NCBI GenBank assembly: GCA_943842625.1
Contig: CALTCK010000001.1
Coordinates: forward strand, 1-64,000
Length of the DNA stretch: 64,000 nt
Direction: 5' to 3'
Source: an uncultured Flavobacteriaceae bacterium
GTDB taxonomy: Bacteria > Bacteroidota > Bacteroidia > Flavobacteriales > Flavobacteriaceae
Shown: positions 1 to 64,000 of the stretch, in pieces
Position numbering within the stretch: position 1 is the first letter of the stretch
How the letters are laid out: each line of letters starts with the position of its first letter
Program-made: the position numbers and the translations under genes
The notes under the pieces: model-generated
Database searches by the model: none
What the model was told of the DNA's origin: nothing
Seen by the model: the letters and a program-made list of their open reading frames with translations, nothing else

Positions 1-447
1 AGAAAGGATTCTTTTTACAATCCCTGAAATAGTTTTACCATCAGCTTTTCCAGCTAACTTACCATTAACGATTCCCATCACCTTACCCATATCTTTCATC
101 GAACTCGCTCCAGTCTGAGTAATAACTTCAACAACTACTTTTTCTACAGCTGCCTCCGTCATTTGTTCTGGTAAAAATGTTGAAATAACAGCAGCTTGAT
201 CTAATTCAGGTTGAGCAAGGTCTTCTCTATTTTGCTCTGAGAATATCGCAGCACTATCTTTACGTTGTTTAACTAATTTTTGTAAGAGCTTATTTTCTTC
301 TACTTTGGAAGTCTCTTCAGAGGCGTTACCACTTGTTTTTACTAGTATCAACTCTGATTTGACTGCACGTAGTGCTGCCAAAGTAGATTGATCCTTATTT
401 TTCATTGCAATTTTCATTGCCTCCATAATTTTTTTTTCTAAGCTCAT
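1..447 (-). CDS. GatB/YqeY domain protein (C-terminal end cut by window edge)
   Basis: The reading frame opens at ATG (445-447) and runs to the window edge without a stop, giving 149 residues starting MSLEKKIMEAMKIAMKNKDQ. Length and sequence match the small YqeY family, which resembles the tRNA-binding tail domain of GatB. Members are typically about 150 residues, so at most a few residues and the stop lie outside. The molecular role of YqeY is not well defined. It follows ftsZ but is separated from it by a terminator (487-522), so it probably has its own promoter. A TACCTTTG -7-like box (465-472) lies 18 bp upstream of the start. The product assignment is fairly firm; the function is not. 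Confidence 0.85.
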   Translation of the reverse strand, partial: MSLEKKIMEAMKIAMKNKDQSTLAALRAVKSELILVKTSGNASEETSKVEENKLLQKLVKQRKDSAAIFSEQNREDLAQPELDQAAVISTFLPEQMTEAAVEKVVVEVITQTGASSMKDMGKVMGIVNGKLAGKADGKTISGIVKRILS

Positions 448-486
448 CGTAATATATTTATGTTCAAAGGTAATTAATTTGACTAA

Positions 487-522
487 AAAAAGCCTGAGAA
501 AAAATGATATCTCAGGCTTTTC
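487..522 (-). terminator. Rho-independent terminator after ftsZ
   Basis: A 12-bp inverted repeat (AAAAGCCTGAGA / TCTCAGGCTTTT) with a 10-nt loop is followed on the minus strand by a run of T. It sits 22 bp beyond the ftsZ stop and closes the division/cell-wall cluster. Confidence 0.85.
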
Positions 523-543
523 TGTTTAAAAATTAGATTGTTT

Positions 544-2568
544 TTAGTCTACATTATCATGTAAAAAAGAATTGTTAGTTCTTAAATCTATATCATTTTC
601 TTCATCCGTATTTAAGGAAGTCCTTGAAATATTTGCTTCTTGGTTTGACATTTCATCTAACTCTATGCCCATTCTTTTATAGGCAGGTTGTTTTTCAATC
701 TCGTCAATATGAGAAGGCTTTTTATTAAACTTATAATTAAACTCCTTCATTTGCCTTTTCCTAATTTCTGTACGCTCTGTTAATAGTTTAGAAATAGGCA
801 TGTTTATCGGATCTTCTGGTTCGTTTTTGGGATTTTCTACTGTTTTAGTAGACTCAACGATTCTGGTTTCAAAAGTTATTTCTTCGTCACTCAATTCATC
901 TTCAAATTCTTTTGGCTTTGCCTCGTTTAAATGATCTTCCATTTCTTGGTAGTTATCTAAACTATAGGTGATTGTTTTCTCTTTTGTTATTTCAGTAATT
1001 GGAGCAACTTCTAAATGTTCATTCACTTTAATTTCTTCAAGACGAGAAGTTGCTGTCTCTTGTTTATTTGAAGTTATTGAAGAAGTAGCATCTTTATTAA
1101 CAGCTATTTTATTTACATTATTTACCTCCAAATCAAACATTAAAATTTGATCCTCTGATGATTCGGATTCTAGCTTTACATCAGTCATATCCTTGTTGGT
1201 TTCTGAATTAGCTTTTGAATCTATTATAACGAAATCTTCAACATCGATCTCATTTATGTTTACCTCTTGAAAATCTGCTAAGGACTGAACATCAATCTCT
1301 TCATAATCGACATGAAGGTCTTTAATTAGATCTGAAGTTTCAACATAACCCTCGAACGGTACAGATTTAGTTGGTGAAATATGATCTTCTTCTACCGCAT
1401 CATCGAAGAGTGAATGTCTTACAATAGGAGATTCAGTTGTCGATTCAAGATTAGTTATCGGTTCGGTTTGGTTGAGATTGAAAGAAGAAATAGTATCGTT
1501 ATCGTCGGACATCAGTACTTGTTCGGCTTTTTGCTCATCTTCAAGAATATGAATTACTTTTTTTGATTCTGTATTTACAATATCGTTTTGTTGCTCAACA
1601 TTAAAGCCAGTAGCTATTACCGTAATTGATACTGCATCTTCTAATGATTCATCGTCTCCAACACCCATAATAATATTGGCACCATTACCTGCTTCATTTT
1701 GAATAAAGTCACTGATCTCACCAATCTCATCGATTGTAATTTCTTCAACTCCAGATACGATTAGTAACAACACATTGGTTGCACCTTTTATTTTATTATC
1801 ATTCAACAATGGAGAATCTAAGGCTTTAGCTATGGCTTCAGAGGCTCTATTTGTTCCACTTGCACTCGCAGATCCCATGATTGCAGTTCCACTGTTTGAC
1901 AATACTGTTTTAGCATCACGCAAATCAATATTTTGCGTATAATGGTGTGTTATAACTTCTGCAATACCCCTTGCTGCAGTTGCTAAAACCTCATCTGCTT
2001 TAGAAAAACCTGCTTTAAAACCAAGATTCCCATAAACATCTCTTAATTTATTGTTGTTGATCACAATAAGAGAATCGACATTTTCTCTTAATCTTTCAAC
2101 TCCAATATTAGCTTGTTGATTTCTCATTTTCCCTTCAAACTCAAAAGGTATGGTTACAATACCGACGGTAAGAATATTTAAATCTTTAGCCATTTTTGCT
2201 ATGATAGGGGCTGCACCAGTACCGGTACCACCTCCCATCCCAGCAGTGATAAATAACATTTTAGTATTCGTGGTTAGCATGGATTTTATATCTTCCATAC
2301 TTTCTACAGCAGATTGTTCCCCTATTTCAGGATTTGCCCCTGCTCCTAAACCCTCTGTTAGGGTAACTCCTAATTGGATTTTATTAGGTACAGGACTACT
2401 CTCTAAAGCTTGGGAGTCAGTATTGCAAATAACAAAGTCTACCCCATTTATTCCTTGGCTAAACATATGATTAATTGCATTGCTACCACCACCTCCAACT
2501 CCAATAACTTTTATAACATTGGATTGGTTTTTTGGCATGTCGAATTGAAAGTTTTCCATTTTACTCAT
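544..2568 (-). CDS. ftsZ: Cell division protein FtsZ with long acidic C-terminal tail
   Basis: Tubulin-like GTPase that polymerises into the Z ring at midcell. The 674-residue product shows the nucleotide-binding segment VIGVGGGGSNAIN (about 21-33) and the tubulin signature GGGTGTG (112-118). The globular domain ends near residue 325. The remaining roughly 350 residues are rich in Glu, Asp, Ser and Asn and look disordered, ending in a short conserved-looking peptide SFLHDNVD. E. coli FtsZ has 383 residues, so the extension is striking, but long tails are common in Flavobacteriia. It is the last gene of the cluster, 44 bp after ftsA, and is followed by a terminator. Identification is certain. 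Confidence 0.98.
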   Translation of the reverse strand: MSKMENFQFDMPKNQSNVIKVIGVGGGGSNAINHMFSQGINGVDFVICNTDSQALESSPVPNKIQLGVTLTEGLGAGANPEIGEQSAVESMEDIKSMLTTNTKMLFITAGMGGGTGTGAAPIIAKMAKDLNILTVGIVTIPFEFEGKMRNQQANIGVERLRENVDSLIVINNNKLRDVYGNLGFKAGFSKADEVLATAARGIAEVITHHYTQNIDLRDAKTVLSNSGTAIMGSASASGTNRASEAIAKALDSPLLNDNKIKGATNVLLLIVSGVEEITIDEIGEISDFIQNEAGNGANIIMGVGDDESLEDAVSITVIATGFNVEQQNDIVNTESKKVIHILEDEQKAEQVLMSDDNDTISSFNLNQTEPITNLESTTESPIVRHSLFDDAVEEDHISPTKSVPFEGYVETSDLIKDLHVDYEEIDVQSLADFQEVNINEIDVEDFVIIDSKANSETNKDMTDVKLESESSEDQILMFDLEVNNVNKIAVNKDATSSITSNKQETATSRLEEIKVNEHLEVAPITEITKEKTITYSLDNYQEMEDHLNEAKPKEFEDELSDEEITFETRIVESTKTVENPKNEPEDPINMPISKLLTERTEIRKRQMKEFNYKFNKKPSHIDEIEKQPAYKRMGIELDEMSNQEANISRTSLNTDEENDIDLRTNNSFLHDNVD

Positions 2569-2612
2569 TATTTAATTTTTGTGGGATTAATGGTTTCATT
2601 TATTGTAATGTT

Positions 2613-3923
2613 TTATTCTGCTTTGTCTAAAAAATCTTTTAAATTTTCTACCCATTTATCAAAAAAGCCCTTCTTTGGTTCTTTTGGGCCTTCTGGATCT
2701 TGTGGCTCTTCTGGATCTTGTGGTCCAGTTTCACCTGAAAGGTCTTTTGTTTCGTCTACTTTGGTGTTTTCCAATCCATTAAGCACTAAACCTACAGCAG
2801 TTGCATACATTGGGCTAGTAACTTCACTGTCACTATCGCCAGCCATATGTTCATTTGGATAACCTACTCTGGTATCCATTCCAGTAATATACTCAACCAA
2901 CTGTTTTAAATGCTTTAATTGAGACCCTCCTCCAGTTAAGACAATACCAGCGATAAGTTTGGTCTTTTGATCCTCGTGTCCATAATTTTTTATTTCCAAA
3001 TAAACTTGCTCTATAATCTCTATAACTCGAGCATGAATTATTTTTGAAAGGTTTTTTAATGTTATTTCTTTGGGTTCTCTTCCTCTTAAACCAGGAATAG
3101 ATACTATTTCGTTGTCTTTGTTTTCTCCTGGCCAAGCTGATCCAAATTTTATTTTTAATAATTCTGCTTGTTTTTCAATTATTGAACAACCTTCTTTTAT
3201 ATCCTCCGTAATGACATTTCCGCCAAATGGTATTACTGCTGTGTGTCGAATGATACCATCCTTAAATATTGCTAAATCTGTGGTACCGCCTCCAATATCA
3301 ATTAATGCAACACCTGCCTCTTTTTCTTCCATTCCCAATACCGCATTGGATGAGGCTAATGGCTCTAATGTAATTCCTGACAATGATAAGCCAGCACTTT
3401 TTATACATCTTCCAATATTACGAATGGATGATACCTGCCCAACTACCACATGAAAATTAGCTTCTAATCTTCCTCCATACATGCCGATAGGTTCCGTAAT
3501 TTCGCTTTGTCCATCTACCTTAAAATCTTGGGGAAGAACATGGATAATTTCTTCACCCGGAAGCATAACTAGTTTGTGAACTTGATTGCATAAGTCTTCA
3601 ATATCTTGATCATCAATTACGGTATCACTATCTTTTCTTGTGATATAATCACTATGTTTTAGACTTCGTATATGCTGGCCTGCAATACCTACTATAACAT
3701 CCGTAATTTTCATTTCTGAGGAAGTCTCAGCATCAAGAACTGCCTGTTGTATAGATTGTATCGTTTGTGTAATATTATTTACTACGCCCCTGTGCACCCC
3801 TAAACTTTTAGATTTTCCTAAACCTAAAATTTCAAGTTTTCCATATTCATTGTACCTCCCAATCATAGCAACAATCTTGGTAGTACCAATATCTAATCCA
3901 ACTGCTATTTTATTATGCTCCAT
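2613..3923 (-). CDS. ftsA: Cell division protein FtsA
   Basis: Actin-like ATPase that tethers FtsZ filaments to the membrane. I chose the ATG at 3923 (MEHNKIAVGLDIGTTK, 436 residues); an in-frame ATG at 3947 would add only MSPLKGKQ and overlap ftsQ further. With the chosen start the overlap with ftsQ is 11 bp. Phosphate-binding motifs DIGTTK (11-16) and DIGGGTTD (209-216) and a late LTGGGSQL are visible. The C-terminus has a Pro/Glu-rich linker followed by an amphipathic helix (GFFDKWVENLKDFLDKAE), the usual membrane-targeting element. The linker is encoded in part by an 18-bp tandem repeat (2691-2726). Confidence 0.97.
   Translation of the reverse strand: MEHNKIAVGLDIGTTKIVAMIGRYNEYGKLEILGLGKSKSLGVHRGVVNNITQTIQSIQQAVLDAETSSEMKITDVIVGIAGQHIRSLKHSDYITRKDSDTVIDDQDIEDLCNQVHKLVMLPGEEIIHVLPQDFKVDGQSEITEPIGMYGGRLEANFHVVVGQVSSIRNIGRCIKSAGLSLSGITLEPLASSNAVLGMEEKEAGVALIDIGGGTTDLAIFKDGIIRHTAVIPFGGNVITEDIKEGCSIIEKQAELLKIKFGSAWPGENKDNEIVSIPGLRGREPKEITLKNLSKIIHARVIEIIEQVYLEIKNYGHEDQKTKLIAGIVLTGGGSQLKHLKQLVEYITGMDTRVGYPNEHMAGDSDSEVTSPMYATAVGLVLNGLENTKVDETKDLSGETGPQDPEEPQDPEGPKEPKKGFFDKWVENLKDFLDKAE
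2691..2726 (-). repeat. 18-bp tandem duplication inside ftsA
   Basis: Two adjacent 18-bp units differing at two positions (2691-2708 and 2709-2726) encode the repeated Pro-Glu/Gln-Asp stretch in the linker before the FtsA membrane-targeting helix. It is in frame and probably tolerated because the linker is unstructured. Confidence 0.8.
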
Positions 3924-4644
3924 TTGTTTCCCTTTTAGTGGCGACAACTTGATTGTTATATTTTAAATTAATCAAACTGTAATTCTCAAGTAAACTATCT
4001 CTTTTTATTATTTTATAAAATGCTTTGAACTTTTGAAATTTATGATCTATTTCAACTGGTGGTCCAATTAGCACTTTAAACTGGTTTTTTCGAACTGTAA
4101 AAACTACTTCATCCTCGTTAACGATATCCAAACCAATAACTAATTCTTTCAAAAAATCATCCTTTGTGATTTTTTTAATCAATTCTGATATTTCAGTATA
4201 TTGATTTTTTAAAATACCGGATACGATAGGCACTCTTGCTGAATACTCTGTCGACAAAGGCATCGTTTTTCCATCTTCGTCTAAATAAAAATCAGGTTCA
4301 TTTTTAACCCTAGCAACTGGTTTTCTTTGAGTTATATTTACACTCAAAATTCCATCAATTGTTATATAGACCTCAGCATTTTTTATCATTGGATTTTCCA
4401 ACAATATACTTTCCATCTTATTCAAAACTAAAGTATCTTTATCTATACTCGTAACACTATCTATATTTTGTATTAACAATTTATTAACTGTTTTTTTTGT
4501 AATAAATAATCGGGTTTCATCCTCAAATTCTATAGCTATTCCTGAAATATCTCTAGCTATATTTCTTTGTTGGCTGAAGTTAAAAACAAATACGACTAAA
4601 CTCGTAATCAATATAAATTTTATAAGTCCCCAGTTAATTTTCAT
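3913..4644 (-). CDS. ftsQ: Cell division protein FtsQ
   Basis: Single-pass inner-membrane divisome protein. The 243-residue product has a short cytoplasmic N-terminus and one membrane helix (about residues 8-25, FILITSLVVFVFNF), then a periplasmic part with POTRA-like and beta features (LLENPMIKNAEVYITIDGIL). Its place between murC and ftsA is the standard position. It overlaps murC by 11 bp and ftsA by 11 bp, suggesting translational coupling. Sequence conservation in FtsQ is low, so the call rests on topology, size and synteny together. Confidence 0.9.
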   Translation of the reverse strand: MKINWGLIKFILITSLVVFVFNFSQQRNIARDISGIAIEFEDETRLFITKKTVNKLLIQNIDSVTSIDKDTLVLNKMESILLENPMIKNAEVYITIDGILSVNITQRKPVARVKNEPDFYLDEDGKTMPLSTEYSARVPIVSGILKNQYTEISELIKKITKDDFLKELVIGLDIVNEDEVVFTVRKNQFKVLIGPPVEIDHKFQKFKAFYKIIKRDSLLENYSLINLKYNNQVVATKRETNGA

Positions 4645-5990
4645 AATTCAAATTTTTAGTTACAACATCAACCTCTGCTCCAATATCTCCAGCACCTACC
4701 ATTAATTTCACCATACAATCTGAATCTTTCATCAATGTTGAAAGTTGTTTTTTTTGTGCTATCACTTTACTATCATTACGAATCATTTTCAATAACCAAT
4801 TTGAAGTAATTCCTTCGATAGGTTTTTCTCTTGCTGGATAAATATCTAATAATATTATTTCGTCAAAAGCCGACAAACTTTCTGCAAACTCAGTTCCAAA
4901 ATCTTTTGTTCTTGAAAATAAATGAGGCTGAAAAACAATCTGTTTTTTGTCATTTGGATACATTTCTGTTACGGCTTGATGTAGGGCTTTAATCTCTGTT
5001 GGGTGATGAGCATAATCATCAATTAAAATCAAATTATTTTTCTTAATTTTATATGAAAATCTTCTTTTAACTCCCCTAAAAGATTTTAAAGCTTTGGGAA
5101 GGCAATTAATTGGTGCGCCAACTAAAATTGCCATACCCAAAGCGGTAACAGCATTAAACATATTATGTCTTCCTGGCAAATTAAATTGTAGGTCTTTAAT
5201 TTCTTCAGATGGTGTTTTTAAGTCAAATACATAACACCCATCCTCAACCCTTATATTTTTAGCTTGATAATCTGCAGCTTCTTCAGTAGATATGGTATTA
5301 CCCACTAAAGGCAATCCTTTTTTGAATAATAAGTTATTTGTATTTGAAACTAATTTTGAAAATTCTACAAAGGTTTTTTCTAATGCATTTTCAGACTTAT
5401 AAATATCTAAATGATCAGCATCCATAGAGGTAATACAAGCAATTTTTGGACTTAGGTGTAAAAAAGATCGATCAAATTCATCAGCCTCTATCACCATTAT
5501 TTTATCTCCTTTATATATTAAGTTTGAATTATAATTTTCTGTAACACCTCCTAAAAAAGCAGTAATTGGCATATTACAGTACGCTCAGCAAATGACTTAG
5601 TATAGACGAAGTTGTTGTTTTTCCGTGGGTTCCGGCAACCGCTAAGCAAATACTATTTTTAGAAAGCTCCCCAAGTAATTCAGCTCTCTTACAGATTAAA
5701 TAATTTTTAGATTTGAACCAAGAAAGGATTAGATTACTGTAAGGAACTGCAGGAGTTCGGATTATCAATGATTTATCATTACATTTTATTTCTTCTGGAA
5801 TTTCATTAATTTCATCATCAAATTGAATAGAAATACCCTCACTAATTAAAGTATTTGTCAAGTTAGTAGGAGTTTTATCATAACCAAAAACTTGTTTCCC
5901 TCTTAAATGGAAATATCTCGCAAGAGCACTCATACCAATACCTCCTATACCGATAAAATAAAAAATCTCTATGTTTTCAATATTTCTCAT
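4634..5990 (-). CDS. murC: UDP-N-acetylmuramate--L-alanine ligase MurC, frameshifted
   Basis: Adds L-alanine to UDP-MurNAc in the cytoplasm. The gene starts at ATG 5990 (MRNIENIEIFYFIGIGGIGM, dinucleotide-fold motif) and carries the ATP loop GTHGKTTT (120-127). The frame then breaks at about 5574-5588: frame 1 stops after residue 138 (HLLSVL), while the continuation (CNMPITAFLGGVTENYN) is in the +1 frame and runs to 4634, including the DDYAHHPTEI motif. Removing one base restores 451 residues, the normal family length. The gene starts 1 bp after the murG stop. MurC is essential, so a sequence error is more likely than a true null. Confidence 0.93.
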
Positions 5991-5991
5991 T

Positions 5992-7092
5992 CTAAGAAAC
6001 TGTCTCTTTTAATAATTTTTTAATTTCGTCTACAATATCTTTTGTAGCGTTTGGCTTCGCTAATGATTTAATATTTTTTGATAATTTTGATTGTAAATTT
6101 TTAGAATTAATTAATTGATTAAATTCATTTTTAAATTGCTCATCTAAATCTTCCTCCTTAATTAAAATTGCAGCATTTTTAGTACTAATAGATTTTGCAT
6201 TTTTAGTTTGATGATCTTCAGAAACATTAGGAGAAGGAATAAATATTACTGGTTTACCAACTAAACATAATTCAGATACCGACAATGCACCTGCCCTGGA
6301 AATAATAAAGTCTGAAGCAGCGTATGCTAAATCCATTCTATTTAAAAAAGAATGAACCTGAATACCATCGCCCTCATTTTTTCTATAAGTTTCATAATAA
6401 TAACTACCACATTGCCACAAAATCTGAATATTTAATTTTAAAAAAAAACTTAAGTGACTATTTATCAGCTGATTAATTCTTTTAGCACCCAGACTACCTC
6501 CTAAAATTAATAACGTCTTTTTTGTGGAGTTTAAATTAAAATATGAAATTGCTTGATCTCTTTTATTACTTATATCTATTAAATCTTGACGCACTGGATT
6601 GCCCGTATAACATATTTTTTCGGAAGGGAAGTAACGTTCCATTTTTTCGTACGCAACACAAATCTTATTTACTTTTTTGCTCAACCATTTATTGGTAATT
6701 CCCGCATACGAATTTTGTTCTTGAATAATACAAGGTATTCCCTTAATTGATGCCATTTTTAAAAGCGGAGCACTAGCATAACCGCCTGTCCCAACTACTA
6801 AATCAGGTTTAAACGATTTTAATATTTTTTTAGAATCCAAAAAACTAGAAATCAACTTAAAAGGGAATAAAAGGTTGTTTAAAGAAAAACTTCTTTGCAA
6901 ACCAGAAATCCAAAGACCTTTTATATTGTAACCTGATTGAGGAACCTTTTCCATTTCCATTCGATCTTTAGCGCCAACAAACAAAAATTTTGCTTCAGGA
7001 TAGCGTAACTTCAACTCGTTAGCAATAGCAACAGCTGGATAGATATGTCCTCCAGTTCCTCCTCCTGATATGATGAAATTATAGGGTCTCAC
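5992..7092 (-). CDS. murG: UDP-GlcNAc:lipid I GlcNAc transferase MurG
   Basis: Peripheral inner-membrane glycosyltransferase (GT28 type) that converts lipid I to lipid II. The 366-residue product has the Gly-rich N-terminal motif [11 protein letters not shown] (about 10-20) and the C-terminal domain segment [22 protein letters not shown] that binds UDP-GlcNAc. Length matches the family. It overlaps ftsW by 14 bp and is followed 1 bp later by murC, so the three are likely translated as a coupled set. Confidence 0.97.
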
Positions 7093-8269
7093 TTAAAATA
7101 TCTAATGGGTTTTCTTCATATGTTTCATTTTTTATAACCTCTCTTTTTGCACTTATACTCAAAATCATACCAATTGCTAAACAGGTCATCCAAATAGATG
7201 AACCTCCACTACTTATCAAAGGAAGTGTTTGACCTGTAACTGGAAATATTTCTACCGCTACAGCCATATTAATTAATGCTACAAATACAATAGGAAGTCC
7301 AACTCCTATAACTAATAATTTACCAAAAACGGTTTCGGCTTTATGTGCTACAATGACGAATCGAAACAGCAATAACATGTAAAGAAACATCAAAGTAAAA
7401 GAACCAACTAAACCAAATTCCTCAACGATTATAGCGTAAATAAAATCTGAAGATGATTGTGGTAAAAAGTTCTTTTGAATACTTTTTCCTGGACCCAATC
7501 CTGTAATACCTCCAGATGCAATTGCTATTTTTGCTTTTTCTATTTGATAATCAGCTTCTGTTTTTTCTCCATCAAAAAAATTATCTATCCTACTAATCCA
7601 AGTATCAACTCTATTTGGAAATACATTTGGAAATGCTTTTGCTGAAACAATAAAAAATGATAAAAACATTAAACTTGTAAAAAGGATTATTAGTAAATAT
7701 TTGACTGGATAGCCACCAATAAAAATCAATACAATCACCATGGAAAATATAATTGCAGCAGTCGATAAATTTGCTGGAAGTATTAAAGTTAATACCAGAA
7801 AAACAGGAACCCAAAGAGGCAGCACTGACTCTTTGAACGTTATTGTATTGTCTTTAATTTTTGATAAATATCTAGCTATATAAGTTAATAAAACGACTGA
7901 TGCTAAAGTTGAACTTTGAAATGTCACTCCAACTATAGGAATACGAATCCACCTACTTGCGTTAGCACCATCTATAGTAACTCCTTGCGTTATGGTAATT
8001 ATTAATAAAATAATTACGATAGGTAGTGCAATAACAGACAAGCCTTTAAAATAATTATACGGAACTTTATGAACGCCATATAAAATCACAAATCCTAGAA
8101 TTAAATGTGTAAGATGCTTTAATAAAAATTTAAATGTATTTCCATCTCCATATAAGTAAGCTAAATTACTGCTAGAGCTGTAAACAGGTAAAAAAGAAAA
8201 TAATGCTAATAAAGAAACTACAGCCCAAATAGTCTTATCACCTTTTATATGTCGAAAAACATTCTTCAT
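7079..8269 (-). CDS. ftsW: Lipid II polymerase FtsW (SEDS family)
   Basis: Polytopic SEDS glycosyltransferase that polymerises lipid II at the septum together with FtsI. The 396-residue protein is mostly hydrophobic, with about ten membrane segments. The SEDS hallmarks are near the C-terminus: [17 protein letters not shown]. Its position between murD and murG identifies it as FtsW rather than the elongation paralogue RodA. The N-terminal region is shorter than in E. coli FtsW. It overlaps murG. Confidence 0.95.
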
Positions 8270-8292
8270 TAGTTAACCAATCTTATTATAAA

Positions 8293-9633
8293 TTATAAAT
8301 TCCTAACAGCATTTTTAAATTGTCTTCCTCTGTCTTCATAATTTTCGAATAAGTCAAAACTAGCACAAGCTGGAGACAGTAAAACAATATCGCCTTTCTT
8401 TGAAAGACGGTACGCAACTTTTACAGCATCTTCCATAGAATGAGTTTCTACCATAATATCTACTACATTACCAAATGCTTTAATTATTTTGTCATTATCA
8501 ACACCTAAACAAATAATCGCTTTAACTTTTTCATTCACTAATGCAAATAGCTCGCTGTAATCGTTTCCTTTGTCAACGCCACCAACAATCCAAACTGTAG
8601 AAGCCTCCATGCTATCCAAAGCATAAAACGTTGCATTAACATTTGTACCCTTAGAATCATTGATGTATCGAACATTATTAATTTTTAATACATTTTCTAA
8701 TCGATGTTCAACACCTTGAAAATTCTCTAAACTTCTTCTAATAGTAGCTTTTCTAATATTGAGTAAAGTTGAGGCGGTTGATGCTGCCATAGCATTTTTA
8801 ATATTATGCTGACCTTGTTGTCCTAGTTTTGTAATTGACATAGTAAATGTGTTGTTATTTGTTATTATTATTAATTCGTTATTTTTTATGTAAGCCCCTT
8901 TTTTCAATTCTTTCTGTAATGAAAAAGGAATTAATTGAGATTTGATTGTTGTACTAGAAATCCACTTATTTATCATTAAATCATCTGCATCATAGATAAA
9001 ATAGTCGTCACTTGTCTGATTCATCACTATTTTAAATTTTGAAGCTATATACTTTTCATAATCATTGCCGTATCTATCTAAATGATCGGGTGATAAATTG
9101 GTTAAAATTGCTATGTGAGGTGCAAAATTATAAGTGCCATCTAACTGAAAACTGCTTAGTTCTAATACAAATTGATTTATATCCTTTGTAGCAACCAGTT
9201 CCGCAAAACTTTTTCCTATATTTCCGGCTAGTGCAACGTTATTACCAGCATCTTTTAAGATTTTATGGATCATCGTTGCTACAGTCGTTTTTCCGTTACT
9301 ACCTGTAATTCCAATTAAAGTAGCTGTTGTATAAGTGGCGGCAAACTCAATTTCTGAAACAATCCTAATTCCTTTTTTCTTTAATTTCAATACCAAAGGA
9401 GTATTTTCTGGAATACCAGGGCTTTTCATTACGATATCTGCACCTAGAATTTCAGTCTCTGAGTGAACTCCTTCTTCCCAATTAATTTCATGATGTAAAA
9501 GAACTTGTTTGTATTTTTTTTTTATTTTTCCATAGTCCGAAACAAAAACTTCAAACCCTTCTTTCTTTCCTAAAATAGATGTACCTATACCACTTTCTCC
9601 TGCACCAAGTATTACTATTTTGTTTTTTTTCAC
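8293..9633 (-). CDS. murD: UDP-MurNAc-L-Ala--D-glutamate ligase MurD
   Basis: Cytoplasmic Mur ligase adding D-glutamate. The 446-residue product has an N-terminal nucleotide-type fold (ILGAGESGIG), the ATP loop GSNGKTT (111-117), the central NLSPDHLDRYG motif and the C-terminal NDSKGTN/VGGVDKGNDY region. Length and order are standard. It lies 23 bp upstream of ftsW and 19 bp downstream of mraY within the cluster. Confidence 0.97.
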   Translation of the reverse strand: MKKNKIVILGAGESGIGTSILGKKEGFEVFVSDYGKIKKKYKQVLLHHEINWEEGVHSETEILGADIVMKSPGIPENTPLVLKLKKKGIRIVSEIEFAATYTTATLIGITGSNGKTTVATMIHKILKDAGNNVALAGNIGKSFAELVATKDINQFVLELSSFQLDGTYNFAPHIAILTNLSPDHLDRYGNDYEKYIASKFKIVMNQTSDDYFIYDADDLMINKWISSTTIKSQLIPFSLQKELKKGAYIKNNELIIITNNNTFTMSITKLGQQGQHNIKNAMAASTASTLLNIRKATIRRSLENFQGVEHRLENVLKINNVRYINDSKGTNVNATFYALDSMEASTVWIVGGVDKGNDYSELFALVNEKVKAIICLGVDNDKIIKAFGNVVDIMVETHSMEDAVKVAYRLSKKGDIVLLSPACASFDLFENYEDRGRQFKNAVRNL

Positions 9634-9652
9634 CTTTTATAAATCAAGTTTT

Positions 9653-10885
9653 CTATCTTATTTTTAGTGTTGCAATCGTAATAATTGCTAGAAATAAACC
9701 AACAATCCAAAATCGAGTTACAATTTTACTTTCATGAAATCCAGATTTTTGATAATGATGATGAAGAGGAGACATCTTAAATATTCTACGTCCCACACCA
9801 AACTTCTTTTTAGTATACTTAAACCAACCTACTTGCATCACAACAGACAAGTTTTCCATTAAAAAAATTCCACATAAAATTGGTATTAACCATTCTTTTC
9901 GAATTGCTATTGCAATAACTGCTATAATACCGCCAATAGTTAAACTGCCTGTATCTCCCATAAAAACTTGAGCGGGGTAGGCATTGTACCATAAAAATCC
10001 AATTAGAGCACCTACAAAAGACATTATAAAAATGGTAAGCTCCCCAGTATTGGGGATATACATGATATTTAGATAGTCTGAAAAAATAACATTACCTGAT
10101 ACCCAGGCGAATAACGCCAACGTAACGCCAATGATAGCAGAAGTTCCTGCTGCTAATCCGTCGATTCCATCCGTCAGATTTGCTCCGTTAGACACTGCTG
10201 TTATGATAAATATTACAATAGGAATAAATATTAGCCACACATAATCTCGAGTATCCTCTCCAATCCAACTTATTAAACTTTCGTAGTTAAATTCATTTTT
10301 CTTTACAAAAGGAATGGTCGTAAGTAAGGTCTTTTCTTCTGGATAAAATTCAGCGATTTGCCTATTAACAGTAGTTTCAATTAAATTTTTCGACACTTCT
10401 TTGTGTCTTTTAATAGTTATATCTTCGTGAAAATACATGGTAGCTCCAACAATAAGCCCTAAGCCAACTTGTCCAATAACTTTAAATTTACCCGATAACC
10501 CTTCTTTATTTTTTTTAAATATTTTTATATAGTCATCAATAAATCCAATAACACCCATCCATATCGTAGTTACTAAAAGAAGTATTACATAAATATTTTC
10601 TAGCTTAGCAAAAAGAAGAGTCGGGATAATCGTGGCCATTATAATGATAATACCTCCCATTGTTGGAGTACCTCCTTTTTCTATTTGTCCTTCTAAACCT
10701 AAATCACGAATCGTTTCACCAACTTGTTTTTTTCTTAAATAGTTGATGATTTTTTTACCAAATATTGCAGCAATAAGTAATGAAAAGCCAATAGCTAAGC
10801 CTGCTCTAAAAGTTAAAAACTGGAAAAGTCCAGCACCAGGAATGTGGTAGGTTTTTTCTAAGTAATCAAATAGATAATACAGCAT
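9653..10885 (-). CDS. mraY: Phospho-MurNAc-pentapeptide transferase MraY
   Basis: Integral membrane enzyme that transfers phospho-MurNAc-pentapeptide to undecaprenyl phosphate, forming lipid I. The 410-residue product contains the catalytic Asp pair region GFIDDYIKI, the [12 protein letters not shown] loop and the PLHHHYQ histidine motif. It is longer than E. coli MraY (360) because of an insertion of about 70 residues after the second cytoplasmic motif ([17 protein letters not shown] onward), typical of Bacteroidota. It lies 3 bp from murE. Confidence 0.97.
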
Positions 10886-10888
10886 AAA

Positions 10889-12352
10889 TTATTTTTTTAG
10901 AGCTATTAATAATTCGTTAATAATTTTGTAATCATCAAAATCAATCCGTTTCCCATTTATTTCTTGATAGGTTTCATGACCTTTTCCAGCAATCAATATA
11001 ATATCCCCATTTTTTGCTAGTTGACAAGCTGTTTTGATTGCTTGTTTTCTATCTGAAATAGATAAAGTTTTATTAAAATTTTCTCCAGACACTCCTTTTT
11101 CCATAGACTCAATTATGGTAGCTGGATTTTCACTTCTTGGATTATCACTAGTAAATATTACTTTAGAACTCAAAGAAGCTGCAATATTTCCCATTTTAGG
11201 TCTTTTAGCCACATCTCTGTCACCTCCGCAACCAACAATCGTAATTAAATCTTCATTTTTTGACCTAATTGCATTAATGGTCTCTAGTATATTTTTAAGA
11301 GCATCTGGCGTATGTGCATAGTCAACAATTGCTGTTATATTATTTTTTGAGACTACATATTGAAATCGGCCATCTACACTTTCCAATTCACTCATCAATT
11401 GTAAAATCTCTAAATTTTCCAGTCCTAGTAAGTCAGCTACTGCATAAATAGCTAATAAGTTGTATGCATTAAAGTTTCCAATTAATTTTACCCATAGTTC
11501 CTGACCATTAATTTTCAACAACAATCCATTAAATTGATTTTCTAATACTTGAGATTTATAATCTGCTATAGATTTTAAAGCATAGGTGTATTTTTTTGCC
11601 TTGGTATTTTGAAGCATATACTTCCCATTTTTATCGTCGGAATTGGTAAGTGCAAAGGCATTTTTTGGTAATTGATCAAAAAACATTTTTTTTACATCTC
11701 GGTAGGCTGCAAAATCTTTATGATAGTCTAAATGATCATGAGATAAATTTGTAAAAACAGCCCCTTTAAAATTTAAATTTCTTGTCCTCATTTGGTCTAT
11801 TCCGTGTGAGCTCACCTCCATAAAACAAAATTCTATTCCCTCATCTACCATTTCTTTTAAATACCTATTAATGGTTAATGAATCTGGTGTTGTATGAGTT
11901 GCCTTATATTCTTTATTATCAATAAGAATTTTGACAGTAGATAACAATCCTACTTTAAAACCTGCCTTTTTAAATAATTTATATAATAAAGTGGCTACAG
12001 TTGTTTTACCATTAGTTCCTGTAATACCAATTAATTGAATATCATCAGATGGATTTCCGTAATAATTAGCTGCTAAAACTGAAAGAGCAAGATTTGAGTT
12101 ATCAACTTCTACATAGGTGATGCCATTGATAATTTTATCAGGAATTTTTTCACAAATTATAACTAAGGCGCCTAAATCTGTAGCCTTTTCAATATAATTA
12201 TGACCGTCAGACAAAACTCCCTTTATCGCAACAAAAACATCATTAAATTCTATTTTTCTTGAATCAAACTCAATATTATTAATTGCTACTGAAGTGCTTC
12301 CTATTACTCTATTTATCGTCACCCGATACAATATATCTTTTAACAATTTCAT
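10889..12352 (-). CDS. murE: UDP-MurNAc-tripeptide synthetase MurE (meso-DAP type)
   Basis: Adds the third stem-peptide residue. The 487-residue product has the ATP loop GTNGKTT, the THTTPDS and NLSHDHLDYH motifs, and a DNPR motif (in FTSDNPRSENP). DNPR is the established signature for enzymes using meso-diaminopimelate rather than lysine, which implies DAP-type peptidoglycan. The stop overlaps the ftsI start-proximal end by 4 bp (12349-12352), a typical coupled junction. Confidence 0.96.
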   Translation of the reverse strand: MKLLKDILYRVTINRVIGSTSVAINNIEFDSRKIEFNDVFVAIKGVLSDGHNYIEKATDLGALVIICEKIPDKIINGITYVEVDNSNLALSVLAANYYGNPSDDIQLIGITGTNGKTTVATLLYKLFKKAGFKVGLLSTVKILIDNKEYKATHTTPDSLTINRYLKEMVDEGIEFCFMEVSSHGIDQMRTRNLNFKGAVFTNLSHDHLDYHKDFAAYRDVKKMFFDQLPKNAFALTNSDDKNGKYMLQNTKAKKYTYALKSIADYKSQVLENQFNGLLLKINGQELWVKLIGNFNAYNLLAIYAVADLLGLENLEILQLMSELESVDGRFQYVVSKNNITAIVDYAHTPDALKNILETINAIRSKNEDLITIVGCGGDRDVAKRPKMGNIAASLSSKVIFTSDNPRSENPATIIESMEKGVSGENFNKTLSISDRKQAIKTACQLAKNGDIILIAGKGHETYQEINGKRIDFDDYKIINELLIALKK

Positions 12353-14349
12353 GATAAATAGAGTGTTATTTTATCACCAGACCTGATGTGACTTCCAGAT
12401 TTTAATGATTGTTTATTGACTGTTCCATTACCTACAATTTTTACATTCAATCCAATATTTTCTAGAAGTGAAACTGCATCCATTCCTGCCATTCCAACGA
12501 CGTTTGGAATTGTTATGCTTTCATTTTGTAATTTTTCATAATAAACTTCATAATCCGTAACCACTAATTCATCTTTTTCATTTATATCTGACACCTCAAC
12601 TAATAGAGGAGAAACAGTAAATATTTTTTGTGCAATTCTTTTAAATACAGGTCCAGAGACATCTGCCCCATAATATCCTTTATTGGTACTTGGCTTATGA
12701 ATGATAACTATACACGAATACTTTGGGTTTTCTGCAGGAAAATAACCAGCAAAGGAAGAAATGTATCGTTTATTTTCAGCCCAATCTTTCATCCAATATT
12801 CTGTCTGAGCTGTACCCGTTTTACCGGCCATTGAGAAATTTGATGAATACAACTTCTTTCCAGTGCCTCTTACCATTATATTTTTTAAGATTTCTTGAAT
12901 TTTTGAAATAGTGTTTATTGAAGCTAATTCTGGATTGATAATTTCTTTATTAAAAGTTAAAATTGTTTCATTCCAGGCACGTACTTCCTTTATAAATCTG
13001 GGCTTTACCATCACACCGTTATTAGCGATCGCATTATAAAAATTTAGTGTTTGTAGGGGAGTTAACCTTAAATTATAACCATATGCCATTGAAGGAAGAG
13101 CATTTTTACTCCATTTTTTATGACCTGGACCTGGTATCAAGGGTTTTCCTTCTCCTTTTATTGATATACCAATAGAGTCCTTAAGATTGAAGGATTCTAA
13201 TCTGTCGATAAACATCTTTGGATTCTCTTTATAACCTTCATCTATAAAAGTTGCAAAACCAATATTTGAGGACACTTCTAAAGCTCTGGCTACAGAAATT
13301 TCACCATAACCACCTCTGTGCGAATCATATATTTTTCTTCCATAAAAATTTTTAACTCCCCTTTTAGTATCTATAACAGAACTTGTGTCTATAATTTTAT
13401 CTTCCAGGGCTGCCATTAAAGAAGCAACTTTAAAAGTAGACCCTGGTTCATGTGACTCACCCACTGCATAATTTAATTTTTCGTAATAGGTCCCCCTGCT
13501 TGTTCTTCCAAGATTAGATACTGCTTTGATCTCGCCTGTTGCTACTTCCATCACAATTACACAGCCGTGTTCCGCTTCGTAATATTCCAATTGACTTAAA
13601 AGAGAATGATGAGCTATATCTTGAATATTTACATTTATGGTCGTTATCACGTCATACCCGTCAACAGGTTCTATTTCATTTTCATCAAAAACTGGCTTCC
13701 ATTGACCTTTTGCAATCTTTTGCTTCAAACGTTTACCATCTTTTCCTTTTAAATATTTATCATAAGCCCCTTCAAATCCAATATCATAGGTGCCAGGAGC
13801 TCCTTTTTTTTCATTGCCCACTAAACGTTCAGCCACTTTTCCAATTGGATGTTCTCTGATATTAATTTGCTTAACAATAAGCCCCCCTTTGTATGGCCCC
13901 ATCCTTAAAAGTGGAAAGTTTTTTATTTTTATATAATCGGAATAACCTAAATTTTTTGCCACCAGTAAATATCTATTTTTACTAGCTCGAGCGTTTTTAA
14001 ACTTTTTAATATAATAGGTCTCAGACTTATTATACATTTCAGACATAGCCTTAGCTAAAGCAGGAAGATGTTCATTAAATGTAGCAGAAGAAACCGTTAC
14101 CGCATCAAAACGAATTTCATATTTGGGAACAGAAGTTGCTAAAAGGCTTCCATCATCAGCATAAATATTTCCTCTACTTGAAGGAATAACCCAATTTTTA
14201 ATTGTATTCTTTTTTGCAAGCGCTCGGTACTTATCACCATCAACAAATTGAATGTTGATTATTTTAAAAGCAATTAGTAAAGTAAAGAGAAACATACCTC
14301 CAGCAATAAAATATAAGCGATTCAGTATGTTTTTTTCTTCGATTGGCAA
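12349..14349 (-). CDS. ftsI: Septal peptidoglycan transpeptidase FtsI/PBP3 with PASTA domain
   Basis: Class B penicillin-binding protein. The 666-residue product has one N-terminal membrane helix (about 10-30), a dimerisation/pedestal region, and the transpeptidase triad GSTFK (active-site Ser), SSN and KTGT. A single PASTA domain follows at the C-terminus (ITIPNVVGMAGMDAV onward), often seen in FtsI of Bacteroidota. It follows ftsL by 2 bp and overlaps murE by 4 bp. Confidence 0.96.
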   Translation of the reverse strand: MPIEEKNILNRLYFIAGGMFLFTLLIAFKIINIQFVDGDKYRALAKKNTIKNWVIPSSRGNIYADDGSLLATSVPKYEIRFDAVTVSSATFNEHLPALAKAMSEMYNKSETYYIKKFKNARASKNRYLLVAKNLGYSDYIKIKNFPLLRMGPYKGGLIVKQINIREHPIGKVAERLVGNEKKGAPGTYDIGFEGAYDKYLKGKDGKRLKQKIAKGQWKPVFDENEIEPVDGYDVITTINVNIQDIAHHSLLSQLEYYEAEHGCVIVMEVATGEIKAVSNLGRTSRGTYYEKLNYAVGESHEPGSTFKVASLMAALEDKIIDTSSVIDTKRGVKNFYGRKIYDSHRGGYGEISVARALEVSSNIGFATFIDEGYKENPKMFIDRLESFNLKDSIGISIKGEGKPLIPGPGHKKWSKNALPSMAYGYNLRLTPLQTLNFYNAIANNGVMVKPRFIKEVRAWNETILTFNKEIINPELASINTISKIQEILKNIMVRGTGKKLYSSNFSMAGKTGTAQTEYWMKDWAENKRYISSFAGYFPAENPKYSCIVIIHKPSTNKGYYGADVSGPVFKRIAQKIFTVSPLLVEVSDINEKDELVVTDYEVYYEKLQNESITIPNVVGMAGMDAVSLLENIGLNVKIVGNGTVNKQSLKSGSHIRSGDKITLYLS

Positions 14350-14351
14350 AG

Positions 14352-14669
14352 CTAGTTTTGTTTTTTAATTATTAATTTTTGTGGAGGATTTTCTGATGGA
14401 ACCAAGCCATTTTTCTCCATAGTTGAAATTATTTTAGTTTCCATTTTTGATTGCATCAAAATCATCCTTACGTCTACATACTCACTTTTTATTTCTTTAA
14501 ATTCATTATTTAGTTGAGCAATTCTATGTACTTTTTTATCTGCTCTGTGAGAACTTCCAATCATTAGCATCATCAACACAGATATAAAAAATATAAAGCG
14601 CCAATTCTTAAAAGCATCATCGCTTATTAAAAACTTCCCTTTCAATAAATCATAAAATCCTTTTTTCAT
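14352..14669 (-). CDS. ftsL: FtsL-like divisome protein
   Basis: Small bitopic protein of 105 residues with one membrane helix (about 24-41, WRFIFFISVLMMLMIG) followed by a short coiled-coil-like periplasmic segment (about 48-95). Size, topology and position between rsmH and ftsI match FtsL, which bridges FtsQ/FtsB to FtsW-FtsI. Primary sequence similarity is weak in this family, so the call depends on context. It overlaps rsmH by 4 bp. Confidence 0.8.
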   Translation of the reverse strand: MKKGFYDLLKGKFLISDDAFKNWRFIFFISVLMMLMIGSSHRADKKVHRIAQLNNEFKEIKSEYVDVRMILMQSKMETKIISTMEKNGLVPSENPPQKLIIKKQN

Positions 14670-15575
14670 AATTTCTCTGCAATTCGGAGTTTTGCACTTC
14701 TAGCTCTATTGTTTCTTTGAATTTCGTCATCGGTTGGAATTATAAATTTTCCAATTTTTTTAAATGGAATTTCCACCCTTCCAAATACATCTTTTTCTGG
14801 TTCTCCCTCAAAAAGTCCGTTTCTCATAAATCTTTTCACCAAACGATCTTCAAGAGAATGGTATGAAATAAGACTCAACCTTCCTCCAGGATTCAAAACG
14901 TCAACAGTCTGGCTTAAAAAATCCTTTAGAGCCTCTAATTCTTGATTAACTTCAATTCTGATTGCTTGATAAATTTGAGCTAAAATTTTATTTTCTCGAT
15001 GCTTTGGCAAAAATCTACCTAAAGAATTTTTTAATTGTTTAGAGGATACAATAGGGCTTTGATTTCTGTTTTCAACAATAACTCTTGCCATGCCAGCTGC
15101 AGCTCTTAATTCGCCGTAATTGTAAAAAACCAGTCTTAATTTTTCCTCCGAATACTTATTAATTACGTCAAAAGCCGAGAAGGACCGATTTTTTATTCAT
15201 CCTCATATCTAATTCTGCTTCAAATCGTGTTGAAAATCCTCGCTCAGCGACATTAAACTGGTGAGACGAGACTCCAAAATCGCCTAAAATACCGTCTACT
15301 TTTGATACGTTATTAAATTTTAAAAACTGTTTTAGGTATCTAAAATTTTCATTGATTAATAAAAACCGAGAATCATTAATTTGATTTACCAGAGAATCCT
15401 CATCTTGATCAAAAGCGACCAATCTCCCTTCCTCACCTAATCTGTTTAAAATTTCCTTGGAATGTCCACCTCCGCCAAAAGTAACATCCACATAAATACC
15501 ATCGGGCTTCACATTTAAGCCGTCAACCGTTTCAGTTAATAAAACTGGTTTATGATATTCCATTAGCTCCATCAC
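14666..15575 (-). CDS. rsmH: 16S rRNA m4C1402 methyltransferase RsmH (MraW), frameshifted
   Basis: SAM-dependent methyltransferase acting on 16S rRNA C1402. The N-terminal part (MEYHKPVLLTETVDGL, VDVTFGGGGHSKEIL) is open to residue 135, then stops at 15168. The rest (SAFDVINKYSEE, NYGELRAAAGMARVIVEN, LSLISYHSLEDRLVK) continues in the +1 frame to 14666. The extra base lies within about 15178-15186. Corrected length is 298-302 residues, normal for RsmH. The first ATG is 15575; 15563 (MEYHKPV) is an equally good start. It overlaps mraZ by 14-26 bp. A sequencing error is the likely cause. Confidence 0.92.
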
Positions 15576-16023
15576 TTTCGTCTCCCATTACTTCTTCAGC
15601 TAGATCAGCAAAATCGCTAGCTGCTTCGTTAATAGCTTGTTCGTATTTATTTTTATCCCAAATCTCAACTATATTTATAGCTGAAGAAATTACTATCTCT
15701 TTCTTTATTCCTGCAAAACCCGATAAGTCTTTTGGTATTAACAATCTTCCGGCAGCATCCATTTCAAGTGATCTCACACCTGCCGTAAATCTTCTAATAA
15801 AATCATTGTTCTTTCTATTAAAGCGATTTAAACTGCTCATTTTCTTCATCAATAACAACCACTCTTCCATTGGATACAATTCCAAACAAGACTGAAATAC
15901 CGCACGCTTAATTACAAACCCACGAGTCGAAACCGGAGCTAATTGTTTTTTTAAAGCAGTAGGAATCATAACACGTCCTTTTATATCTGCCTTGCATTCA
16001 TATGTCCCAATTAAATTGAGCAT
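15550..16023 (-). CDS. mraZ: Transcriptional regulator MraZ
   Basis: DNA-binding protein with two tandem SpoVT/AbrB-like domains that represses its own operon in E. coli. The 157-residue product begins MLNLIGTYECKADIKGRVMIP, and the second domain repeats the pattern at about 95-105 (LEMDAAGRLLIP). It is the first gene of the division and cell-wall cluster. Four GTGGTAA boxes in its upstream region (16070-16117) are the probable operator. Confidence 0.96.
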   Translation of the reverse strand: MLNLIGTYECKADIKGRVMIPTALKKQLAPVSTRGFVIKRAVFQSCLELYPMEEWLLLMKKMSSLNRFNRKNNDFIRRFTAGVRSLEMDAAGRLLIPKDLSGFAGIKKEIVISSAINIVEIWDKNKYEQAINEAASDFADLAEEVMGDESDGANGIS

Positions 16024-16053
16024 GGAGGTTTTGTTTTGAAAAGATTATTAATT

Positions 16054-16117
16054 CAAATATATAGAACTTTTACCACTTTTTACCACAAATTACCACATTG
16101 TTAATAAGTTTTACCAC
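16054..16117 (-). promoter_or_regulatory. mraZ promoter and putative MraZ operator (four GTGGTAA boxes)
   Basis: On the minus strand, GTGGTAA occurs at 16070-16076, 16080-16086, 16090-16096 and 16111-16117. The first three are exactly 10 bp apart and the fourth is 21 bp away. A TATATTTG -7 box (16054-16061) lies next to the array, about 31 bp from the mraZ ATG. MraZ is known in E. coli to bind 5-bp TGGG-type repeats at 10-bp spacing, so the arrangement fits an autoregulatory site. Binding itself is inferred. Confidence 0.75.
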
Positions 16118-16166
16118 TTAAAATTCAATAAATTATAGAACTCTAGATTGTAAGGGTTTATATTTA

Positions 16167-16198
16167 TTGAAAGTTGAAAATAAAAATGCGTACTTTTG
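16167..16198 (+). promoter_or_regulatory. Bacteroidota-type promoter for the hydrolase-engB pair
   Basis: TTG at 16167-16169 and TACTTTTG at 16191-16198 are separated by 21 bp, matching the Bacteroidota consensus (-33 TTG, -7 TAnnTTTG). The hydrolase ATG is 24 bp downstream. Confidence 0.65.
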
Positions 16199-16221
16199 TA
16201 CTATAATATCTAGCTATTTAC

Positions 16222-16986
16222 ATGACGCATCAGTTAAAAAAAGAAGGAAAATTTACTTACCTTGACGTTGGAGAAGGAAAGCCTATTGTTGTTTTGCATG
16301 GACTCATGGGTGGGCTAAGTAACTTTGATGGAGTAACTCATTTTTTATCTAAAAAAGGATATCGTATTTTATTACCTGAATTGCCGATTTATGAAATGCC
16401 TTTGTTAAAAACTAACGTCAAAAACTTCTCAAAATACGTTTTAGATTTCATTAACCACATAGGATGCGACCAAGTAATACTTGTTGGAAATTCGTTAGGA
16501 GGTCACATTGGTTTATATTGCACTAAATTGTTTCCTGAAAAAATAAAAGCACTTGTGATTACAGGTAGTTCAGGATTGTATGAAAGTGCGATGGGCGGAT
16601 CTTTTCCTAAAAGAGGTGATTACGAATACATAAAGAAAAAAGCTGAAGATGTCTTTTATGACCCAGCAATAGCAACAAAAGAACTAGTAGACGAAGTTTT
16701 TGAAACGGTAAATGATCGAAATAAATTAATCAAAACTTTAGCAATAGCAAAAAGTGCTATTCGTCATAATATGGCAAAAGATTTGCCAAAAATGAATACC
16801 CCTACTTGTATTATATGGGGTAAAAACGACAGTGTCACTCCCCCTGAGGTAGCAAAGGAATTCAACGAATTATTACCTGACTCAAATTTGTTTTGGATTG
16901 ATAAATGCGGACATGCTGCAATGATGGAACACCCAGACAAATTTAATGATCACCTTTACAATTGGCTTTTGAGTAGAAAGTTTTAA
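16222..16986 (+). CDS. Alpha/beta hydrolase
   Basis: Predicted cytoplasmic hydrolase of 254 residues with no signal peptide. It shows the oxyanion motif HGLMGG (26-31), nucleophile elbow GNSLGG (Ser91), an acid in KNDSVTPP (about 200) and a catalytic His in KCGHAAMMEHP (about 228). The triad is complete, but the substrate cannot be told; related proteins are esterases, lactonases or MenH-like enzymes. It is divergent from mraZ and 9 bp upstream of engB, suggesting co-transcription. Confidence 0.85.
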   Translation: MTHQLKKEGKFTYLDVGEGKPIVVLHGLMGGLSNFDGVTHFLSKKGYRILLPELPIYEMPLLKTNVKNFSKYVLDFINHIGCDQVILVGNSLGGHIGLYCTKLFPEKIKALVITGSSGLYESAMGGSFPKRGDYEYIKKKAEDVFYDPAIATKELVDEVFETVNDRNKLIKTLAIAKSAIRHNMAKDLPKMNTPTCIIWGKNDSVTPPEVAKEFNELLPDSNLFWIDKCGHAAMMEHPDKFNDHLYNWLLSRKF

Positions 16987-16995
16987 AATTTTAAA

Positions 16996-17604
16996 ATGAA
17001 AATTAAATCTGCTGAATTTGTAATGAGTAACAGTGATGTTACTAAATGCCCCAAAGAAAAACTTATCGAGTATGCTTTTATTGGAAGATCTAATGTTGGA
17101 AAATCTTCACTAATAAATATGCTAATGCAAAAGAAAAGTTTAGCAAAAACATCTGGAAGGCCAGGAAAAACTCAATTAATCAACCATTTCTTAATTAATA
17201 AAAATTGGTTCCTAGTAGATCTCCCTGGTTATGGTTATGCCAGAGTTTCAAAAAGCAGTAAAAGAATTTTTCAAAAGTTTATAACACAATATTTTTCAAA
17301 GAGACAGCAACTAGCCTTGGCTTTTGTTCTTATAGATTGCAGACATAAACCACAAAAAGTAGATCTTGAGTTTATGCAATGGATGGGCGAAAATCAAGTG
17401 CCCTTTTCGATTATTTTTACTAAACAAGATAAAATGAAACCAAACGCATTGATAAAAAATATAGAAGATTATAAATTAAAAATGCTGGAATCTTGGGAAG
17501 AAATGCCAAATTATTTTATTACCTCCTCAAGCAATGGAACAGGAAGAGATAAGGTGTTAAATTATATGAGTGAGATTAACTCGTTGATGTCCAAACAAGA
17601 TTAA
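16996..17604 (+). CDS. engB: Ribosome-biogenesis GTPase EngB (YihA/YsxC)
   Basis: Essential small GTPase involved in 50S subunit assembly. The 202-residue product has G1 GRSNVGKSS (30-38), the TSGRPGKTQ switch region, G3 DLPGYGYA, G4 TKQDK and a G5-like TSSS. Family length is about 200. The stop codon ends at 17604 and the gldC stop begins at 17605 on the other strand, so the convergent genes abut with no intergenic base. Confidence 0.96.
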   Translation: MKIKSAEFVMSNSDVTKCPKEKLIEYAFIGRSNVGKSSLINMLMQKKSLAKTSGRPGKTQLINHFLINKNWFLVDLPGYGYARVSKSSKRIFQKFITQYFSKRQQLALAFVLIDCRHKPQKVDLEFMQWMGENQVPFSIIFTKQDKMKPNALIKNIEDYKLKMLESWEEMPNYFITSSSNGTGRDKVLNYMSEINSLMSKQD

Positions 17605-17946
17605 TTATTTTTCTTTTTTTATAGCTAATTTCTCGGCAAAATAATCACAAAAATCACGCATAGTTGCACTCATTTTATCATCATTTGTTGCACGCTCAAA
17701 AGTATCTGACATTGCGGTAAGAGTTTGATGAAAGAAAATTTTCATTTCGTCAAGTGGCATATCTTTGGTCCATAAATCAATACGTAATGCTTCCTTTGTT
17801 TTATGATCCCAAACTGACATAAATATAGCTTTGGACTCCATGTTTTCGACACCGCCATCTTTTGCTGACCACTGCAATTGTTCTGGTATTTTATTTTCAT
17901 CTAAAGTTACATTTATATGAATATCCGATGTGTGTTTATTTCCCAT
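17605..17946 (-). CDS. gldC: Gliding motility protein GldC
   Basis: Small 113-residue protein without a signal peptide, matching GldC of Flavobacterium (SDIHINVTLDENKIPEQLQW near the start). In F. johnsoniae, GldC is needed for efficient gliding and GldB stability or function; biochemical activity is unknown. It begins at the base where gldB ends (1-bp overlap at 17946), so the two are an operon as in other Flavobacteriia. Confidence 0.9.
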   Translation of the reverse strand: MGNKHTSDIHINVTLDENKIPEQLQWSAKDGGVENMESKAIFMSVWDHKTKEALRIDLWTKDMPLDEMKIFFHQTLTAMSDTFERATNDDKMSATMRDFCDYFAEKLAIKKEK

Positions 17947-18932
17947 TACTTTCTAGGTTTGTATTTTGATTTATAAAATATTTCTTCTTCACTTAAAGTC
18001 ATTAATTTTTCGAGACTAGCATCTTTTTTATCCATAAAAGATCTTACAATTTGCCATCCAATGTATCTTCCGACCATACCCGGAGAATCATTATCAATTT
18101 CTAAATAAAATTTAGAAAAAGGAGCTAGACTAATAAATCTTGCTATTAATTTTGGATTGGTACTAAATAGATATTCATTTTCAATAAAATTTCGCCATAT
18201 TTGATTTTCATTATCTTGAACCCATTTTAATTTTTCCTCAGAGTAACCTATCTTAATTGCATCTGAAGTTTTTGTTAACCAGATATCTTTTAGGTAAAGT
18301 ATTCTGCCATAATAAATCATCTGCGATAAAAATGTTTTATTTTTTATTTTTGGAATAAATAGCTGAGAACATACAGAGGCTATATCAGATAAAATCTGTG
18401 ACTCTTTCATATTTTTGCTTATATATTCAGGAATTCCTTGATAAAAAAAATGATCACTACCCAGATAATTATCAAGAGAAACTATCAACGTTTGATCAGA
18501 TAAAAATATCTTATTTTTATAATCTACGTCAGAATTAGCAGTTATTACATTAGGCACTTTAAACGTTGGATAATAATATTTGATATGCTTAAATAATGTT
18601 CTAAGTTCCTCGGTTAATTTTACTTCATCTGGATATTTTTTGATTACTTCTATAAAAAGCTGACGTGTTAACGTATCATTCATTTTCATTTTCCATATAG
18701 AATCAGGATATTGTTTTGGAAAAAAAACAGGGAAATCTTGACTTTAAATCTTGTAAGTCTTCCATGTCTGAATTACCAAAAACTTTATCAAATCTTACTA
18801 TCTCAATATCAATAGGAATTGAATCGATTTCCTTCTCTAATTTGTTGGTTTCGTAACAACTAAAACAGAGAAAGAAATACTGCTATTAATAAATAATGAT
18901 TTGTGATATTTTATTTTGAAACTGTTTAACAT
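17946..18932 (-). CDS. gldB: Gliding motility lipoprotein GldB, three frameshifts
   Basis: The conserved C-terminal 247 residues are open (17946-18689), but the N-terminal portion is broken. Starting at ATG 18932, three single-base removals, near 18886-18892, in the T4 run (minus strand) at 18862-18865, and in the C3 run at 18730-18732, restore 327 residues: a signal peptide, lipobox (SLFSC), then IDIEIVRFDKVF and FPKQYPDSIWKMKMNDT. This fits GldB, a lipoprotein of about 320 residues required for gliding and type IX secretion. Three indels within 200 bp are exceptional for the window: either local read error or real decay. Confidence 0.85.
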
Positions 18933-19000
18933 AAAAATTTATATAAAATTTTATTTTTTACGTAATTTGCGATGCAAAGGTATTATTAAAATTCAACATT

Positions 19001-19790
19001 ATGAACACTTTAAAAGTAGTTGATTATATTGTAAAATGGCTAAAGGATTATGCTGAAAATTCAAAAATGAATGGGTTTGTTATTGGGGTAAGTGGTGGTA
19101 TCGACTCTGCTGTCAGTTCTATGTTGTGCGCCAAAACAGGATTTCCTGTAATATGTGTTGAAATGCCAATACATCAGGCAGAAAATCAGTTAAGTAGAGC
19201 AAAAGAACATATTGATTACCTAAAAAAAATTTCCAAACGTCCGTTCGACATTTTTTGACCTTACAAATGTCTTTGAGACTTTTAAAAATCAGGATGTATT
19301 AAATAACGACAATCCTCGATTAAATTTATCTCTTGCTAATACGAGAGCTCGTCTCAGAATGACTACCTTATATTACCATGCTGGCTTAAATAACTATCTT
19401 GTAGCTGGGACCGGAAATAAAGTAGAAGATTTTGGAATTGGCTTTTATACAAAATATGGTGACGGCGGTGTAGATTTAAGTCCCATTGCAGATTTAATGA
19501 AAAGTGAAGTATATGCTATAGGAAAGTTTTTAGAGGTCTCTAAATCAATATTAACTGCAGCGCCTACAGATGGGTTGTTTGGTGACAATCGAACTGATGA
19601 AGATCAGATTGGAGCAAGTTATGATGAACTTGAGTGGGCAATGAGAATGAACGACTTAAAAAAATCTTCTCATGATTTTGAAGGAAGAGAAAAATTTGTA
19701 TTTGATTTATTTTTAAAATTAAATAATACCAATAAGCATAAAATGATTCCTATACCCATTTGTAAAATCCCAATAGATATGCTAAGTTAA
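19001..19790 (+). CDS. nadE: NAD(+) synthetase NadE, frameshifted
   Basis: Ammonia-dependent NAD synthetase making NAD from deamido-NAD. The N-terminal part has the PP-loop SGGIDS (31-36). The frame breaks at an A8 run (19222-19229) and stops at 19258. With seven A residues the frame continues as KKFPNVRSTFFDLTNVFETF, then NTRARLRMTTLYY, GTGNKVEDFGIGFYTKYGDGGVD and APTDGLFGDNRTDEDQIG. The corrected length of 262 residues equals the family norm. NadE is essential, so an over-called homopolymer is likely. Confidence 0.92.
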
Positions 19791-19826
19791 TTAACAAATC
19801 TATCTCGATTGTTTTAGCTAACTTAG

Positions 19827-21800
19827 TTACAATACTCTATTTAATTTGTCGGACAACAACTTTTTGAGTGCAGTATATTCAAGAGTTTCTTTCAGCGTTT
19901 CTTTTTTTAAGCTCTCATCTTTTATATTTTTGATCTCTTTAGCCAACTCATTAATTTTCATCGAAATTAAGTATCGTCGTAAATTAAAAATAGTTTCGCT
20001 TACCACTTGAGAAATAGTTTGATTTTTATCTTTTACATATATTTCTCGTCCTGTCCAGTTATGTAATTCATATCGTTCACTATCAAATAAAATATGGGTA
20101 ATCAATTCTGCTTTTTCTAGAGGTAACTTTCTTATTAATCGTTCTGCTTTAAAATTTTGAGAAGTATTTAATTCCTTAATAATGAGCTGATACATCTCTT
20201 TAAAACTCTCGTTTGCAAATTCAGTTTCATCTTCTTGAAGATCTAAATATATTTTTTCAAACACCTTAGATTTTATTATTTCTGATGTATGAGATATTTC
20301 TCCTTCATCGTTAATCTCAATTGAAATTTCTTCGAATTCTTCTTCTTTAACACCATATATTAATAGTAATTCAATTATTTTTTTTTCTAACTCGAATTGA
20401 TGATCTACTTTTTTAAATGATTGTTTTTCAGAGGAAATCACATTAAATGGAACATTCTTTTTTTGAAGTTGCTTACTTAATTCTTTGTTCTGTTTTTTTA
20501 ATTTTTGAGCTAACGAACTGTAAAGAGTTGATTCTTCAATATTCATTAACCTTGAACATTCTTGAATATAAATTTCCTTTTTTATATCATCCGGTATTTT
20601 AGAAATACTAGTAATTATTTCGTGAACCGTATTCGCTTTTTTAATAGGGTCATTATCTGCTACTTTTACCAGTAAGTTTGCTTTAAAAGTTATGAAATCT
20701 TTAGAATTTTCATTCAAGTATTCTTTCAAGACCTCTATGGAATTATTTTTTGCGAAACTATCAGGATCCTCTCCTTCTGGGAAGGTGCAAACTTTTACAT
20801 TCATTCCTTGTTCGAGGATTAAATCAATCCCCCTTATAGAAGCTCTTAAACCAGCATCATCTCCATCGTATAAAACAGTTATGTTTTTGGTTAATCTATT
20901 AATCAGTCTAATTTGGTTAGGAGTTAATGCAGTTCCTGAAGAGGAAACTACGTTGATAATTCCTGATTGATTGAACTGCAAAACATCTGTATATCCCTCC
21001 ACCAAATAGCAATTATCCTCTTTCGAAATGACACTTTTTGCCTGATATAAGCCATATAAAACGTCACTTTTGTGGTAAATATCACTTTCTGGTGAATTTA
21101 AATATTTTGCAGCTTTTTTATCATTTGTTAATATTCTACCTCCAAAACCTAGGGTACGACCACTCATACTCTGAATCGGAAAAACAACTCGTCCCTTAAA
21201 ACGATCAAACTGTTTTTCGCCTTTAACTATTGTTAATCCTGTTTTTTCGAGAAACTCTAACTGATACCCTTTTTTTATAGCTGTATTGGTAAAAGCGTCC
21301 CATTTATCTAAAGAATATCCCAAAGAGAATTTTTCAATGGTTTCTTGTGTAAAGCCACGCTCTTTAAAATACGATAAACCAATCGCTTTTCCTTCTTCTA
21401 CATTTAGTAGGGTTTTATGAAAATATTCTTTAGCATAATCGCTAACAATGAATAAATTCTCTTTTTGTGTGGCTTTTTCTTTTTGCTCATCTGTTCTTTC
21501 CGTTTCCTCAACTTCAATACCGTATTTATTTGCTAGGTATTTTATTGCTTCTGGATAACTAAAATGTTCATGTTCCATTAAAAAAGAAACGACACTTCCA
21601 CCTTTACCACTTGAAAAATCTTTCCATAATTGCTTTGCAGGAGAAACCATAAAGCTTGGTGTCCGCTCATCACTAAAAGGACTTAATCCTTTAAAATTAC
21701 TTCCCGATTTTTTTAAAACAACAAAATCACCAATCACCTCCTCTACGCGAGCAGTTTCAAATACATTATCTATAGTTGTTTGTGAAATCATCTTTACCAT
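19827..21800 (-). CDS. dnaG: DNA primase DnaG lacking zinc ligands
   Basis: Synthesises RNA primers at the replication fork. The 657-residue product has an N-terminal zinc-ribbon-like domain, the RNA polymerase and TOPRIM core (VEGYTDVL, then LYDGDDAGLR) and a C-terminal helicase-interaction region. The usual zinc ligands C40, H43, C61, C64 are S40, S43, D61 and S64 here (GLSPFSDERTPSF; WKDFSSGKGG), so this domain probably folds without zinc. MISQTTIDNVFETARVEEVIG at 21791 is an alternative start three codons in. The gene converges with nadE. Confidence 0.96.
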   Translation of the reverse strand: MVKMISQTTIDNVFETARVEEVIGDFVVLKKSGSNFKGLSPFSDERTPSFMVSPAKQLWKDFSSGKGGSVVSFLMEHEHFSYPEAIKYLANKYGIEVEETERTDEQKEKATQKENLFIVSDYAKEYFHKTLLNVEEGKAIGLSYFKERGFTQETIEKFSLGYSLDKWDAFTNTAIKKGYQLEFLEKTGLTIVKGEKQFDRFKGRVVFPIQSMSGRTLGFGGRILTNDKKAAKYLNSPESDIYHKSDVLYGLYQAKSVISKEDNCYLVEGYTDVLQFNQSGIINVVSSSGTALTPNQIRLINRLTKNITVLYDGDDAGLRASIRGIDLILEQGMNVKVCTFPEGEDPDSFAKNNSIEVLKEYLNENSKDFITFKANLLVKVADNDPIKKANTVHEIITSISKIPDDIKKEIYIQECSRLMNIEESTLYSSLAQKLKKQNKELSKQLQKKNVPFNVISSEKQSFKKVDHQFELEKKIIELLLIYGVKEEEFEEISIEINDEGEISHTSEIIKSKVFEKIYLDLQEDETEFANESFKEMYQLIIKELNTSQNFKAERLIRKLPLEKAELITHILFDSERYELHNWTGREIYVKDKNQTISQVVSETIFNLRRYLISMKINELAKEIKNIKDESLKKETLKETLEYTALKKLLSDKLNRVL

Positions 21801-21914
21801 TCAAAGATGTGAAATTCTGATTGAAAAAATAAATTTTTAGAGAAACTTATTTATCAACAAAAAAGGTTTTATGAAAAATTTCTCAAAAAACATTATGATT
21901 TTGAAATTCAATGA

Positions 21915-22892
21915 TTATTTTTTTCTATCTATCACGTAATTAACCATTAGTTCTAACGATTCTTTATAATTTGAATCTGGATATTTTTGCAAAATAGCAA
22001 GTGCCATTTTTTGATATTCTTTCATTTTTGAAACAGCATAATCTAATCCACCTTTTTCCTTAACAAAATGAATTAATTCTTTCACTCTAACTTTATCGGT
22101 ATTGTAATTTTTAATTGAATTGACTACCCATTTTTTTTCTTTTTTAGAGCAATTATTTAGAGTATGGATTAAAGGAAGTGTCATTTTTTGCTCTTTAATA
22201 TCAATCCCTGTTGGTTTTCCGATTTTTTGGGTTCCATAATCAAAAAGGTCGTCTTTAATTTGAAATGCCATTCCAATATATTCACCAAATTGACGCATAT
22301 TTTCTACTTCTGTTTTAGAAGCCATCACAGATTGTGAACCCATTTCACAACACGCTGCTATAAGAGTTGCAGTTTTTTTTCGTATAATTTCAAAATAAAT
22401 ATTCTCTGTAATATCCAACTTCCTCGCTTTTTCTATTTGAAGAAGTTCTCCTTCACTCATTTCTCTTACTGCTGTTGAAATAATTTTTAGAAGATCAAAA
22501 TCACTATTATCGATGGAAAGCAATAAACCCTTAGACAATAAAAAATCCCCCACTAAAACTGCAATCTTATTTTTCCATAAAGCATTTATGGAAAAAAAAC
22601 CTCTTCTTTTATTACTCTCGTCTACTACGTCATCGTGCACTAAAGTTGCGGTATGTATCAGTTCGATAACAGACGCTCCTCGGTAAGTTCTATCATTTAC
22701 TTCACCATTATTAAACATTTTTGCGATTAAAAAAACAAACATTGGTCGCATTTGCTTTCCTTTTCTGTTAACCACATAATGGGTAATTCGATTTAGAAGA
22801 GATACTTTTGAATACATAGAAAGTTGAAATTTTTTTTCAAAAAGTTCCATTTCGTATTCAATTGGTTGTTTTATTTTGGAAACTATTTTCAT
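21915..22892 (-). CDS. Trans-polyprenyl diphosphate synthase
   Basis: Elongates farnesyl or geranylgeranyl diphosphate with isopentenyl diphosphate. The 325-residue product has the first Asp-rich motif DDVVDE (about 92-97), the second DDLFD (about 218-222) and GKQMRP for substrate binding. Sequence resembles the octaprenyl/solanesyl synthase group (IspB-like). In Flavobacteriaceae such enzymes make the side chain of menaquinone-6, so a hexaprenyl product is plausible but not shown by sequence. Confidence 0.9.
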   Translation of the reverse strand: MKIVSKIKQPIEYEMELFEKKFQLSMYSKVSLLNRITHYVVNRKGKQMRPMFVFLIAKMFNNGEVNDRTYRGASVIELIHTATLVHDDVVDESNKRRGFFSINALWKNKIAVLVGDFLLSKGLLLSIDNSDFDLLKIISTAVREMSEGELLQIEKARKLDITENIYFEIIRKKTATLIAACCEMGSQSVMASKTEVENMRQFGEYIGMAFQIKDDLFDYGTQKIGKPTGIDIKEQKMTLPLIHTLNNCSKKEKKWVVNSIKNYNTDKVRVKELIHFVKEKGGLDYAVSKMKEYQKMALAILQKYPDSNYKESLELMVNYVIDRKK

Positions 22893-22921
22893 TTACTAAA
22901 TAAAAATATATAAAATTTGTT

Positions 22922-23965
22922 TTACTTTTTATTGGCCAACTGCCCACAAGCAGCGTCTATATCTTTTCCTCGACTTCTTCTTACTGTAACAGGAATTCTG
23001 TTTTTTTCTAAGGCATGAATATAAGTATCTGTCACCCTTTTCGAGGCTTGCTTAAAAGAGTCGTCATCGATAGTGTTGTATTCAATTAAGTTCACTTTAC
23101 AAGGTACTTGTTTACAATACCTTACTAAGGCATCAATATCTTCACGCGTATCGTTGATTCCTTCCCAAATAACATATTCATAGGTAATTCTCTGATTGGT
23201 TTTTTCATACCAATATTGAAGAGATTCTTTTAAATCGATTAACGTAAACTTTGTTGCGAAAGGCATGATTTGTATTCTTTTTTCTTGAATTGCTGAATGT
23301 AGAGATACTGCTAAATTAAACTTTACCTTGTCATCAGCTAACTTTTTTATCATTTTTGGTATACCAGAAGTCGAAACCGTAATTCTTTTTGGAGACATTC
23401 CTAAGCCTTCTTCTGAAGTAATCTTATCTATTGACTTCAACACATTATTATAATTCATTAAAGGTTCTCCCATTCCCATAAAAACAATATTAGAAAGTGG
23501 TTTAGAATGATAAAGTCTACTTTCCTGATCAATAGCTTTAACTTGATCATAAATTTCGTCAGGGTTTAAGTTTCTCATTTTTTTTAACTTGGCAGTCGCA
23601 CAAAACTTACAATCTAGACTACAACCAACTTGAGTTGAAACACAGGCTGTCGTTCTATTTAGGGTGGGAATTAAAACTGATTCAACAATTAAACCGTCAA
23701 AGAGTTTTACTGCATTTTTGATCGTACCGTCTTTACTTTTTTGTAAACTGTCAACCTCAACATGGTTAATTACAAAGTGATTTTTAAGAACCTGCCTAGT
23801 ATCTTTTGAAATATTAGACATATCATCAAATTGATGAGCTCCTTTATTCCATAGCCATTCATAAACTTGATTTCCTCTAAATTCTTGATCTCCTATTTCT
23901 GTGAAAAATAGTCTCAATTCATCTTTAGAGAGGGCTCTTATGTCCTTTTTCTTTAATTTCATCAA
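22922..23965 (-). CDS. rlmN: Dual-specificity RNA C2-adenine methyltransferase RlmN
   Basis: Radical SAM enzyme that methylates C2 of A2503 in 23S rRNA and A37 of some tRNAs. The 347-residue product carries the cluster motif CSLDCKFC (Cys115, 119, 122), the GMGEPLMN loop, and a C-terminal Cys (about 341, DIDAACGQL) expected for the methyl-transfer mechanism. Length is typical. It lies 29 bp upstream of the polyprenyl synthase gene on the same strand. Confidence 0.96.
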   Translation of the reverse strand: MMKLKKKDIRALSKDELRLFFTEIGDQEFRGNQVYEWLWNKGAHQFDDMSNISKDTRQVLKNHFVINHVEVDSLQKSKDGTIKNAVKLFDGLIVESVLIPTLNRTTACVSTQVGCSLDCKFCATAKLKKMRNLNPDEIYDQVKAIDQESRLYHSKPLSNIVFMGMGEPLMNYNNVLKSIDKITSEEGLGMSPKRITVSTSGIPKMIKKLADDKVKFNLAVSLHSAIQEKRIQIMPFATKFTLIDLKESLQYWYEKTNQRITYEYVIWEGINDTREDIDALVRYCKQVPCKVNLIEYNTIDDDSFKQASKRVTDTYIHALEKNRIPVTVRRSRGKDIDAACGQLANKK

Positions 23966-23999
23966 ACAAAAATATTATAAATACTAAGCAAAAAATAAT

Positions 24000-24031
24000 A
24001 AAAAGCCTCTTTTGTACTAAAGAGGCTTTTT
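24000..24031 (-). terminator. Rho-independent terminator after the secreted protease
   Basis: A 12-bp perfect stem (AAAGAGGCTTTT with its complement, 24001-24012 and 24019-24030) and 6-nt loop lie 21 bp beyond the protease stop, with a T-rich tract on the minus strand. Confidence 0.85.
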
Positions 24032-24051
24032 ATTATTTAAATCAATTATTT

Positions 24052-25713
24052 TTATCTACTTATGATTATTTTTTTTGTGGAACTAATATTGGTATCTAAA
24101 TTTAATAAATATAAAAAATAAATACCTTCTTTTAAATACTCAACGTTGATAACGTTAATGGTATTAGACATATCTCCCGAGTATACCTTTTGACCTTGTA
24201 AATTATAAAAACAAAACTCCAAATTAGGATACCTATTATTTATAATTGAAATGGAAGTAGTTGCAGGATTAGGATATATATCTAACGTTCCAGTATCATC
24301 GAACTCTTGAGTGCTTAAAACATTTTGAAGTGTCTCTGTAGTTGTCTGACCAGTATTATTTGGATCTAACCAGTCTTTCAATCTTGTGGCTGATGTTTGT
24401 CCAGCTTCCCAAGATATTCCTAATCTTCCGTAGATATCGTAGTCCTTATTATTTTCAATACCATCACAAAAAGCTTGACCAGCATATAATTGCCCTATAA
24501 TTTTTCCATCTTCGTTAAAAAGTGGTGAACCAGAAGAACCACTCTCAGTTGTTCCAATTTCCCAACCCTCACCTGTACCAACAGAGACGCCTCCTATGAG
24601 CCATACCTCTATTCCATTAGCATTTTCTTTTACAGCTCCAGAATCATCTCTACAAATTTTCATAATATCACCGTTTGGATGATGAATACCAACTTCCATA
24701 GATGGTAAGTTATCGGTGTTATCCCAACCAGCAAAAGCTACATCCCATGAACTAGGAATTTCGTTATATAACTTAACCAAAGCAAAATCACTTAGGCTAT
24801 TATTAGCTATTAATTCAGCTCCACTCATTGTGAAGTTTGTCTGAATATCTAAACTTTCTTCTTCAGAGGCACACACTGGACTTGGACTCATCCAATTAAA
24901 TCGTACGGACCAAAAAGAAGGGTTACTAAACTCTAAACAATGATTTGCAGTAAGTAAATATGGGGTTTTGTCATTTAAAGTGGTATTGATTAAAGAGGAT
25001 GAACATAAAAAACCATTACCCAAATTAAGCAATGCGACTGCCTTTTTTATGACATCTTTTTTTTCATCAAAATCACTACCAATCGGGCAATTTACATCAT
25101 AATTACAATCACCAGAGTCGTTTAATCCCCTGGAATTGTTTTCAATCATTTGATGTACTTGCCCCATTCTATAACCGTGAATTAAACTTCCTATCTCTAA
25201 TTGAGCAGTTTCATCAGTATTTACAGGCTCATAATATTCTATCCAAATAATTTCTCCTGAAACAAACCAAGAGCCTAATTGTTTATTTTCTCTATTTTGT
25301 TTTTTTGTGTATGTTTTAGAAAAATCTGTTCGTTCATCGTTATATAAATGTAACATAGCCCCATCTGGCAAATTGAAATCATTAAAATTGACACTCAAAT
25401 TAACTGCATCTGGCGACCAAATAGCCACTTGCCAAATTCTTCCACGATTATTATCCAATTCCATCCACTCTCCATCGTTTTCTAGATTTAAAACAAGTGG
25501 TCTAGAAATTCCATATCTCCAGGGTAAACTTTTGTCTAAATCGTTAATTTCATCTTCTGCAATTATTTCATCTAAATATAGTGGAGGGAGTTCAATAGGA
25601 GTTATACTGCTTCTGAGGTTATATTGCAAACTCATAGGAAGTATCCTATTTTCATCTTGTGCAAAAGATAAAACAGATATCAACAAGGAAATTATAAGAA
25701 TGTTTCTCTTCAA
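24052..25713 (-). CDS. Secreted trypsin-like serine protease with T9SS sorting domain
   Basis: The 553-residue product has a signal peptide (MKRNILIISLLISVLSFAQ), a roughly 170-residue N-terminal pro-like beta region, and a chymotrypsin-fold catalytic domain. Catalytic residues appear as LLTANHC (His), LSDFALVKL (Asp) and ESGSSGSPLF (Ser), resembling lysyl endopeptidases. The last 80 residues (LDIYPNPATTSISI to TKKIIISR) are a type A T9SS C-terminal sorting domain, so the enzyme should pass through the T9SS encoded partly by gldKLMN at 59.9-64 kb. Substrate preference is not established. Confidence 0.9.
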   Translation of the reverse strand: MKRNILIISLLISVLSFAQDENRILPMSLQYNLRSSITPIELPPLYLDEIIAEDEINDLDKSLPWRYGISRPLVLNLENDGEWMELDNNRGRIWQVAIWSPDAVNLSVNFNDFNLPDGAMLHLYNDERTDFSKTYTKKQNRENKQLGSWFVSGEIIWIEYYEPVNTDETAQLEIGSLIHGYRMGQVHQMIENNSRGLNDSGDCNYDVNCPIGSDFDEKKDVIKKAVALLNLGNGFLCSSSLINTTLNDKTPYLLTANHCLEFSNPSFWSVRFNWMSPSPVCASEEESLDIQTNFTMSGAELIANNSLSDFALVKLYNEIPSSWDVAFAGWDNTDNLPSMEVGIHHPNGDIMKICRDDSGAVKENANGIEVWLIGGVSVGTGEGWEIGTTESGSSGSPLFNEDGKIIGQLYAGQAFCDGIENNKDYDIYGRLGISWEAGQTSATRLKDWLDPNNTGQTTTETLQNVLSTQEFDDTGTLDIYPNPATTSISIINNRYPNLEFCFYNLQGQKVYSGDMSNTINVINVEYLKEGIYFLYLLNLDTNISSTKKIIISR

Positions 25714-25795
25714 AATATATGTTTGAGCGTATTATAATTTACTAATGTAGTTTAATCTGACGTAAATTAAAAATCAAAACGTGCATATACTAAAA

Positions 25796-25819
25796 AAACC
25801 TCTATTGCAATAGAGGTTT
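25796..25819 (-). terminator. Rho-independent terminator after queA
   Basis: A perfect 24-bp palindrome (AAACCTCTATTG and its complement), followed by a T run on the minus strand, 23 bp beyond the queA stop. Confidence 0.85.
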
Positions 25820-25842
25820 AAAAATTTTATGTTTTTATGGTA

Positions 25843-26898
25843 TTAGATGATTAACATTGCATCACCATATGTATAAAATCGATACTTTTCTTTAATTGCA
25901 ATATCATAAGCCTCTCTAACAAAATCGTGACCTGCGAATGCAGAAACCATCATCATTAATGTTGATTTAGGTGTATGGAAGTTAGTTACCATCATATTAG
26001 CTATACTGAAATCGTATGGTGGGAAAATAAATCTATTTGTCCAACCATCGTAAGCATTTAATGTTCCGTTTGATGAAACCGAACTTTCTAGTGATCTCAT
26101 AACCGTTGTCCCAACAGCACAGATTCTTCTTTTTTCTTTAATTCCTTTATTGATAATATTTTCTGCAATAGGATCGATATGAAATTCTTCAGAATCCATT
26201 TTATGCTTCGATAAATCCTCAACTTCTACAGAGCTAAAAGTTCCTAATCCAACGTGCAAAGTTACCTCTGCAAAATTAACACCTTTGATTTCAAGACGTT
26301 TCAGTAAATGCTTTGAGAAATGTAATCCAGCTGTTGGAGCTGCAACAGCTCCTTCATTTTTGGCAAAAATAGTTTGGTATCTTTCTTTATCTTCAGGCTC
26401 CACGTCTCTTTTTATATACTTTGGAAGTGGAGTTTCTCCTAATTCAGTTAATTTTCTTCTAAAATCTTCGTAAGGACCATCGAATAAAAAACGAAGTGTC
26501 CTTCCTCTAGAAGTTGTATTGTCAATAACTTCTGCTACCAAAGAATCGTCTTCTCCAAAGTATAACTTATTTCCAATTCTAATTTTACGAGCTGGATCTA
26601 CTAAAACATCCCATAAGCGTGTCTCTTTGTTTAACTCTCTTAAAAGAAAAACCTCGATACGGGCTCCTGTTTTTTCTTTATTTCCAAATAACCTAGCCGG
26701 AAAAACTTTTGTGTTATTTAAAACTAAAACATCATCTTCTCTAAAATAATCTTTTAAGTCCTTGAACATTTTATGTTCAATCGTTTTATCTTTTCTATTC
26801 AACACCATTAAACGAGACTCATCTCTGTTAGTAGCTGGATATTCTGCCAATAAATCTTCAGGCAGTTCAAAATTAAACTTTGAAAGTTTCATTCCCAT
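25843..26898 (-). CDS. queA: S-adenosylmethionine:tRNA ribosyltransferase-isomerase QueA
   Basis: Transfers and isomerises the ribosyl group of SAM onto preQ1-modified tRNA to make epoxyqueuosine. The 351-residue product starts [21 protein letters not shown] (alternative start at residue 3, 26892) and contains [29 protein letters not shown] and NFHTPKSTL, all typical of QueA. It has its own promoter (26928-26959) and its own terminator, so it appears monocistronic. Confidence 0.96.
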
Positions 26899-26927
26899 AG
26901 TTGTTGTAATTTAAAAATTAAAGATTG

Positions 26928-26959
26928 CAAATATACAATCTGAATGTAGGGGTTGTCAA
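26928..26959 (-). promoter_or_regulatory. Bacteroidota-type promoter of queA
   Basis: On the minus strand TTGAC begins at 26959, and TATATTTGC follows after a 21-bp spacer (26928-26935), an almost ideal -33/-7 pair. The queA ATG is 29 bp downstream of the -7 box. Confidence 0.7.
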
Positions 26960-26974
26960 GTAAAAGGCAACTTA

Positions 26975-28204
26975 TTATTTAATTAATACTTTACCTCCAA
27001 TTTTTTGAAGGTCTTTCCAAAAAGTCTTATATGATTTTGAAACCACATTTGGATTGTTAATGATGATGGGGACTTTTAAATAAAGGGGAGCAAATGACAT
27101 CGCCATTCTATGGTCTTCATAGGTATCAATAACTATATTTTTATTGATAGTTTTACGTTGCTTTAAAAACAAACTCTTTTCAGTAATCGTTAACACCGCT
27201 CCTAATTTTTGCAATTCAACTTTTAGAGCTAATAACCTATCAGTTTCTTTGATTTTTAAAGTTTTTAATCCCGTTAACTCACAGGAAATTCCTAAACCAA
27301 AACAAGTAACCGCAATAGTTTGTGCAATATCTGGAGTTTCAATTAGATTAAAGCTTAAAAAATTTTCAATCTTTTTTTGATTTTTTCTTAAAGTAATAGA
27401 GTTATCAGTCTCATTAAAAATCGTGTCTACCCCTATTTTTTTGTAGAAATCAACTACTTTTGAATCACCTTGAATACTGTCTCTCTTAAAAGTTTTTAAA
27501 GTGATTTCCAAATGTTCAGAAAGTGCAACCAAACTATAATAATAGGATGCTGAACTCCAGTCTGATTCTATATTAATTGTAACATCTTTAATTGTCTTTG
27601 TAGAAGTAATTTTAATAATATTATTGTTTAGAGTACAACATATCCCGATTCTACATAATAGTTCTAGGGTCATTTTTATGTAGGGAACGGAGGTGATTTT
27701 ATTTTTTAAAGTAATTGTCAGTCCTCTAGGAAGTGAGGGAGCTATTAACATTAAGGCAGAAATATATTGACTACTAATGTTTGCATCTATCGATAATGAA
27801 TCTAGAACCAATTCTTTACCATTAATTTTTAATGGCGGGTATCCATTATTTCTTACATAAGAAATATCTGCTCCTATCAATCTTAAAGTATCTACCAATA
27901 TTTTTATTGGTCTTTCTTGCATTCTTTTACTTCCAGTAAGAGTAAGCTCGATATCTTTTTTTGAAGCAAAAAAACCTGTTAAAAAACGCATAGCAGTTCC
28001 TGCATGATGCACATCTACAATCCCATTTTTCGCTTCAATTCCTCTGCTTAGAGCTATAGTATCATCGCAGTTAGATAAATTATGTAAAAATATATTTGGA
28101 TATATTTTTTTTAAGATTAAAAGCCTATTTGATTCACTTTTAGACCCAGGAACAGTAACCGATACGGTTTTATTTTCGATGGTGTTGGTTAAATATACTT
28201 TCAA
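26975..28204 (-). CDS. aroA: 3-phosphoshikimate 1-carboxyvinyltransferase (EPSP synthase)
   Basis: Sixth step of the shikimate pathway: joins phosphoenolpyruvate to shikimate 3-phosphate. The 409-residue product has PGSKSESNRLLIL (about 20-32), HHAGTAMRFLTGFFA (a variant of the NAGTAMRPL motif), GSKRMQERPI and the C-terminal DHRMAMSFAPL. The NAGT motif is replaced by HAGT, common in Bacteroidota enzymes. It is downstream of two small genes and dtd on the same strand, in a run with other aromatic-pathway genes. Confidence 0.95.
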   Translation of the reverse strand: MKVYLTNTIENKTVSVTVPGSKSESNRLLILKKIYPNIFLHNLSNCDDTIALSRGIEAKNGIVDVHHAGTAMRFLTGFFASKKDIELTLTGSKRMQERPIKILVDTLRLIGADISYVRNNGYPPLKINGKELVLDSLSIDANISSQYISALMLIAPSLPRGLTITLKNKITSVPYIKMTLELLCRIGICCTLNNNIIKITSTKTIKDVTINIESDWSSASYYYSLVALSEHLEITLKTFKRDSIQGDSKVVDFYKKIGVDTIFNETDNSITLRKNQKKIENFLSFNLIETPDIAQTIAVTCFGLGISCELTGLKTLKIKETDRLLALKVELQKLGAVLTITEKSLFLKQRKTINKNIVIDTYEDHRMAMSFAPLYLKVPIIINNPNVVSKSYKTFWKDLQKIGGKVLIK

Positions 28205-28206
28205 AA

Positions 28207-28446
28207 CTAAAGTTCTGTCTTTAAGATTTTTGCTCGAAACTTACCAAAGGTTACCAGAAATCCATAAATAAAACTTCCAAGAAAAAGTCCAAATACAAAT
28301 AAATAAGGATTGGTTATAGCGGAAAAAAATTCTATTTTAAATCCCTCAATTGCCCACTTAACAATAACAAACAGGAAAGAAAAAACTATCCCAAGAGAGA
28401 AAACCGACCTCCAAAAGCCTGTAGTTGAAATAACTTTTTTAAACAT
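28207..28446 (-). CDS. Small two-helix membrane protein
   Basis: A 79-residue protein with two clear membrane helices (about 12-32, FWRSVFSLGIVFSFLFVIVK; and about 46-66, PYLFVFGLFLGSFIYGFLV) and basic ends. No family assignment is possible by eye. It starts at the base where the MazG-like gene ends (1-bp overlap at 28446) and ends 2 bp before aroA, so it is embedded in the operon and probably expressed. Confidence 0.7.
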   Translation of the reverse strand: MFKKVISTTGFWRSVFSLGIVFSFLFVIVKWAIEGFKIEFFSAITNPYLFVFGLFLGSFIYGFLVTFGKFRAKILKTEL

Positions 28447-28772
28447 TATTTCAATTTTTTATTTTGATGGTGTCTATCATGATCTCGCTTCGTTTTAATC
28501 AGCATTTTTTTATCGAATGCTACCTGTAAATCAATTCCAGTTTGATTGGCTAGACACAAAACAACAAAAATAACATCAGCCAACTCCTCACCTAAATCTT
28601 TATTTTTATCACTTTCTTTTTCACTTTGTTCGCCATATCTACGAGCAATTATTCTAGCTACTTCACCTACTTCTTCAGTAAGTTGAGCCATATTTGTGAG
28701 TTCGTTAAAATAACGAACTCCATGTTTTTTTATCCATTTATCAACGACTAGCTGTGATTCTTTTAAATTCAT
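28446..28772 (-). CDS. MazG-like nucleotide pyrophosphohydrolase
   Basis: A 108-residue all-alpha NTP pyrophosphatase. The metal-binding helices show EEVGEVAR (about 33-40) and EELADVIFVV (about 63-72), the EExxE...ExxD pattern of MazG and related house-cleaning enzymes. The likely activity is hydrolysis of non-canonical or excess (d)NTPs to monophosphates; the exact substrate is unknown. It sits 2 bp downstream of dtd. Confidence 0.85.
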   Translation of the reverse strand: MNLKESQLVVDKWIKKHGVRYFNELTNMAQLTEEVGEVARIIARRYGEQSEKESDKNKDLGEELADVIFVVLCLANQTGIDLQVAFDKKMLIKTKRDHDRHHQNKKLK

Positions 28773-28774
28773 AA

Positions 28775-29227
28775 TTAATATTTATTTTTTGAGTCCATAA
28801 AGATCGTAACCGGACCCTCATTAATGAGGCTAACGTCCATGGTAGCTCCAAATTTTCCAGTTTGTATTTTTTTTCCTATTTCATTCTCTAATTGTAAAAT
28901 AAAATTATCATAAAGTACGGAAGCTATTTCTGGTCGGGCCGCTTTTATGTATGAGGGTCTATTCCCTTTTTTAGTTTTTGCTTGCAATGTAAACTGACTC
29001 ACTATAATTACATCACCATTTACATCTAAAATAGATTTATTCATAGCACCATTTTCATCACCAAAAATTCTGAGTCGGGCTATTTTACTAGCTAACCAAT
29101 TGATATCTTCTTGAGTATCTTCAGTTTCAATTCCTAATAAAATCAAATACCCTTTTTTTATTTCCGAAATAACTTTCTCATCTACAGAAACTGAGGCTTG
29201 TTTTACTAATTGAACTACAATTCTCAT
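28775..29227 (-). CDS. dtd: D-aminoacyl-tRNA deacylase
   Basis: Removes D-amino acids mischarged on tRNA. The 150-residue product begins MRIVVQLVKQASVSVDE and has the two active-site signatures SQFTLQA (about 79-85) and a C-terminal NEGPVTIFMDS, an NxGP-type motif. Length is typical. It lies 9 bp downstream of rsgA in the run pheA - DAHP synthase - rsgA - dtd, a common order in Flavobacteriia. Confidence 0.95.
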   Translation of the reverse strand: MRIVVQLVKQASVSVDEKVISEIKKGYLILLGIETEDTQEDINWLASKIARLRIFGDENGAMNKSILDVNGDVIIVSQFTLQAKTKKGNRPSYIKAARPEIASVLYDNFILQLENEIGKKIQTGKFGATMDVSLINEGPVTIFMDSKNKY

Positions 29228-29236
29228 ATGTATAAA

Positions 29237-30188
29237 TTAATTCTTATCATAAACATCTTTACGATAATGTTCTTCTTCTCCTTCTAATATTTGAAGGTAA
29301 CTTTTATAGCGAGACCAAGCAATTTCTCCATTTTCTAATGCTTCCTTAATAGCACATTTTGGTTCTTCTAAATGCAGACAATTATTAAATTTGCAATACT
29401 CTTTAAGTTTAAAGAATTCTGGATAATACCCTGACAATTCTTCTTTATCAATTTCAACCATTCCAAAACCTTTTATTCCTGGTGTATCTATAATTTGAGA
29501 TTCAAACGAAAGATCAAACATCTCAGCAAATGTTGTAGTATGTTGTCCTTGTAGATGTTGATCAGAAATTTCTTTAGTTTTAATTTTAATAGAAGGTTCG
29601 ATAGAATTAACTAGAGTAGATTTTCCTACACCACTATGACCAGAGAAAACACTGACTTTATTTTTCATAAGCGCCTTCACTTTTTGAATATTTGTTCCTG
29701 ATTTAGCAGAAATCTCAATACAATCATAACCTATGGTCTGATATAAATGTAGCTAAAGATTTTATTTCGCCTAACTCATTTTCTGAATAAGAGTCAATTT
29801 TATTAAATAATAAAATTGTTTTAATACCATAAGCTTCCGAGTTAACCAAAAATCGGTCAATAAAAGCTGGAAAAGTTGGAGGATTATTCAGTGTTATAAG
29901 TAAAAAAGCCAAATCAATATTAGCAGCAATGATCTGTGTTTGTTTTGATAAATTAACTGATTTACGTATGATATAATTATTTCTTTCTTGAATGGTATAA
30001 ATAACACCAAACTCTTCATCCCCTTTTTTATCAACTTCAAAATGAACAACATCTCCAACCGCAACTGGATTGGTTGACTTGATACCTTGAATTCGGAACT
30101 TTCCTTTTAATCTGCACTCATAAAAAATTCCTTGCTCATTTTTTACATGGTACCAACTGCCTGTAGATTTGTATACTATTCCTTTCAT
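29237..30188 (-). CDS. rsgA: Ribosome small-subunit GTPase RsgA, frameshifted
   Basis: Circularly permuted GTPase that matures the 30S subunit. The N-terminal OB-fold and G4 motif (LLFNKID) are in one frame, which stops at 29724 after SLATFISDHRL. The remainder (YQTIGYDCIEISAKSG, then G1 GHSGVGKSTL, G3 DTPGIKGFG, and the zinc-binding YCKFNNCLHLEEPKC) is in the +1 frame. One extra base near 29737-29743 explains it; the corrected length is 316 residues, as expected. A sequencing error is likely, although rsgA is dispensable in many bacteria. Confidence 0.92.
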
Positions 30189-30247
30189 TAAGACAAAAAT
30201 CTTAAATTATATTTAATCGAGAGGTCTATTTTAAAAAGAATATTCAT

Positions 30248-31333
30248 TTATTGGTCTTGATGAAGTTTGTTTTGGTGATTAATTGATTCTTGATGAATAG
30301 CTTTATATATTTTTAAAATAAATTCTTTGCTCAAGCCATTTTCTTTACCTTCTAGTATCATTTTTTCTAAGATTTCATTCCAGCGTTTATTTTGTAAAAT
30401 AGCAACATTGTTATCTTTCTTTAAAACACCAATTTTATCTGCTATTTTCATCCTTTTACCCAGTGTTTCAGTTAATTTATGATCGACCATATCAATCTGT
30501 GTTCTGAGATTTGCTAATTTATTTTGATATTCAATAGCATTTCCTTCTTCATCTCTAATCTTTAAATTAGTGGTGATTTGCTTTAATTTGTCTGGGGTAA
30601 TCTGTTGCTGTTCATCGCTCCAAGCATCGTCAGGTTGATGGTGCGTCTCTATCATAAGGCCATCAAAATTTAAATCTAAAGCTCTTTGGCACAAATCAAA
30701 AATAATATCTCTTCTTCCTGCAATATGAGAAGGGTCTATCAGTAATGGTAAATCTGGAAATTGATTTTGTAAATCGATTGGGATTTGCCACTCTGGATTG
30801 TTTCTATACCTAGTTTTTTCATAGTAAGAAAACCCTCTGTGTATGACTCCTATATTTTTTATATTAGAGGTATACAAGCGTTCAACGGCGCCAAGCCAAA
30901 GCGATAAATCTGGATTAACTGGGTTTTTTACTAAAACAACTTTTTTAGTGCCTTTTAGAGCTTCTGCAATTTCTTGAACAATAAAAGGAGAAACTGTAGA
31001 ACGAGCTCCTATCCAGATTATATCGACCTCGTTTTTTATTGCTAACTCCGCATGAGTCGGATTAGCAACCTCTGTGGCAGTCAGAAGTCCTGTTTCATCT
31101 TTTACTTTTTTTAACCATTTCAAACCTATTTTACCGACTCCCTCGAAATTTCCTGGTCTTGTTCTGGGCTTCCAAATACCGGCACGAAAAATAGTAGCAT
31201 CTGTATTTTTTAATTGATGTGCTATATTTAATACTTGGCTTTCTGACTCTGCACTGCACGGTCCTGCGATTACCAACGGATGTTTTAATTCCATTTTATT
31301 TAACCAAGATCTTAGGTTTTTATTATTTTTCAT
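30248..31333 (-). CDS. Bifunctional DAHP synthase / chorismate mutase
   Basis: Couples the first shikimate step to the branch toward phenylalanine and tyrosine. Residues 1-265 form a type I-beta (KDPG-like) DAHP synthase: AGPCSAES (19-26), RAGIWKPRTRPGNFEG, and LIDPSHIAGRRD. Residues about 270-361 form an AroQ-type chorismate mutase helix bundle (LRTQIDMVDHKLTETLGKRM). In Bacteroidota the mutase part usually provides feedback control of the synthase. It overlaps pheA by 11 bp, so it is under the same attenuator. tyrA and an aminotransferase, often found between them, are absent here. Confidence 0.94.
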   Translation of the reverse strand: MKNNKNLRSWLNKMELKHPLVIAGPCSAESESQVLNIAHQLKNTDATIFRAGIWKPRTRPGNFEGVGKIGLKWLKKVKDETGLLTATEVANPTHAELAIKNEVDIIWIGARSTVSPFIVQEIAEALKGTKKVVLVKNPVNPDLSLWLGAVERLYTSNIKNIGVIHRGFSYYEKTRYRNNPEWQIPIDLQNQFPDLPLLIDPSHIAGRRDIIFDLCQRALDLNFDGLMIETHHQPDDAWSDEQQQITPDKLKQITTNLKIRDEEGNAIEYQNKLANLRTQIDMVDHKLTETLGKRMKIADKIGVLKKDNNVAILQNKRWNEILEKMILEGKENGLSKEFILKIYKAIHQESINHQNKLHQDQ

Positions 31334-32195
31334 TAATTAGGTTCTTTAAAAGTTGGCTTGGTTCATTGTCAAAATTTTGTTTGTAAACTCCTATTATTTT
31401 GAGTTCTTCAACTGCTTTTTCAAGTACTTTAGTTACCTCTTTAAACAGGGTATAATCTTTAAAAAAAACATCCACGAAAAAGGCATACTGCCAAGGTTTT
31501 CCTATTATTGGTAAAGACTGTATTTTTGTTAAATTAATTTCAAAAGTACTAAACAATTGCAATACATTTGACAAACTCCCCACCCTATGATCCAATTTAA
31601 ATTTTAAAGTCGCTTTATTTACTTCTTTTGAATAATTTTTATTGTTTTTTCCAACCAAAACAAAACGCGTCTGGTTTTGACTATTATTTTGAATTTTACT
31701 TTCTAATATTTTTAAACCAAATTTTTTCGCTACTTGCTTTCCAGCAATAGCCGCTACTCCTTTAAGATTTTCTTCTTTTATTTTTTTTGCAACTGATGCA
31801 GTATCTGTACCTTCTATAATTTTAAAATGTGGAGGAAACTTTTGCAAATAGTTTTTACATTGAAGTAATGCAACAGGATGTGAATGAATTTCAATAATAT
31901 CGTGAATAGTATCAGTTTCGAGTGCCATAATATACATTTGAATATTTAAAAACACCTCGTCAATAATGATAAGATTACTGGTGTCTATTAAATTATAATT
32001 TGGCAAAATAGAACCTGCTATGGTGTTCTCTATTGCCAAAACTCCAAAATCTGCATTTAAATTATTGATAGATGCTGTGACTTTTTCAAATGAATTACAC
32101 ATTACCAATTCAATTTCGTCATTCGGAAACATTTTTTTTACAGCCATATCGTGAAAAGAACTTTCGATCCCCTGAATTGCAATTTTTAAACTCAT
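31323..32195 (-). CDS. pheA: Prephenate dehydratase
   Basis: Converts prephenate to phenylpyruvate, the last committed step to phenylalanine. The 290-residue product starts MSLKIAIQGIESSFHDMA, has the catalytic NQTRFVLVG (TRF motif) and ends with an ACT domain (HRVGSLSNVLQLFSTFEINLT) for phenylalanine feedback. It is monofunctional; the mutase activity is in the next gene. Transcription is preceded by a leader peptide and terminator (32214-32338), strongly suggesting attenuation by phenylalanine supply. Confidence 0.94.
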   Translation of the reverse strand: MSLKIAIQGIESSFHDMAVKKMFPNDEIELVMCNSFEKVTASINNLNADFGVLAIENTIAGSILPNYNLIDTSNLIIIDEVFLNIQMYIMALETDTIHDIIEIHSHPVALLQCKNYLQKFPPHFKIIEGTDTASVAKKIKEENLKGVAAIAGKQVAKKFGLKILESKIQNNSQNQTRFVLVGKNNKNYSKEVNKATLKFKLDHRVGSLSNVLQLFSTFEINLTKIQSLPIIGKPWQYAFFVDVFFKDYTLFKEVTKVLEKAVEELKIIGVYKQNFDNEPSQLLKNLINEK

Positions 32196-32213
32196 AACTT
32201 TATTTTTTTAAAC

Positions 32214-32243
32214 AAAAAAAGTCCCGAATTATTTCGAGACTTT
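32214..32243 (-). terminator. Attenuator hairpin in the pheA leader
   Basis: An 11-bp stem with one G-U pair and an ATAA loop (AAAGTCTCGAA / TTCGGGACTTT) is followed by seven T on the minus strand, just upstream of pheA. The 5' arm AGTCTC (32236-32241) can pair instead with GAGATT (32276-32281) inside the leader reading frame, giving a 6-bp alternative antiterminator. This is the geometry of ribosome-mediated attenuation. Confidence 0.85.
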
Positions 32244-32266
32244 TATAAATTATACCTAAAGTTTAA

Positions 32267-32338
32267 TTACATATCAATCTCTATCCTATCTTTAAAAAAG
32301 AAATGATAAAAATTTTTAAATGTAACTAATCTGATCAT
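32267..32338 (-). CDS. Phenylalanine leader peptide of the pheA operon
   Basis: A 23-codon reading frame, MIRLVTFKNFYHFFFKDRIE plus IDM, with five Phe and one Tyr within nine residues (FKNFYHFFF). It starts 143 bp upstream of pheA and stops 24 bp before the attenuator hairpin. Short length, codon content and the downstream terminator mark it as a leader peptide sensing charged tRNA-Phe. Stalling at the Phe run would leave GAGATT free to form the antiterminator; reaching the UAA would mask it. Confidence 0.85.
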   Translation of the reverse strand: MIRLVTFKNFYHFFFKDRIEIDM

Positions 32339-32406
32339 TGGTTTATTTTTTTATAAATATAGATAAATAATAAAAACTAGCTGTAATTTTTTACTTTTTA
32401 TTTATG

Positions 32407-32414
32407 TAGTTTTG
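32407..32414 (+). promoter_or_regulatory. -7 box of gldA promoter
   Basis: TAGTTTTG matches TAnnTTTG and lies 14 bp before the gldA ATG. No convincing -33 TTG is visible. Confidence 0.45.
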
Positions 32415-32428
32415 TTTTAAAGAAAAAG

Positions 32429-33133
32429 ATGTCGATTAGAGTAGAAAATATCACGAAGCAGTATGGTGAACAAACTGCCTTGAGTAAAATTTCATTTTCC
32501 ATTAAACGAGGTGAAATAGTTGGATTTCTTGGACCTAACGGTGCTGGAAAATCAACCTTAATAAAAATATTAACTACTTACATATCCTCTTTTGAAGGAA
32601 ATGCGTGGGTTAATAATTATTCTGTCATTGAAGACAAGATTAAAGTACAACAAAGTGTGGGTTACCTCCCTGAACACAACCCCTTATACCCGGAATTATA
32701 TGTAAAAGAATTTCTGAATTTTAATGCAGACATCTATAAAATCGATAAAAATCAAATCGAAAAAGTTATAATCCAAACAGGACTTAAAAAAGAGGCACAC
32801 AAAAAAATAGGAGAACTATCAAAGGGTTATAGGCAACGGGTAGGCTTAGCTAGTGCTTTATTGCATCAACCAAAGGTTTTAATTTTAGATGAACCTACTA
32901 CAGGTTTAGATCCAAACCAATTAATTGAGATTAGAGAACTGGTGAAAAAAGTAGCAAAAGAAGCAAATATTACCGTATTATTTTCTACTCATATTATGCA
33001 AGAAGTGGAAGCTATTTGTGACCGTGTAATTATAATAAACAATGGTGTTTTAATTCATGATAAATCGATATCTGATACATTAAAAGTAACTAGTTTAGAA
33101 ACTTTATTTACTGAACTTACTAATCAAAAATAA
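32429..33133 (+). CDS. gldA: Gliding motility ABC transporter ATPase GldA
   Basis: ATP-binding subunit of the GldA-GldF-GldG transporter. The 234-residue product has Walker A GPNGAGKST (about 35-43), the signature LSKGYRQRVGLA, Walker B VLILDEPTTGLDP and the H-loop STHIMQE. The sequence closely matches Flavobacteriia GldA in its first 45 residues. gldF and gldG are not in this window; in F. johnsoniae gldA is also separate from gldFG. It converges with a lipoprotein gene and overlaps it by 14 bp. Confidence 0.88.
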   Translation: MSIRVENITKQYGEQTALSKISFSIKRGEIVGFLGPNGAGKSTLIKILTTYISSFEGNAWVNNYSVIEDKIKVQQSVGYLPEHNPLYPELYVKEFLNFNADIYKIDKNQIEKVIIQTGLKKEAHKKIGELSKGYRQRVGLASALLHQPKVLILDEPTTGLDPNQLIEIRELVKKVAKEANITVLFSTHIMQEVEAICDRVIIINNGVLIHDKSISDTLKVTSLETLFTELTNQK

Positions 33134-33866
33134 GAGTTCCTGTATAGTATTCGGTAACTTCCACCACCGGTGGAATATTTTTTGAAATAACATCTCCTAA
33201 ACTCCTAATTTCTCCTATGATTGATTGTTGAGGATTTACAATCATTTTGTTGGTACTGCGATGAAAAATATTCAGGTTTTGAATAATCAAATCAGAAGCC
33301 TCTACTCTTGAGTCACCTGCATACAAACCAATATTAGCATTAAACACAGCTCCTTTTAAAAAAAAATTGGAAAAACCATTAGTGATGATTTTTAAATTTT
33401 CAGTGTTTAATTCTAAGTCAAAATCACCGTTAGTATAATATTCGTTGTTTATAAAGTCATCGGAGATCAAATCTAAATTAGGATAATTCAATATCCCTAA
33501 ACTAGTAACAGTTAATTCAGAGCTATTTGTGATTTCACTTACATTTGGAGAGGTAATATAAATTTTGGTTAATCCATAATCACGAATAAAATTACAATTA
33601 ATATTATTAGTTACTATTAATAAATCTCCATTAATACTTATTTCAATATCATTAAAAATATTTTCTCCAGTTTCTACTATTACTTTTTGTTCTGGACCTT
33701 CAGTAATAAATAGTTGAATGTTGTTGTATACCAGGATTCTAGAAAATGATGAAACATTTATTTCAGTTTGAATAATAGCGCCCTCAGATCTAATACAATC
33801 TGGAGCATTTTCACTATTACAAGCTACTAATACTATAAAAAACATCAAAAATATTCCTTTTTTCAT
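33120..33866 (-). CDS. DUF2807-like lipoprotein
   Basis: A 248-residue lipoprotein starting MKKGIFLMFFIVLVACNSEN (lipobox VAC). An in-frame ATG 26 codons upstream would run into the previous gene, so I start 4 bp after that gene's stop. The mature part is a right-handed beta-helix-like repeat of short strands (RILVYNNIQLFITEGPEQKV, DLLIVTNN, LKIITNG) typical of the DUF2807 / head-GIN adhesin-like family. Function is unknown. It follows the PagL-like gene, likely in one operon. Confidence 0.75.
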   Translation of the reverse strand: MKKGIFLMFFIVLVACNSENAPDCIRSEGAIIQTEINVSSFSRILVYNNIQLFITEGPEQKVIVETGENIFNDIEISINGDLLIVTNNINCNFIRDYGLTKIYITSPNVSEITNSSELTVTSLGILNYPNLDLISDDFINNEYYTNGDFDLELNTENLKIITNGFSNFFLKGAVFNANIGLYAGDSRVEASDLIIQNLNIFHRSTNKMIVNPQQSIIGEIRSLGDVISKNIPPVVEVTEYYTGTLIFD

Positions 33867-33870
33867 CTTT

Positions 33871-34971
33871 TTAAAATCTGTAACCAACACCAAATTCAAC
33901 TGCTTCAGCTTGTGCCCAGTGTGATTTAAGGGAAACAACAGCAAATAATTTATTTTTATAAAAATACCTTTTAAAACCAGCCCTTAAATATATTCTTTTT
34001 TCGAATTCGTAAGGGTAATAAACATAATACCCTATTTGGAAAAGAATTCCGTTTTTATCAATACTTAATTCATGACCTACAAATAAACTTACTCTCTTAT
34101 AATCCTCATCTCCACTTAAATTAAACTCTGGATATGCTATTGCAGTGTAGCTAATAAATTCTTCTAAGAATTTCGATATAAATAAATCTGCACCAAACTG
34201 AAGGGTACTGTAATAATTTAATTTTTTATCTATAAAAGCTGAAAATACATAAAAGGGATAAGTTCCAGATCCAATTACATCACTTTGATTCCATCCAGTT
34301 CTGAAAACAAAATTAAATTTAATTTTTTCACTGTAATTAGTCAAATCCTGCTCCCTTACGTATTCGTTTATATTCTTGTAATTTAATTGATAGTTTAATC
34401 CTGCGTTTATTAAAAAAGAATTAGTGCTTGTATTTGGAGCTTTTGTATTTCCATTAGAATAGTGAATGAACATTAATCCTGTTTGAAAACCTAACCCTTT
34501 CCAAATCGAGTTTTTGATAAAATTTGCTTTGATAAAACTTGAACTCAAAAGACTCGTTCCATATGCAATGTTTAAATAATTAGAATCTTGATCATATGGA
34601 TTGGTGTTTAGTGCAAGTCCTGAACCTAAGGTTAATTGCAAGTTTCTTTTGAATAAGTAAAAATTATAATTTGCATAAAGACCATAATTTTCACCAAGGG
34701 TTTCATTTTTAAGATCCTTATATATAAAGGATAAACCCCAATCTGGAAAATTATATTTTTTTTCCCAGTCTTTTAATCCAAATGTTTTTTTATTAAAGGA
34801 TAGAAAAGCTCCGGTTGGATGTCCATTAATTAAATGAGAAATATCAGAATTATGATTGTATATATTTCCATAAAAATAACTCCCCTCTAATTGATAGCTA
34901 TTGTTATTGTTTTCTTGAGAGAAACAACAATAGCAAATCATCATTAAAAGTACAGAGATATTTCTTTTCAT
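33871..34971 (-). CDS. PagL-like acyloxyacyl hydrolase / outer-membrane beta-barrel
   Basis: A 366-residue protein with a signal peptide (MKRNISVLLMMICYCCFSQ) and alternating aromatic beta strands ending in an aromatic residue (EFGVGYRF), as for outer-membrane barrels. The segment FIHYSNGNTKAPNTSTNS has the HxSNG pattern that carries the catalytic His and Ser of PagL lipid A 3-O-deacylases. It is about twice as long as PagL, so the reaction is inferred. It is followed after 4 bp by the DUF2807-like lipoprotein gene. Confidence 0.75.
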   Translation of the reverse strand: MKRNISVLLMMICYCCFSQENNNNSYQLEGSYFYGNIYNHNSDISHLINGHPTGAFLSFNKKTFGLKDWEKKYNFPDWGLSFIYKDLKNETLGENYGLYANYNFYLFKRNLQLTLGSGLALNTNPYDQDSNYLNIAYGTSLLSSSFIKANFIKNSIWKGLGFQTGLMFIHYSNGNTKAPNTSTNSFLINAGLNYQLNYKNINEYVREQDLTNYSEKIKFNFVFRTGWNQSDVIGSGTYPFYVFSAFIDKKLNYYSTLQFGADLFISKFLEEFISYTAIAYPEFNLSGDEDYKRVSLFVGHELSIDKNGILFQIGYYVYYPYEFEKRIYLRAGFKRYFYKNKLFAVVSLKSHWAQAEAVEFGVGYRF

Positions 34972-35042
34972 TATTTTTTTGAAAGGAGCTAATATAAACT
35001 AATCTTTAAAAAAATAATAATTACCACAGAATCTTAAAAAAA

Positions 35043-35074
35043 TTGAATTCTTTTTGTGAAAATATGTATTTTTG
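35043..35074 (+). promoter_or_regulatory. Bacteroidota-type promoter of metK
   Basis: TTG at 35043-35045 and TATTTTTG at 35067-35074 are separated by 21 bp. The predicted transcript would begin around 35081, just before the first stem of the SAM-II-like riboswitch. Confidence 0.65.
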
Positions 35075-35079
35075 TAAAA

Positions 35080-35150
35080 TCAAAAGAGGAAAAATTTGAC
35101 TGATTGCAACCTCTGTTACTAATTTTGGGTAACTATAAATGCTAAAACGT
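35080..35150 (+). ncRNA. SAM-II riboswitch (long-loop variant) upstream of metK
   Basis: P1 is AGAGG (35085-35089) with CCTCT (35110-35114). Its loop contains ATTTGACTGATTGCAA, and the 3' part has ATAAATGCTAAAACG (35135-35149); both resemble the conserved ATTTAAC..ATTGCA and ATAAATGTAGCTAAA blocks of SAM-II. An extra hairpin (GTTAC 35115-35119 with GTAAC 35129-35133) lies between them, as in the long-loop SAM-II variant known in Bacteroidota. Placement before metK makes SAM feedback very likely. The expression platform is unclear. Confidence 0.8.
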
Positions 35151-35234
35151 AAAACAAGTTTCTTAAGAAATCTGTTCTCTCAGCAGGCTGCAATCCATTT
35201 TTTTCTAAAATATTAAATTAAAAATTATCCATTT

Positions 35235-36488
35235 ATGGCTTATTTATTTACATCCGAAAGTGTTTCTGAAGGGCATCCAGATAAAGTTGCCGATCAGATA
35301 AGTGATGCATTGGTTGATCATTTTTTAGCCTTTGACCCACAATCAAAAGTTGCTTGTGAAACTTTAGTAACAACAGGACAAGTAGTTTTAGCAGGGGAGG
35401 TAAAGAGCAACACCTATCTAGATGTTCAGAAAATAGCAAGAGATGTTATCAAAAAAATTGGGTACACCAAAAGCGAATACAAGTTTGATGGCGATTCCTG
35501 TGGTGTATTTTCTTCTATTCACGAACAGTCTCCAGAAATTAATCAAGGAGTTGACAAAGAAGATGGTGAAGAACAGGGAGCAGGTGACCAAGGAATGATG
35601 TTTGGATATGCTACCAATGAAACTGAAAATTATATGCCTTTAGCGCTAGATTTAAGTCATCGCATTTTAGTTGAATTGGCTAAAATTAGAAGAGAATGTA
35701 CTGAAATCGATTATTTAAGACCAGATGCAAAAAGTCAAGTTACGATTGAATATAGTGATGATAATAAACCCGTAAGAATAGACACTATAGTTATTTCGAC
35801 TCAACATGACGAATTTGATGAGGATGCAAAAATGTTAAGTAAAATCGAATCAGATTTAAAATCGATTTTAATTCCAAGAGTGATTACACAGTTAGATCCT
35901 GACACAAAAGCTTTGTTCAATAATGATATTACTTACCATATCAATCCAACTGGTAAATTTGTGATTGGCGGCCCTCATGGAGATACTGGATTAACAGGAA
36001 GAAAAATAATTGTAGATACCTATGGGGGAAAAGGAGCTCATGGTGGTGGTGCTTTTAGTGGAAAAGATCCTAGTAAAGTAGACCGCAGTGCAGCCTATGC
36101 CTCGAGGCACATAGCAAAGAACATGGTAGCTGCTGGGGTTTGTGACGAAGTTTTAGTGCAAGTTAGTTATGCGATTGGTGTTGCAGAACCTACTTCTATC
36201 AATGTAAATACCTACAACACTTCAAAAATTAATAAGAGTGATGGTGAAATATCTAAACTAGTGGCATCTATATTTGATATGCGACCCGCTGCGATTGAAT
36301 CACGTTTAAAACTTAGAAACCCAATTTATATGGAAACTGCTTCGTATGGTCATATGGGAAGAATTCCTGAAGAAAAAGAATTGACTTTTTATGCTGGTGA
36401 TGGTAAAAAAATTAAGAAAATAGTGGAGACTTTTACCTGGGAAAAGTTAGATTTCGTTGATAAAATTAAAAAAGAATTTAAAATTTAA
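35235..36488 (+). CDS. metK: S-adenosylmethionine synthetase
   Basis: Makes SAM from methionine and ATP. The 417-residue product starts MAYLFTSESVSEGHPDKVADQ, with GAGDQGMMFGYA (about 117-128) and GGGAFSGKDPSKVDRSAAY (P-loop and Lys region), all hallmark motifs. A SAM-II-type riboswitch and promoter precede it, giving direct product feedback. It converges with a GSCFA-domain gene and overlaps it by 11 bp (36478-36488). Confidence 0.97.
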   Translation: MAYLFTSESVSEGHPDKVADQISDALVDHFLAFDPQSKVACETLVTTGQVVLAGEVKSNTYLDVQKIARDVIKKIGYTKSEYKFDGDSCGVFSSIHEQSPEINQGVDKEDGEEQGAGDQGMMFGYATNETENYMPLALDLSHRILVELAKIRRECTEIDYLRPDAKSQVTIEYSDDNKPVRIDTIVISTQHDEFDEDAKMLSKIESDLKSILIPRVITQLDPDTKALFNNDITYHINPTGKFVIGGPHGDTGLTGRKIIVDTYGGKGAHGGGAFSGKDPSKVDRSAAYASRHIAKNMVAAGVCDEVLVQVSYAIGVAEPTSINVNTYNTSKINKSDGEISKLVASIFDMRPAAIESRLKLRNPIYMETASYGHMGRIPEEKELTFYAGDGKKIKKIVETFTWEKLDFVDKIKKEFKI

Positions 36489-37425
36489 TGTTAGGAAGCT
36501 TTTTTTCGATTTGATTCATTTTTGTCTTTAAATCTTTTAGAAACAATTGATGTTGTTTACTAATTGGGTCAAAAGGTTGATGTTCTAAACCACTTCGGAT
36601 CGTACGAATCGATTTTTGAATAGATTCGGTTTCTGGAGATACCCAAGCCTTTTTAAACGATTCCCAGATAATTTCGATGGCAAGGTTAGTAGGGTGTATC
36701 ATATCTTCTTTGTAAAAACGGTAATCTCTTAACTCATCCATCATAAGTTCATAAGATGGAAAATAACACACTTTTTTTTCTTCAAAAATAAGTTGATGTA
36801 AAGCGGTTATTAAATGAGCCTTACTTCTGTTATTTTCAATAATACCATCCCTAACGTGTCTTACTGGAGAAATCGTTGTAATTATTTGAGTGTTCGGATT
36901 TCGATTTAAGATTTGAGTAACCATATTTTTATAAGATGTTTTAATTTCTTCTATCGATAGCAATTCTTTCTGAAATTCCTTTTGTGGAATTTTTAAACAA
37001 TTAGCAACTATGGTTTGACTTTTAAGAAGTCGGTATATCCATGCAGTGCCAAAAGTCAAAACAATATGACTTGCGGTTTGTAAATACTCTCTTAATCTGT
37101 TTAATTTGTTATTTATGAGCGATAGAAAATCAATTTTATTAGTTGCGCACAAAGAAGAGTGCATCTCAAAACAATACCAACGTTCATTTTTGAAAAAAAT
37201 ATCATCTTCCGTAAAAAAATCACTTTGTAAGGCTCTTTCGATTATTCGTTCAATAGCTATGGGATGGAATAATATTCCAAAGGGGTTTTGAAGAGTTTGA
37301 AACTTAACATAATCTAATTTATCACCAATACTTTCAACAAAACAGGAACCTACTAACACTATTTTAGAATCGTAATCTATTTTAGGAATTTCAGATTCAA
37401 TAGGTATTTTTGTTTGAAGTTTCAT
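36478..37425 (-). CDS. GSCFA domain protein
   Basis: A 315-residue protein containing the name-giving motif GSCFVESIGDKL (about 27-38) and NPFGILFHP. GSCFA proteins are common in Bacteroidota and related to SGNH/GDSL hydrolases; the early Ser and a late DMIHPTNLAIEIIW (Asp-x-x-His) fit that catalytic pattern. No signal peptide is visible. Its substrate is unknown. It lies 26 bp downstream of alaS on the same strand. Confidence 0.85.
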   Translation of the reverse strand: MKLQTKIPIESEIPKIDYDSKIVLVGSCFVESIGDKLDYVKFQTLQNPFGILFHPIAIERIIERALQSDFFTEDDIFFKNERWYCFEMHSSLCATNKIDFLSLINNKLNRLREYLQTASHIVLTFGTAWIYRLLKSQTIVANCLKIPQKEFQKELLSIEEIKTSYKNMVTQILNRNPNTQIITTISPVRHVRDGIIENNRSKAHLITALHQLIFEEKKVCYFPSYELMMDELRDYRFYKEDMIHPTNLAIEIIWESFKKAWVSPETESIQKSIRTIRSGLEHQPFDPISKQHQLFLKDLKTKMNQIEKKLPNIKF

Positions 37426-37451
37426 AGGTAGTACAACAAAGCTAAAAGGGT

Positions 37452-40064
37452 TTAAAAAATATAATCTTTTCCTTTACTCAACGCTTCACTTAATCCGTCT
37501 GGATTCTTACCTCCTGCTGTTGCAAAGAAAGGTTGCCCACCTCCACCACCTTGAATATACTTACCCAATTCTCTGATAATTTTTCCTGCATCCAAATTTT
37601 TAGAGGTTACCAAACCTTTGGAAATATAACAAGAGAGTAACGCTTTTCCGTTTTGATTGGTTCCTAACAAAAGAAATAAATTATCAAATTCTCCACCTAG
37701 TTCAAATGAAATATCTTTAATACCGTTGGCATCCAAATCTACTTGCTTTGCTAAAAAATTAACGCCATTCATTTCTGAAATCTCATTTTTAAGAGCTGTC
37801 TTTAAGTTTTTCCCTTTTTCTTTTAAAAAAGTTTGAATCTGCTTTTTTAAATCTGAATTTTCTTCTTGAATTGTAACAATACTTTTTAGGGGGTCTTTTG
37901 TGTTTTGAAGAACTTTTTTTATTTCTTTAAATTTATTGGAATTGGAAATAAAGAAATCTTTTGCAAATTCTCCAGTAATAGCTTCAATTCTTCTGACCCC
38001 TGAAGCTACAGCTCCTTCATGAAGAAGAATAAAATGCCAAATATCTTTTGTGTTTTCCACATGGGTTCCTCCACAAAGCTCCATAGAGCCCCCAAATTTT
38101 ATAGTACGAACTGTATCGCCATACTTTTCTCCAAAAAGAGCAATTGCTCCCTCATCTAGTGCCACTTGTAAGGGAATATTCCTTTTTTCTTTTAAACTTA
38201 ATCCTTCTCTAATACGAGCGTTTACAAAATTTTCTACTTGAATTAATTCCTCTGCCGTCACTTTACTAAAATGCGAAAAATCAAATCGCAATCCACGACT
38301 GTGAACCATAGATCCTTTTTGAGTCACGTGGGTCCCTAAAACAGCTCGTAAAGCTTGATGTAATAAATGTGTTGCACTATGATTTGCTTCCGTATAAGAC
38401 CTGATTTTCTTATCAACAACTGCTTTAAAAGTATCATGTACATCTTTTGGAAGATTTTTAAGGTAATGAATAACTAGGTTGTTTTCTTTTTTAGTATCTA
38501 TAATATAAACCAAATCTCCATGTGAAGATTCTAAATATCCTTTATCTCCTTCTTGTCCACCACCCTCGGGATAAAATGGTGTTAAATTGAATACTACTTG
38601 GAAGAACTCACCATGTTTTTTTGTTTTTGTTTTTCTGTAACGAGCGATCTTCACATTTGTTTCTAAGTAGTCATAGCCAATAAATTCCTGAACATCGTCT
38701 TCAGTTAATACAACCCAATCTCCTGTTTCTACTTTAGTGGCTGACCTTGAACGTTCCTTTTGCTTTTCAAGTTCTGACTCAAATTCAGTTTCATCTAGGT
38801 CTAGTCCTCGCTCTCTTAAAATCAAAGCGGTTAAATCTTTAGGGAATCCAAATGTGTCATACATTTCAAATGCTTTTTTTCCAGAAATAATGCTAGAATC
38901 TGCATTCTGTATGACATTTTCTAATAATACTAGGCCCTGATCTAAGGTTGTTAGAAACGAATGTTCTTCTTCTTTAATTACAATAGAAATTAATTTATTT
39001 TCTCTTAGCAATTCAGGAAAAGTAGTTCCCATTTGTTTAGTTAGGGTATCAACTAATTGATATATAAATGGTTTTTTTGTTCCTAAAAAAGTAAACCCAT
39101 AGCGAACAGCTCTTCTCAGTATTCTTCTTATTACGTATCCTGCACCTGTATTTGAGGGTAACTGACCGTCGGCAATGGCAAAAGCTACTGCCCGGACATG
39201 GTCAGAAATAACTCGGATCGCAACATCGATTTCTGTATTGTTACCGTAGGTCGTACTTGTTATGGTTTCGATTTCTTTGATTAATGGCATAAAAACATCC
39301 GTATCGTAATTGGAGCTTACTTTTTGCATTACCATACACAATCGTTCAAAACCCATGCCGGTATCCACATGTTTATAAGGTAAATTTTCAAGGGTTCCAT
39401 TCGCTTTTCGATTGAATTCCATAAAAACCAAATTCCAAATTTCAACAACCTGAGGATGATCCTTGTTAACAAGACTTTTACCTGATATTTGAGCTTTTTC
39501 CTCGGCAGATCGAATGTCTACATGAATTTCAGAGCAAGGTCCGCAAGGTCCTTGAGCTCCCATTTCCCAAAAATTATCTTGTTTGTTACCGTTAATAATT
39601 CGATCTTCATCAATAATATCTTTCCAAATATCGTAAGCCTCTTGATCAAAAGCTAAATCATCTTCCTTAGCTCCCTCAAAAACACTAACGTAGAGATTGT
39701 TTTTATCTATTTTAAGAACTTCTGTTAAAAACTCCCAGGCCCAATTAATTGCCTCTTTTTTAAAGTAATCGCCAAAACTCCAATTACCTAACATTTCGAA
39801 CATCGTATGATGGTAGGTGTCTTTACCAACTTCTTCTAAATCATTGTGTTTTCCTGAAACACGTAAGCACTTTTGTGAGTCTGCAACTCGTTTATTTGTT
39901 ATTTTTTTTTGCCCTAAAAAATATTCTTTGAAAGGAACCATTCCTGCATTTACAAACATTAAAGTTGGATCATTCTTAAGAATCATAGGGGCTGAGTCTA
40001 CAATAGAATGAGATTTTGATTTGAAAAAATCTAAATATTTAGAACGTATTTCCTTTGAAGTCAT
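37452..40064 (-). CDS. alaS: Alanyl-tRNA synthetase
   Basis: Charges tRNA-Ala. The 870-residue product has the class II core at the N-terminus ([27 protein letters not shown]), the editing domain zinc ligands HSATHLLH (about 565) and CGGTHV (about 668), and a C-terminal DHHA1-like domain ending [17 protein letters not shown]. All domains are present. It is divergent from the M23 peptidase gene. Confidence 0.97.
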
Positions 40065-40116
40065 AAATTTGTTATTTTAATAAAAAGCCCAATTAGGGGG
40101 TTTCCAACACAATTTC

Positions 40117-40124
40117 TATATTTG
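40117..40124 (+). promoter_or_regulatory. -7 box of the M23 peptidase promoter
   Basis: TATATTTG, a perfect TAnnTTTG match, lies 59 bp upstream of the peptidase ATG in the divergent region with alaS. No clear TTG at the expected distance. Confidence 0.45.
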
Positions 40125-40183
40125 TAAATCGTTTTTGATTATCATAATTATTACCCATGAGCAAAAATAAGACATTTTAACGT

Positions 40184-41161
40184 ATGGCTAAAGTAAAATA
40201 TTACTACGATAGTGATACCTTATCGTACCGGAAGATTAAATATAAAAAAGGAAGAAAAACAAAAATTTTCTTCTTGAGTCTATTAGGTATGATTTTAAGT
40301 GGATTTCTTTTACTTATCATCTACTTAAATATCCCTTATATTGAAACTCCAAGAGAAAAAGCTTTAAAAAGAGAGCTTTCAAATATGGAATTACAATTTG
40401 AGTTATTAAATAAAAAAATGGTGCAAGCTCAAACCGTTTTATCTGAAATTGAGACCAGGGACAACGCTATCTATAGAGTCTATTTTGAAGCGAACCCTAT
40501 TTCTGAGGAACAACGAAAAGCTGGCTTTGGTGGGGTTAACAGATATAAAAACTTGGAAGGCTTTGATAATTCAAATTTAATTATAAGTACTAGTAAAAAA
40601 ATAGATGTTTTAACCAAACAAATCGTAGTACAATCCAAATCACTGGATGAAATTGCTGGTCTAGCGGAAGAAAAAGAAAAACTTTTAAAAGCTATCCCTA
40701 CCATTAAACCCGTAAAAAACGAAGATTTAACTCGTATGGCTTCTGGTTATGGCTATCGATCTGATCCGTTTACAAAAGCTAGAAAATTTCATCGAGGTAT
40801 GGATTTTACAGCACCCCGAGGAACACCTGTTTATGCCACTGGAAATGGCGTTGTTAAAAGAGCTGATAGGCGTTCATCAGGGTATGGCCGTCATGTAAGA
40901 ATAAATCATGGCTTTGGTTACACTAGCTTGTATGCACACCTTTACAAATATGTAGTTAAAAGAGGACAAAAAGTAAAACGTGGAGATTTGATTGGATTTG
41001 TTGGGAGTACTGGAAGATCTCAAGCTCCTCATTTGCATTACGAAATTATAAAAGATGGTAAGCGTGTAAACCCACTAAACTTTTATTACGGGAATTTATC
41101 TCCTGAAGAGTTTGCCGAATTATTAAAAGTTGCTGGTCAAGAAAATCAATCTTTAGACTAA
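40184..41161 (+). CDS. M23 family metallopeptidase (cell-wall hydrolase)
   Basis: A 325-residue bitopic protein: cytoplasmic basic N-terminus, one membrane helix (about 27-47), a coiled coil (about 58-85), and a C-terminal LytM/M23 domain. Zinc ligands are HRGMD (about 203-207) and HLHYE (about 286-290). It should cleave peptidoglycan cross-links or act as an EnvC/MepM-like divisome or elongation hydrolase. It shares one base with the following MerR gene (TAATG), so the two are coupled. Confidence 0.9.
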   Translation: MAKVKYYYDSDTLSYRKIKYKKGRKTKIFFLSLLGMILSGFLLLIIYLNIPYIETPREKALKRELSNMELQFELLNKKMVQAQTVLSEIETRDNAIYRVYFEANPISEEQRKAGFGGVNRYKNLEGFDNSNLIISTSKKIDVLTKQIVVQSKSLDEIAGLAEEKEKLLKAIPTIKPVKNEDLTRMASGYGYRSDPFTKARKFHRGMDFTAPRGTPVYATGNGVVKRADRRSSGYGRHVRINHGFGYTSLYAHLYKYVVKRGQKVKRGDLIGFVGSTGRSQAPHLHYEIIKDGKRVNPLNFYYGNLSPEEFAELLKVAGQENQSLD

Positions 41162-41490
41162 TGAGAATAGAGCTACCTGAGAAAAGATATTATGGGATTG
41201 GAGAGGTTGCAAAAGCGTTCTCAGTCAATAATTCATTGATTCGCTTCTGGGAAAAAGAATTTGATATCATTAAGCCAAAAAAAAATAATAAAGGAGATCG
41301 CAAGTTTACTCCTGGAGATGTAAAAAACTTAGAATTAATATATCATCTGGTAAAAGAGCGAGGTTTTACTCTTGATGGAGCAAAAAAATATTTAAAAGAA
41401 AACAAACACAATAGTATTAGTAATTTCGAAATTATTAGAAAGTTAGAAGGAATAAAAATAGAATTGCTAAAATTGAAAGACCACCTTTAA
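41161..41490 (+). CDS. MerR family transcriptional regulator
   Basis: A 109-residue protein with a MerR-type winged helix: YYGIGEVAKAFSVNNSLIRF (HTH), WEKEFDIIKPKKNNKGDRKF and a wing, then a short helix. It lacks the Cys residues of metal sensors, and the effector is unknown. It is translationally coupled to the M23 peptidase in a pairing common in Flavobacteriia. Its stop abuts the der stop on the other strand. Confidence 0.88.
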   Translation: MRIELPEKRYYGIGEVAKAFSVNNSLIRFWEKEFDIIKPKKNNKGDRKFTPGDVKNLELIYHLVKERGFTLDGAKKYLKENKHNSISNFEIIRKLEGIKIELLKLKDHL

Positions 41491-42795
41491 TTATTTTTTT
41501 CTTAGGTATACCGTAATTGGTACTCCGTGAAAATCAAATTTATCACGCAACTTATTTTCCAAGAATCTCTTATAAGGTTCTTTCACATACTGAGGTAAAT
41601 TAGCAAAAAAAGCAAAGCTAGGGTAGGGTGTTGGTAGCTGCATACAATACTTGATTTTTACATATTTCCCTTTGTAGGCTGGTGGGGAATAAGCTTCAAT
41701 TACGGGAAGCATCACTTCATTTAATTCACTTGTTTTTACGCGCTTACTCCTGTTTTTAAATACCTCAACAGCAGTTTCTATAGCTTTAAAGATTCGTTGT
41801 TTTGTAAGTACTGAAATAAATATTATTGGAACATCTGTAAATGGTTCGCATTGCGAACGGATCAAGGTTTCATATTCTTTGACGCTTTTATGATCTTTTT
41901 CAACTAAGTCCCACTTATTAACTAAAATGATGACTCCTTTATTATTTTTTTGAGCCAACCAAAAAATATTTTGCACTTGACCATCAAAACCTCTTGTTGC
42001 ATCCAATACCAAAATTGCTACATCGCAATGTTCAATAGCTCGAACGCTCCGCATCACTGAATAAAACTCTAAGTCTTCCTTTACTTTACTTTTTTTACGG
42101 ATCCCCGCAGTATCAACTAAATTGAATTCGAATCCAAATCGATTGTAATGAGTATCAATACTGTCACGGGTAGTTCCGGCAATATCAGTAACTATGTATC
42201 TATCTTCTCCAATTAAAGCATTGATAAAGGAAGATTTTCCAGCATTGGGTCTACCAACAACAGCAAAGCGAGGTAATTCATTGACTTCTTCAGAGATTTC
42301 CTCTTCGGGAAGAACTTCGACTAAATCATCTAACAAATCACCTGTACCGCTACCGTTGATACTAGACATGATGTAATATTTTTCAAAACCTAAAGAATAA
42401 AACTCAACAGCATCATTGGTTCGATTAGCACTATCTACCTTATTAACAACCAGAAATACAGGCTTTGCACATTTACGTAGTAGTTTTGTTACTTCTTCGT
42501 CCATTCCAGTAACTCCAGAAACTACATCCGTCATAAAAATGATGGCATCTGCTTCATCTATGGCTAACTCAACCTGCTTATCGATCTCAGATTCAAATAT
42601 ATCATCACTACCAACTACGTAACCTCCAGTATCTATGAGAGAAAATTCTTTACCGTTCCAATCACTTTTCCCATAATGACGATCTCTGGTAACTCCACTT
42701 ACCGCATCGACGATTGCTTCGCGACGCTGGATTAATCTATTAAATAAAGTGGATTTTCCAACATTTGGTCTTCCTACTATTGCTACTATACTCAT
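41491..42795 (-). CDS. der: Ribosome-associated GTPase Der (EngA)
   Basis: Double-GTPase for 50S assembly. The 434-residue product has G1 GRPNVGKST (7-15) with DTGGY, then a second domain with GRPNAGKSS and DTAGI, G4 motifs NKVD and NKWD, and a C-terminal KH-like domain. It has its own promoter (42812-42844). era, another ribosome-assembly GTPase, is the next gene upstream on the same strand. Confidence 0.97.
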
Positions 42796-42811
42796 AACCT
42801 ATAAATTGTTG

Positions 42812-42844
42812 CAAAGGTACGCTTTAGAAATTGAAGAAAAACAA
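42812..42844 (-). promoter_or_regulatory. Bacteroidota-type promoter of der
   Basis: On the minus strand TTG begins at 42844, followed after 22 bp by TACCTTTGC (-7 box 42812-42819), 17 bp before the der ATG. Confidence 0.6.
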
Positions 42845-42866
42845 GAGAATTACATTAAAATCAATA

Positions 42867-43748
42867 TTATTGGTTGTAACCGAATCGTTTCAATTGTTGA
42901 TTATTACTTCGCCAATTTTTATTAACTTTTACATAAAGTTCTAAATGAACTTGTTTCCCAAAAAATTTCTCTAAATCTTTCCGAGCCTCCACCCCTACTC
43001 TTTTTAAAGCAGATCCTTTATGTCCAATAATGATTCCTTTTTGAGTATCTCTTTCAACCATTATGATGCTTCGCATTCGTATAATTGTGTCTTCTTCAAA
43101 AAATTCTTCGGTATCAATTTCAACAGAATAGGGTATCTCTTTTTTGTAATGCAGTAATATTTTTTCTCGAATTATTTCATTTACAAAAAAACGTTCTGGT
43201 TTATCTGTTAATTGATCTTTTGGATAAAATGCAGGAGATTCCGGCAATAATGCTATTATTTTTTGAAAAACTTCTTTTACACCAAAGTCTTCAAGTGCAG
43301 AAATAGCAAATATGTTAGCGTTTGAAACTTTTTCAGTCCAAAAAATCATAGCCTCTTTTAGAAGTGCTTCGTTTCCTTTATCAATTTTATTAATTAATAA
43401 TAAAACAGGAATATTTGCATTGGTGATTTTATTAAAAAACGCATCGTCTTTTAATCCTTTCTCTCCTAGTTCAACTATATAAATTAATACATCAGCATCC
43501 TCGAAAGCGGATTTTACAAAATCCATCATGCTTTCCTGAAGTTGATATGCTGGCTTAATGATTCCAGGAGTATCACTTAAAATCATTTGAAAATCCTCTC
43601 CATTAACAATACCTAGAATTCGATGACGAGTAGTTTGAGCTTTAGAAGTAATAATAGACAATCGTTCTCCAACAAATGAATTCATCAAGGTACTCTTACC
43701 CACATTAGGGTTTCCAATTATATTAACAAAACCTGCTTTATGATTCAT
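42867..43748 (-). CDS. era: GTPase Era
   Basis: Binds the 3' end of 16S rRNA and aids 30S maturation. The 293-residue product has G1 [10 protein letters not shown], the TTRHRILG switch, G3 DTPGI, G4 NKID and a C-terminal KH domain (IIGHKGSALKRVGVEARKDL). A TATCTTTG box (43763-43770 on the minus strand) 15 bp before the start is a possible -7 element. Confidence 0.97.
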   Translation of the reverse strand: MNHKAGFVNIIGNPNVGKSTLMNSFVGERLSIITSKAQTTRHRILGIVNGEDFQMILSDTPGIIKPAYQLQESMMDFVKSAFEDADVLIYIVELGEKGLKDDAFFNKITNANIPVLLLINKIDKGNEALLKEAMIFWTEKVSNANIFAISALEDFGVKEVFQKIIALLPESPAFYPKDQLTDKPERFFVNEIIREKILLHYKKEIPYSVEIDTEEFFEEDTIIRMRSIIMVERDTQKGIIIGHKGSALKRVGVEARKDLEKFFGKQVHLELYVKVNKNWRSNNQQLKRFGYNQ

Positions 43749-43772
43749 TATTTAATTTTTGCCAAAGATACA

Positions 43773-44234
43773 CTAAACTCTTGGTTTAGTTCTCGAACGA
43801 TCATAGAGAACGATACTTCCTGCTACTGCAACATTTAAGCTTTCTATAGAAGAAAACTTGACCAAAAAATGAGATTTTTCAATAGCTTTTTTTGACAAAC
43901 CATGATCTTCAGCTCCTAATAAATAAACACATCTTCTAGGATGGTAAAAGTCTTCTAATGCTGTTGATTCCTCTGTTATTTCAACGCCTACTATTCGCGC
44001 TCCTTTTGGGAGGTGTTTGTAGAAGTCATCAAAATTATCGTAATGAAAATAAGGAATAGATTTTACTGAATTTTTGGTGTCACATGCTTGGCTGGCATAG
44101 CGATTTCCAATGGTGTATATAAAACTAGCTCCCAAATTTTGAGCAGTTCTCCACAAGACTCCTAGGTTTTCTGGTGTTTTTCCATTTTGGATTCCTATTC
44201 CAAAAAATTCTGTTTTTAAATTATCTGGTTGCAT
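43773..44234 (-). CDS. SpoU-class RNA methyltransferase (TrmL-sized)
   Basis: Short 153-residue SPOUT enzyme with the three knot motifs: ENLGVLWRTAQNLGA, LLGAEDHGLSKKAI, and SIESLNVAVAGSIVLYDR. The length matches the tRNA 2'-O-methyltransferase TrmL, but the target cannot be proved from sequence. A -7-like TAGTTTTG (44239-44246) lies almost on the start codon, suggesting a very short leader or a different start. Confidence 0.85.
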   Translation of the reverse strand: MQPDNLKTEFFGIGIQNGKTPENLGVLWRTAQNLGASFIYTIGNRYASQACDTKNSVKSIPYFHYDNFDDFYKHLPKGARIVGVEITEESTALEDFYHPRRCVYLLGAEDHGLSKKAIEKSHFLVKFSSIESLNVAVAGSIVLYDRSRTKPRV

Positions 44235-44348
44235 GGTACAAAACTATAAAAGATTAATTCCATTTCAATTAAAAATATTACAGATTATTTTTATAATTTG
44301 CCACCTTAATTCTCTCTGAATTAAAAAAGATAAAATAAAATTTTATTT

Positions 44349-45509
44349 ATGTCATCTAGATTCGTTCCATTCTTTTTTTTATTGGTAAGTTCTGTTTCAA
44401 ATGCTCAAATAGAAGACTTATCCTTTGGAACCCCTGAAACTTTTGATATTATGACCTGGAACATTGAACAATTTCCTAAAAATGGTCAAACAACAGTAAA
44501 TTATGTATCCGATATTATTCAAAATTTAGAAATGGATATTATTGCAATTCAAGAAGTTAATAATATTAACTATTTTGAACAAATGGTGGACGGTCTAAAT
44601 TTGTATGAAGGTTATTTAGAATCTGAATGGTTCGCTGGGCTTGCTTATATCTATAACTCCGAGGTGATTCAAATTAATGCTCTCTATGAAATATACACCA
44701 CATCTCAATATTGGAGTGCTTTTCCAAGATCTCCAATGGTAATGGATTTAAATTATTACGATCATAGAATTATTATCATTAATAATCATTATAAATGTTG
44801 TGGAGATGGAATTTTTAATAGCAGTGATTCAGGGGATGAAGAAACAAGAAGATACCAAGCTAATTTATTGCTTAAAGCCTATATTGACGAAAATTTTTCG
44901 GATGAAAATGTTATCCTTTTGGGAGATTTAAATGATGACATCGCAGAAACATCTCAAAATAATGTTTTTCAGATGTTTATTGATGATTCTGAAAATTATT
45001 TATTTGCAGACTATGAAATTGCAACTGGAACCAGTGCTAACTGGTCATTCCCAAATTGGCCCTCGCATTTAGATCATTTATTAATCACTAATGAATTATT
45101 TTCTGAATTCGAAAATGAAGATTCTGAAGTCAAAACCATTAAAATTGATGACTATCTGAGCGGTTGGTCTGAGTATGATCAAAATATTTCTGATCATCGT
45201 CCCGTAGCACTTAAACTTCATATGGATGGTAGTTTGAGTGTCAATGATTTTAATAATAATAACCCTATTTTTTGGAACACCCCCAACCCATTTAAGACTC
45301 AAACTGTTTTTAAATTAAATGACCTCGCAGAAGGTCAAAAAATAGAAATTTACACTGCTGTTGGACAAAAAATAACAACACTCCATAAATTGCTCGGATT
45401 AAATACCATTACTTGGAATACTGAAAATTTTTCTAATGGAGTTTATTTTGCAAAATTAATCATTAACAATCAGCAAGCCGGTTTAAAAAAGCTTGTTCTA
45501 ATGAAATAA
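44349..45509 (+). CDS. Secreted endonuclease/exonuclease/phosphatase-fold protein with T9SS sorting domain
   Basis: The 386-residue product has a signal peptide (to about residue 20, VSNAQ) and an EEP domain: [38 protein letters not shown] and SDHRPV cover all catalytic motifs. The last 75 residues are a T9SS sorting domain ([14 protein letters not shown] to GLKKLVLMK). It is probably a secreted nuclease or phosphodiesterase acquiring phosphate or degrading DNA. It is followed after 2 bp by a VOC gene. Confidence 0.88.
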
Positions 45510-45511
45510 AA

Positions 45512-45928
45512 ATGAGGCCCTTTCATCTAGCAATACCAGTATCAAATTTAACAGTTTGCAGAAAGTTTTATCGAGAAATATTAGAGTGTGAGGAAGGAAG
45601 GAGTACTGAAAAATGGGTAGATTTTAATTTTTTTGGCCATCAATTAGTACTTCACGAAAAAATAGAATTGAAATCTGATATGATTTTAAATCCGGTAGAT
45701 GGTCACGAAGTTCCAGTACCACATTTTGGAGTAGTATTAGCATGGGAGCAATGGGAGTTATTAGCAAAAAGGTTAGTATCTAAAAATATTAAATTTATTA
45801 TAGAGCCCTATATCCGTTTTAAAGGAAAAATAGGAGAGCAAGCCACGATGTTTTTCTTAGATCCTGAAAATAATGCACTGGAGTTTAAATCCTTTAAAGA
45901 TATTGATCAACTCTTTGTAAAAGACTAA
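45512..45928 (+). CDS. VOC family protein (glyoxalase/dioxygenase fold)
   Basis: A 138-residue protein starting [20 protein letters not shown] with two beta-alpha-beta-beta-beta units. Candidate metal ligands are His5, the His in VPHFGVVL and the Glu in [11 protein letters not shown] proteins include glyoxalases, isomerases and dioxygenases, so the reaction is open. It is coupled to the preceding nuclease gene. Confidence 0.85.
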
Positions 45929-46016
45929 ATAATTATTCTTATTTATTTAATATTAAAAATTGTTTAATTAGATTTGTGACTAACCAATTATTTAATAACC
46001 ATTTAACAACGTAAAA

Positions 46017-46574
46017 ATGAAAAAATTAATTTTGATTTTAGCTGTAATCATCACAGCTTGTAACCCCCAAACAGAAAAAGAAACAGCAAGCACTCCAGAG
46101 GGTGCAGGTTTCTTCTTGCCATCACCGGGCGAAAAATATGTAGTAGCTACTGATGCGGTAACCGATATTTGGATGAACTACATCAATGCTCACAATAAAA
46201 GAGATTTAGATGCTATCATGAAAATGGAGTCTGATTCAATTAGTATAGATGCCCCAGACGGTAGTGTTATTCAAGGAAAAGAAGAGCACAGAGCTGCTCT
46301 TGACGCTTGGTTTGCTGCAGAAAACCCAATGTGGGAAGTTTATTGGGCCATGCCTTATAAAGCAGTAAAAAATGGGGCAGAATGGATAATCGCAGGACAC
46401 CAGGTAACAACCACTGTAGACGGAAAAGAAAAAACTGAATTACACATGATTGATGGGGAAATTAAAGATGGGAAAGTTAAACGATTTTTTGTTTACAGCA
46501 AAGACATTCCTGAACCTCCAAAAAAAGAGGAAAACCAACCAGCTACCAATTTAATGGAAGCTGCCGGTCAGTAA
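46017..46574 (+). CDS. SnoaL-like / NTF2-fold lipoprotein
   Basis: A 185-residue lipoprotein: signal peptide and lipobox MKKLILILAVIITAC, then an NTF2-like domain (TDIWMNYINAHNKRDLDAIM, SDSISIDAPDGSVIQGKEEH). Function is unknown; such proteins bind small molecules or act as cyclases. A TAGATTTG -7 box (45969-45976) precedes it. A second lipoprotein of this kind is at 50749-51258, and the two may be distant paralogues. Confidence 0.75.
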   Translation: MKKLILILAVIITACNPQTEKETASTPEGAGFFLPSPGEKYVVATDAVTDIWMNYINAHNKRDLDAIMKMESDSISIDAPDGSVIQGKEEHRAALDAWFAAENPMWEVYWAMPYKAVKNGAEWIIAGHQVTTTVDGKEKTELHMIDGEIKDGKVKRFFVYSKDIPEPPKKEENQPATNLMEAAGQ

Positions 46575-46596
46575 TATAAACAAAAGTTTATCATAT

Positions 46597-46630
46597 AAAA
46601 AATCCCCTCCGATTAAGGAAGGGATTTTTT
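46597..46630. terminator. Bidirectional terminator between convergent genes
   Basis: A 13-bp stem with one mismatch (AAAAATCCCCTCC / GGAAGGGATTTTT) flanked by A and T runs on both sides lies between the SnoaL-like and DUF4397 genes, so it can serve both strands. Confidence 0.8.
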
Positions 46631-46655
46631 ATTTATAGAAGTGGTTATTTAAAAC

Positions 46656-48320
46656 CTACTCTTTGATCATTCGTTTTACAACGCTTGATTGCTCTCCGGC
46701 TATATGTACCATATAAACACCAGTTGCATAGGAAGATACATTAATCACTTTCTCACTTTGCATATCCTGTAAATTGATTTGTGATACTAGTTTTCCCTTT
46801 AAGTCATAGATTGTAGCAGTCTTTAATTGAATGCTAGAACTGTTGGATAATGTCACATGTTCTTTTGCTGGGCTTGGGTATAATGCAATTGCATTACTTA
46901 ACTCATAGTCTTGATTACCTAATAATGCTGGTAACATAACTAAAGGTCCTCCTGTGGGTAAGGCCACTCCAATTCCAAATGCTGGACCATCAGAATTCTG
47001 AGAAGGATCTAAAAATCCAGTAGCCACAGCGACTAATGCTACTCCATCTAAATTAAGAGAAGCTAAAGGGGCTTGATATGAAGCTACCGTTACAGAACCT
47101 GTTTCGTCTGTAACATCAATAACATAGTCAGCAGTTGGTAGTTCTAAATAACCTTGAAATTCGGTGTACGAAATATTATCAACTAAAGTTCCAGCGCCCA
47201 CTCCTGTTTCAACGATGTCTACGGTTGGGGCATCTGTAGATCCATGATGTACTAATACATCCGTATTTTCCGAATTAGCGGCTAGTTCTCTACCCATATC
47301 ATAAATTTGCAATCCAAAAGCTTGTGGTGGGTTGTAACCTGAACCACTAACAATACCGTCAGCTACTACTACATAAGTTTCGTCTGCAGATAACGTAACA
47401 GCAGCCGTGTAAATAGCTTCCTCTACTCCGGAGCTGTTTGGAGGTGCTACTGATAGTTCAATTTCTACTCCTGCTGGTGCATCCACAAAAGGTGAAGCAG
47501 TTCTAAATTCAAAATTTGGAATTAGTAGCGTTTCGTTTAAATAAACATCCACGATTTCTGCAGCTGCATCTGCTGAATTATGAATCACTTGAACTCTTGC
47601 TGTTTGTGTATTCAAAAACTTGGTATATTGAGATGGATTCGGTGCACATTGACCGGTTGAAGACATTGTTCGAGTTTCTATAATAGGGATGGCATAGCCT
47701 TGAGCCCACCAGAGCCACTGCTCAAGAGTTGTGATACATGGAGAGGATCCAGTTTGGCCATCAGTAAATGTGCTTGTGCTTTTAACCAATGTTACATTGT
47801 TGTATACAAAACCGTCTGGCATGGTAACACTTCCTGAAGAAAGCGATGTAGTTACCACTTCATGATCTCTATATAATTCTGGAGGGCCTCCACCTACGAT
47901 TTCAAATGGAATATTAAATACCCCATCGGTATGAGTATCTCCGATATTAAATGGATAAGGAGTCAGTACCAATGGTGTAGAGTATACAGAATTGATGAAA
48001 CTTATCTCCCCATTGTAAGTATACCCAGTAGGTTCAAATCCAATAAAAAAATTAAACCCATCTTCAAATTTAACATGTGTGGCATTGGGATAATCTTCGG
48101 CATCTGGCGAATCAGCAATAGGTATTAATTGAATGGCTGAATCGCTATCAGTAGTCACTTCAGAAAAGTCCCAATCTCCATCATCTGAAAATTCTATAAG
48201 TTGGTTTTTAACAGAAACATTATAAGTAATTAACCCATCTGGTAAGTTGGGCATTTCAAGTGTCTGTGAAAATGTTAACTGAGACACAAACAAACAGATA
48301 AAAAATAGTGTTTTTTTCAT
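46656..48320 (-). CDS. Secreted DUF4397 protein with T9SS sorting domain
   Basis: The 554-residue product has a signal peptide (to about residue 19), an N-terminal region of about 210 residues, two DUF4397-like beta domains (ARVQVIHNSADAAAEIVDVY; TDVLVHHGSTDAPTVDIVET) and a C-terminal T9SS sorting domain (ALYPSPAKEHVTLSNS to SVVKRMIKE). It is likely a surface or exported protein with no visible catalytic motif. It may be an adhesin or matrix component. Confidence 0.82.
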   Translation of the reverse strand: MKKTLFFICLFVSQLTFSQTLEMPNLPDGLITYNVSVKNQLIEFSDDGDWDFSEVTTDSDSAIQLIPIADSPDAEDYPNATHVKFEDGFNFFIGFEPTGYTYNGEISFINSVYSTPLVLTPYPFNIGDTHTDGVFNIPFEIVGGGPPELYRDHEVVTTSLSSGSVTMPDGFVYNNVTLVKSTSTFTDGQTGSSPCITTLEQWLWWAQGYAIPIIETRTMSSTGQCAPNPSQYTKFLNTQTARVQVIHNSADAAAEIVDVYLNETLLIPNFEFRTASPFVDAPAGVEIELSVAPPNSSGVEEAIYTAAVTLSADETYVVVADGIVSGSGYNPPQAFGLQIYDMGRELAANSENTDVLVHHGSTDAPTVDIVETGVGAGTLVDNISYTEFQGYLELPTADYVIDVTDETGSVTVASYQAPLASLNLDGVALVAVATGFLDPSQNSDGPAFGIGVALPTGGPLVMLPALLGNQDYELSNAIALYPSPAKEHVTLSNSSSIQLKTATIYDLKGKLVSQINLQDMQSEKVINVSSYATGVYMVHIAGEQSSVVKRMIKE

Positions 48321-48423
48321 TTTAATAAAATTTAATTAATAATTTGGTTATCAGTTAGCTACCAAATGCAATTTAACAAAATTTAGTTTAAATTGTAAAA
48401 AACAATAAAAGAATTTTTAAAAA

Positions 48424-48758
48424 TTAATAGAGTAAATGTTTTTTTGATTTGTTTCGCCACCCTGCTTGATTTCGGTATTTAACAAAATAAATTTTAAGAT
48501 CACTTTGATTGGCATAATCAACAAAATATATTTTTTTATCAGCTTGGTTTGCATAGTCAACAAAATACCATAAGCCATCATTACCTTCAGCTTGATTTCC
48601 ATAGGCTACTTTAAAACCTTTAAATCTGCTTGATTTTCATAGCCAACTACATGAATCTTTATCTCCGCCTGATTGGCATAAGCTACCGAATATACTTTTT
48701 GAGAGAGGCAGAAAAATGAATTTAAAAGAAAAAGTGGTAAAAAAAGTAATTTTTTCAT
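48424..48758 (-). CDS. DUF6150-like secreted repeat protein (NQA repeats), frameshifted
   Basis: Starts at ATG 48758 (MKKLLFLPLFLLNSFFCLSQ, signal peptide) and encodes about six imperfect repeats of the pattern Y-x-NQA (VAYANQAEIKI, VGYENQADLKV, VAYGNQAEG, VDYANQADKKI, VDYANQSDLKI, VKYRNQAGW) and the end KSKKHLLY. The frame breaks near 48615-48625 (a T4 run on the minus strand where T5 restores it), a -1 event. Only the last part is otherwise open, in another frame. Corrected length is about 111 residues. Function is unknown. Four 10-bp repeats lie about 120 bp upstream. Confidence 0.75.
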
Positions 48759-48877
48759 ACTTGATAAGCTACTTGTTAATTAATTGATGATTTATGATTT
48801 AATTTAGGTTTTTGGATGGATAGAATTTTTATTGTTAGTAGTTGTAATGATATTGTAAAAATACCTAAAATATCTAA

Positions 48878-48917
48878 AAAAAGAGCCAAAAAGAGCCAAA
48901 AAGAGCCAAAAAGAGCC
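48878..48917. repeat. Four tandem 10-bp repeats (AAAAAGAGCC)
   Basis: Four perfect head-to-tail copies of AAAAAGAGCC (48878-48887, 48888-48897, 48898-48907, 48908-48917). The A5 tracts recur every 10 bp, in phase with the helix, so the DNA is probably curved. The array lies between the divergent DUF6150-like gene and the aldehyde dehydrogenase gene. Confidence 0.9.
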
Positions 48918-49053
48918 AAAATATGCAAAAAAAGTCAGATTTTTGAATTCTAATAACGCAACTAAAAGGGTTAATACTTTTATTTTTTCTTATCATAAGA
49001 TTAACATATAACAACCTGTAAATTAATACTTTTGAAACTACAATTTAATCACT

Positions 49054-50643
49054 ATGAATGAACAAAATATCCCTGAAAAATTTAAAATAAAACCTCAACA
49101 CAGTAACCACTATTTAATCAACGGTGAGTTGAGAAAATGGGATGGAAATACAACGGAAGTATATTCTGTCATTAAAACTCCTAATAAACAAGGAGAAATT
49201 GGCCCTACTTTTTTAGGAACGGTTCCTGATATGGGAGAAAAGACCGCATTAGAAGCTGTCGAATCTGCAAATAAAGCCTATAATAGAGGGAAAGGTGCCT
49301 GGCCAACAATGTCGGTTTCTGATCGCTTGAAATGTATGGAGATTTTTGTTGAGAAGATGAAATTACACAGAGAAGAAGTTGTTAAACTCTTGATGTGGGA
49401 AATTTGTAAAAATAAAACAGACTCTTATAAAGAGTTTGATAGAACTATAGATTATATATTAAATACCATTGAGGCCTATAAAAATATTGATCGTAAAGGC
49501 GCAAAGTTTGACAGTCAAGATGGTGTATTAGCTCACATAAGACGAGGTCCTATTGGAGTTGTTTTATGTCTAGGTCCTTATAATTACCCCTTAAATGAGA
49601 CTTTTTGCCTACTAATACCGGCAATAATCATGGGTAACACCGCCATTTTTAAACCGGCAAAAATTGGAGTTTTACTTATAACTCCCTTATTAAAAGCCTT
49701 TCAAGAAAGTTTTCCTCCAGGAGTGGTAAACATTCTTTTTGGGCGAGGAAGGAGTATCGCGTCTCCCATTATGAAAACTGGAATAATTGATGTGATGGCC
49801 TTAATTGGGCATAGTTCCTCTGCAGTATCACTGCAAGATTTACACCCCAATAAAAACAGACTCCGATTGGTTTTGGGCTTGGAGGCCAAAAACCCTGGTA
49901 TTGTACTGCCAGATGCCGATTTAGAACATGCTGTTAAGGAATGTATTTCTGGTAGCTTGTCCTTTAATGGGCAACGTTGTACTGCTTTAAAGGTTTTGTA
50001 TGTCCATGAATCTATTGTAAATTCTTTTAATGAACTTTTTACAAAAGCTGTTGACAATTTAAAATTTGGAATGCCTTGGGAAGACACTTTTTTAACTCCT
50101 TTGCCAGAAAAATCAAAACCTGAATACATCCAAGAATTAATCAGTGACGCTACTAAATATGGTGCTAAAGTGATCAATAAAAAAGGAGGGGAACTATCCG
50201 ATAATTTTTCTTTCCCTGCTGTCCTTTATCCTGTAAACGATAAAATGAGATTGTTCCATGAAGAGCAATTTGGCCCAATTATTCCAATTATCCCCTACAC
50301 TGATATCGACATGCCTTTAAATGATATGGCTGCCTCTAATTATGGCCAACAGGTAAGTCTTTTTGGAGAGAATATTGACGATTTGGGCCCCCTAATAGAT
50401 GCACTAGCCAACCTTGTTTGTAGGGTAAATCTTAATAGTGCTTGTCAGAGAGGTCCCGATGTTTATCCATTTGCCGGAAGGAAAAACTCTGCAGTGAGTA
50501 CGCTGAGTGTATATGATGCGTTGCGATCATTCTCGATAAGAACATTTGTAGCGGCAAAAAATAGTTCTAAAAACAAAAAAATCATAGAGAATCTTTTAGA
50601 CTCCAAAGTATCTAACTTTGTAACTACTGAATATCTATTGTAA
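49054..50643 (+). CDS. NAD(P)-dependent aldehyde dehydrogenase, GapN-like
   Basis: The 529-residue product has the ALDH fold: [19 protein letters not shown] (substrate tunnel Asn), [11 protein letters not shown], general base Glu in [11 protein letters not shown] and the catalytic Cys in [10 protein letters not shown] (about 309). The NYPLNET and [14 protein letters not shown] regions resemble non-phosphorylating glyceraldehyde-3-phosphate dehydrogenase (GapN). The substrate is inferred. A TACTTTTG -7 box (49027-49034) lies 19 bp upstream. Confidence 0.85.
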
Positions 50644-50748
50644 GATAACTCAGGTAGTTTTTGCAGAAAATTTAATATTGGAAGGTTTTAGCGAAATATT
50701 AGAAAATATAGTAACTTTATAATCTACTATTAATTTAATATAACTATC

Positions 50749-51258
50749 ATGAAAAAAATAATTCTATTATCGATCGCAACACTATTATTTATTAGTTGTA
50801 ATCAACCAAAAAATGAAGAGTGTGATTCCCTTAAAAAGGCGGATGCACAAACACAAAAAAACATCAATACCTATAAAACTGCTTGGGATGCTTTTTTTGA
50901 AACTAGAGACCCTAACACTATAAATACGGATAGTTTTGATGAACAAGTAACCGTTGTAACTGCAGAAGGAAATATTACAGGTATTGATGGCTTTCGAGAT
51001 TATTACAATAACTATTTAACTGGTTTTTCGGATGCTGAATTTAATTTTATTGATATTATCGGACAAGGCGATCAATTAGTTAAACATTGGAATTTTAAAG
51101 GAACCCATGATGGAGAAATGTTTGGAATACCTCCTACTAACAACAAAGTAGATATCAGTGGTACTACCGTAGTGTTAATGAAAGACGGGAAAGTATTACA
51201 AGAACAAGATTTTTTTGATAACTATTCCTTTTTAATGCAACTTGGCTTATTAGAATAA
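50749..51258 (+). CDS. SnoaL-like lipoprotein
   Basis: A 169-residue lipoprotein (MKKIILLSIATLLFISC) with a SnoaL/NTF2-like domain (YKTAWDAFFETRDPNTIN, GFRDYYNNYLTGFSDAEFNF, WNFKGTHDGEMFGIPPTNNK), resembling ester-cyclase-like proteins. Its enzymatic role is unknown. It is not in an obvious operon. Confidence 0.78.
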   Translation: MKKIILLSIATLLFISCNQPKNEECDSLKKADAQTQKNINTYKTAWDAFFETRDPNTINTDSFDEQVTVVTAEGNITGIDGFRDYYNNYLTGFSDAEFNFIDIIGQGDQLVKHWNFKGTHDGEMFGIPPTNNKVDISGTTVVLMKDGKVLQEQDFFDNYSFLMQLGLLE

Positions 51259-51368
51259 ATTCTTTTGAAATAATTTTTATTTTCCAAAAATTAAAGAGGA
51301 ACTAAAACGGCCGTTTTAATAATTGATTCGCTATGGGTTAATGGTTATGACATATAAAATTTTGAAAA

Positions 51369-51623
51369 ATGATCAAAAAATCAGCAGATCCATCACAATG
51401 GAATAAAAATGATTGGGCTTACCATAATAAAAAAGTATCGGATTGGAACGAAATAGAATGGGAGAACGTTTATGAGTTATATTGTGCCGCACAATTATGG
51501 GAATTGGATTCCCGTATTGACTTTGATGAATTCAAAAAACAAATGATAGAGGATACTGATTTTGCAAGAGAAAATAAATTAAAACCAGGTATGGAATCGA
51601 GTGATTATGATCCATGGTCGTGA
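51369..51623 (+). CDS. Small Trp-rich hypothetical protein
   Basis: An 84-residue hydrophilic, acidic protein with six Trp (QWNKNDWAYHN, DWNEIEW, QLW, DYDPWS), no signal peptide and no membrane helix. No family is recognised. It is open and well spaced from its neighbours, and the Trp pattern is not a typical random-ORF feature, so it is probably real. Function is unknown. Confidence 0.6.
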   Translation: MIKKSADPSQWNKNDWAYHNKKVSDWNEIEWENVYELYCAAQLWELDSRIDFDEFKKQMIEDTDFARENKLKPGMESSDYDPWS

Positions 51624-51740
51624 TGAGTAAATCAAATTATTATTTGATAAAAAGATTTAGGAATTGATAGATTTTATTTAAGTTTATAATAACAGTATAT
51701 TTTTAAACATTTATGTTTGTACTCAATTTTGTTAAAGAAA

Positions 51741-53585
51741 TTATTCAAAATTTCTAAAACCACAGTCAAAACAATAAACAACCACATACCTGTCTTTTTC
51801 AGCCAGGAACATCCTGTTCAAGCCACTAATTTTACTCAATAAATCTTGGATTTGGACTGGAAGTATGTCCTGTGCCATTAAATTTAAGTAATCCTCAAAT
51901 TCAACCTCGTTATTATAGGAAAAAACTTTATAATCTTCTAACTTAAGTTTTGTTGCCATGGAATCAATTGCGTCGTCTAAGGTGCCTAATTTATCAACTA
52001 AACCTAATTCCAGCGCGGTATCACCTCTCCATATTCTTCCACCAGCAAATTTAAGGACTTTAGCGAAGTCCATCTCTCTATTATTGGCAACCTTAGTAAC
52101 AAAATCCTTATAAATTTTTTCTGTATTTTCTCTAAATTGCTTATCGAGTTCTTCATTCATTCCTTTTCTCAAATCGTAAACATCTCCAGCTTTTGTCATA
52201 CTTACACCGTCATAATTCATCCCCACCCACTTTTCTAGTGGAGAAAAATCTGGAATAATACTGTAGACCCCAATTGATCCTGTCAGCGTAGTTTCTTCAG
52301 CCCAAATTTCTTCAGAGGTAGTAGTTACCCAGACCCCTCCAGATGCAGCTATATCTCCCATGGATGTTATTACAGGTCTTCCTGTAGCTTGAAATTCCTC
52401 CAAAGCATTTGTAATCATTGAAGAAGCATATACATCGCCTCCAGGGCTATTAACCCTTAGAACAATCCCCTTAACATTTTCATCGTCTCTAGCTTTATTA
52501 ATATTTTTTACAATATCTCCTGACCCTGCAGTATCGAACCCTATATTACCGGTTACAATTGCTCCTTCAACATGAATAATAGCAATTTTATTTTTTTCTT
52601 GAACCTTTTTTTGCTTATTACTTATATCCTCATCTTTTAGAGTGGTCAGGTATTCTATTCCTGAAATTCCTTCAGGACGTTCATATTCCTCTTCACTACC
52701 ATATTTTTCAATCATATAGTTCCTTAATTCTTGCTTAGACATTAGCTTATCCACAAGACCAATTTCAAGAGCTGTTTCATTGTTATCTCCACCATTACCA
52801 TCGGTAAGTAAATGGTAATGGTCTCCGATATACTGAATTTTACCTGAATCGAAACCTCTACCCGTCTCCATTTTACTTTTATATTTTTCCCAAACTGGGG
52901 TTACAAACTCTAGCCAAGCCAGCTTGTCTGTTTCAGACATATCATTTCTTGTATAACCTTCAGGACCTGATTTAAAATCACCAGCAGCATAAACATTCAT
53001 GTCAACTTTAATATTTTCAAAGAAATCTTTCTGATATTGCCTTACTCTACTAAATCCAAAAGGAAGCACTGATTCATAAGAGTCTTTTTCTAAAATAATC
53101 TCAGTTGCTTGAGAAACCATGAGATATCCAGTAGTTCCGAGTCCGCTTGTAAAAGCAATAATCTCTTTACCATTTTCTCTTGCCTCGAATAGAGCATCTG
53201 CTATTTTTAACGCAGAAGTGTAATAAGCACTTAAGCCGTCAACATTAAGATAAATAGCTTTAAGATTATCATCTGTACCAGCGTTTTTGATAACTTTTAA
53301 AAAATTTTCTAATTCAATCTGATTGGAGGAGTTTCCAAAAACCTCAAATTCTTCAAAAGGTCCATTTATTGTAATTGCCTTGTCCACAATCATTCCATTT
53401 GGTTCCAAGTATAAAATTTGATCTGCAGTCTCAACTTTATCAGATTCAAACAAAGAACTCAGGCTATACATAAAACCAAATGATAATAGCATTAAAAAAA
53501 GAACGGTAAGGATATTTAAAAAGACTCTTCTAAATTTTCCGAGAAGATTGTCTATAAACGAAATAACACTTTTAATTTTTTCCAT
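51741..53585 (-). CDS. sppA: Signal peptide peptidase SppA (67-kDa type)
   Basis: Membrane-bound serine protease degrading cleaved signal peptides. The 614-residue product has one N-terminal helix (about 18-44) and two tandem ClpP-like domains. The catalytic Lys is in AGDFKSGPEGY (first domain) and the Ser in GDIAASGGVWV (second domain), as in E. coli SppA. A TAATTTTG -7-like box (53610-53617) precedes it. The C-terminus carries an unusual Cys-containing stretch (VVVYCFDCGFRNFE). Confidence 0.92.
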   Translation of the reverse strand: MEKIKSVISFIDNLLGKFRRVFLNILTVLFLMLLSFGFMYSLSSLFESDKVETADQILYLEPNGMIVDKAITINGPFEEFEVFGNSSNQIELENFLKVIKNAGTDDNLKAIYLNVDGLSAYYTSALKIADALFEARENGKEIIAFTSGLGTTGYLMVSQATEIILEKDSYESVLPFGFSRVRQYQKDFFENIKVDMNVYAAGDFKSGPEGYTRNDMSETDKLAWLEFVTPVWEKYKSKMETGRGFDSGKIQYIGDHYHLLTDGNGGDNNETALEIGLVDKLMSKQELRNYMIEKYGSEEEYERPEGISGIEYLTTLKDEDISNKQKKVQEKNKIAIIHVEGAIVTGNIGFDTAGSGDIVKNINKARDDENVKGIVLRVNSPGGDVYASSMITNALEEFQATGRPVITSMGDIAASGGVWVTTTSEEIWAEETTLTGSIGVYSIIPDFSPLEKWVGMNYDGVSMTKAGDVYDLRKGMNEELDKQFRENTEKIYKDFVTKVANNREMDFAKVLKFAGGRIWRGDTALELGLVDKLGTLDDAIDSMATKLKLEDYKVFSYNNEVEFEDYLNLMAQDILPVQIQDLLSKISGLNRMFLAEKDRYVVVYCFDCGFRNFE

Positions 53586-53694
53586 AATGTTTCCTAGTTA
53601 TCTATTTATCAAAATTACAGTTTAAATTCTAATTTATTGAAATAAGTCCTTGTATTCTTGAATACACCGCAGAACAAATAGAGCGATTGTTTAG

Positions 53695-53964
53695 TTAATT
53701 ACCTGCAAAAGGAGTTCCAAAAACACCTACTGCCAACTCTGCCCATATTAACATAAATATTAAAACTAATATTCCAATGTATAGGACTCGATTTTTTAAA
53801 TTCTTTACACGAGTACTCACAAAATTAATTCCAATACTAAGGGAAATTAGTAGAGAACCCATGATAATGAAATCAAATGGACTCCAGTTAATTTCGTCAG
53901 TGATACCCATCCCAATTAAAGGAATTAATAACAAAAAAAGAGGATAAAAAATTCTTTTTGACAT
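53695..53964 (-). CDS. Small membrane protein with three helices
   Basis: An 89-residue hydrophobic protein (MSKRIFYPLFLLLIPLIGMG) with three membrane segments (about 5-22, 30-47 and 61-83). I take the ATG at 53964; an upstream TTG at 53970 would add only two residues. No function can be assigned. The tRNA-terminator repeat copy 1 ends 12 bp upstream, so its present promoter region may be partly supplied by the repeat. Confidence 0.7.
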   Translation of the reverse strand: MSKRIFYPLFLLLIPLIGMGITDEINWSPFDFIIMGSLLISLSIGINFVSTRVKNLKNRVLYIGILVLIFMLIWAELAVGVFGTPFAGN

Positions 53965-53976
53965 ACTCAAATATAA

Positions 53977-54057
53977 AAAAACGGCTACACTATAATAGTA
54001 TCACCGTTTTATTGTTTTAGTAGATAACTCTATTGAAATATCGAACATTAATTTTAC
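53977..54057 (-). repeat. tRNA-terminator repeat, copy 1 (arm + core)
   Basis: An 81-bp sequence matching copy 2 at 77 of 81 positions by my alignment. The left 47 bp correspond to the sequence right after initiator tRNA-fMet (the core with the 16-bp hairpin, partly decayed here). The right 34 bp form an arm shared only with copy 2. Confidence 0.85.
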
Positions 54058-54142
54058 TTCAAGAGATCTATTAAATACAATTAAATCAATCAATTATATA
54101 TTGGAAAGTGATCTTGAGTAATGATTTAAAGCCGTTCAATAA

Positions 54143-55159
54143 TTAATGAGAAGTAATCTTTGTAACTGCTACTGCTGTTTCTAAAAGTGTTTTTTCAAAA
54201 GGAATAGGTTTCCAATTGAAAACTTCCATTGTTTTAGAATTATCAGCACTTAGATTCATATCAAGCATAGCCAACATACCTTTGGCCTCTCTGTCAAAGA
54301 TGGACAAAAGTTTTAACATGAAATTTGGCGCTAATTTGGTGCTCGGACCTTTATAGCCATTGTCAATAAGCAATTGGCATATCGATTGAAAACTTCTCCC
54401 TATTTTTTCTGTTGCAATAAAACGTTGGTTGGCTGCTTTTGGCTCTGTTAGGGCGGCTACATGTAAATAGGCAACATCACGTACATCGACCATTGGAAAG
54501 GATGTGTTTGGTACCATTGGAGTTTTTCCACCTAAAATTTTTACAATCATGGACATTGAAGCTCCCGTAAGATTTTTACCAAGCGGAGGTCCAAAAACTC
54601 CTCCTGGGTTAATACTGACTAATTCTAATGAGTTATCACCTGATTGATTATTAATAAAATCCCATGCAGATTTCTCTGCCAATGTTTTACTTTTGAAATA
54701 AGTACTTATGTTTTTTGAATTTAAGTCAGTCCAGTCATCTGGTGTAATTGTGCCTGTTTTTTTACCCCCCATTATAGCGACTGTTGAGCTGGTTAAAACA
54801 ACTCGTTTCACCCCATTTTTTTTAGCAGCTTTGAGTACTCTAAGGGTTCCATCTACAGCAGGACCAAGCATATCTGACTCATTTTTAGGGTTTTCAACAG
54901 TAAAAGGAGAAGCGACGTGCATAACATAATTACAATTAGATAGTGCAGAATCCCATCCTTTATCAGAACTAAGATCTAAATGGGTAAAAGAAAGGTTCTC
55001 AATAGAAACAGAATTTGAATTAAGTGTCTTTATAACCTCTTCTTCCTTTTTTGTGCTTCTTACTGTACCGACTACGGTATATCCTTTTTCTAAAAGAATT
55101 TTGGCGCAATGCAAACCAATATAACCAGATATTCCTGTTAACAATACTTTTTTATTCAT
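54143..55159 (-). CDS. SDR-family NAD(P)-dependent epimerase/reductase
   Basis: The 338-residue extended SDR begins with the Rossmann motif VLLTGISGYIGLH (TGxxGYIG) and has YFKSKTLAEKSAWDF in place of the usual YxxxK, with the Tyr and Lys conserved. It resembles dihydroflavonol reductase or cinnamoyl-CoA-reductase-like enzymes, so a ketone or aldehyde substrate is likely. It is divergent from an HxlR regulator, which probably controls it, and both sit in cassette B between repeat copies 1 and 2. Confidence 0.88.
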   Translation of the reverse strand: MNKKVLLTGISGYIGLHCAKILLEKGYTVVGTVRSTKKEEEVIKTLNSNSVSIENLSFTHLDLSSDKGWDSALSNCNYVMHVASPFTVENPKNESDMLGPAVDGTLRVLKAAKKNGVKRVVLTSSTVAIMGGKKTGTITPDDWTDLNSKNISTYFKSKTLAEKSAWDFINNQSGDNSLELVSINPGGVFGPPLGKNLTGASMSMIVKILGGKTPMVPNTSFPMVDVRDVAYLHVAALTEPKAANQRFIATEKIGRSFQSICQLLIDNGYKGPSTKLAPNFMLKLLSIFDREAKGMLAMLDMNLSADNSKTMEVFNWKPIPFEKTLLETAVAVTKITSH

Positions 55160-55190
55160 ATGATTGATTATTTATTATTACTTTTGATTC

Positions 55191-55230
55191 GATAGCAAAA
55201 ATAGTAAAATTACTATTGTTTTGATAGTAA
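55191..55230. promoter_or_regulatory. Putative HxlR operator between SDR and HxlR genes
   Basis: ATAGTAA-AA-TTACTAT (55201-55216) is a perfect 7-bp inverted repeat with 2-bp spacer. Further half-sites GATAGCAAAAA (55191-55201) and GATAGTAA (55223-55230) flank it. A TATTTTTG -7 box for the SDR gene (55196-55203, minus strand) overlaps the array, so binding would block transcription. The regulator assignment is by adjacency. Confidence 0.55.
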
Positions 55231-55249
55231 AAATTATATTTTTATAATT

Positions 55250-55669
55250 ATGTCAATTTTAGATACGTTTTTTAGGTGTAATTGTCCTGTAACTTCAGCA
55301 TTAGATATTGTTGGAGACAAATGGACGCTTGTTGTTATAAAGTTGATGCTATTAGAACAAAAAAAAACATTTAAAGAGTTCTCCGAAAGTGATGAATCAA
55401 TTGCACCAAGTATTTTATCTAATAGGTTAAAAACACTTGAAAAAATAGGATTTATAGTCAAACAAAAATTACCTGACAACCAAAAAACTAATCACTATTT
55501 TCTAACTGAAAAAGGACTTTCGTTAACTCCGGTTATAATAGAGTTGGCCTTGTGGAGCCATCACAATATTAAACCTGTCGATAATCAAGACATAGCAAAT
55601 GTTAAAGATAAAAATGAATTACACCTGGCAATCATTGAAAGATATAAATCAAAAACGGTTACACTATAA
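55250..55669 (+). CDS. HxlR family transcriptional regulator with repeat-encoded C-terminus
   Basis: A 139-residue winged-helix regulator of the HxlR/MarR-like type: CNCPVTSALDIVGDKWTLVV (N-terminal Cys and the DKWT motif) and SILSNRLKTLEKIGFI (recognition region). It often senses electrophiles or quinones through the conserved Cys. The last five codons (KTVTL) and the TAA stop fall inside repeat copy 2, which begins at 55651, so the gene's natural 3' end was probably cut or replaced. It is divergent from the SDR gene. Confidence 0.88.
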   Translation: MSILDTFFRCNCPVTSALDIVGDKWTLVVIKLMLLEQKKTFKEFSESDESIAPSILSNRLKTLEKIGFIVKQKLPDNQKTNHYFLTEKGLSLTPVIIELALWSHHNIKPVDNQDIANVKDKNELHLAIIERYKSKTVTL

Positions 55670-55731
55670 TAGTATAACCGTTTTATTGTTTTAGTAGACA
55701 ACTCTATTGAAATATCGAACATTAGTTTTAC
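55651..55731 (-). repeat. tRNA-terminator repeat, copy 2 (arm + core)
   Basis: An 81-bp repeat. The first 47 bp (55651-55697) are identical to the sequence directly downstream of tRNA-fMet (56441-56487), including a 33-bp hairpin; the last 34 bp match copy 1. It overlaps the end of the HxlR gene. Confidence 0.9.
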
Positions 55732-55772
55732 ACCAGTAGAATTCTTGGAAGTTAATAAATCAATTCTATTAA

Positions 55773-55973
55773 TTATTTAGATCCCTCATAAAAGAAGAGT
55801 TCCTCAATAGCTATCTCAAATAACTTTGACATCTTAAATGCTGTGGGTAAACTTGGATCAAATTTTTCTTTTTCAATCGCATTTATCGCTTGACGTGAAA
55901 TACCAATTAAGTTGGCTAATTCTTCTTGTGTCAATTTTTGATTTTTCCTTAACTCTCTTAATCTATTTTTCAT
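55773..55973 (-). CDS. XRE (Cro/CI) family DNA-binding protein
   Basis: A 66-residue one-domain helix-turn-helix protein (LTQEELANLIGISRQAINAI, recognition helix). It overlaps the upstream membrane protein by 4 bp (ATGA), a coupled regulator and membrane-protein pair seen in many Bacteroidota and Firmicutes. It probably regulates its own two-gene operon. It is in cassette A between repeat copies 2 and 3. Confidence 0.88.
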   Translation of the reverse strand: MKNRLRELRKNQKLTQEELANLIGISRQAINAIEKEKFDPSLPTAFKMSKLFEIAIEELFFYEGSK

Positions 55974-56356
55974 TTAAATCTTAATGAATTAACGATAATA
56001 GAAGTCATGTATGAAAAGCAAATGAAAAACACTAAATATTCAAACTCAGGTTCCGAATTAATAACTCCAAAATCAAACGAAATCTCATACACAAGACCAA
56101 CAACTACCGTTAACCCTAATGTAAGGGCCATTGATTCAAAGTGAATTTTCTTTTGTAATTCATCATAATGCTTAAATAAATTTTTATTTGCGATAATCAT
56201 ACCAACCCCAATAGCAAGATTTATAAATAATCCTATTTTGGTAATTAATACGTTATCCCATAAATTGTTTACTCCCGCTGATAAAATTGCAGTACTTACT
56301 ACCCAAGCAAATACCCATCCAAGTAAAATTTTTGTTTGTTTTTTTTGTTCTTTCAT
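55970..56356 (-). CDS. Four-helix membrane protein coupled to XRE regulator
   Basis: A 128-residue polytopic protein with about four membrane helices (about 11-29, 37-56, 75-93 and 105-123) and a charged loop (NKNLFKHYDELQKKIHFESM). No named family can be given with confidence. It is followed by the XRE gene with a 4-bp overlap. A TACTTTTG -7 box (56380-56387 on the minus strand) sits inside a pair of inverted ACTTTAC sites (56374-56380 and 56406-56412), a possible operator for the XRE protein. Confidence 0.75.
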   Translation of the reverse strand: MKEQKKQTKILLGWVFAWVVSTAILSAGVNNLWDNVLITKIGLFINLAIGVGMIIANKNLFKHYDELQKKIHFESMALTLGLTVVVGLVYEISFDFGVINSEPEFEYLVFFICFSYMTSIIVNSLRFK

Positions 56357-56440
56357 CTTTTTATGTAATGTTTACTTTACAAAAGTAGTCAAAATAAATT
56401 AAAATGTAAAGTTTTATTTACAAAAAATATGTTTTGATAA

Positions 56441-56484
56441 AAAAACGGTTACACTATAATAGTATAACCGTTTTATTGTTTTAG

Positions 56485-56487
<3 letters not shown>
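56441..56487 (-). repeat. tRNA-terminator repeat, copy 3 (core), tRNA-fMet terminator
   Basis: The 47-bp core beginning at nucleotides 71-73 of tRNA-fMet and running through a 33-bp hairpin (56442-56474) followed by T residues on the minus strand. As well as ending the tRNA transcript, it is repeated identically in copy 2 and with two changes in copy 1. Confidence 0.88.
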
Positions 56488-56557
<70 letters not shown>

Positions 56558-56663
56558 ATGTGGATTGCAAATATACAATCAATTTGTAAGTAGACAAGGC
56601 TTTCACAAAATATTTTCCCATTACTCACCAAGAGATTCTAAACACAACAAAGTTTTATAAATA

Positions 56664-56706
56664 AAAAAACCGTATTCAATTGAGCTTCATTAGAATAGTG
56701 TTTTTT
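56664..56706 (-). terminator. Imperfect terminator after the ABC-F gene
   Basis: A hairpin (AAAAAACCGTATTC with GAATAGTGTTTTTT, two internal mismatches) 30-72 bp beyond the ABC-F stop, with a T-rich tract on the minus strand. Confidence 0.55.
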
Positions 56707-56735
56707 TATTTTTATGTAACTGAATTTTTAAAAAA

Positions 56736-58652
56736 TTAGTGGATAGCATCTATTTGTTCCGTGATAACTTCCCAATTTTCCATTAACTTTTCCAGTTCTT
56801 TTTTCTTTGAATGGTATTGGTCAAAAAAGTTAGGCTTGCTAATGGTTTCGTCGTAATTAATAGACAATTCAAAATCGATCTCTTTAATAACTTTCTCTAA
56901 TTTAGTGATAGAAGCCTCTGTTTTGCTTAATTTATTATGAAGAGACTTTAATTTCTTTTGATTTTCATAGCTTTCTTTACTGGAAGATTTATGTTCTTTA
57001 CTTTTTGCATTGGTTTTGGTTCTCATTTCCGCCTCTCTTAGATTTTGAATATTTCTCTGTTCTAGAAAATAATCAATATCGCCCAAATATTCTTTGATAT
57101 CTTGATCTTTGAATTCATAAATTTTAGTGGTTAACCCTTGAAGAAAGTCTCGATCATGAGAAACTACCAGCAAGGTTCCTTCAAATTTAATCAGCGCATC
57201 TTTCAAGACATTTTTTGATTTGATATCTAAATGGTTGGTAGGTTCGTCCATTACCAAAACATTAAATGGCTGTAACAATAATTTTGCTAATGCGAGTCGG
57301 TTTCGCTCTCCACCGGATAAAACACGTACATATTTATCGACCTCGTCTCCTCTAAATAAAAACGCTCCTAAAATATCTCTAACTTTAGCTCTATTTTTTT
57401 CATTTGCAGCGTCAATCATAGTATCTAGGACGGTTTTAGATCCGTCTAGATAATCGGCTTGATTTTGAGCAAAATAGCCGATTTCTACATTGTGCCCCAA
57501 CTTTAAAGCTCCAGAAAAAGGAATCTCACCAACAATACACTTAGCCAAGGTTGATTTTCCCTGTCCATTTTGACCTACAAATGCAATTTTGCTGTTTCTT
57601 TCAAGCAATAAGCTTATCTTATCAAGTACTTGTTTATCATCGTAATTTTTAGAAACATCTTCCGCCTCTATAACTACTTTACCCGGGTTTACAGAAATTG
57701 GAAAATTTAAAGTCATGACACTATGGTCATCTTCATCTACTTCGATTCGGTCAATTTTATCTAGCTTCTTTATTAAAGATTGCGCCATCGTAGCTTTTGA
57801 AGCCTTGGCTCTAAATTTTTCTATTAATTTTTCGGTTTGCTCTATCTGTTTTTGCTGATTTTTTTGAGTCGCTAATTGCTGTTCTCTCAGTTCTTTACGC
57901 AAAACTAGGTATTGAGAATAGGGCTTATTGAAATCGTAAATTCTGCCCAATGATATTTCGATGGTTCGGTTGGTTATGGTATCCAAAAACATTTTATCGT
58001 GAGAAACAATAACGATGGCACCCGTATAGTTTTTCAGGAACTCTTCTAGCCATAAAATAGATTCTATATCCAGATGGTTGGTAGGCTCATCTAACAAAAG
58101 GATATCATTATTTTGCAATAATAATTTTGCCAACTCAATTCGCATTCTCCAACCTCCTGAAAAGGTATCGGTAGGCATATCAAAATCAGCTCTCTGAAAA
58201 CCTAATCCCTGTAAGACTCTTTCTGTTTCTCCCTGATAACTATAACCCCCATGTATTTCATACTGGTGCTGTACTTCGTTTAAATCGACCATTAACTGAT
58301 GATAGCCCTCACTTTCGTAGTCGGTCCGTTCAATTAACTTTTGGTTGATCGTCTCTAACTGATTTTCTAACTTTTTAATTTCTTTAAAAGCCTCGTAGGA
58401 TTCTTCTAGAACCGTTCTCCCTTTAACAAAATCAATATCTTGTTTTAAAAAGCCTATCGAAACTTTTTTATCGGAAGCAATTTGCCCACCATCATACTCT
58501 TGTTCTCCTGATAATATTTTTAATAAAGTAGATTTTCCTGCTCCATTTTTTCCCACCAATCCTACTCGATCACCAGCTCTTAGTTGAAACGTAATCCCAG
58601 AAAATAAATCATCGCCTTGAAACGAAACAGTCAGATTGTGAATATTGAGCAT
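56736..58652 (-). CDS. ABC-F family ATPase (Uup/YdiF-like)
   Basis: A 638-residue soluble protein with two ABC domains joined by a long linker: Walker A GLVGKNGAGKSTL and GQNGQGKSTL, signature FSGGWRMRIELA and LSGGERNRLALA, Walker B LLLDEPTNHLD twice. A C-terminal coiled coil (about 540-638) resembles Uup and related proteins that bind ribosomes or DNA. It has no membrane part, so it is a translation-related or repair factor rather than a transporter. Antibiotic-resistance function is not supported. Confidence 0.9.
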   Translation of the reverse strand: MLNIHNLTVSFQGDDLFSGITFQLRAGDRVGLVGKNGAGKSTLLKILSGEQEYDGGQIASDKKVSIGFLKQDIDFVKGRTVLEESYEAFKEIKKLENQLETINQKLIERTDYESEGYHQLMVDLNEVQHQYEIHGGYSYQGETERVLQGLGFQRADFDMPTDTFSGGWRMRIELAKLLLQNNDILLLDEPTNHLDIESILWLEEFLKNYTGAIVIVSHDKMFLDTITNRTIEISLGRIYDFNKPYSQYLVLRKELREQQLATQKNQQKQIEQTEKLIEKFRAKASKATMAQSLIKKLDKIDRIEVDEDDHSVMTLNFPISVNPGKVVIEAEDVSKNYDDKQVLDKISLLLERNSKIAFVGQNGQGKSTLAKCIVGEIPFSGALKLGHNVEIGYFAQNQADYLDGSKTVLDTMIDAANEKNRAKVRDILGAFLFRGDEVDKYVRVLSGGERNRLALAKLLLQPFNVLVMDEPTNHLDIKSKNVLKDALIKFEGTLLVVSHDRDFLQGLTTKIYEFKDQDIKEYLGDIDYFLEQRNIQNLREAEMRTKTNAKSKEHKSSSKESYENQKKLKSLHNKLSKTEASITKLEKVIKEIDFELSINYDETISKPNFFDQYHSKKKELEKLMENWEVITEQIDAIH

Positions 58653-58706
58653 TTAATTTATTTTTTTTTGCAAAGATGCTTATTTTTTTTTCAATAAAAC
58701 GAATAG

Positions 58707-59777
58707 TTACCACTTGTAAATCCTTCTAATATTAATTTCTTTAGGAATTTCAATACTCTTTTCTGTAAAATTAAAGAGCACTTTAGCTAGGGAGGGTGCA
58801 GCAGTAATTCCTCGGGTTCCAAGACCATTAAAAAAAAACAGTTGCTGATTCTCTGTCAAGGAACCTAAAAAAGGCCTTCTGTCTCTAGTAGTAGGTCGTA
58901 TGCCTGCAACTTGATCGACCACTTCAAAATCGCAAGTGATAATTTCTTTTAATTTTAAAACTAGCTCGTCGCGAGCTTGGGTTGTAACTTGAACTGAAAC
59001 ATCATCTCGATCGTAGGTAGCTCCAATTTTATAAAAATCATTACCCAAAGGAATAATAAATAAAGACGATTTTAACATGGCATCTAACTTTAAATCGTTC
59101 GATTTTATAGTAAGATATTCACCTTTATTAGGAATTAATACAACGGCTTTAGTATGTTGCGCTACTTTTAGAAAAAAAGGATTTTTTGTTACCGAAGATC
59201 CCTCACAGAAAACAATGTTTTTTGAAACAATGTTCTTGTAGATTACTTGTTGATTTTGAAAAGTTAACAATGAATAATCAAATGTGTTATTGTGATACTT
59301 GTTCTCAAGCTGTAAATATTTTTTATACTTTTCGATCAGGGCAATGGTATCAATTTTACCCGTAGAGTTGACTTTTCCAAAACCAAAGGGAGCATTGATA
59401 TGGGCATAGTTATTTGGGATTATTTTTGGCTCTAAAAACTCTTCCAATTCTTTTTTATCACTTGCAACCATCCAATTATTTTGCTCAGCCACACTTTTAA
59501 AAAGTCGAAATATGGAGATTTCTTTAATTAATCTATGATTTATTTTTTTGGAAAGTTGTTTGTAAAAAAGAATCGATGAACTTACGTGAAGTTTTGCGTT
59601 CCAAACAGGAGTAAATCGTTTTAAAACTACTGGATTGATAACTCCAGCAGCTACTTTTGTTGAAGTAACTTTATCATTATCGAAAGCGATAAAGGACTTA
59701 TGGTTGTTTTCTAATTCTTCGCAAAAAGAAATTCCAGCAACACCGAGTCCTACAACTATATAATCTACCTCTTTCAT
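58707..59777 (-). CDS. FAD-dependent oxidoreductase (DAO family)
   Basis: A 356-residue flavoprotein with the N-terminal Rossmann motif YIVVGLGVAGISF (GxGxxG variant), STKVAAGVINPV and a C-terminal GIRPTTRDRRPFLG and FNGLGTRGITAAP, typical of DAO-type oxidases such as glycine oxidase or the MnmC oxidase domain. The substrate is probably an amino acid or amine; which one is unknown. It lies 54 bp upstream of the ABC-F gene on the same strand. Confidence 0.8.
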   Translation of the reverse strand: MKEVDYIVVGLGVAGISFCEELENNHKSFIAFDNDKVTSTKVAAGVINPVVLKRFTPVWNAKLHVSSSILFYKQLSKKINHRLIKEISIFRLFKSVAEQNNWMVASDKKELEEFLEPKIIPNNYAHINAPFGFGKVNSTGKIDTIALIEKYKKYLQLENKYHNNTFDYSLLTFQNQQVIYKNIVSKNIVFCEGSSVTKNPFFLKVAQHTKAVVLIPNKGEYLTIKSNDLKLDAMLKSSLFIIPLGNDFYKIGATYDRDDVSVQVTTQARDELVLKLKEIITCDFEVVDQVAGIRPTTRDRRPFLGSLTENQQLFFFNGLGTRGITAAPSLAKVLFNFTEKSIEIPKEINIRRIYKW

Positions 59778-59806
59778 ATAACAAATATAAGAGGTTCAAA
59801 TTAAAA

Positions 59807-59835
59807 AAAGCCTTAAAACAAGGTCTTAAGGCTTT
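59807..59835 (-). terminator. Rho-independent terminator after gldN
   Basis: A 10-bp stem (AAAGCCTTAA / TTAAGGCTTT) with a 9-nt loop, followed by seven T on the minus strand, 24 bp after the gldN stop. It ends the gldKLMN operon. Confidence 0.85.
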
Positions 59836-59858
59836 GGTATTTTGGTTAAATTACTTGA

Positions 59859-60761
59859 CTAGTAATTCCACATATCTATTTCAATATTTCTAATAACTTC
59901 TTTTATTCTATCGGACTCTAACAATTGCATAAGTGCATTATCGTTGATATAGTCATTTATGCTTCTGTCACCCAAATCGTTGTCCTCTCTGTAAATTAAT
60001 GAATTAAACCTTCTAGAATTTAATAAATGATCGTAGGAGATTGGTCTGGAGGTATTTTTCCTATTAAAAGCATTTGCTTTGTGCAGAACTTCTCTCGTTG
60101 AAGGATACCATACCCAAAACAGCTCTACTTTAGTGTCTGAGGCATCATCAGGAAAAGCTTTCGAACGAGCCTCATTTGCTACAGGTGCAATTCCCAGTAA
60201 TCTGTACTTAAGTTCACCCGAGCGTTTGTCTAAAAACCAATATCCTCGGATTCTCCACTCTTCAATGTCTGCAGCATCTAACGTAAACTTACGAATATAT
60301 TGTGGATCAATAGCTTCACCAGCATTAAACTGTGAGATACCTAAATCTGTAGTATCTGAATAGACCAAAGAAGCCTCAATATCCTTTAAAGTACGTTTTT
60401 CAGTAAAATAAGAATCGGCATATACCTGTTCGATATTCTTGTTTTTAATGTTTTTAATTAGCACATCATAAAGCGATCTTCTTTCAACACCAATATTATT
60501 GGTATCTATCGGGTAGTATAAGGGAAAATTTATTCTCTCGTCCAAATCTATAATTTCCCAAGTAGTTTTTGACCACAATACATCACGATTATCAATAAAA
60601 CCGTACGGCAAAGGTTGATCATTATCATAAGCTAATTGATCTTCCGTTTTTAGGCCGATTTCCTCAGGTGTTTTGGCATTAAGAATATTTAATTGTGCAG
60701 CGGCACGATTAGATACGACTAATAAACAAAAAACACTTAAAATTATACTTTTTACATTCAT
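59859..60761 (-). CDS. gldN: T9SS / gliding protein GldN
   Basis: Periplasmic ring component working with GldK in the type IX secretion system. The 300-residue product has a signal peptide (to about residue 22, SNRAAAQ) and the GldN/PorN domain (IEEWRIRGYWFLDKRSGEL, FWVWYPSTREVLHKANAFN). It follows gldM after 16 bp and is the last gene of the operon, with a terminator behind it. Confidence 0.95.
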   Translation of the reverse strand: MNVKSIILSVFCLLVVSNRAAAQLNILNAKTPEEIGLKTEDQLAYDNDQPLPYGFIDNRDVLWSKTTWEIIDLDERINFPLYYPIDTNNIGVERRSLYDVLIKNIKNKNIEQVYADSYFTEKRTLKDIEASLVYSDTTDLGISQFNAGEAIDPQYIRKFTLDAADIEEWRIRGYWFLDKRSGELKYRLLGIAPVANEARSKAFPDDASDTKVELFWVWYPSTREVLHKANAFNRKNTSRPISYDHLLNSRRFNSLIYREDNDLGDRSINDYINDNALMQLLESDRIKEVIRNIEIDMWNY

Positions 60762-60777
60762 AAATAGAATTTTTGTT

Positions 60778-62358
60778 CTAGTTTGCTAATTCTACAAATA
60801 CAGGTGTAATTCTTGGTAATTTATAACTTGAATTTCCTGATATTTTTGCGTTAATATCAAATATTTGAACTGTTTCTCCTCTTTTTGCTCTTTTAAGAGC
60901 GCTCTTTGCTTGAGCGTTTAATTTATTTCCTGAAACTTTCACCGTTGGTTGTCCAGCAACTTTAAAACTAAATGCGGTTACCTTAAGGTTTAAATCGAAA
61001 TCAAAATCTAACAACATAGCTCCTACACTTGAAATTTCTAACCCTTGGCGGTTCATACGAACAGGCCCACCATTTCCATCCTCTCCACGAATAGTACCCG
61101 TTGGTCTTGGAATATCTTTGATACGAAATTTTGCAGGGGTGTTAATTCGGACCCCATCGGGTAAAGTTCCACTTGCAGTAATAGTTACTTCTCTTCCTTT
61201 ACCGGGTCGCATGATATATTTTCCTTTGGCACCTTTGGATAAGCCAGTTGCTGAACCAGAAACTTTATTATCAGGAATTCCAGGGATTGAAATTGTCATT
61301 GGATTGTCTACTCCTCGATATACCACATTCATTTTATCAGCTGCAATTACCGCTGCATTTGGCTTCGATATTGTTGAAAAACTTCTACTAACAGGAACTT
61401 CTGTTTCCTGACCGTCTTGTTTAAATATCAAATTACCTTCTAAGGTATGATCTCCTGGACTACCTGCACTAACATTTAATTTAACTCTACCTCCTTCAAA
61501 ACTAAAGTCTTTTCCCTCAACAAGTGCTTTCCCGTCTAAGGTAAGTTCGACTCTATTTGGCTTAGTTTGGTCATCGACACGACCAAGCACAATAGAACCG
61601 TCAAATGTTTCTCCAGCATAATAGGCTGATTTAGGAGTTTCTAATAAGGTTGAATAGTTACTCGTATTCACAGATAATGAAGCTGTTTGCTCACCTCTCA
61701 TCATAGTTGATAAGATTTCATTCTGTATCGTTTTAATATTCGATTGTATTTGTGTTAATTTAGTTTTAGAGGCAATCATTGGAAAGCCCTCAAAATGAAA
61801 CTTTAATGCGTTTACCTTTACTTTCTTACCTCTTGGCGATTCCTCTTGCATTCCAAATTGTTCATTTACCGATTTTGAGATCACAGGGTAGTCGTCACCT
61901 AAGATTTCAATAATACCATCTCTGTAGGCCAACATATTAGATTCAAATAATAAACCATCTTTGGATAATTTATCACCTTTAAAAAATTTGGTGTCTAAAA
62001 AATCTGGTTTGTCTTGTACCTCGTAATTATCTTGCTGATCAGGTTTAACCGTTTTCATCATACCGGTTTTAATCTCTTCAATATAATTATCCAACGTATT
62101 TGATAAGGTATTTATTTGCTTAGCTTTTTCGTTTAATTCCGCGTAAGTTTGAGGTTCGTCACTCGCTTTAATAGCTAAATTAGCCATAAAAGCATCGTTT
62201 CGTACATCTGTTGATTCGTTTGACTGGGTAATCTTTTCTTCTAATAAACCAAAAGCGGATAATACCTCTTTGGACATATTAAGAGCTAACATTGCGATGA
62301 ATACCAGATACATTAGGTTAATCATCTTTTGTCTTGGGGATAGTTTTCCTCCTGCCAT
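60778..62358 (-). CDS. gldM: T9SS motor protein GldM
   Basis: Inner-membrane protein of the proton-driven T9SS/gliding motor. The 526-residue product has one N-terminal membrane helix (about 12-30, INLMYLVFIAMLALNM) and a long periplasmic part with repeated beta domains, ending in SSYKLPRITPVFVELAN. It spans the periplasm to contact GldK/GldN. It is 49 bp downstream of gldL. Confidence 0.96.
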   Translation of the reverse strand: MAGGKLSPRQKMINLMYLVFIAMLALNMSKEVLSAFGLLEEKITQSNESTDVRNDAFMANLAIKASDEPQTYAELNEKAKQINTLSNTLDNYIEEIKTGMMKTVKPDQQDNYEVQDKPDFLDTKFFKGDKLSKDGLLFESNMLAYRDGIIEILGDDYPVISKSVNEQFGMQEESPRGKKVKVNALKFHFEGFPMIASKTKLTQIQSNIKTIQNEILSTMMRGEQTASLSVNTSNYSTLLETPKSAYYAGETFDGSIVLGRVDDQTKPNRVELTLDGKALVEGKDFSFEGGRVKLNVSAGSPGDHTLEGNLIFKQDGQETEVPVSRSFSTISKPNAAVIAADKMNVVYRGVDNPMTISIPGIPDNKVSGSATGLSKGAKGKYIMRPGKGREVTITASGTLPDGVRINTPAKFRIKDIPRPTGTIRGEDGNGGPVRMNRQGLEISSVGAMLLDFDFDLNLKVTAFSFKVAGQPTVKVSGNKLNAQAKSALKRAKRGETVQIFDINAKISGNSSYKLPRITPVFVELAN

Positions 62359-62407
62359 TTTACTTTTCTTTTTTAAGAATTAATAATTTAATTACAGTGT
62401 AACTATC

Positions 62408-63052
62408 TTAGTTTTTACCTTCCATAGCAGATAACATACCTCCATATACCCCATTCAAAGAAGAGAGATTGGTTGCTAAGTTTTCCATTTGGTTTTTCAT
62501 TTGCTCTGCATTTTCTAAAACTTGGTTATTCACCTCATTTTGACGGTTGGCTGATTCCGCTTGTAACTTGTATAAGTTATTTAAAGACTCCATTTGAGAT
62601 GCAGCTGTCGCCATTTCTTCGCTATATTTTTTTGTTGAATTCAACGCTTCTTCGGTTGGAGACATCACTTTTGCAACATCTTCAAAAGAACGAATACTTT
62701 CCGATAGACTTCCCATTAATTCAGCATCAATTTGAGCATCTTTAAGCATTTCGTCTAATTTTTTTGATAAGATACCTTCGGCATCATCAGAGCCTTTATC
62801 CCTATTTTTACCCATACCCCCTGCTAATTCAGGATATACTAAAGACCAATCCAAATCATCGTCAACTGGCTCAAAAGCGGATATAGCAAAAATTAATGCT
62901 TCTGTTATTAGACCAATTGCTAATAAAATTCCACCATTTAAAGGTCCTATTTCCCAATGAAGAATTTTAAATAAGGCTCCTACAATTACAATAGATGCCC
63001 CAAGGCCGTATGCCATATTAAATAATTTCTTTGTTTGTTTAGATTGTGCCAT
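62408..63052 (-). CDS. gldL: T9SS motor protein GldL
   Basis: Inner-membrane partner of GldM. The 214-residue product has two N-terminal membrane helices (about 11-30 and 38-58) and a cytoplasmic coiled-coil tail. Lys29 (FKILHWE) and Glu51 (LITEALIF) match the membrane Lys and Glu reported as important for motor function in F. johnsoniae GldL. It is 45 bp after gldK in the conserved gldKLMN order. Confidence 0.95.
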   Translation of the reverse strand: MAQSKQTKKLFNMAYGLGASIVIVGALFKILHWEIGPLNGGILLAIGLITEALIFAISAFEPVDDDLDWSLVYPELAGGMGKNRDKGSDDAEGILSKKLDEMLKDAQIDAELMGSLSESIRSFEDVAKVMSPTEEALNSTKKYSEEMATAASQMESLNNLYKLQAESANRQNEVNNQVLENAEQMKNQMENLATNLSSLNGVYGGMLSAMEGKN

Positions 63053-63097
63053 AATAGTAGTATTTATTAATTTAATTAGTTTAGTTTGTTTTTTATA

Positions 63098-64000
63098 TTA
63101 ACGAGCATCGCCAAATTTTTCATTTAAAATGACATCGGTACCCATATAATCTTGAACCGTCCTGAAGCCAATATAGCTTCTCGCGGAATCTCGATACTCA
63201 TAATCTCTTGAACTTACCTGTAAGAAATAAGCAATATCTTTCCAAGATCCCCCTCGAACTACTTTTCGATAGTTATCGGTGTCATTTACGTTCGGGTTCA
63301 TGTTAGAGGAGAAATCATACGATGAAGGATCGTATGAAGAATCTACCCATTCAGCAACATTACCTGCCATATTGTAAAGATTGTAATCATTTGGCTCGTA
63401 GGATGCAGCTTCAACAGTGTAAAGAGCTTGGTCGGCAGCGTAATCACCGCGTAAGGGTTTAAAATTAGCTCTGAAACATCCACGATCGTTTTTTGTGTAG
63501 GGTCCACCCCAAGGGTAAGAAGCTGATTCTAATCCTCCACGAGCTGCATATTCCCATTCTGCTTCACTAGGCAATCTAAAAGAATTTACATGTTGTCGCC
63601 TTCTGGATTTTTGATACGAATTTTTATACAAAGTCCTCCAAGCTGTAAAAGCTTTTGCTTGTCTCCAATTTACACCAACGACAGGATAATCACCATAGGC
63701 TTGATGCCAAAAGTAATCGTTGTGCATAGGCTCATTATAAGAGTAATTGTAATCTTTAATCCAAACGGTAGTATCTGGATAGACATTAACTTCTTCTTTT
63801 ATAATATAATCTTTTCTACGCTTACTAGCGTCTCTTGCAGCTGCCTGAATATCCATCCAAGTGTACTGAAAATTTAATTTTGTAATATCAATAGTTCGTT
63901 GGCCATTGTAGGCTTCCTCAGAAGGAATGTACATAGTATCCATTACTTCAGTGTAATATTCGTCTGGATAATTGGCAGTATCCCAAATAATTTCAGTTCG
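63098..64000 (-). CDS. gldK: T9SS / gliding lipoprotein GldK (N-terminus cut by window edge)
   Basis: The frame is open from the window edge (19 codons before the first in-window ATG at 63943), so the start and lipoprotein signal lie outside. The visible 300 residues contain the formylglycine-generating-enzyme-like domain (FRLPSEAEWEYAARGG, NMAGNVAEWVDS, KVVRGGSWKDIAYF). GldK is the outer-membrane-associated lipoprotein that forms the T9SS ring with GldN. It is the first gene of gldKLMN in this region. Confidence 0.94.
   Translation of the reverse strand, partial: RTEIIWDTANYPDEYYTEVMDTMYIPSEEAYNGQRTIDITKLNFQYTWMDIQAAARDASKRRKDYIIKEEVNVYPDTTVWIKDYNYSYNEPMHNDYFWHQAYGDYPVVGVNWRQAKAFTAWRTLYKNSYQKSRRRQHVNSFRLPSEAEWEYAARGGLESASYPWGGPYTKNDRGCFRANFKPLRGDYAADQALYTVEAASYEPNDYNLYNMAGNVAEWVDSSYDPSSYDFSSNMNPNVNDTDNYRKVVRGGSWKDIAYFLQVSSRDYEYRDSARSYIGFRTVQDYMGTDVILNEKFGDAR

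Follow-up and report, generated by a model that had tools for sequence, protein, structure and literature searches.

Organization of the cassette array

The window, a stretch of 64,000 nucleotides from an uncultured Flavobacteriaceae bacterium, has an array of cassettes behind its tRNA-fMet gene, of which A and B are complete and C is truncated (Table 1). Each cassette begins with its own terminator, and A and B have repeats on both sides and no cargo beyond the genes listed. Their gene pairs, the 128-aa membrane-like protein with the XRE regulator and the HxlR-type regulator with the SDR enzyme, are those proposed in the initial annotation, and no integrase lies between the repeats, as stated there. 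As for cassette C, the 89-aa gene beside sppA counts as a third cassette because it is arm-bounded elsewhere: it carries an arm in L071 and in G885.

Table 1. Features of the tRNA-fMet array and its flanks (positions in the window)
Feature	Position	Strand	Remarks
ABC-F-type ATPase	56736..58652	-	left flank, upstream of tRNA-fMet
tRNA-fMet (CAU), initiator-like	56484..56557	-	3' end ...CTCCCGCTA, followed by the putative junction; presumed attachment site
Cassette A	55695..56484	-	790 bp: own terminator, 128-aa membrane-like protein, XRE regulator, arm
Cassette A left end	56441..56484	-	terminator-like hairpin (inverted repeat), at present the terminator of the tRNA
128-aa membrane-like protein	55970..56356	-	no Pfam family
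XRE/HTH_3 regulator	55773..55973	-	66 aa
Cassette A arm	55695..55764	-	motif TTCGATATTTCAATAGAGTTGTCTA at 55695-55719
Coding-like tail inside arm A	55697..55777	+	DNSIEISNISFTPVEFLEVNKSILLII, then stop; no ATG seen
Cassette B	54021..55694	-	1674 bp: terminator, HxlR, SDR, arm
Cassette B left-end terminator	55651..55694	-	
HxlR-type regulator	55250..55669	+	stop codon within the cassette B terminator
SDR/epimerase-like oxidoreductase	54143..55159	-	
Cassette B arm	54021..54090	-	motif at 54021-54045
Coding-like tail inside arm B	54023..54112	+	
Cassette C, truncated	53683..54020	-	terminator 53977-54020 and 89-aa gene 53695-53964; no arm in the window
sppA-like S49 peptidase	51741..53585	-	right flank of the array

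Core repeat, arm and junction

The 47-bp core described at first was recovered at 53977-54023, 55651-55697 and 56441-56487; the copies starting at 55651 and 56441 are identical over 47 bases, the one at 53977 has two changes, and a 42-base piece of the core, searched with up to 3 mismatches, is found three times in the window, while shuffled sequence predicts 0.00 matches. Two parts of that description had to be modified: the copies at 53977 and 55651 do share a longer repeat, but its extent exceeds the 47 + 34 bp given initially, with 81 bp at 95% and 114 bp at 84% identity; and the core does include a terminator, but this forms the left end of the following cassette and does not belong to the arm, since arms also precede unrelated terminators. 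The arms of A and B close in ...TCTA and the tRNA in ...CGCTA, and the presumed junctions lie there.

The same combinations of terminator and cassette start were found both behind tRNAs and behind arms, and sequence comparison showed a change of the terminator directly behind the tRNA. The bare terminator also occurs at other places, such as tRNA-Asn, whose terminator is the one further core-like copy in the window genome (C5:4719-4763, 87%). Regarding its variation, the variable part of the arm tracks its cassette, with an identity of 0.853 within clusters and 0.714 between them; for the left terminator the difference is slight (0.818 vs 0.790) because one terminator type dominates.

Such repeats could in principle let genes be shuffled by homologous recombination between terminators or arms, without a site-specific recombinase. 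Internal junctions share up to ~80-115 bp of arm plus terminator, perhaps enough for RecA in an existing array; however, the tRNA and the arm have only a few junction bases in common (CTAC) and right ends meet unrelated terminators, so that homology hardly accounts for a first insertion, and this explanation is improbable.

The coding-like tail of the arm, the DNSIEISNISFTPRDF tail, had no full-length parent gene in 296 genomes of the order, where it turned up in 5 genomes, each time within a short open frame of 33-60 codons; two further genomes gave weak, partial hits, in frames 672 and 816 codons long, and these were judged unrelated. In 395 genomes of the phylum, the search returned the two tails of the window, one weak partial hit (498-codon frame) and nothing else. 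Pfam gave PF08178 alone (E = 0.1, 2 of 21 members) and the PDB a single hit at 0.27; profile comparison ruled out that the tail is an integrase N-terminus.

Distribution and linkage to tRNA-Met

The arm pattern was detected in 53 stretches of genome_contigs, corresponding to 43 assemblies by accession prefix. These unselected stretches (n = 53) are no longer than 8 kb each and contain 81 arms. Of these arms, 31 have a same-strand tRNA-Met(CAU) upstream; for 34 of the remaining 50, the stretch includes under 3 kb of upstream sequence, and no arm is accompanied by an opposite-strand tRNA-Met. When 21 larger loci were chosen from the 53 stretches and ARAGORN-called pseudo-tRNAs were counted in, 37 of 50 arms lay behind a same-strand tRNA-Met(CAU) within 15 kb; the examined stretch held no tRNA-Met(CAU) for the arms of G435, G438 and G431 and for one arm each of G432 and G436. 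With these proportions, the scatter away from tRNAs that the initial annotation had named as contrary evidence for its 81-bp unit was not found for the arm. 

In silico excision yielded 65 cassettes (median 1 kb), which fell into 29 single-linkage clusters; 11 clusters have more than one member, and cassette order varies between genomes. The predicted succession tRNA-core-A-arm+core-B-arm+core also recurs in other genomes, where the cargo is either the same or different and the order varies. No clean empty site for the window interval was found; among 39 genomes, the close sppA type was present only in G000 and G001. ABC-F loci occur in 16 of 19 genus genomes, and tRNA-Met lies within 7 of these 16; in five of the seven (L198, L199, L202, L203 and L204), the sequence immediately behind the tRNA has a different terminator and lacks the common core, and these five are not proven empty sites because no match to the window was established for their downstream genes.

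Near-identity between distant hosts

Over 792 bp, cassette A matches a Cytophagales MAG at 99.75% identity; the tRNA there is 91.7% identical, the upstream sequence has no match, and downstream nothing matches past the 44-bp terminator. Compared with their flavobacterial counterparts, Era and Der of that contig show 52-63% identity; the counterparts share 63-77% with one another, a modest contrast. In strain G001, the right flank (sppA region) is 98.6% identical to the window over 2350 bp, whereas cassette A reaches only 84% and the remaining array differs, so that the window probably acquired cassette A independently of G001. As for cassette B, G055, from another family, has the first 134 bp at 99.3% identity right behind tRNA-fMet, and the contig ends there.

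An assembly error keeps a small probability, since the Cytophagales match and G001 both come from MAGs with FRAM18 names; the presence of an array in a one-contig genome speaks against a general artefact, as do assemblies whose names are of single-cell type (SCGC, MS024-3C). On these comparisons, the cassettes, which stand head to tail behind the initiator tRNA in some Bacteroidota, appear to move between distant species.

Candidate recombinases

No dedicated integrase was found in the window genome (84% complete), as had been said of the locus at first; this statement is refined by relatives, in which an integrase-bearing element uses the same tRNA. Two tyrosine recombinases are encoded in the window genome, in open frames of 304 aa and 329 aa; both lie away from the array and are apparently XerC/XerD-like, as judged by length alone. 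In some relatives, a tyrosine-recombinase element of 6.4-6.7 kb has an end at the same tRNA-fMet junction; in G001, G428 and G442 the recombinase gene adjoins, and is divergent from, a pseudo-tRNA-fMet with that junction, with cassettes directly behind. In G436 the gene at the pseudo-tRNA-fMet is broken, and in G431 it lies 8.6 kb ahead of the first arm.

At E<=1e-20, the recombinase family matches 8 of 21 arm-bearing genomes and has no match in 13; the search took in a 22nd genome, G007, with a terminator-like match only. G002 and G436 have only fragments or broken copies, the copy of G438 contains a stop, and those of G438, G439 and G885 are away from the array; the family also occurs in G045 and G411, where no arm was found. 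This element is the likely candidate for a helper of the cassettes. Alternatively, a housekeeping enzyme such as XerC/XerD, instead of an island integrase, could act on them, given the length of the only two tyrosine recombinases of the window genome and the 13 genomes without the island family; the junction, however, is common to integrase islands, and the chance that a housekeeping enzyme is responsible is judged slim.

A true integron (attC sites, IntI integrase) would agree with the small one- or two-gene cassettes, the fixed insertion end and the recombinase gene that in some genomes diverges from this end. Two recombinases of relatives, however, scored 19.7 and 23.4 bits with TIGR02249, far under its cut-off of 265, PF00589 being the sole model to reach its Pfam cut-off; and the arms folded no better than shuffles (mean z -0.40 on the + strand and -0.59 on the - strand; 18 of 80 arms, RNA energies), so that this identity is very nearly discounted. 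A phage or plasmid origin was also rejected: the exact arm pattern had 0 matches in IMG/VR and no relatives were confirmed there (arm peptide, 31 pattern matches, 0 confirmed; recombinase, 6, 0 confirmed), and the only matches among phage and plasmid records were partial and 23-28% identical, in 16 of phages and 2 of plasmids.

The most serious rival holds that the cassettes are eroded genomic islands (CIMEs): their integrase and transfer genes would have been lost and the att sites kept, and the array would be a fossil record, not a working cassette system. It accords with the integrase-bearing islands at the same tRNA and junction, with the integrase 3'-end pieces present in related loci, and with the tandem CIMEs described in the available text of PMC5704250 and PMC3146451. 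On the other hand, several genomes share one- and two-gene cassettes whose boundaries are the same, and cassette A is nearly identical between orders while lacking an integrase, so that the small form itself seems mobile; moreover, the integrase element ends in a pseudo-tRNA, unlike the cassette arm, and a search by the tail in the order (296 genomes), the phylum (395 genomes) and IMG/VR found no ancestor element with the cassette arm. Decay of islands is held less probable than the preferred reading, although it deserves more weight than the other alternatives.

Proposed mechanism and significance

The preferred reading, held with good confidence from sequence comparison, is a tRNA-anchored array of non-autonomous gene cassettes that integrate site-specifically. 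The non-autonomous mini-elements at one tRNA attachment site of the initial annotation are supported by the arm-bounded cassettes recurring in other genomes. Unit boundaries, the common arm, the change of terminator, the recurrence in other orders and genomes, and one near-identity between orders are established at the level of sequence. The cassette unit would be [terminator - one to few genes - arm ...TCTA]; in a presumed circular form, the arm would meet the terminator and create the attachment site of the element. Recombination with the tRNA-fMet 3' end (...CGCTA), probably at CTA, would leave the tRNA whole; the insertion would hand it the terminator of the cassette and shift the earlier terminator or cassette downstream, so that repeated insertion behind the tRNA would build a tandem array. 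The recombinase would be supplied in trans by the 6.4-6.7 kb element that uses the same tRNA-fMet junction.

A broader proposal, tentative and somewhat less than evenly probable, is that small-genome Bacteroidota possess a second integron-like capture system: tRNA-fMet would be the fixed point, a dedicated tyrosine recombinase would act in trans, and a pool of cassettes with one or two genes, each cassette supplying the tRNA with a new terminator, would be common across orders. A parallel array at tRNA-Asn, which has its own arm, would then belong to a family of systems, one for each tRNA. The parent gene of the arm tail may be part of a missing autonomous partner.

Small-genome marine Bacteroidota are abundant, and to our knowledge how they acquire genes is poorly known; the marine habitat of those considered here was judged from record names. 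Cassettes of ~1 kb at one predictable site, able to appear in another order, offer a concrete route for the flexible genome, and the sequence behind tRNA-fMet a simple finder of mobile genes. The cargo observed consists of regulators, lipoprotein-like and membrane proteins and small enzymes, not phage genes, which suggests that it serves everyday adaptation.

Comparison with known systems

No description of such arrays was found in the literature, as judged by titles and abstract openings among the matches listed. Integrons are the natural comparison: their arrays consist of small cassettes, each closed by a recombination site, with a fixed insertion end, and are common to distant hosts. Here, too, small cassettes are arrayed at a fixed insertion point; in contrast, the recombinase is not IntI, the sites show no attC-like folding, the insertion point is a tRNA gene, and the genome often has no matching recombinase. 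Judged from sequence, the tRNA-fMet arrays are a cassette layout as in integrons with different recombination sites and enzyme.

Tycheposons have a tyrosine recombinase, their own by definition, and cargo genes. Integration at a tRNA, which the text available from PMC10872708 gives for them, is found here as well; their size there is 4-200 kb, whereas the cassettes are about 1 kb and lack a recombinase, and neither A (790 bp) nor B (1674 bp) attains at least 4 kb or has its own tyrosine recombinase. The same text describes fGI-2 of Methylophilaceae, an additive flexible genomic island at tRNA-Lys, in which the last 20 nt of the tRNA are repeated and their number varies, the variable islands spanning 330 bp to 42 kb; it differs in that the repeat is the tRNA end itself, and those portions of PMC10872708 describe no common cassette arm, helper or cross-order transfer.

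The ssrA islands of Dehalococcoides likewise lie in tandem behind a single RNA gene, whose 3' end is repeated at the borders of each island; in the portions available from PMC3146451, 15 of them are without an integration module, and a short conserved motif lies just upstream of the repeat. They differ in using a serine recombinase and a 20-bp repeat of the RNA gene itself (PMC3146451, same portions), whereas the cassettes are mostly ~1 kb, with an arm unlike the tRNA and a terminator that is replaced. Finally, the tandem accretion of CIMEs and IMEs, in the excerpts of PMC5704250, stacks elements that have att sites but no integrase together with a relative that bears one, and cassettes A and B likewise have flanking repeats, the putative att sites, and no integration or transfer genes; CIMEs, however, are decayed ICEs or IMEs according to those excerpts, whereas here cassettes of one to few genes recur.

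Organization of the array and limits of its units

The window repeat consists of two joined parts, an arm followed by a core with a terminator-like hairpin. Three copies of the 47-bp core, proposed in the initial annotation to bound tandem cassettes, were confirmed in the sequence at the positions listed in the table, against 0.00 matches expected by chance; the copies at 53977 and 55651 are 95% identical across 81 bp and 84% across 114 bp. Along the strand of the tRNA, tRNA-fMet is followed by a terminator, the membrane-like protein and XRE (cassette A), an arm, a terminator, HxlR and SDR (cassette B), a further arm and terminator, the 89-aa protein (cassette C) and sppA. The HxlR gene extends into the terminator repeat, which supplies its stop codon.

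Features of the window and of related loci (G, compared genomes; L, loci from them)
Feature	Location	Strand	Remark
tRNA-fMet	window 56484-56557	minus	
47-bp core copies	window 56441-56487, 55651-55697, 53977-54023		
HxlR gene, cassette B	window 55250-55669		
Arm coding tails	window 55697-55777, 54023-54112	+	conserved ~30-aa C-terminal-like peptide
tRNA-fMet of G001	L044:18246-18319		
Recombinase C-terminal fragments	G428 C1:903186, 914078, 1496561, 114834		
tRNA-Asn array	L039 (G001:C4:60000-75000)		arm end AATAGGGGGAGC
tRNA-Asn array	L036 (G049:C4)		arm end AATAGGGGGAGC
tRNA-Asn array	L078		arm end AATAGGGGGAGC

As for the limits of the units, the arm typically ends in ...GTTCGATATTTCAATAGAGTTATCTA and the core comes next; the hairpin behind an arm is in most cases the common CTAAAACAATAAAACGG... 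terminator, with several unrelated hairpins in the others, and the same terminator and cassette start were found behind the tRNA as well as behind an arm. Among 65 cassettes (100 homologous and 1980 other pairs), the likeness of the variable part of the arm was 0.853 for homologous cassettes versus 0.714 for the others; that of the left terminator was 0.818 versus 0.790, only a slight excess. Because unrelated hairpins follow arms, starts are shared and the arm follows its cassette, the arm is the close of one cassette and the terminator the opening of the next. The tRNA ends in ...CCCGCTA and the arm in ...TCTA, and the switch to the terminator occurs at that point.

The 65 cassettes, excised between successive sites, have a median length of 1008 bp (range 489 to 8575), and some of the long ones probably hide an overlooked site. 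They form 29 single-linkage clusters, 11 with more than one member, one of which (L165 and L071) rests only on a common 291-bp right end; 22 cassettes start at the end of a tRNA or pseudo-tRNA. Of the eight members of the cassette A cluster, five immediately follow a tRNA or pseudo-tRNA, and in a sixth, L171, other sequence intervenes. Ten cassette proteins were scanned and gave HTH_3 (two), HxlR, bPH_4, SnoaL, YceI, DUF2306 and PHB esterase, with one CMD match under the cut-off and one protein without a match; in our reading, the cargo also includes sigma-factor-like and lipoprotein-like proteins.

Coding tail of the arm

On the strand opposite to the tRNA, the arm reads DNSIEISNISFTPRDF... 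with variants, and in 78 of 80 arms the frame is open for at least 20 codons and then stops. In 35 non-redundant arms, in-frame stops were 7 versus 20.1 ± 3.3 after column shuffling, and the amino acid similarity of the tail was 11.4 sd over the shuffles, a procedure that ignores kinship; the five other frames had z values of 1.8 to 5.5 and no comparable shortage of stops. In one opposite-strand frame, more of the single differences were synonymous (6836/12123 vs 5656/12053), but this frame contains 38 stops. The inspected stretches contained no ATG for the tail, the common terminator upstream of it holds in-frame stops, and searches of order and phylum genomes found no full-length gene carrying it; we read the tail as a relic or borrowed end of an unrecognised gene.

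Evidence for mobility

A MAG titled Flammeovirgaceae UBA4465 (Cytophagales) carries a cassette A that matches the window copy at 99.75% identity across the 792 bp between tRNA end and arm end; identity between the two tRNAs is 91.7%, the upstream flanks do not match, and the downstream ones share only a 44-bp terminator. The Era and Der proteins of the Cytophagales contig have 52-63% identity with those of the flavobacterial loci, which have 63-77% among themselves. G001 matches the window at 98.6% identity over 2350 bp of the right flank; its array nevertheless differs from that of the window, and identity between the two copies of cassette A is only 84%. In G055, from another family, the sequence directly behind tRNA-fMet has 99.3% identity to the first 134 bp of cassette B, after which the contig terminates. 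Finally, both L071 and the one-contig genome G885 carry the 89-aa gene as a cassette bounded by an arm, so that in the window, cassette C is missing its arm.

The tyrosine recombinase

The window genome has two tyrosine recombinases, both of XerC/XerD-like length. An integrase adjoining arm and core copies, suggested as a thing to look for in the initial annotation, did emerge in G001, G428 and G442, where the gene of a 347-aa tyrosine recombinase (length counted from the first ATG) stands divergently beside a pseudo-tRNA-fMet that has the same end junction, with cassettes directly behind. From real tRNA to pseudo-tRNA, the element of G428 spans ~6.7 kb and that of G001 ~6.4 kb; the recombinase gene is broken in G436, and in G431 it lies beside a tRNA-fMet-like end, 8.6 kb ahead of the first arm. 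From the common junction and the neighbourhood, we infer that the recombinase may move the cassettes. In G001, the T-arm and acceptor 3' strand of tRNA-fMet are altered with respect to the window strain, as if its 3' part had been swapped for that of the integrated island.

At E<=1e-40, 18 of the 395 genomes searched in the order have a member of the family; at E<=1e-20, 13 of 21 arm-bearing genomes gave no match, and the gene is situated away from the array in G438, G439 and G885. With a search pattern tuned on cases already seen, a divergent tRNA-like T-loop was detected within 260 bp of 13 of 24 recombinase frames; 5 others are at contig edges and 6 lack the T-loop by this pattern, among them L128, which has a 105-bp repeat of a tRNA-Met region at that place. 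Met, Asn, Arg and Leu types are represented among the tRNAs and pseudo-tRNAs concerned. The sole PDB match at E<=0.001 is the XerC-like recombinase 4a8e (2.8e-13); identity as IntI was ruled out with the integron-integrase model.

L126, L129, L135 and L142 contain repeated pieces of the recombinase gene's 3' end within tRNA-borne islands, perhaps leftovers of earlier insertions. C-terminal fragments of the family also lie away from the array in the Polaribacter-type G428, possibly marking further array sites.

Distribution and association with tRNAs

The arm pattern was present in 53 stretches of genome_contigs, or 43 assemblies by accession prefix, with titles of Bacteroidota lineages for 52 of the stretches and of Rhodothermaeota MED-G19 for one; a scan with the exact pattern found none in IMG/VR. 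In the family of the window, 36 of 397 genomes, the window genome included, match the 90-bp unit (E<=1e-8), 20 of them to query position 70 or beyond and the rest mainly in the terminator, as counted from the listing; 35 of the 36 have a size of at most 2.7 Mb. Of the 361 non-matching genomes, 16 of the 20 listed have at least 3 Mb.

Scattering away from tRNAs, the refuting outcome named in the initial annotation, was not seen with the arm in the 53 unselected stretches: tRNA-Met(CAU) lies upstream on the same strand for 31 of 81 arms, in 19 stretches (that of L086 is not initiator-like), and on the opposite strand for none; 34 of the remaining 50 have less than 3 kb of upstream sequence. A set of 21 larger loci, selected from these stretches and from the first searches, gave 37 of 50 arms with tRNA-Met(CAU) within 15 kb, pseudo-tRNAs still called by ARAGORN being counted. 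Some of the other 13 are near contig starts (G443, G055, G442 contig 4), one G001 arm has its tRNA slightly beyond the limit, and the fetched stretch held no tRNA-Met(CAU) for the arms of G431, G435 and G438 and for one each of G432 and G436.

Comparison with known systems

A second array of G001 lies at tRNA-Asn; its arm is different, ends for example in ...GTGCTGCAACTTTGAATAATAGGGGGAGC and is present in four copies in L039. This arm type also occurs in G049, from another family, with one pair identical across the ~100 bases shown; this array is analogous to that at tRNA-fMet and common to different families. A sigma-factor-like gene pair occurs both in the tRNA-Asn region of G001 and in the tRNA-fMet array of G430.

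By analogy, the cassette array would work like an integron array, although it lacks IntI and, in the 18 of 80 arms examined, folded attC sites, the two defining features put to the test. The structural definition of stacked CIMEs, described in tandem (PMC5704250), applies to it, but the units here recur and seem mobile as such. Judging from the excerpts of the papers compared, the nearest printed precedents are the tandem islands behind ssrA in Dehalococcoides (PMC3146451) and the repeats of the tRNA-Lys end in Methylophilaceae (PMC10872708). In conclusion, the array is filed among the tRNA-borne integrative elements as a variant form, with a fair chance that it merits a class of its own.
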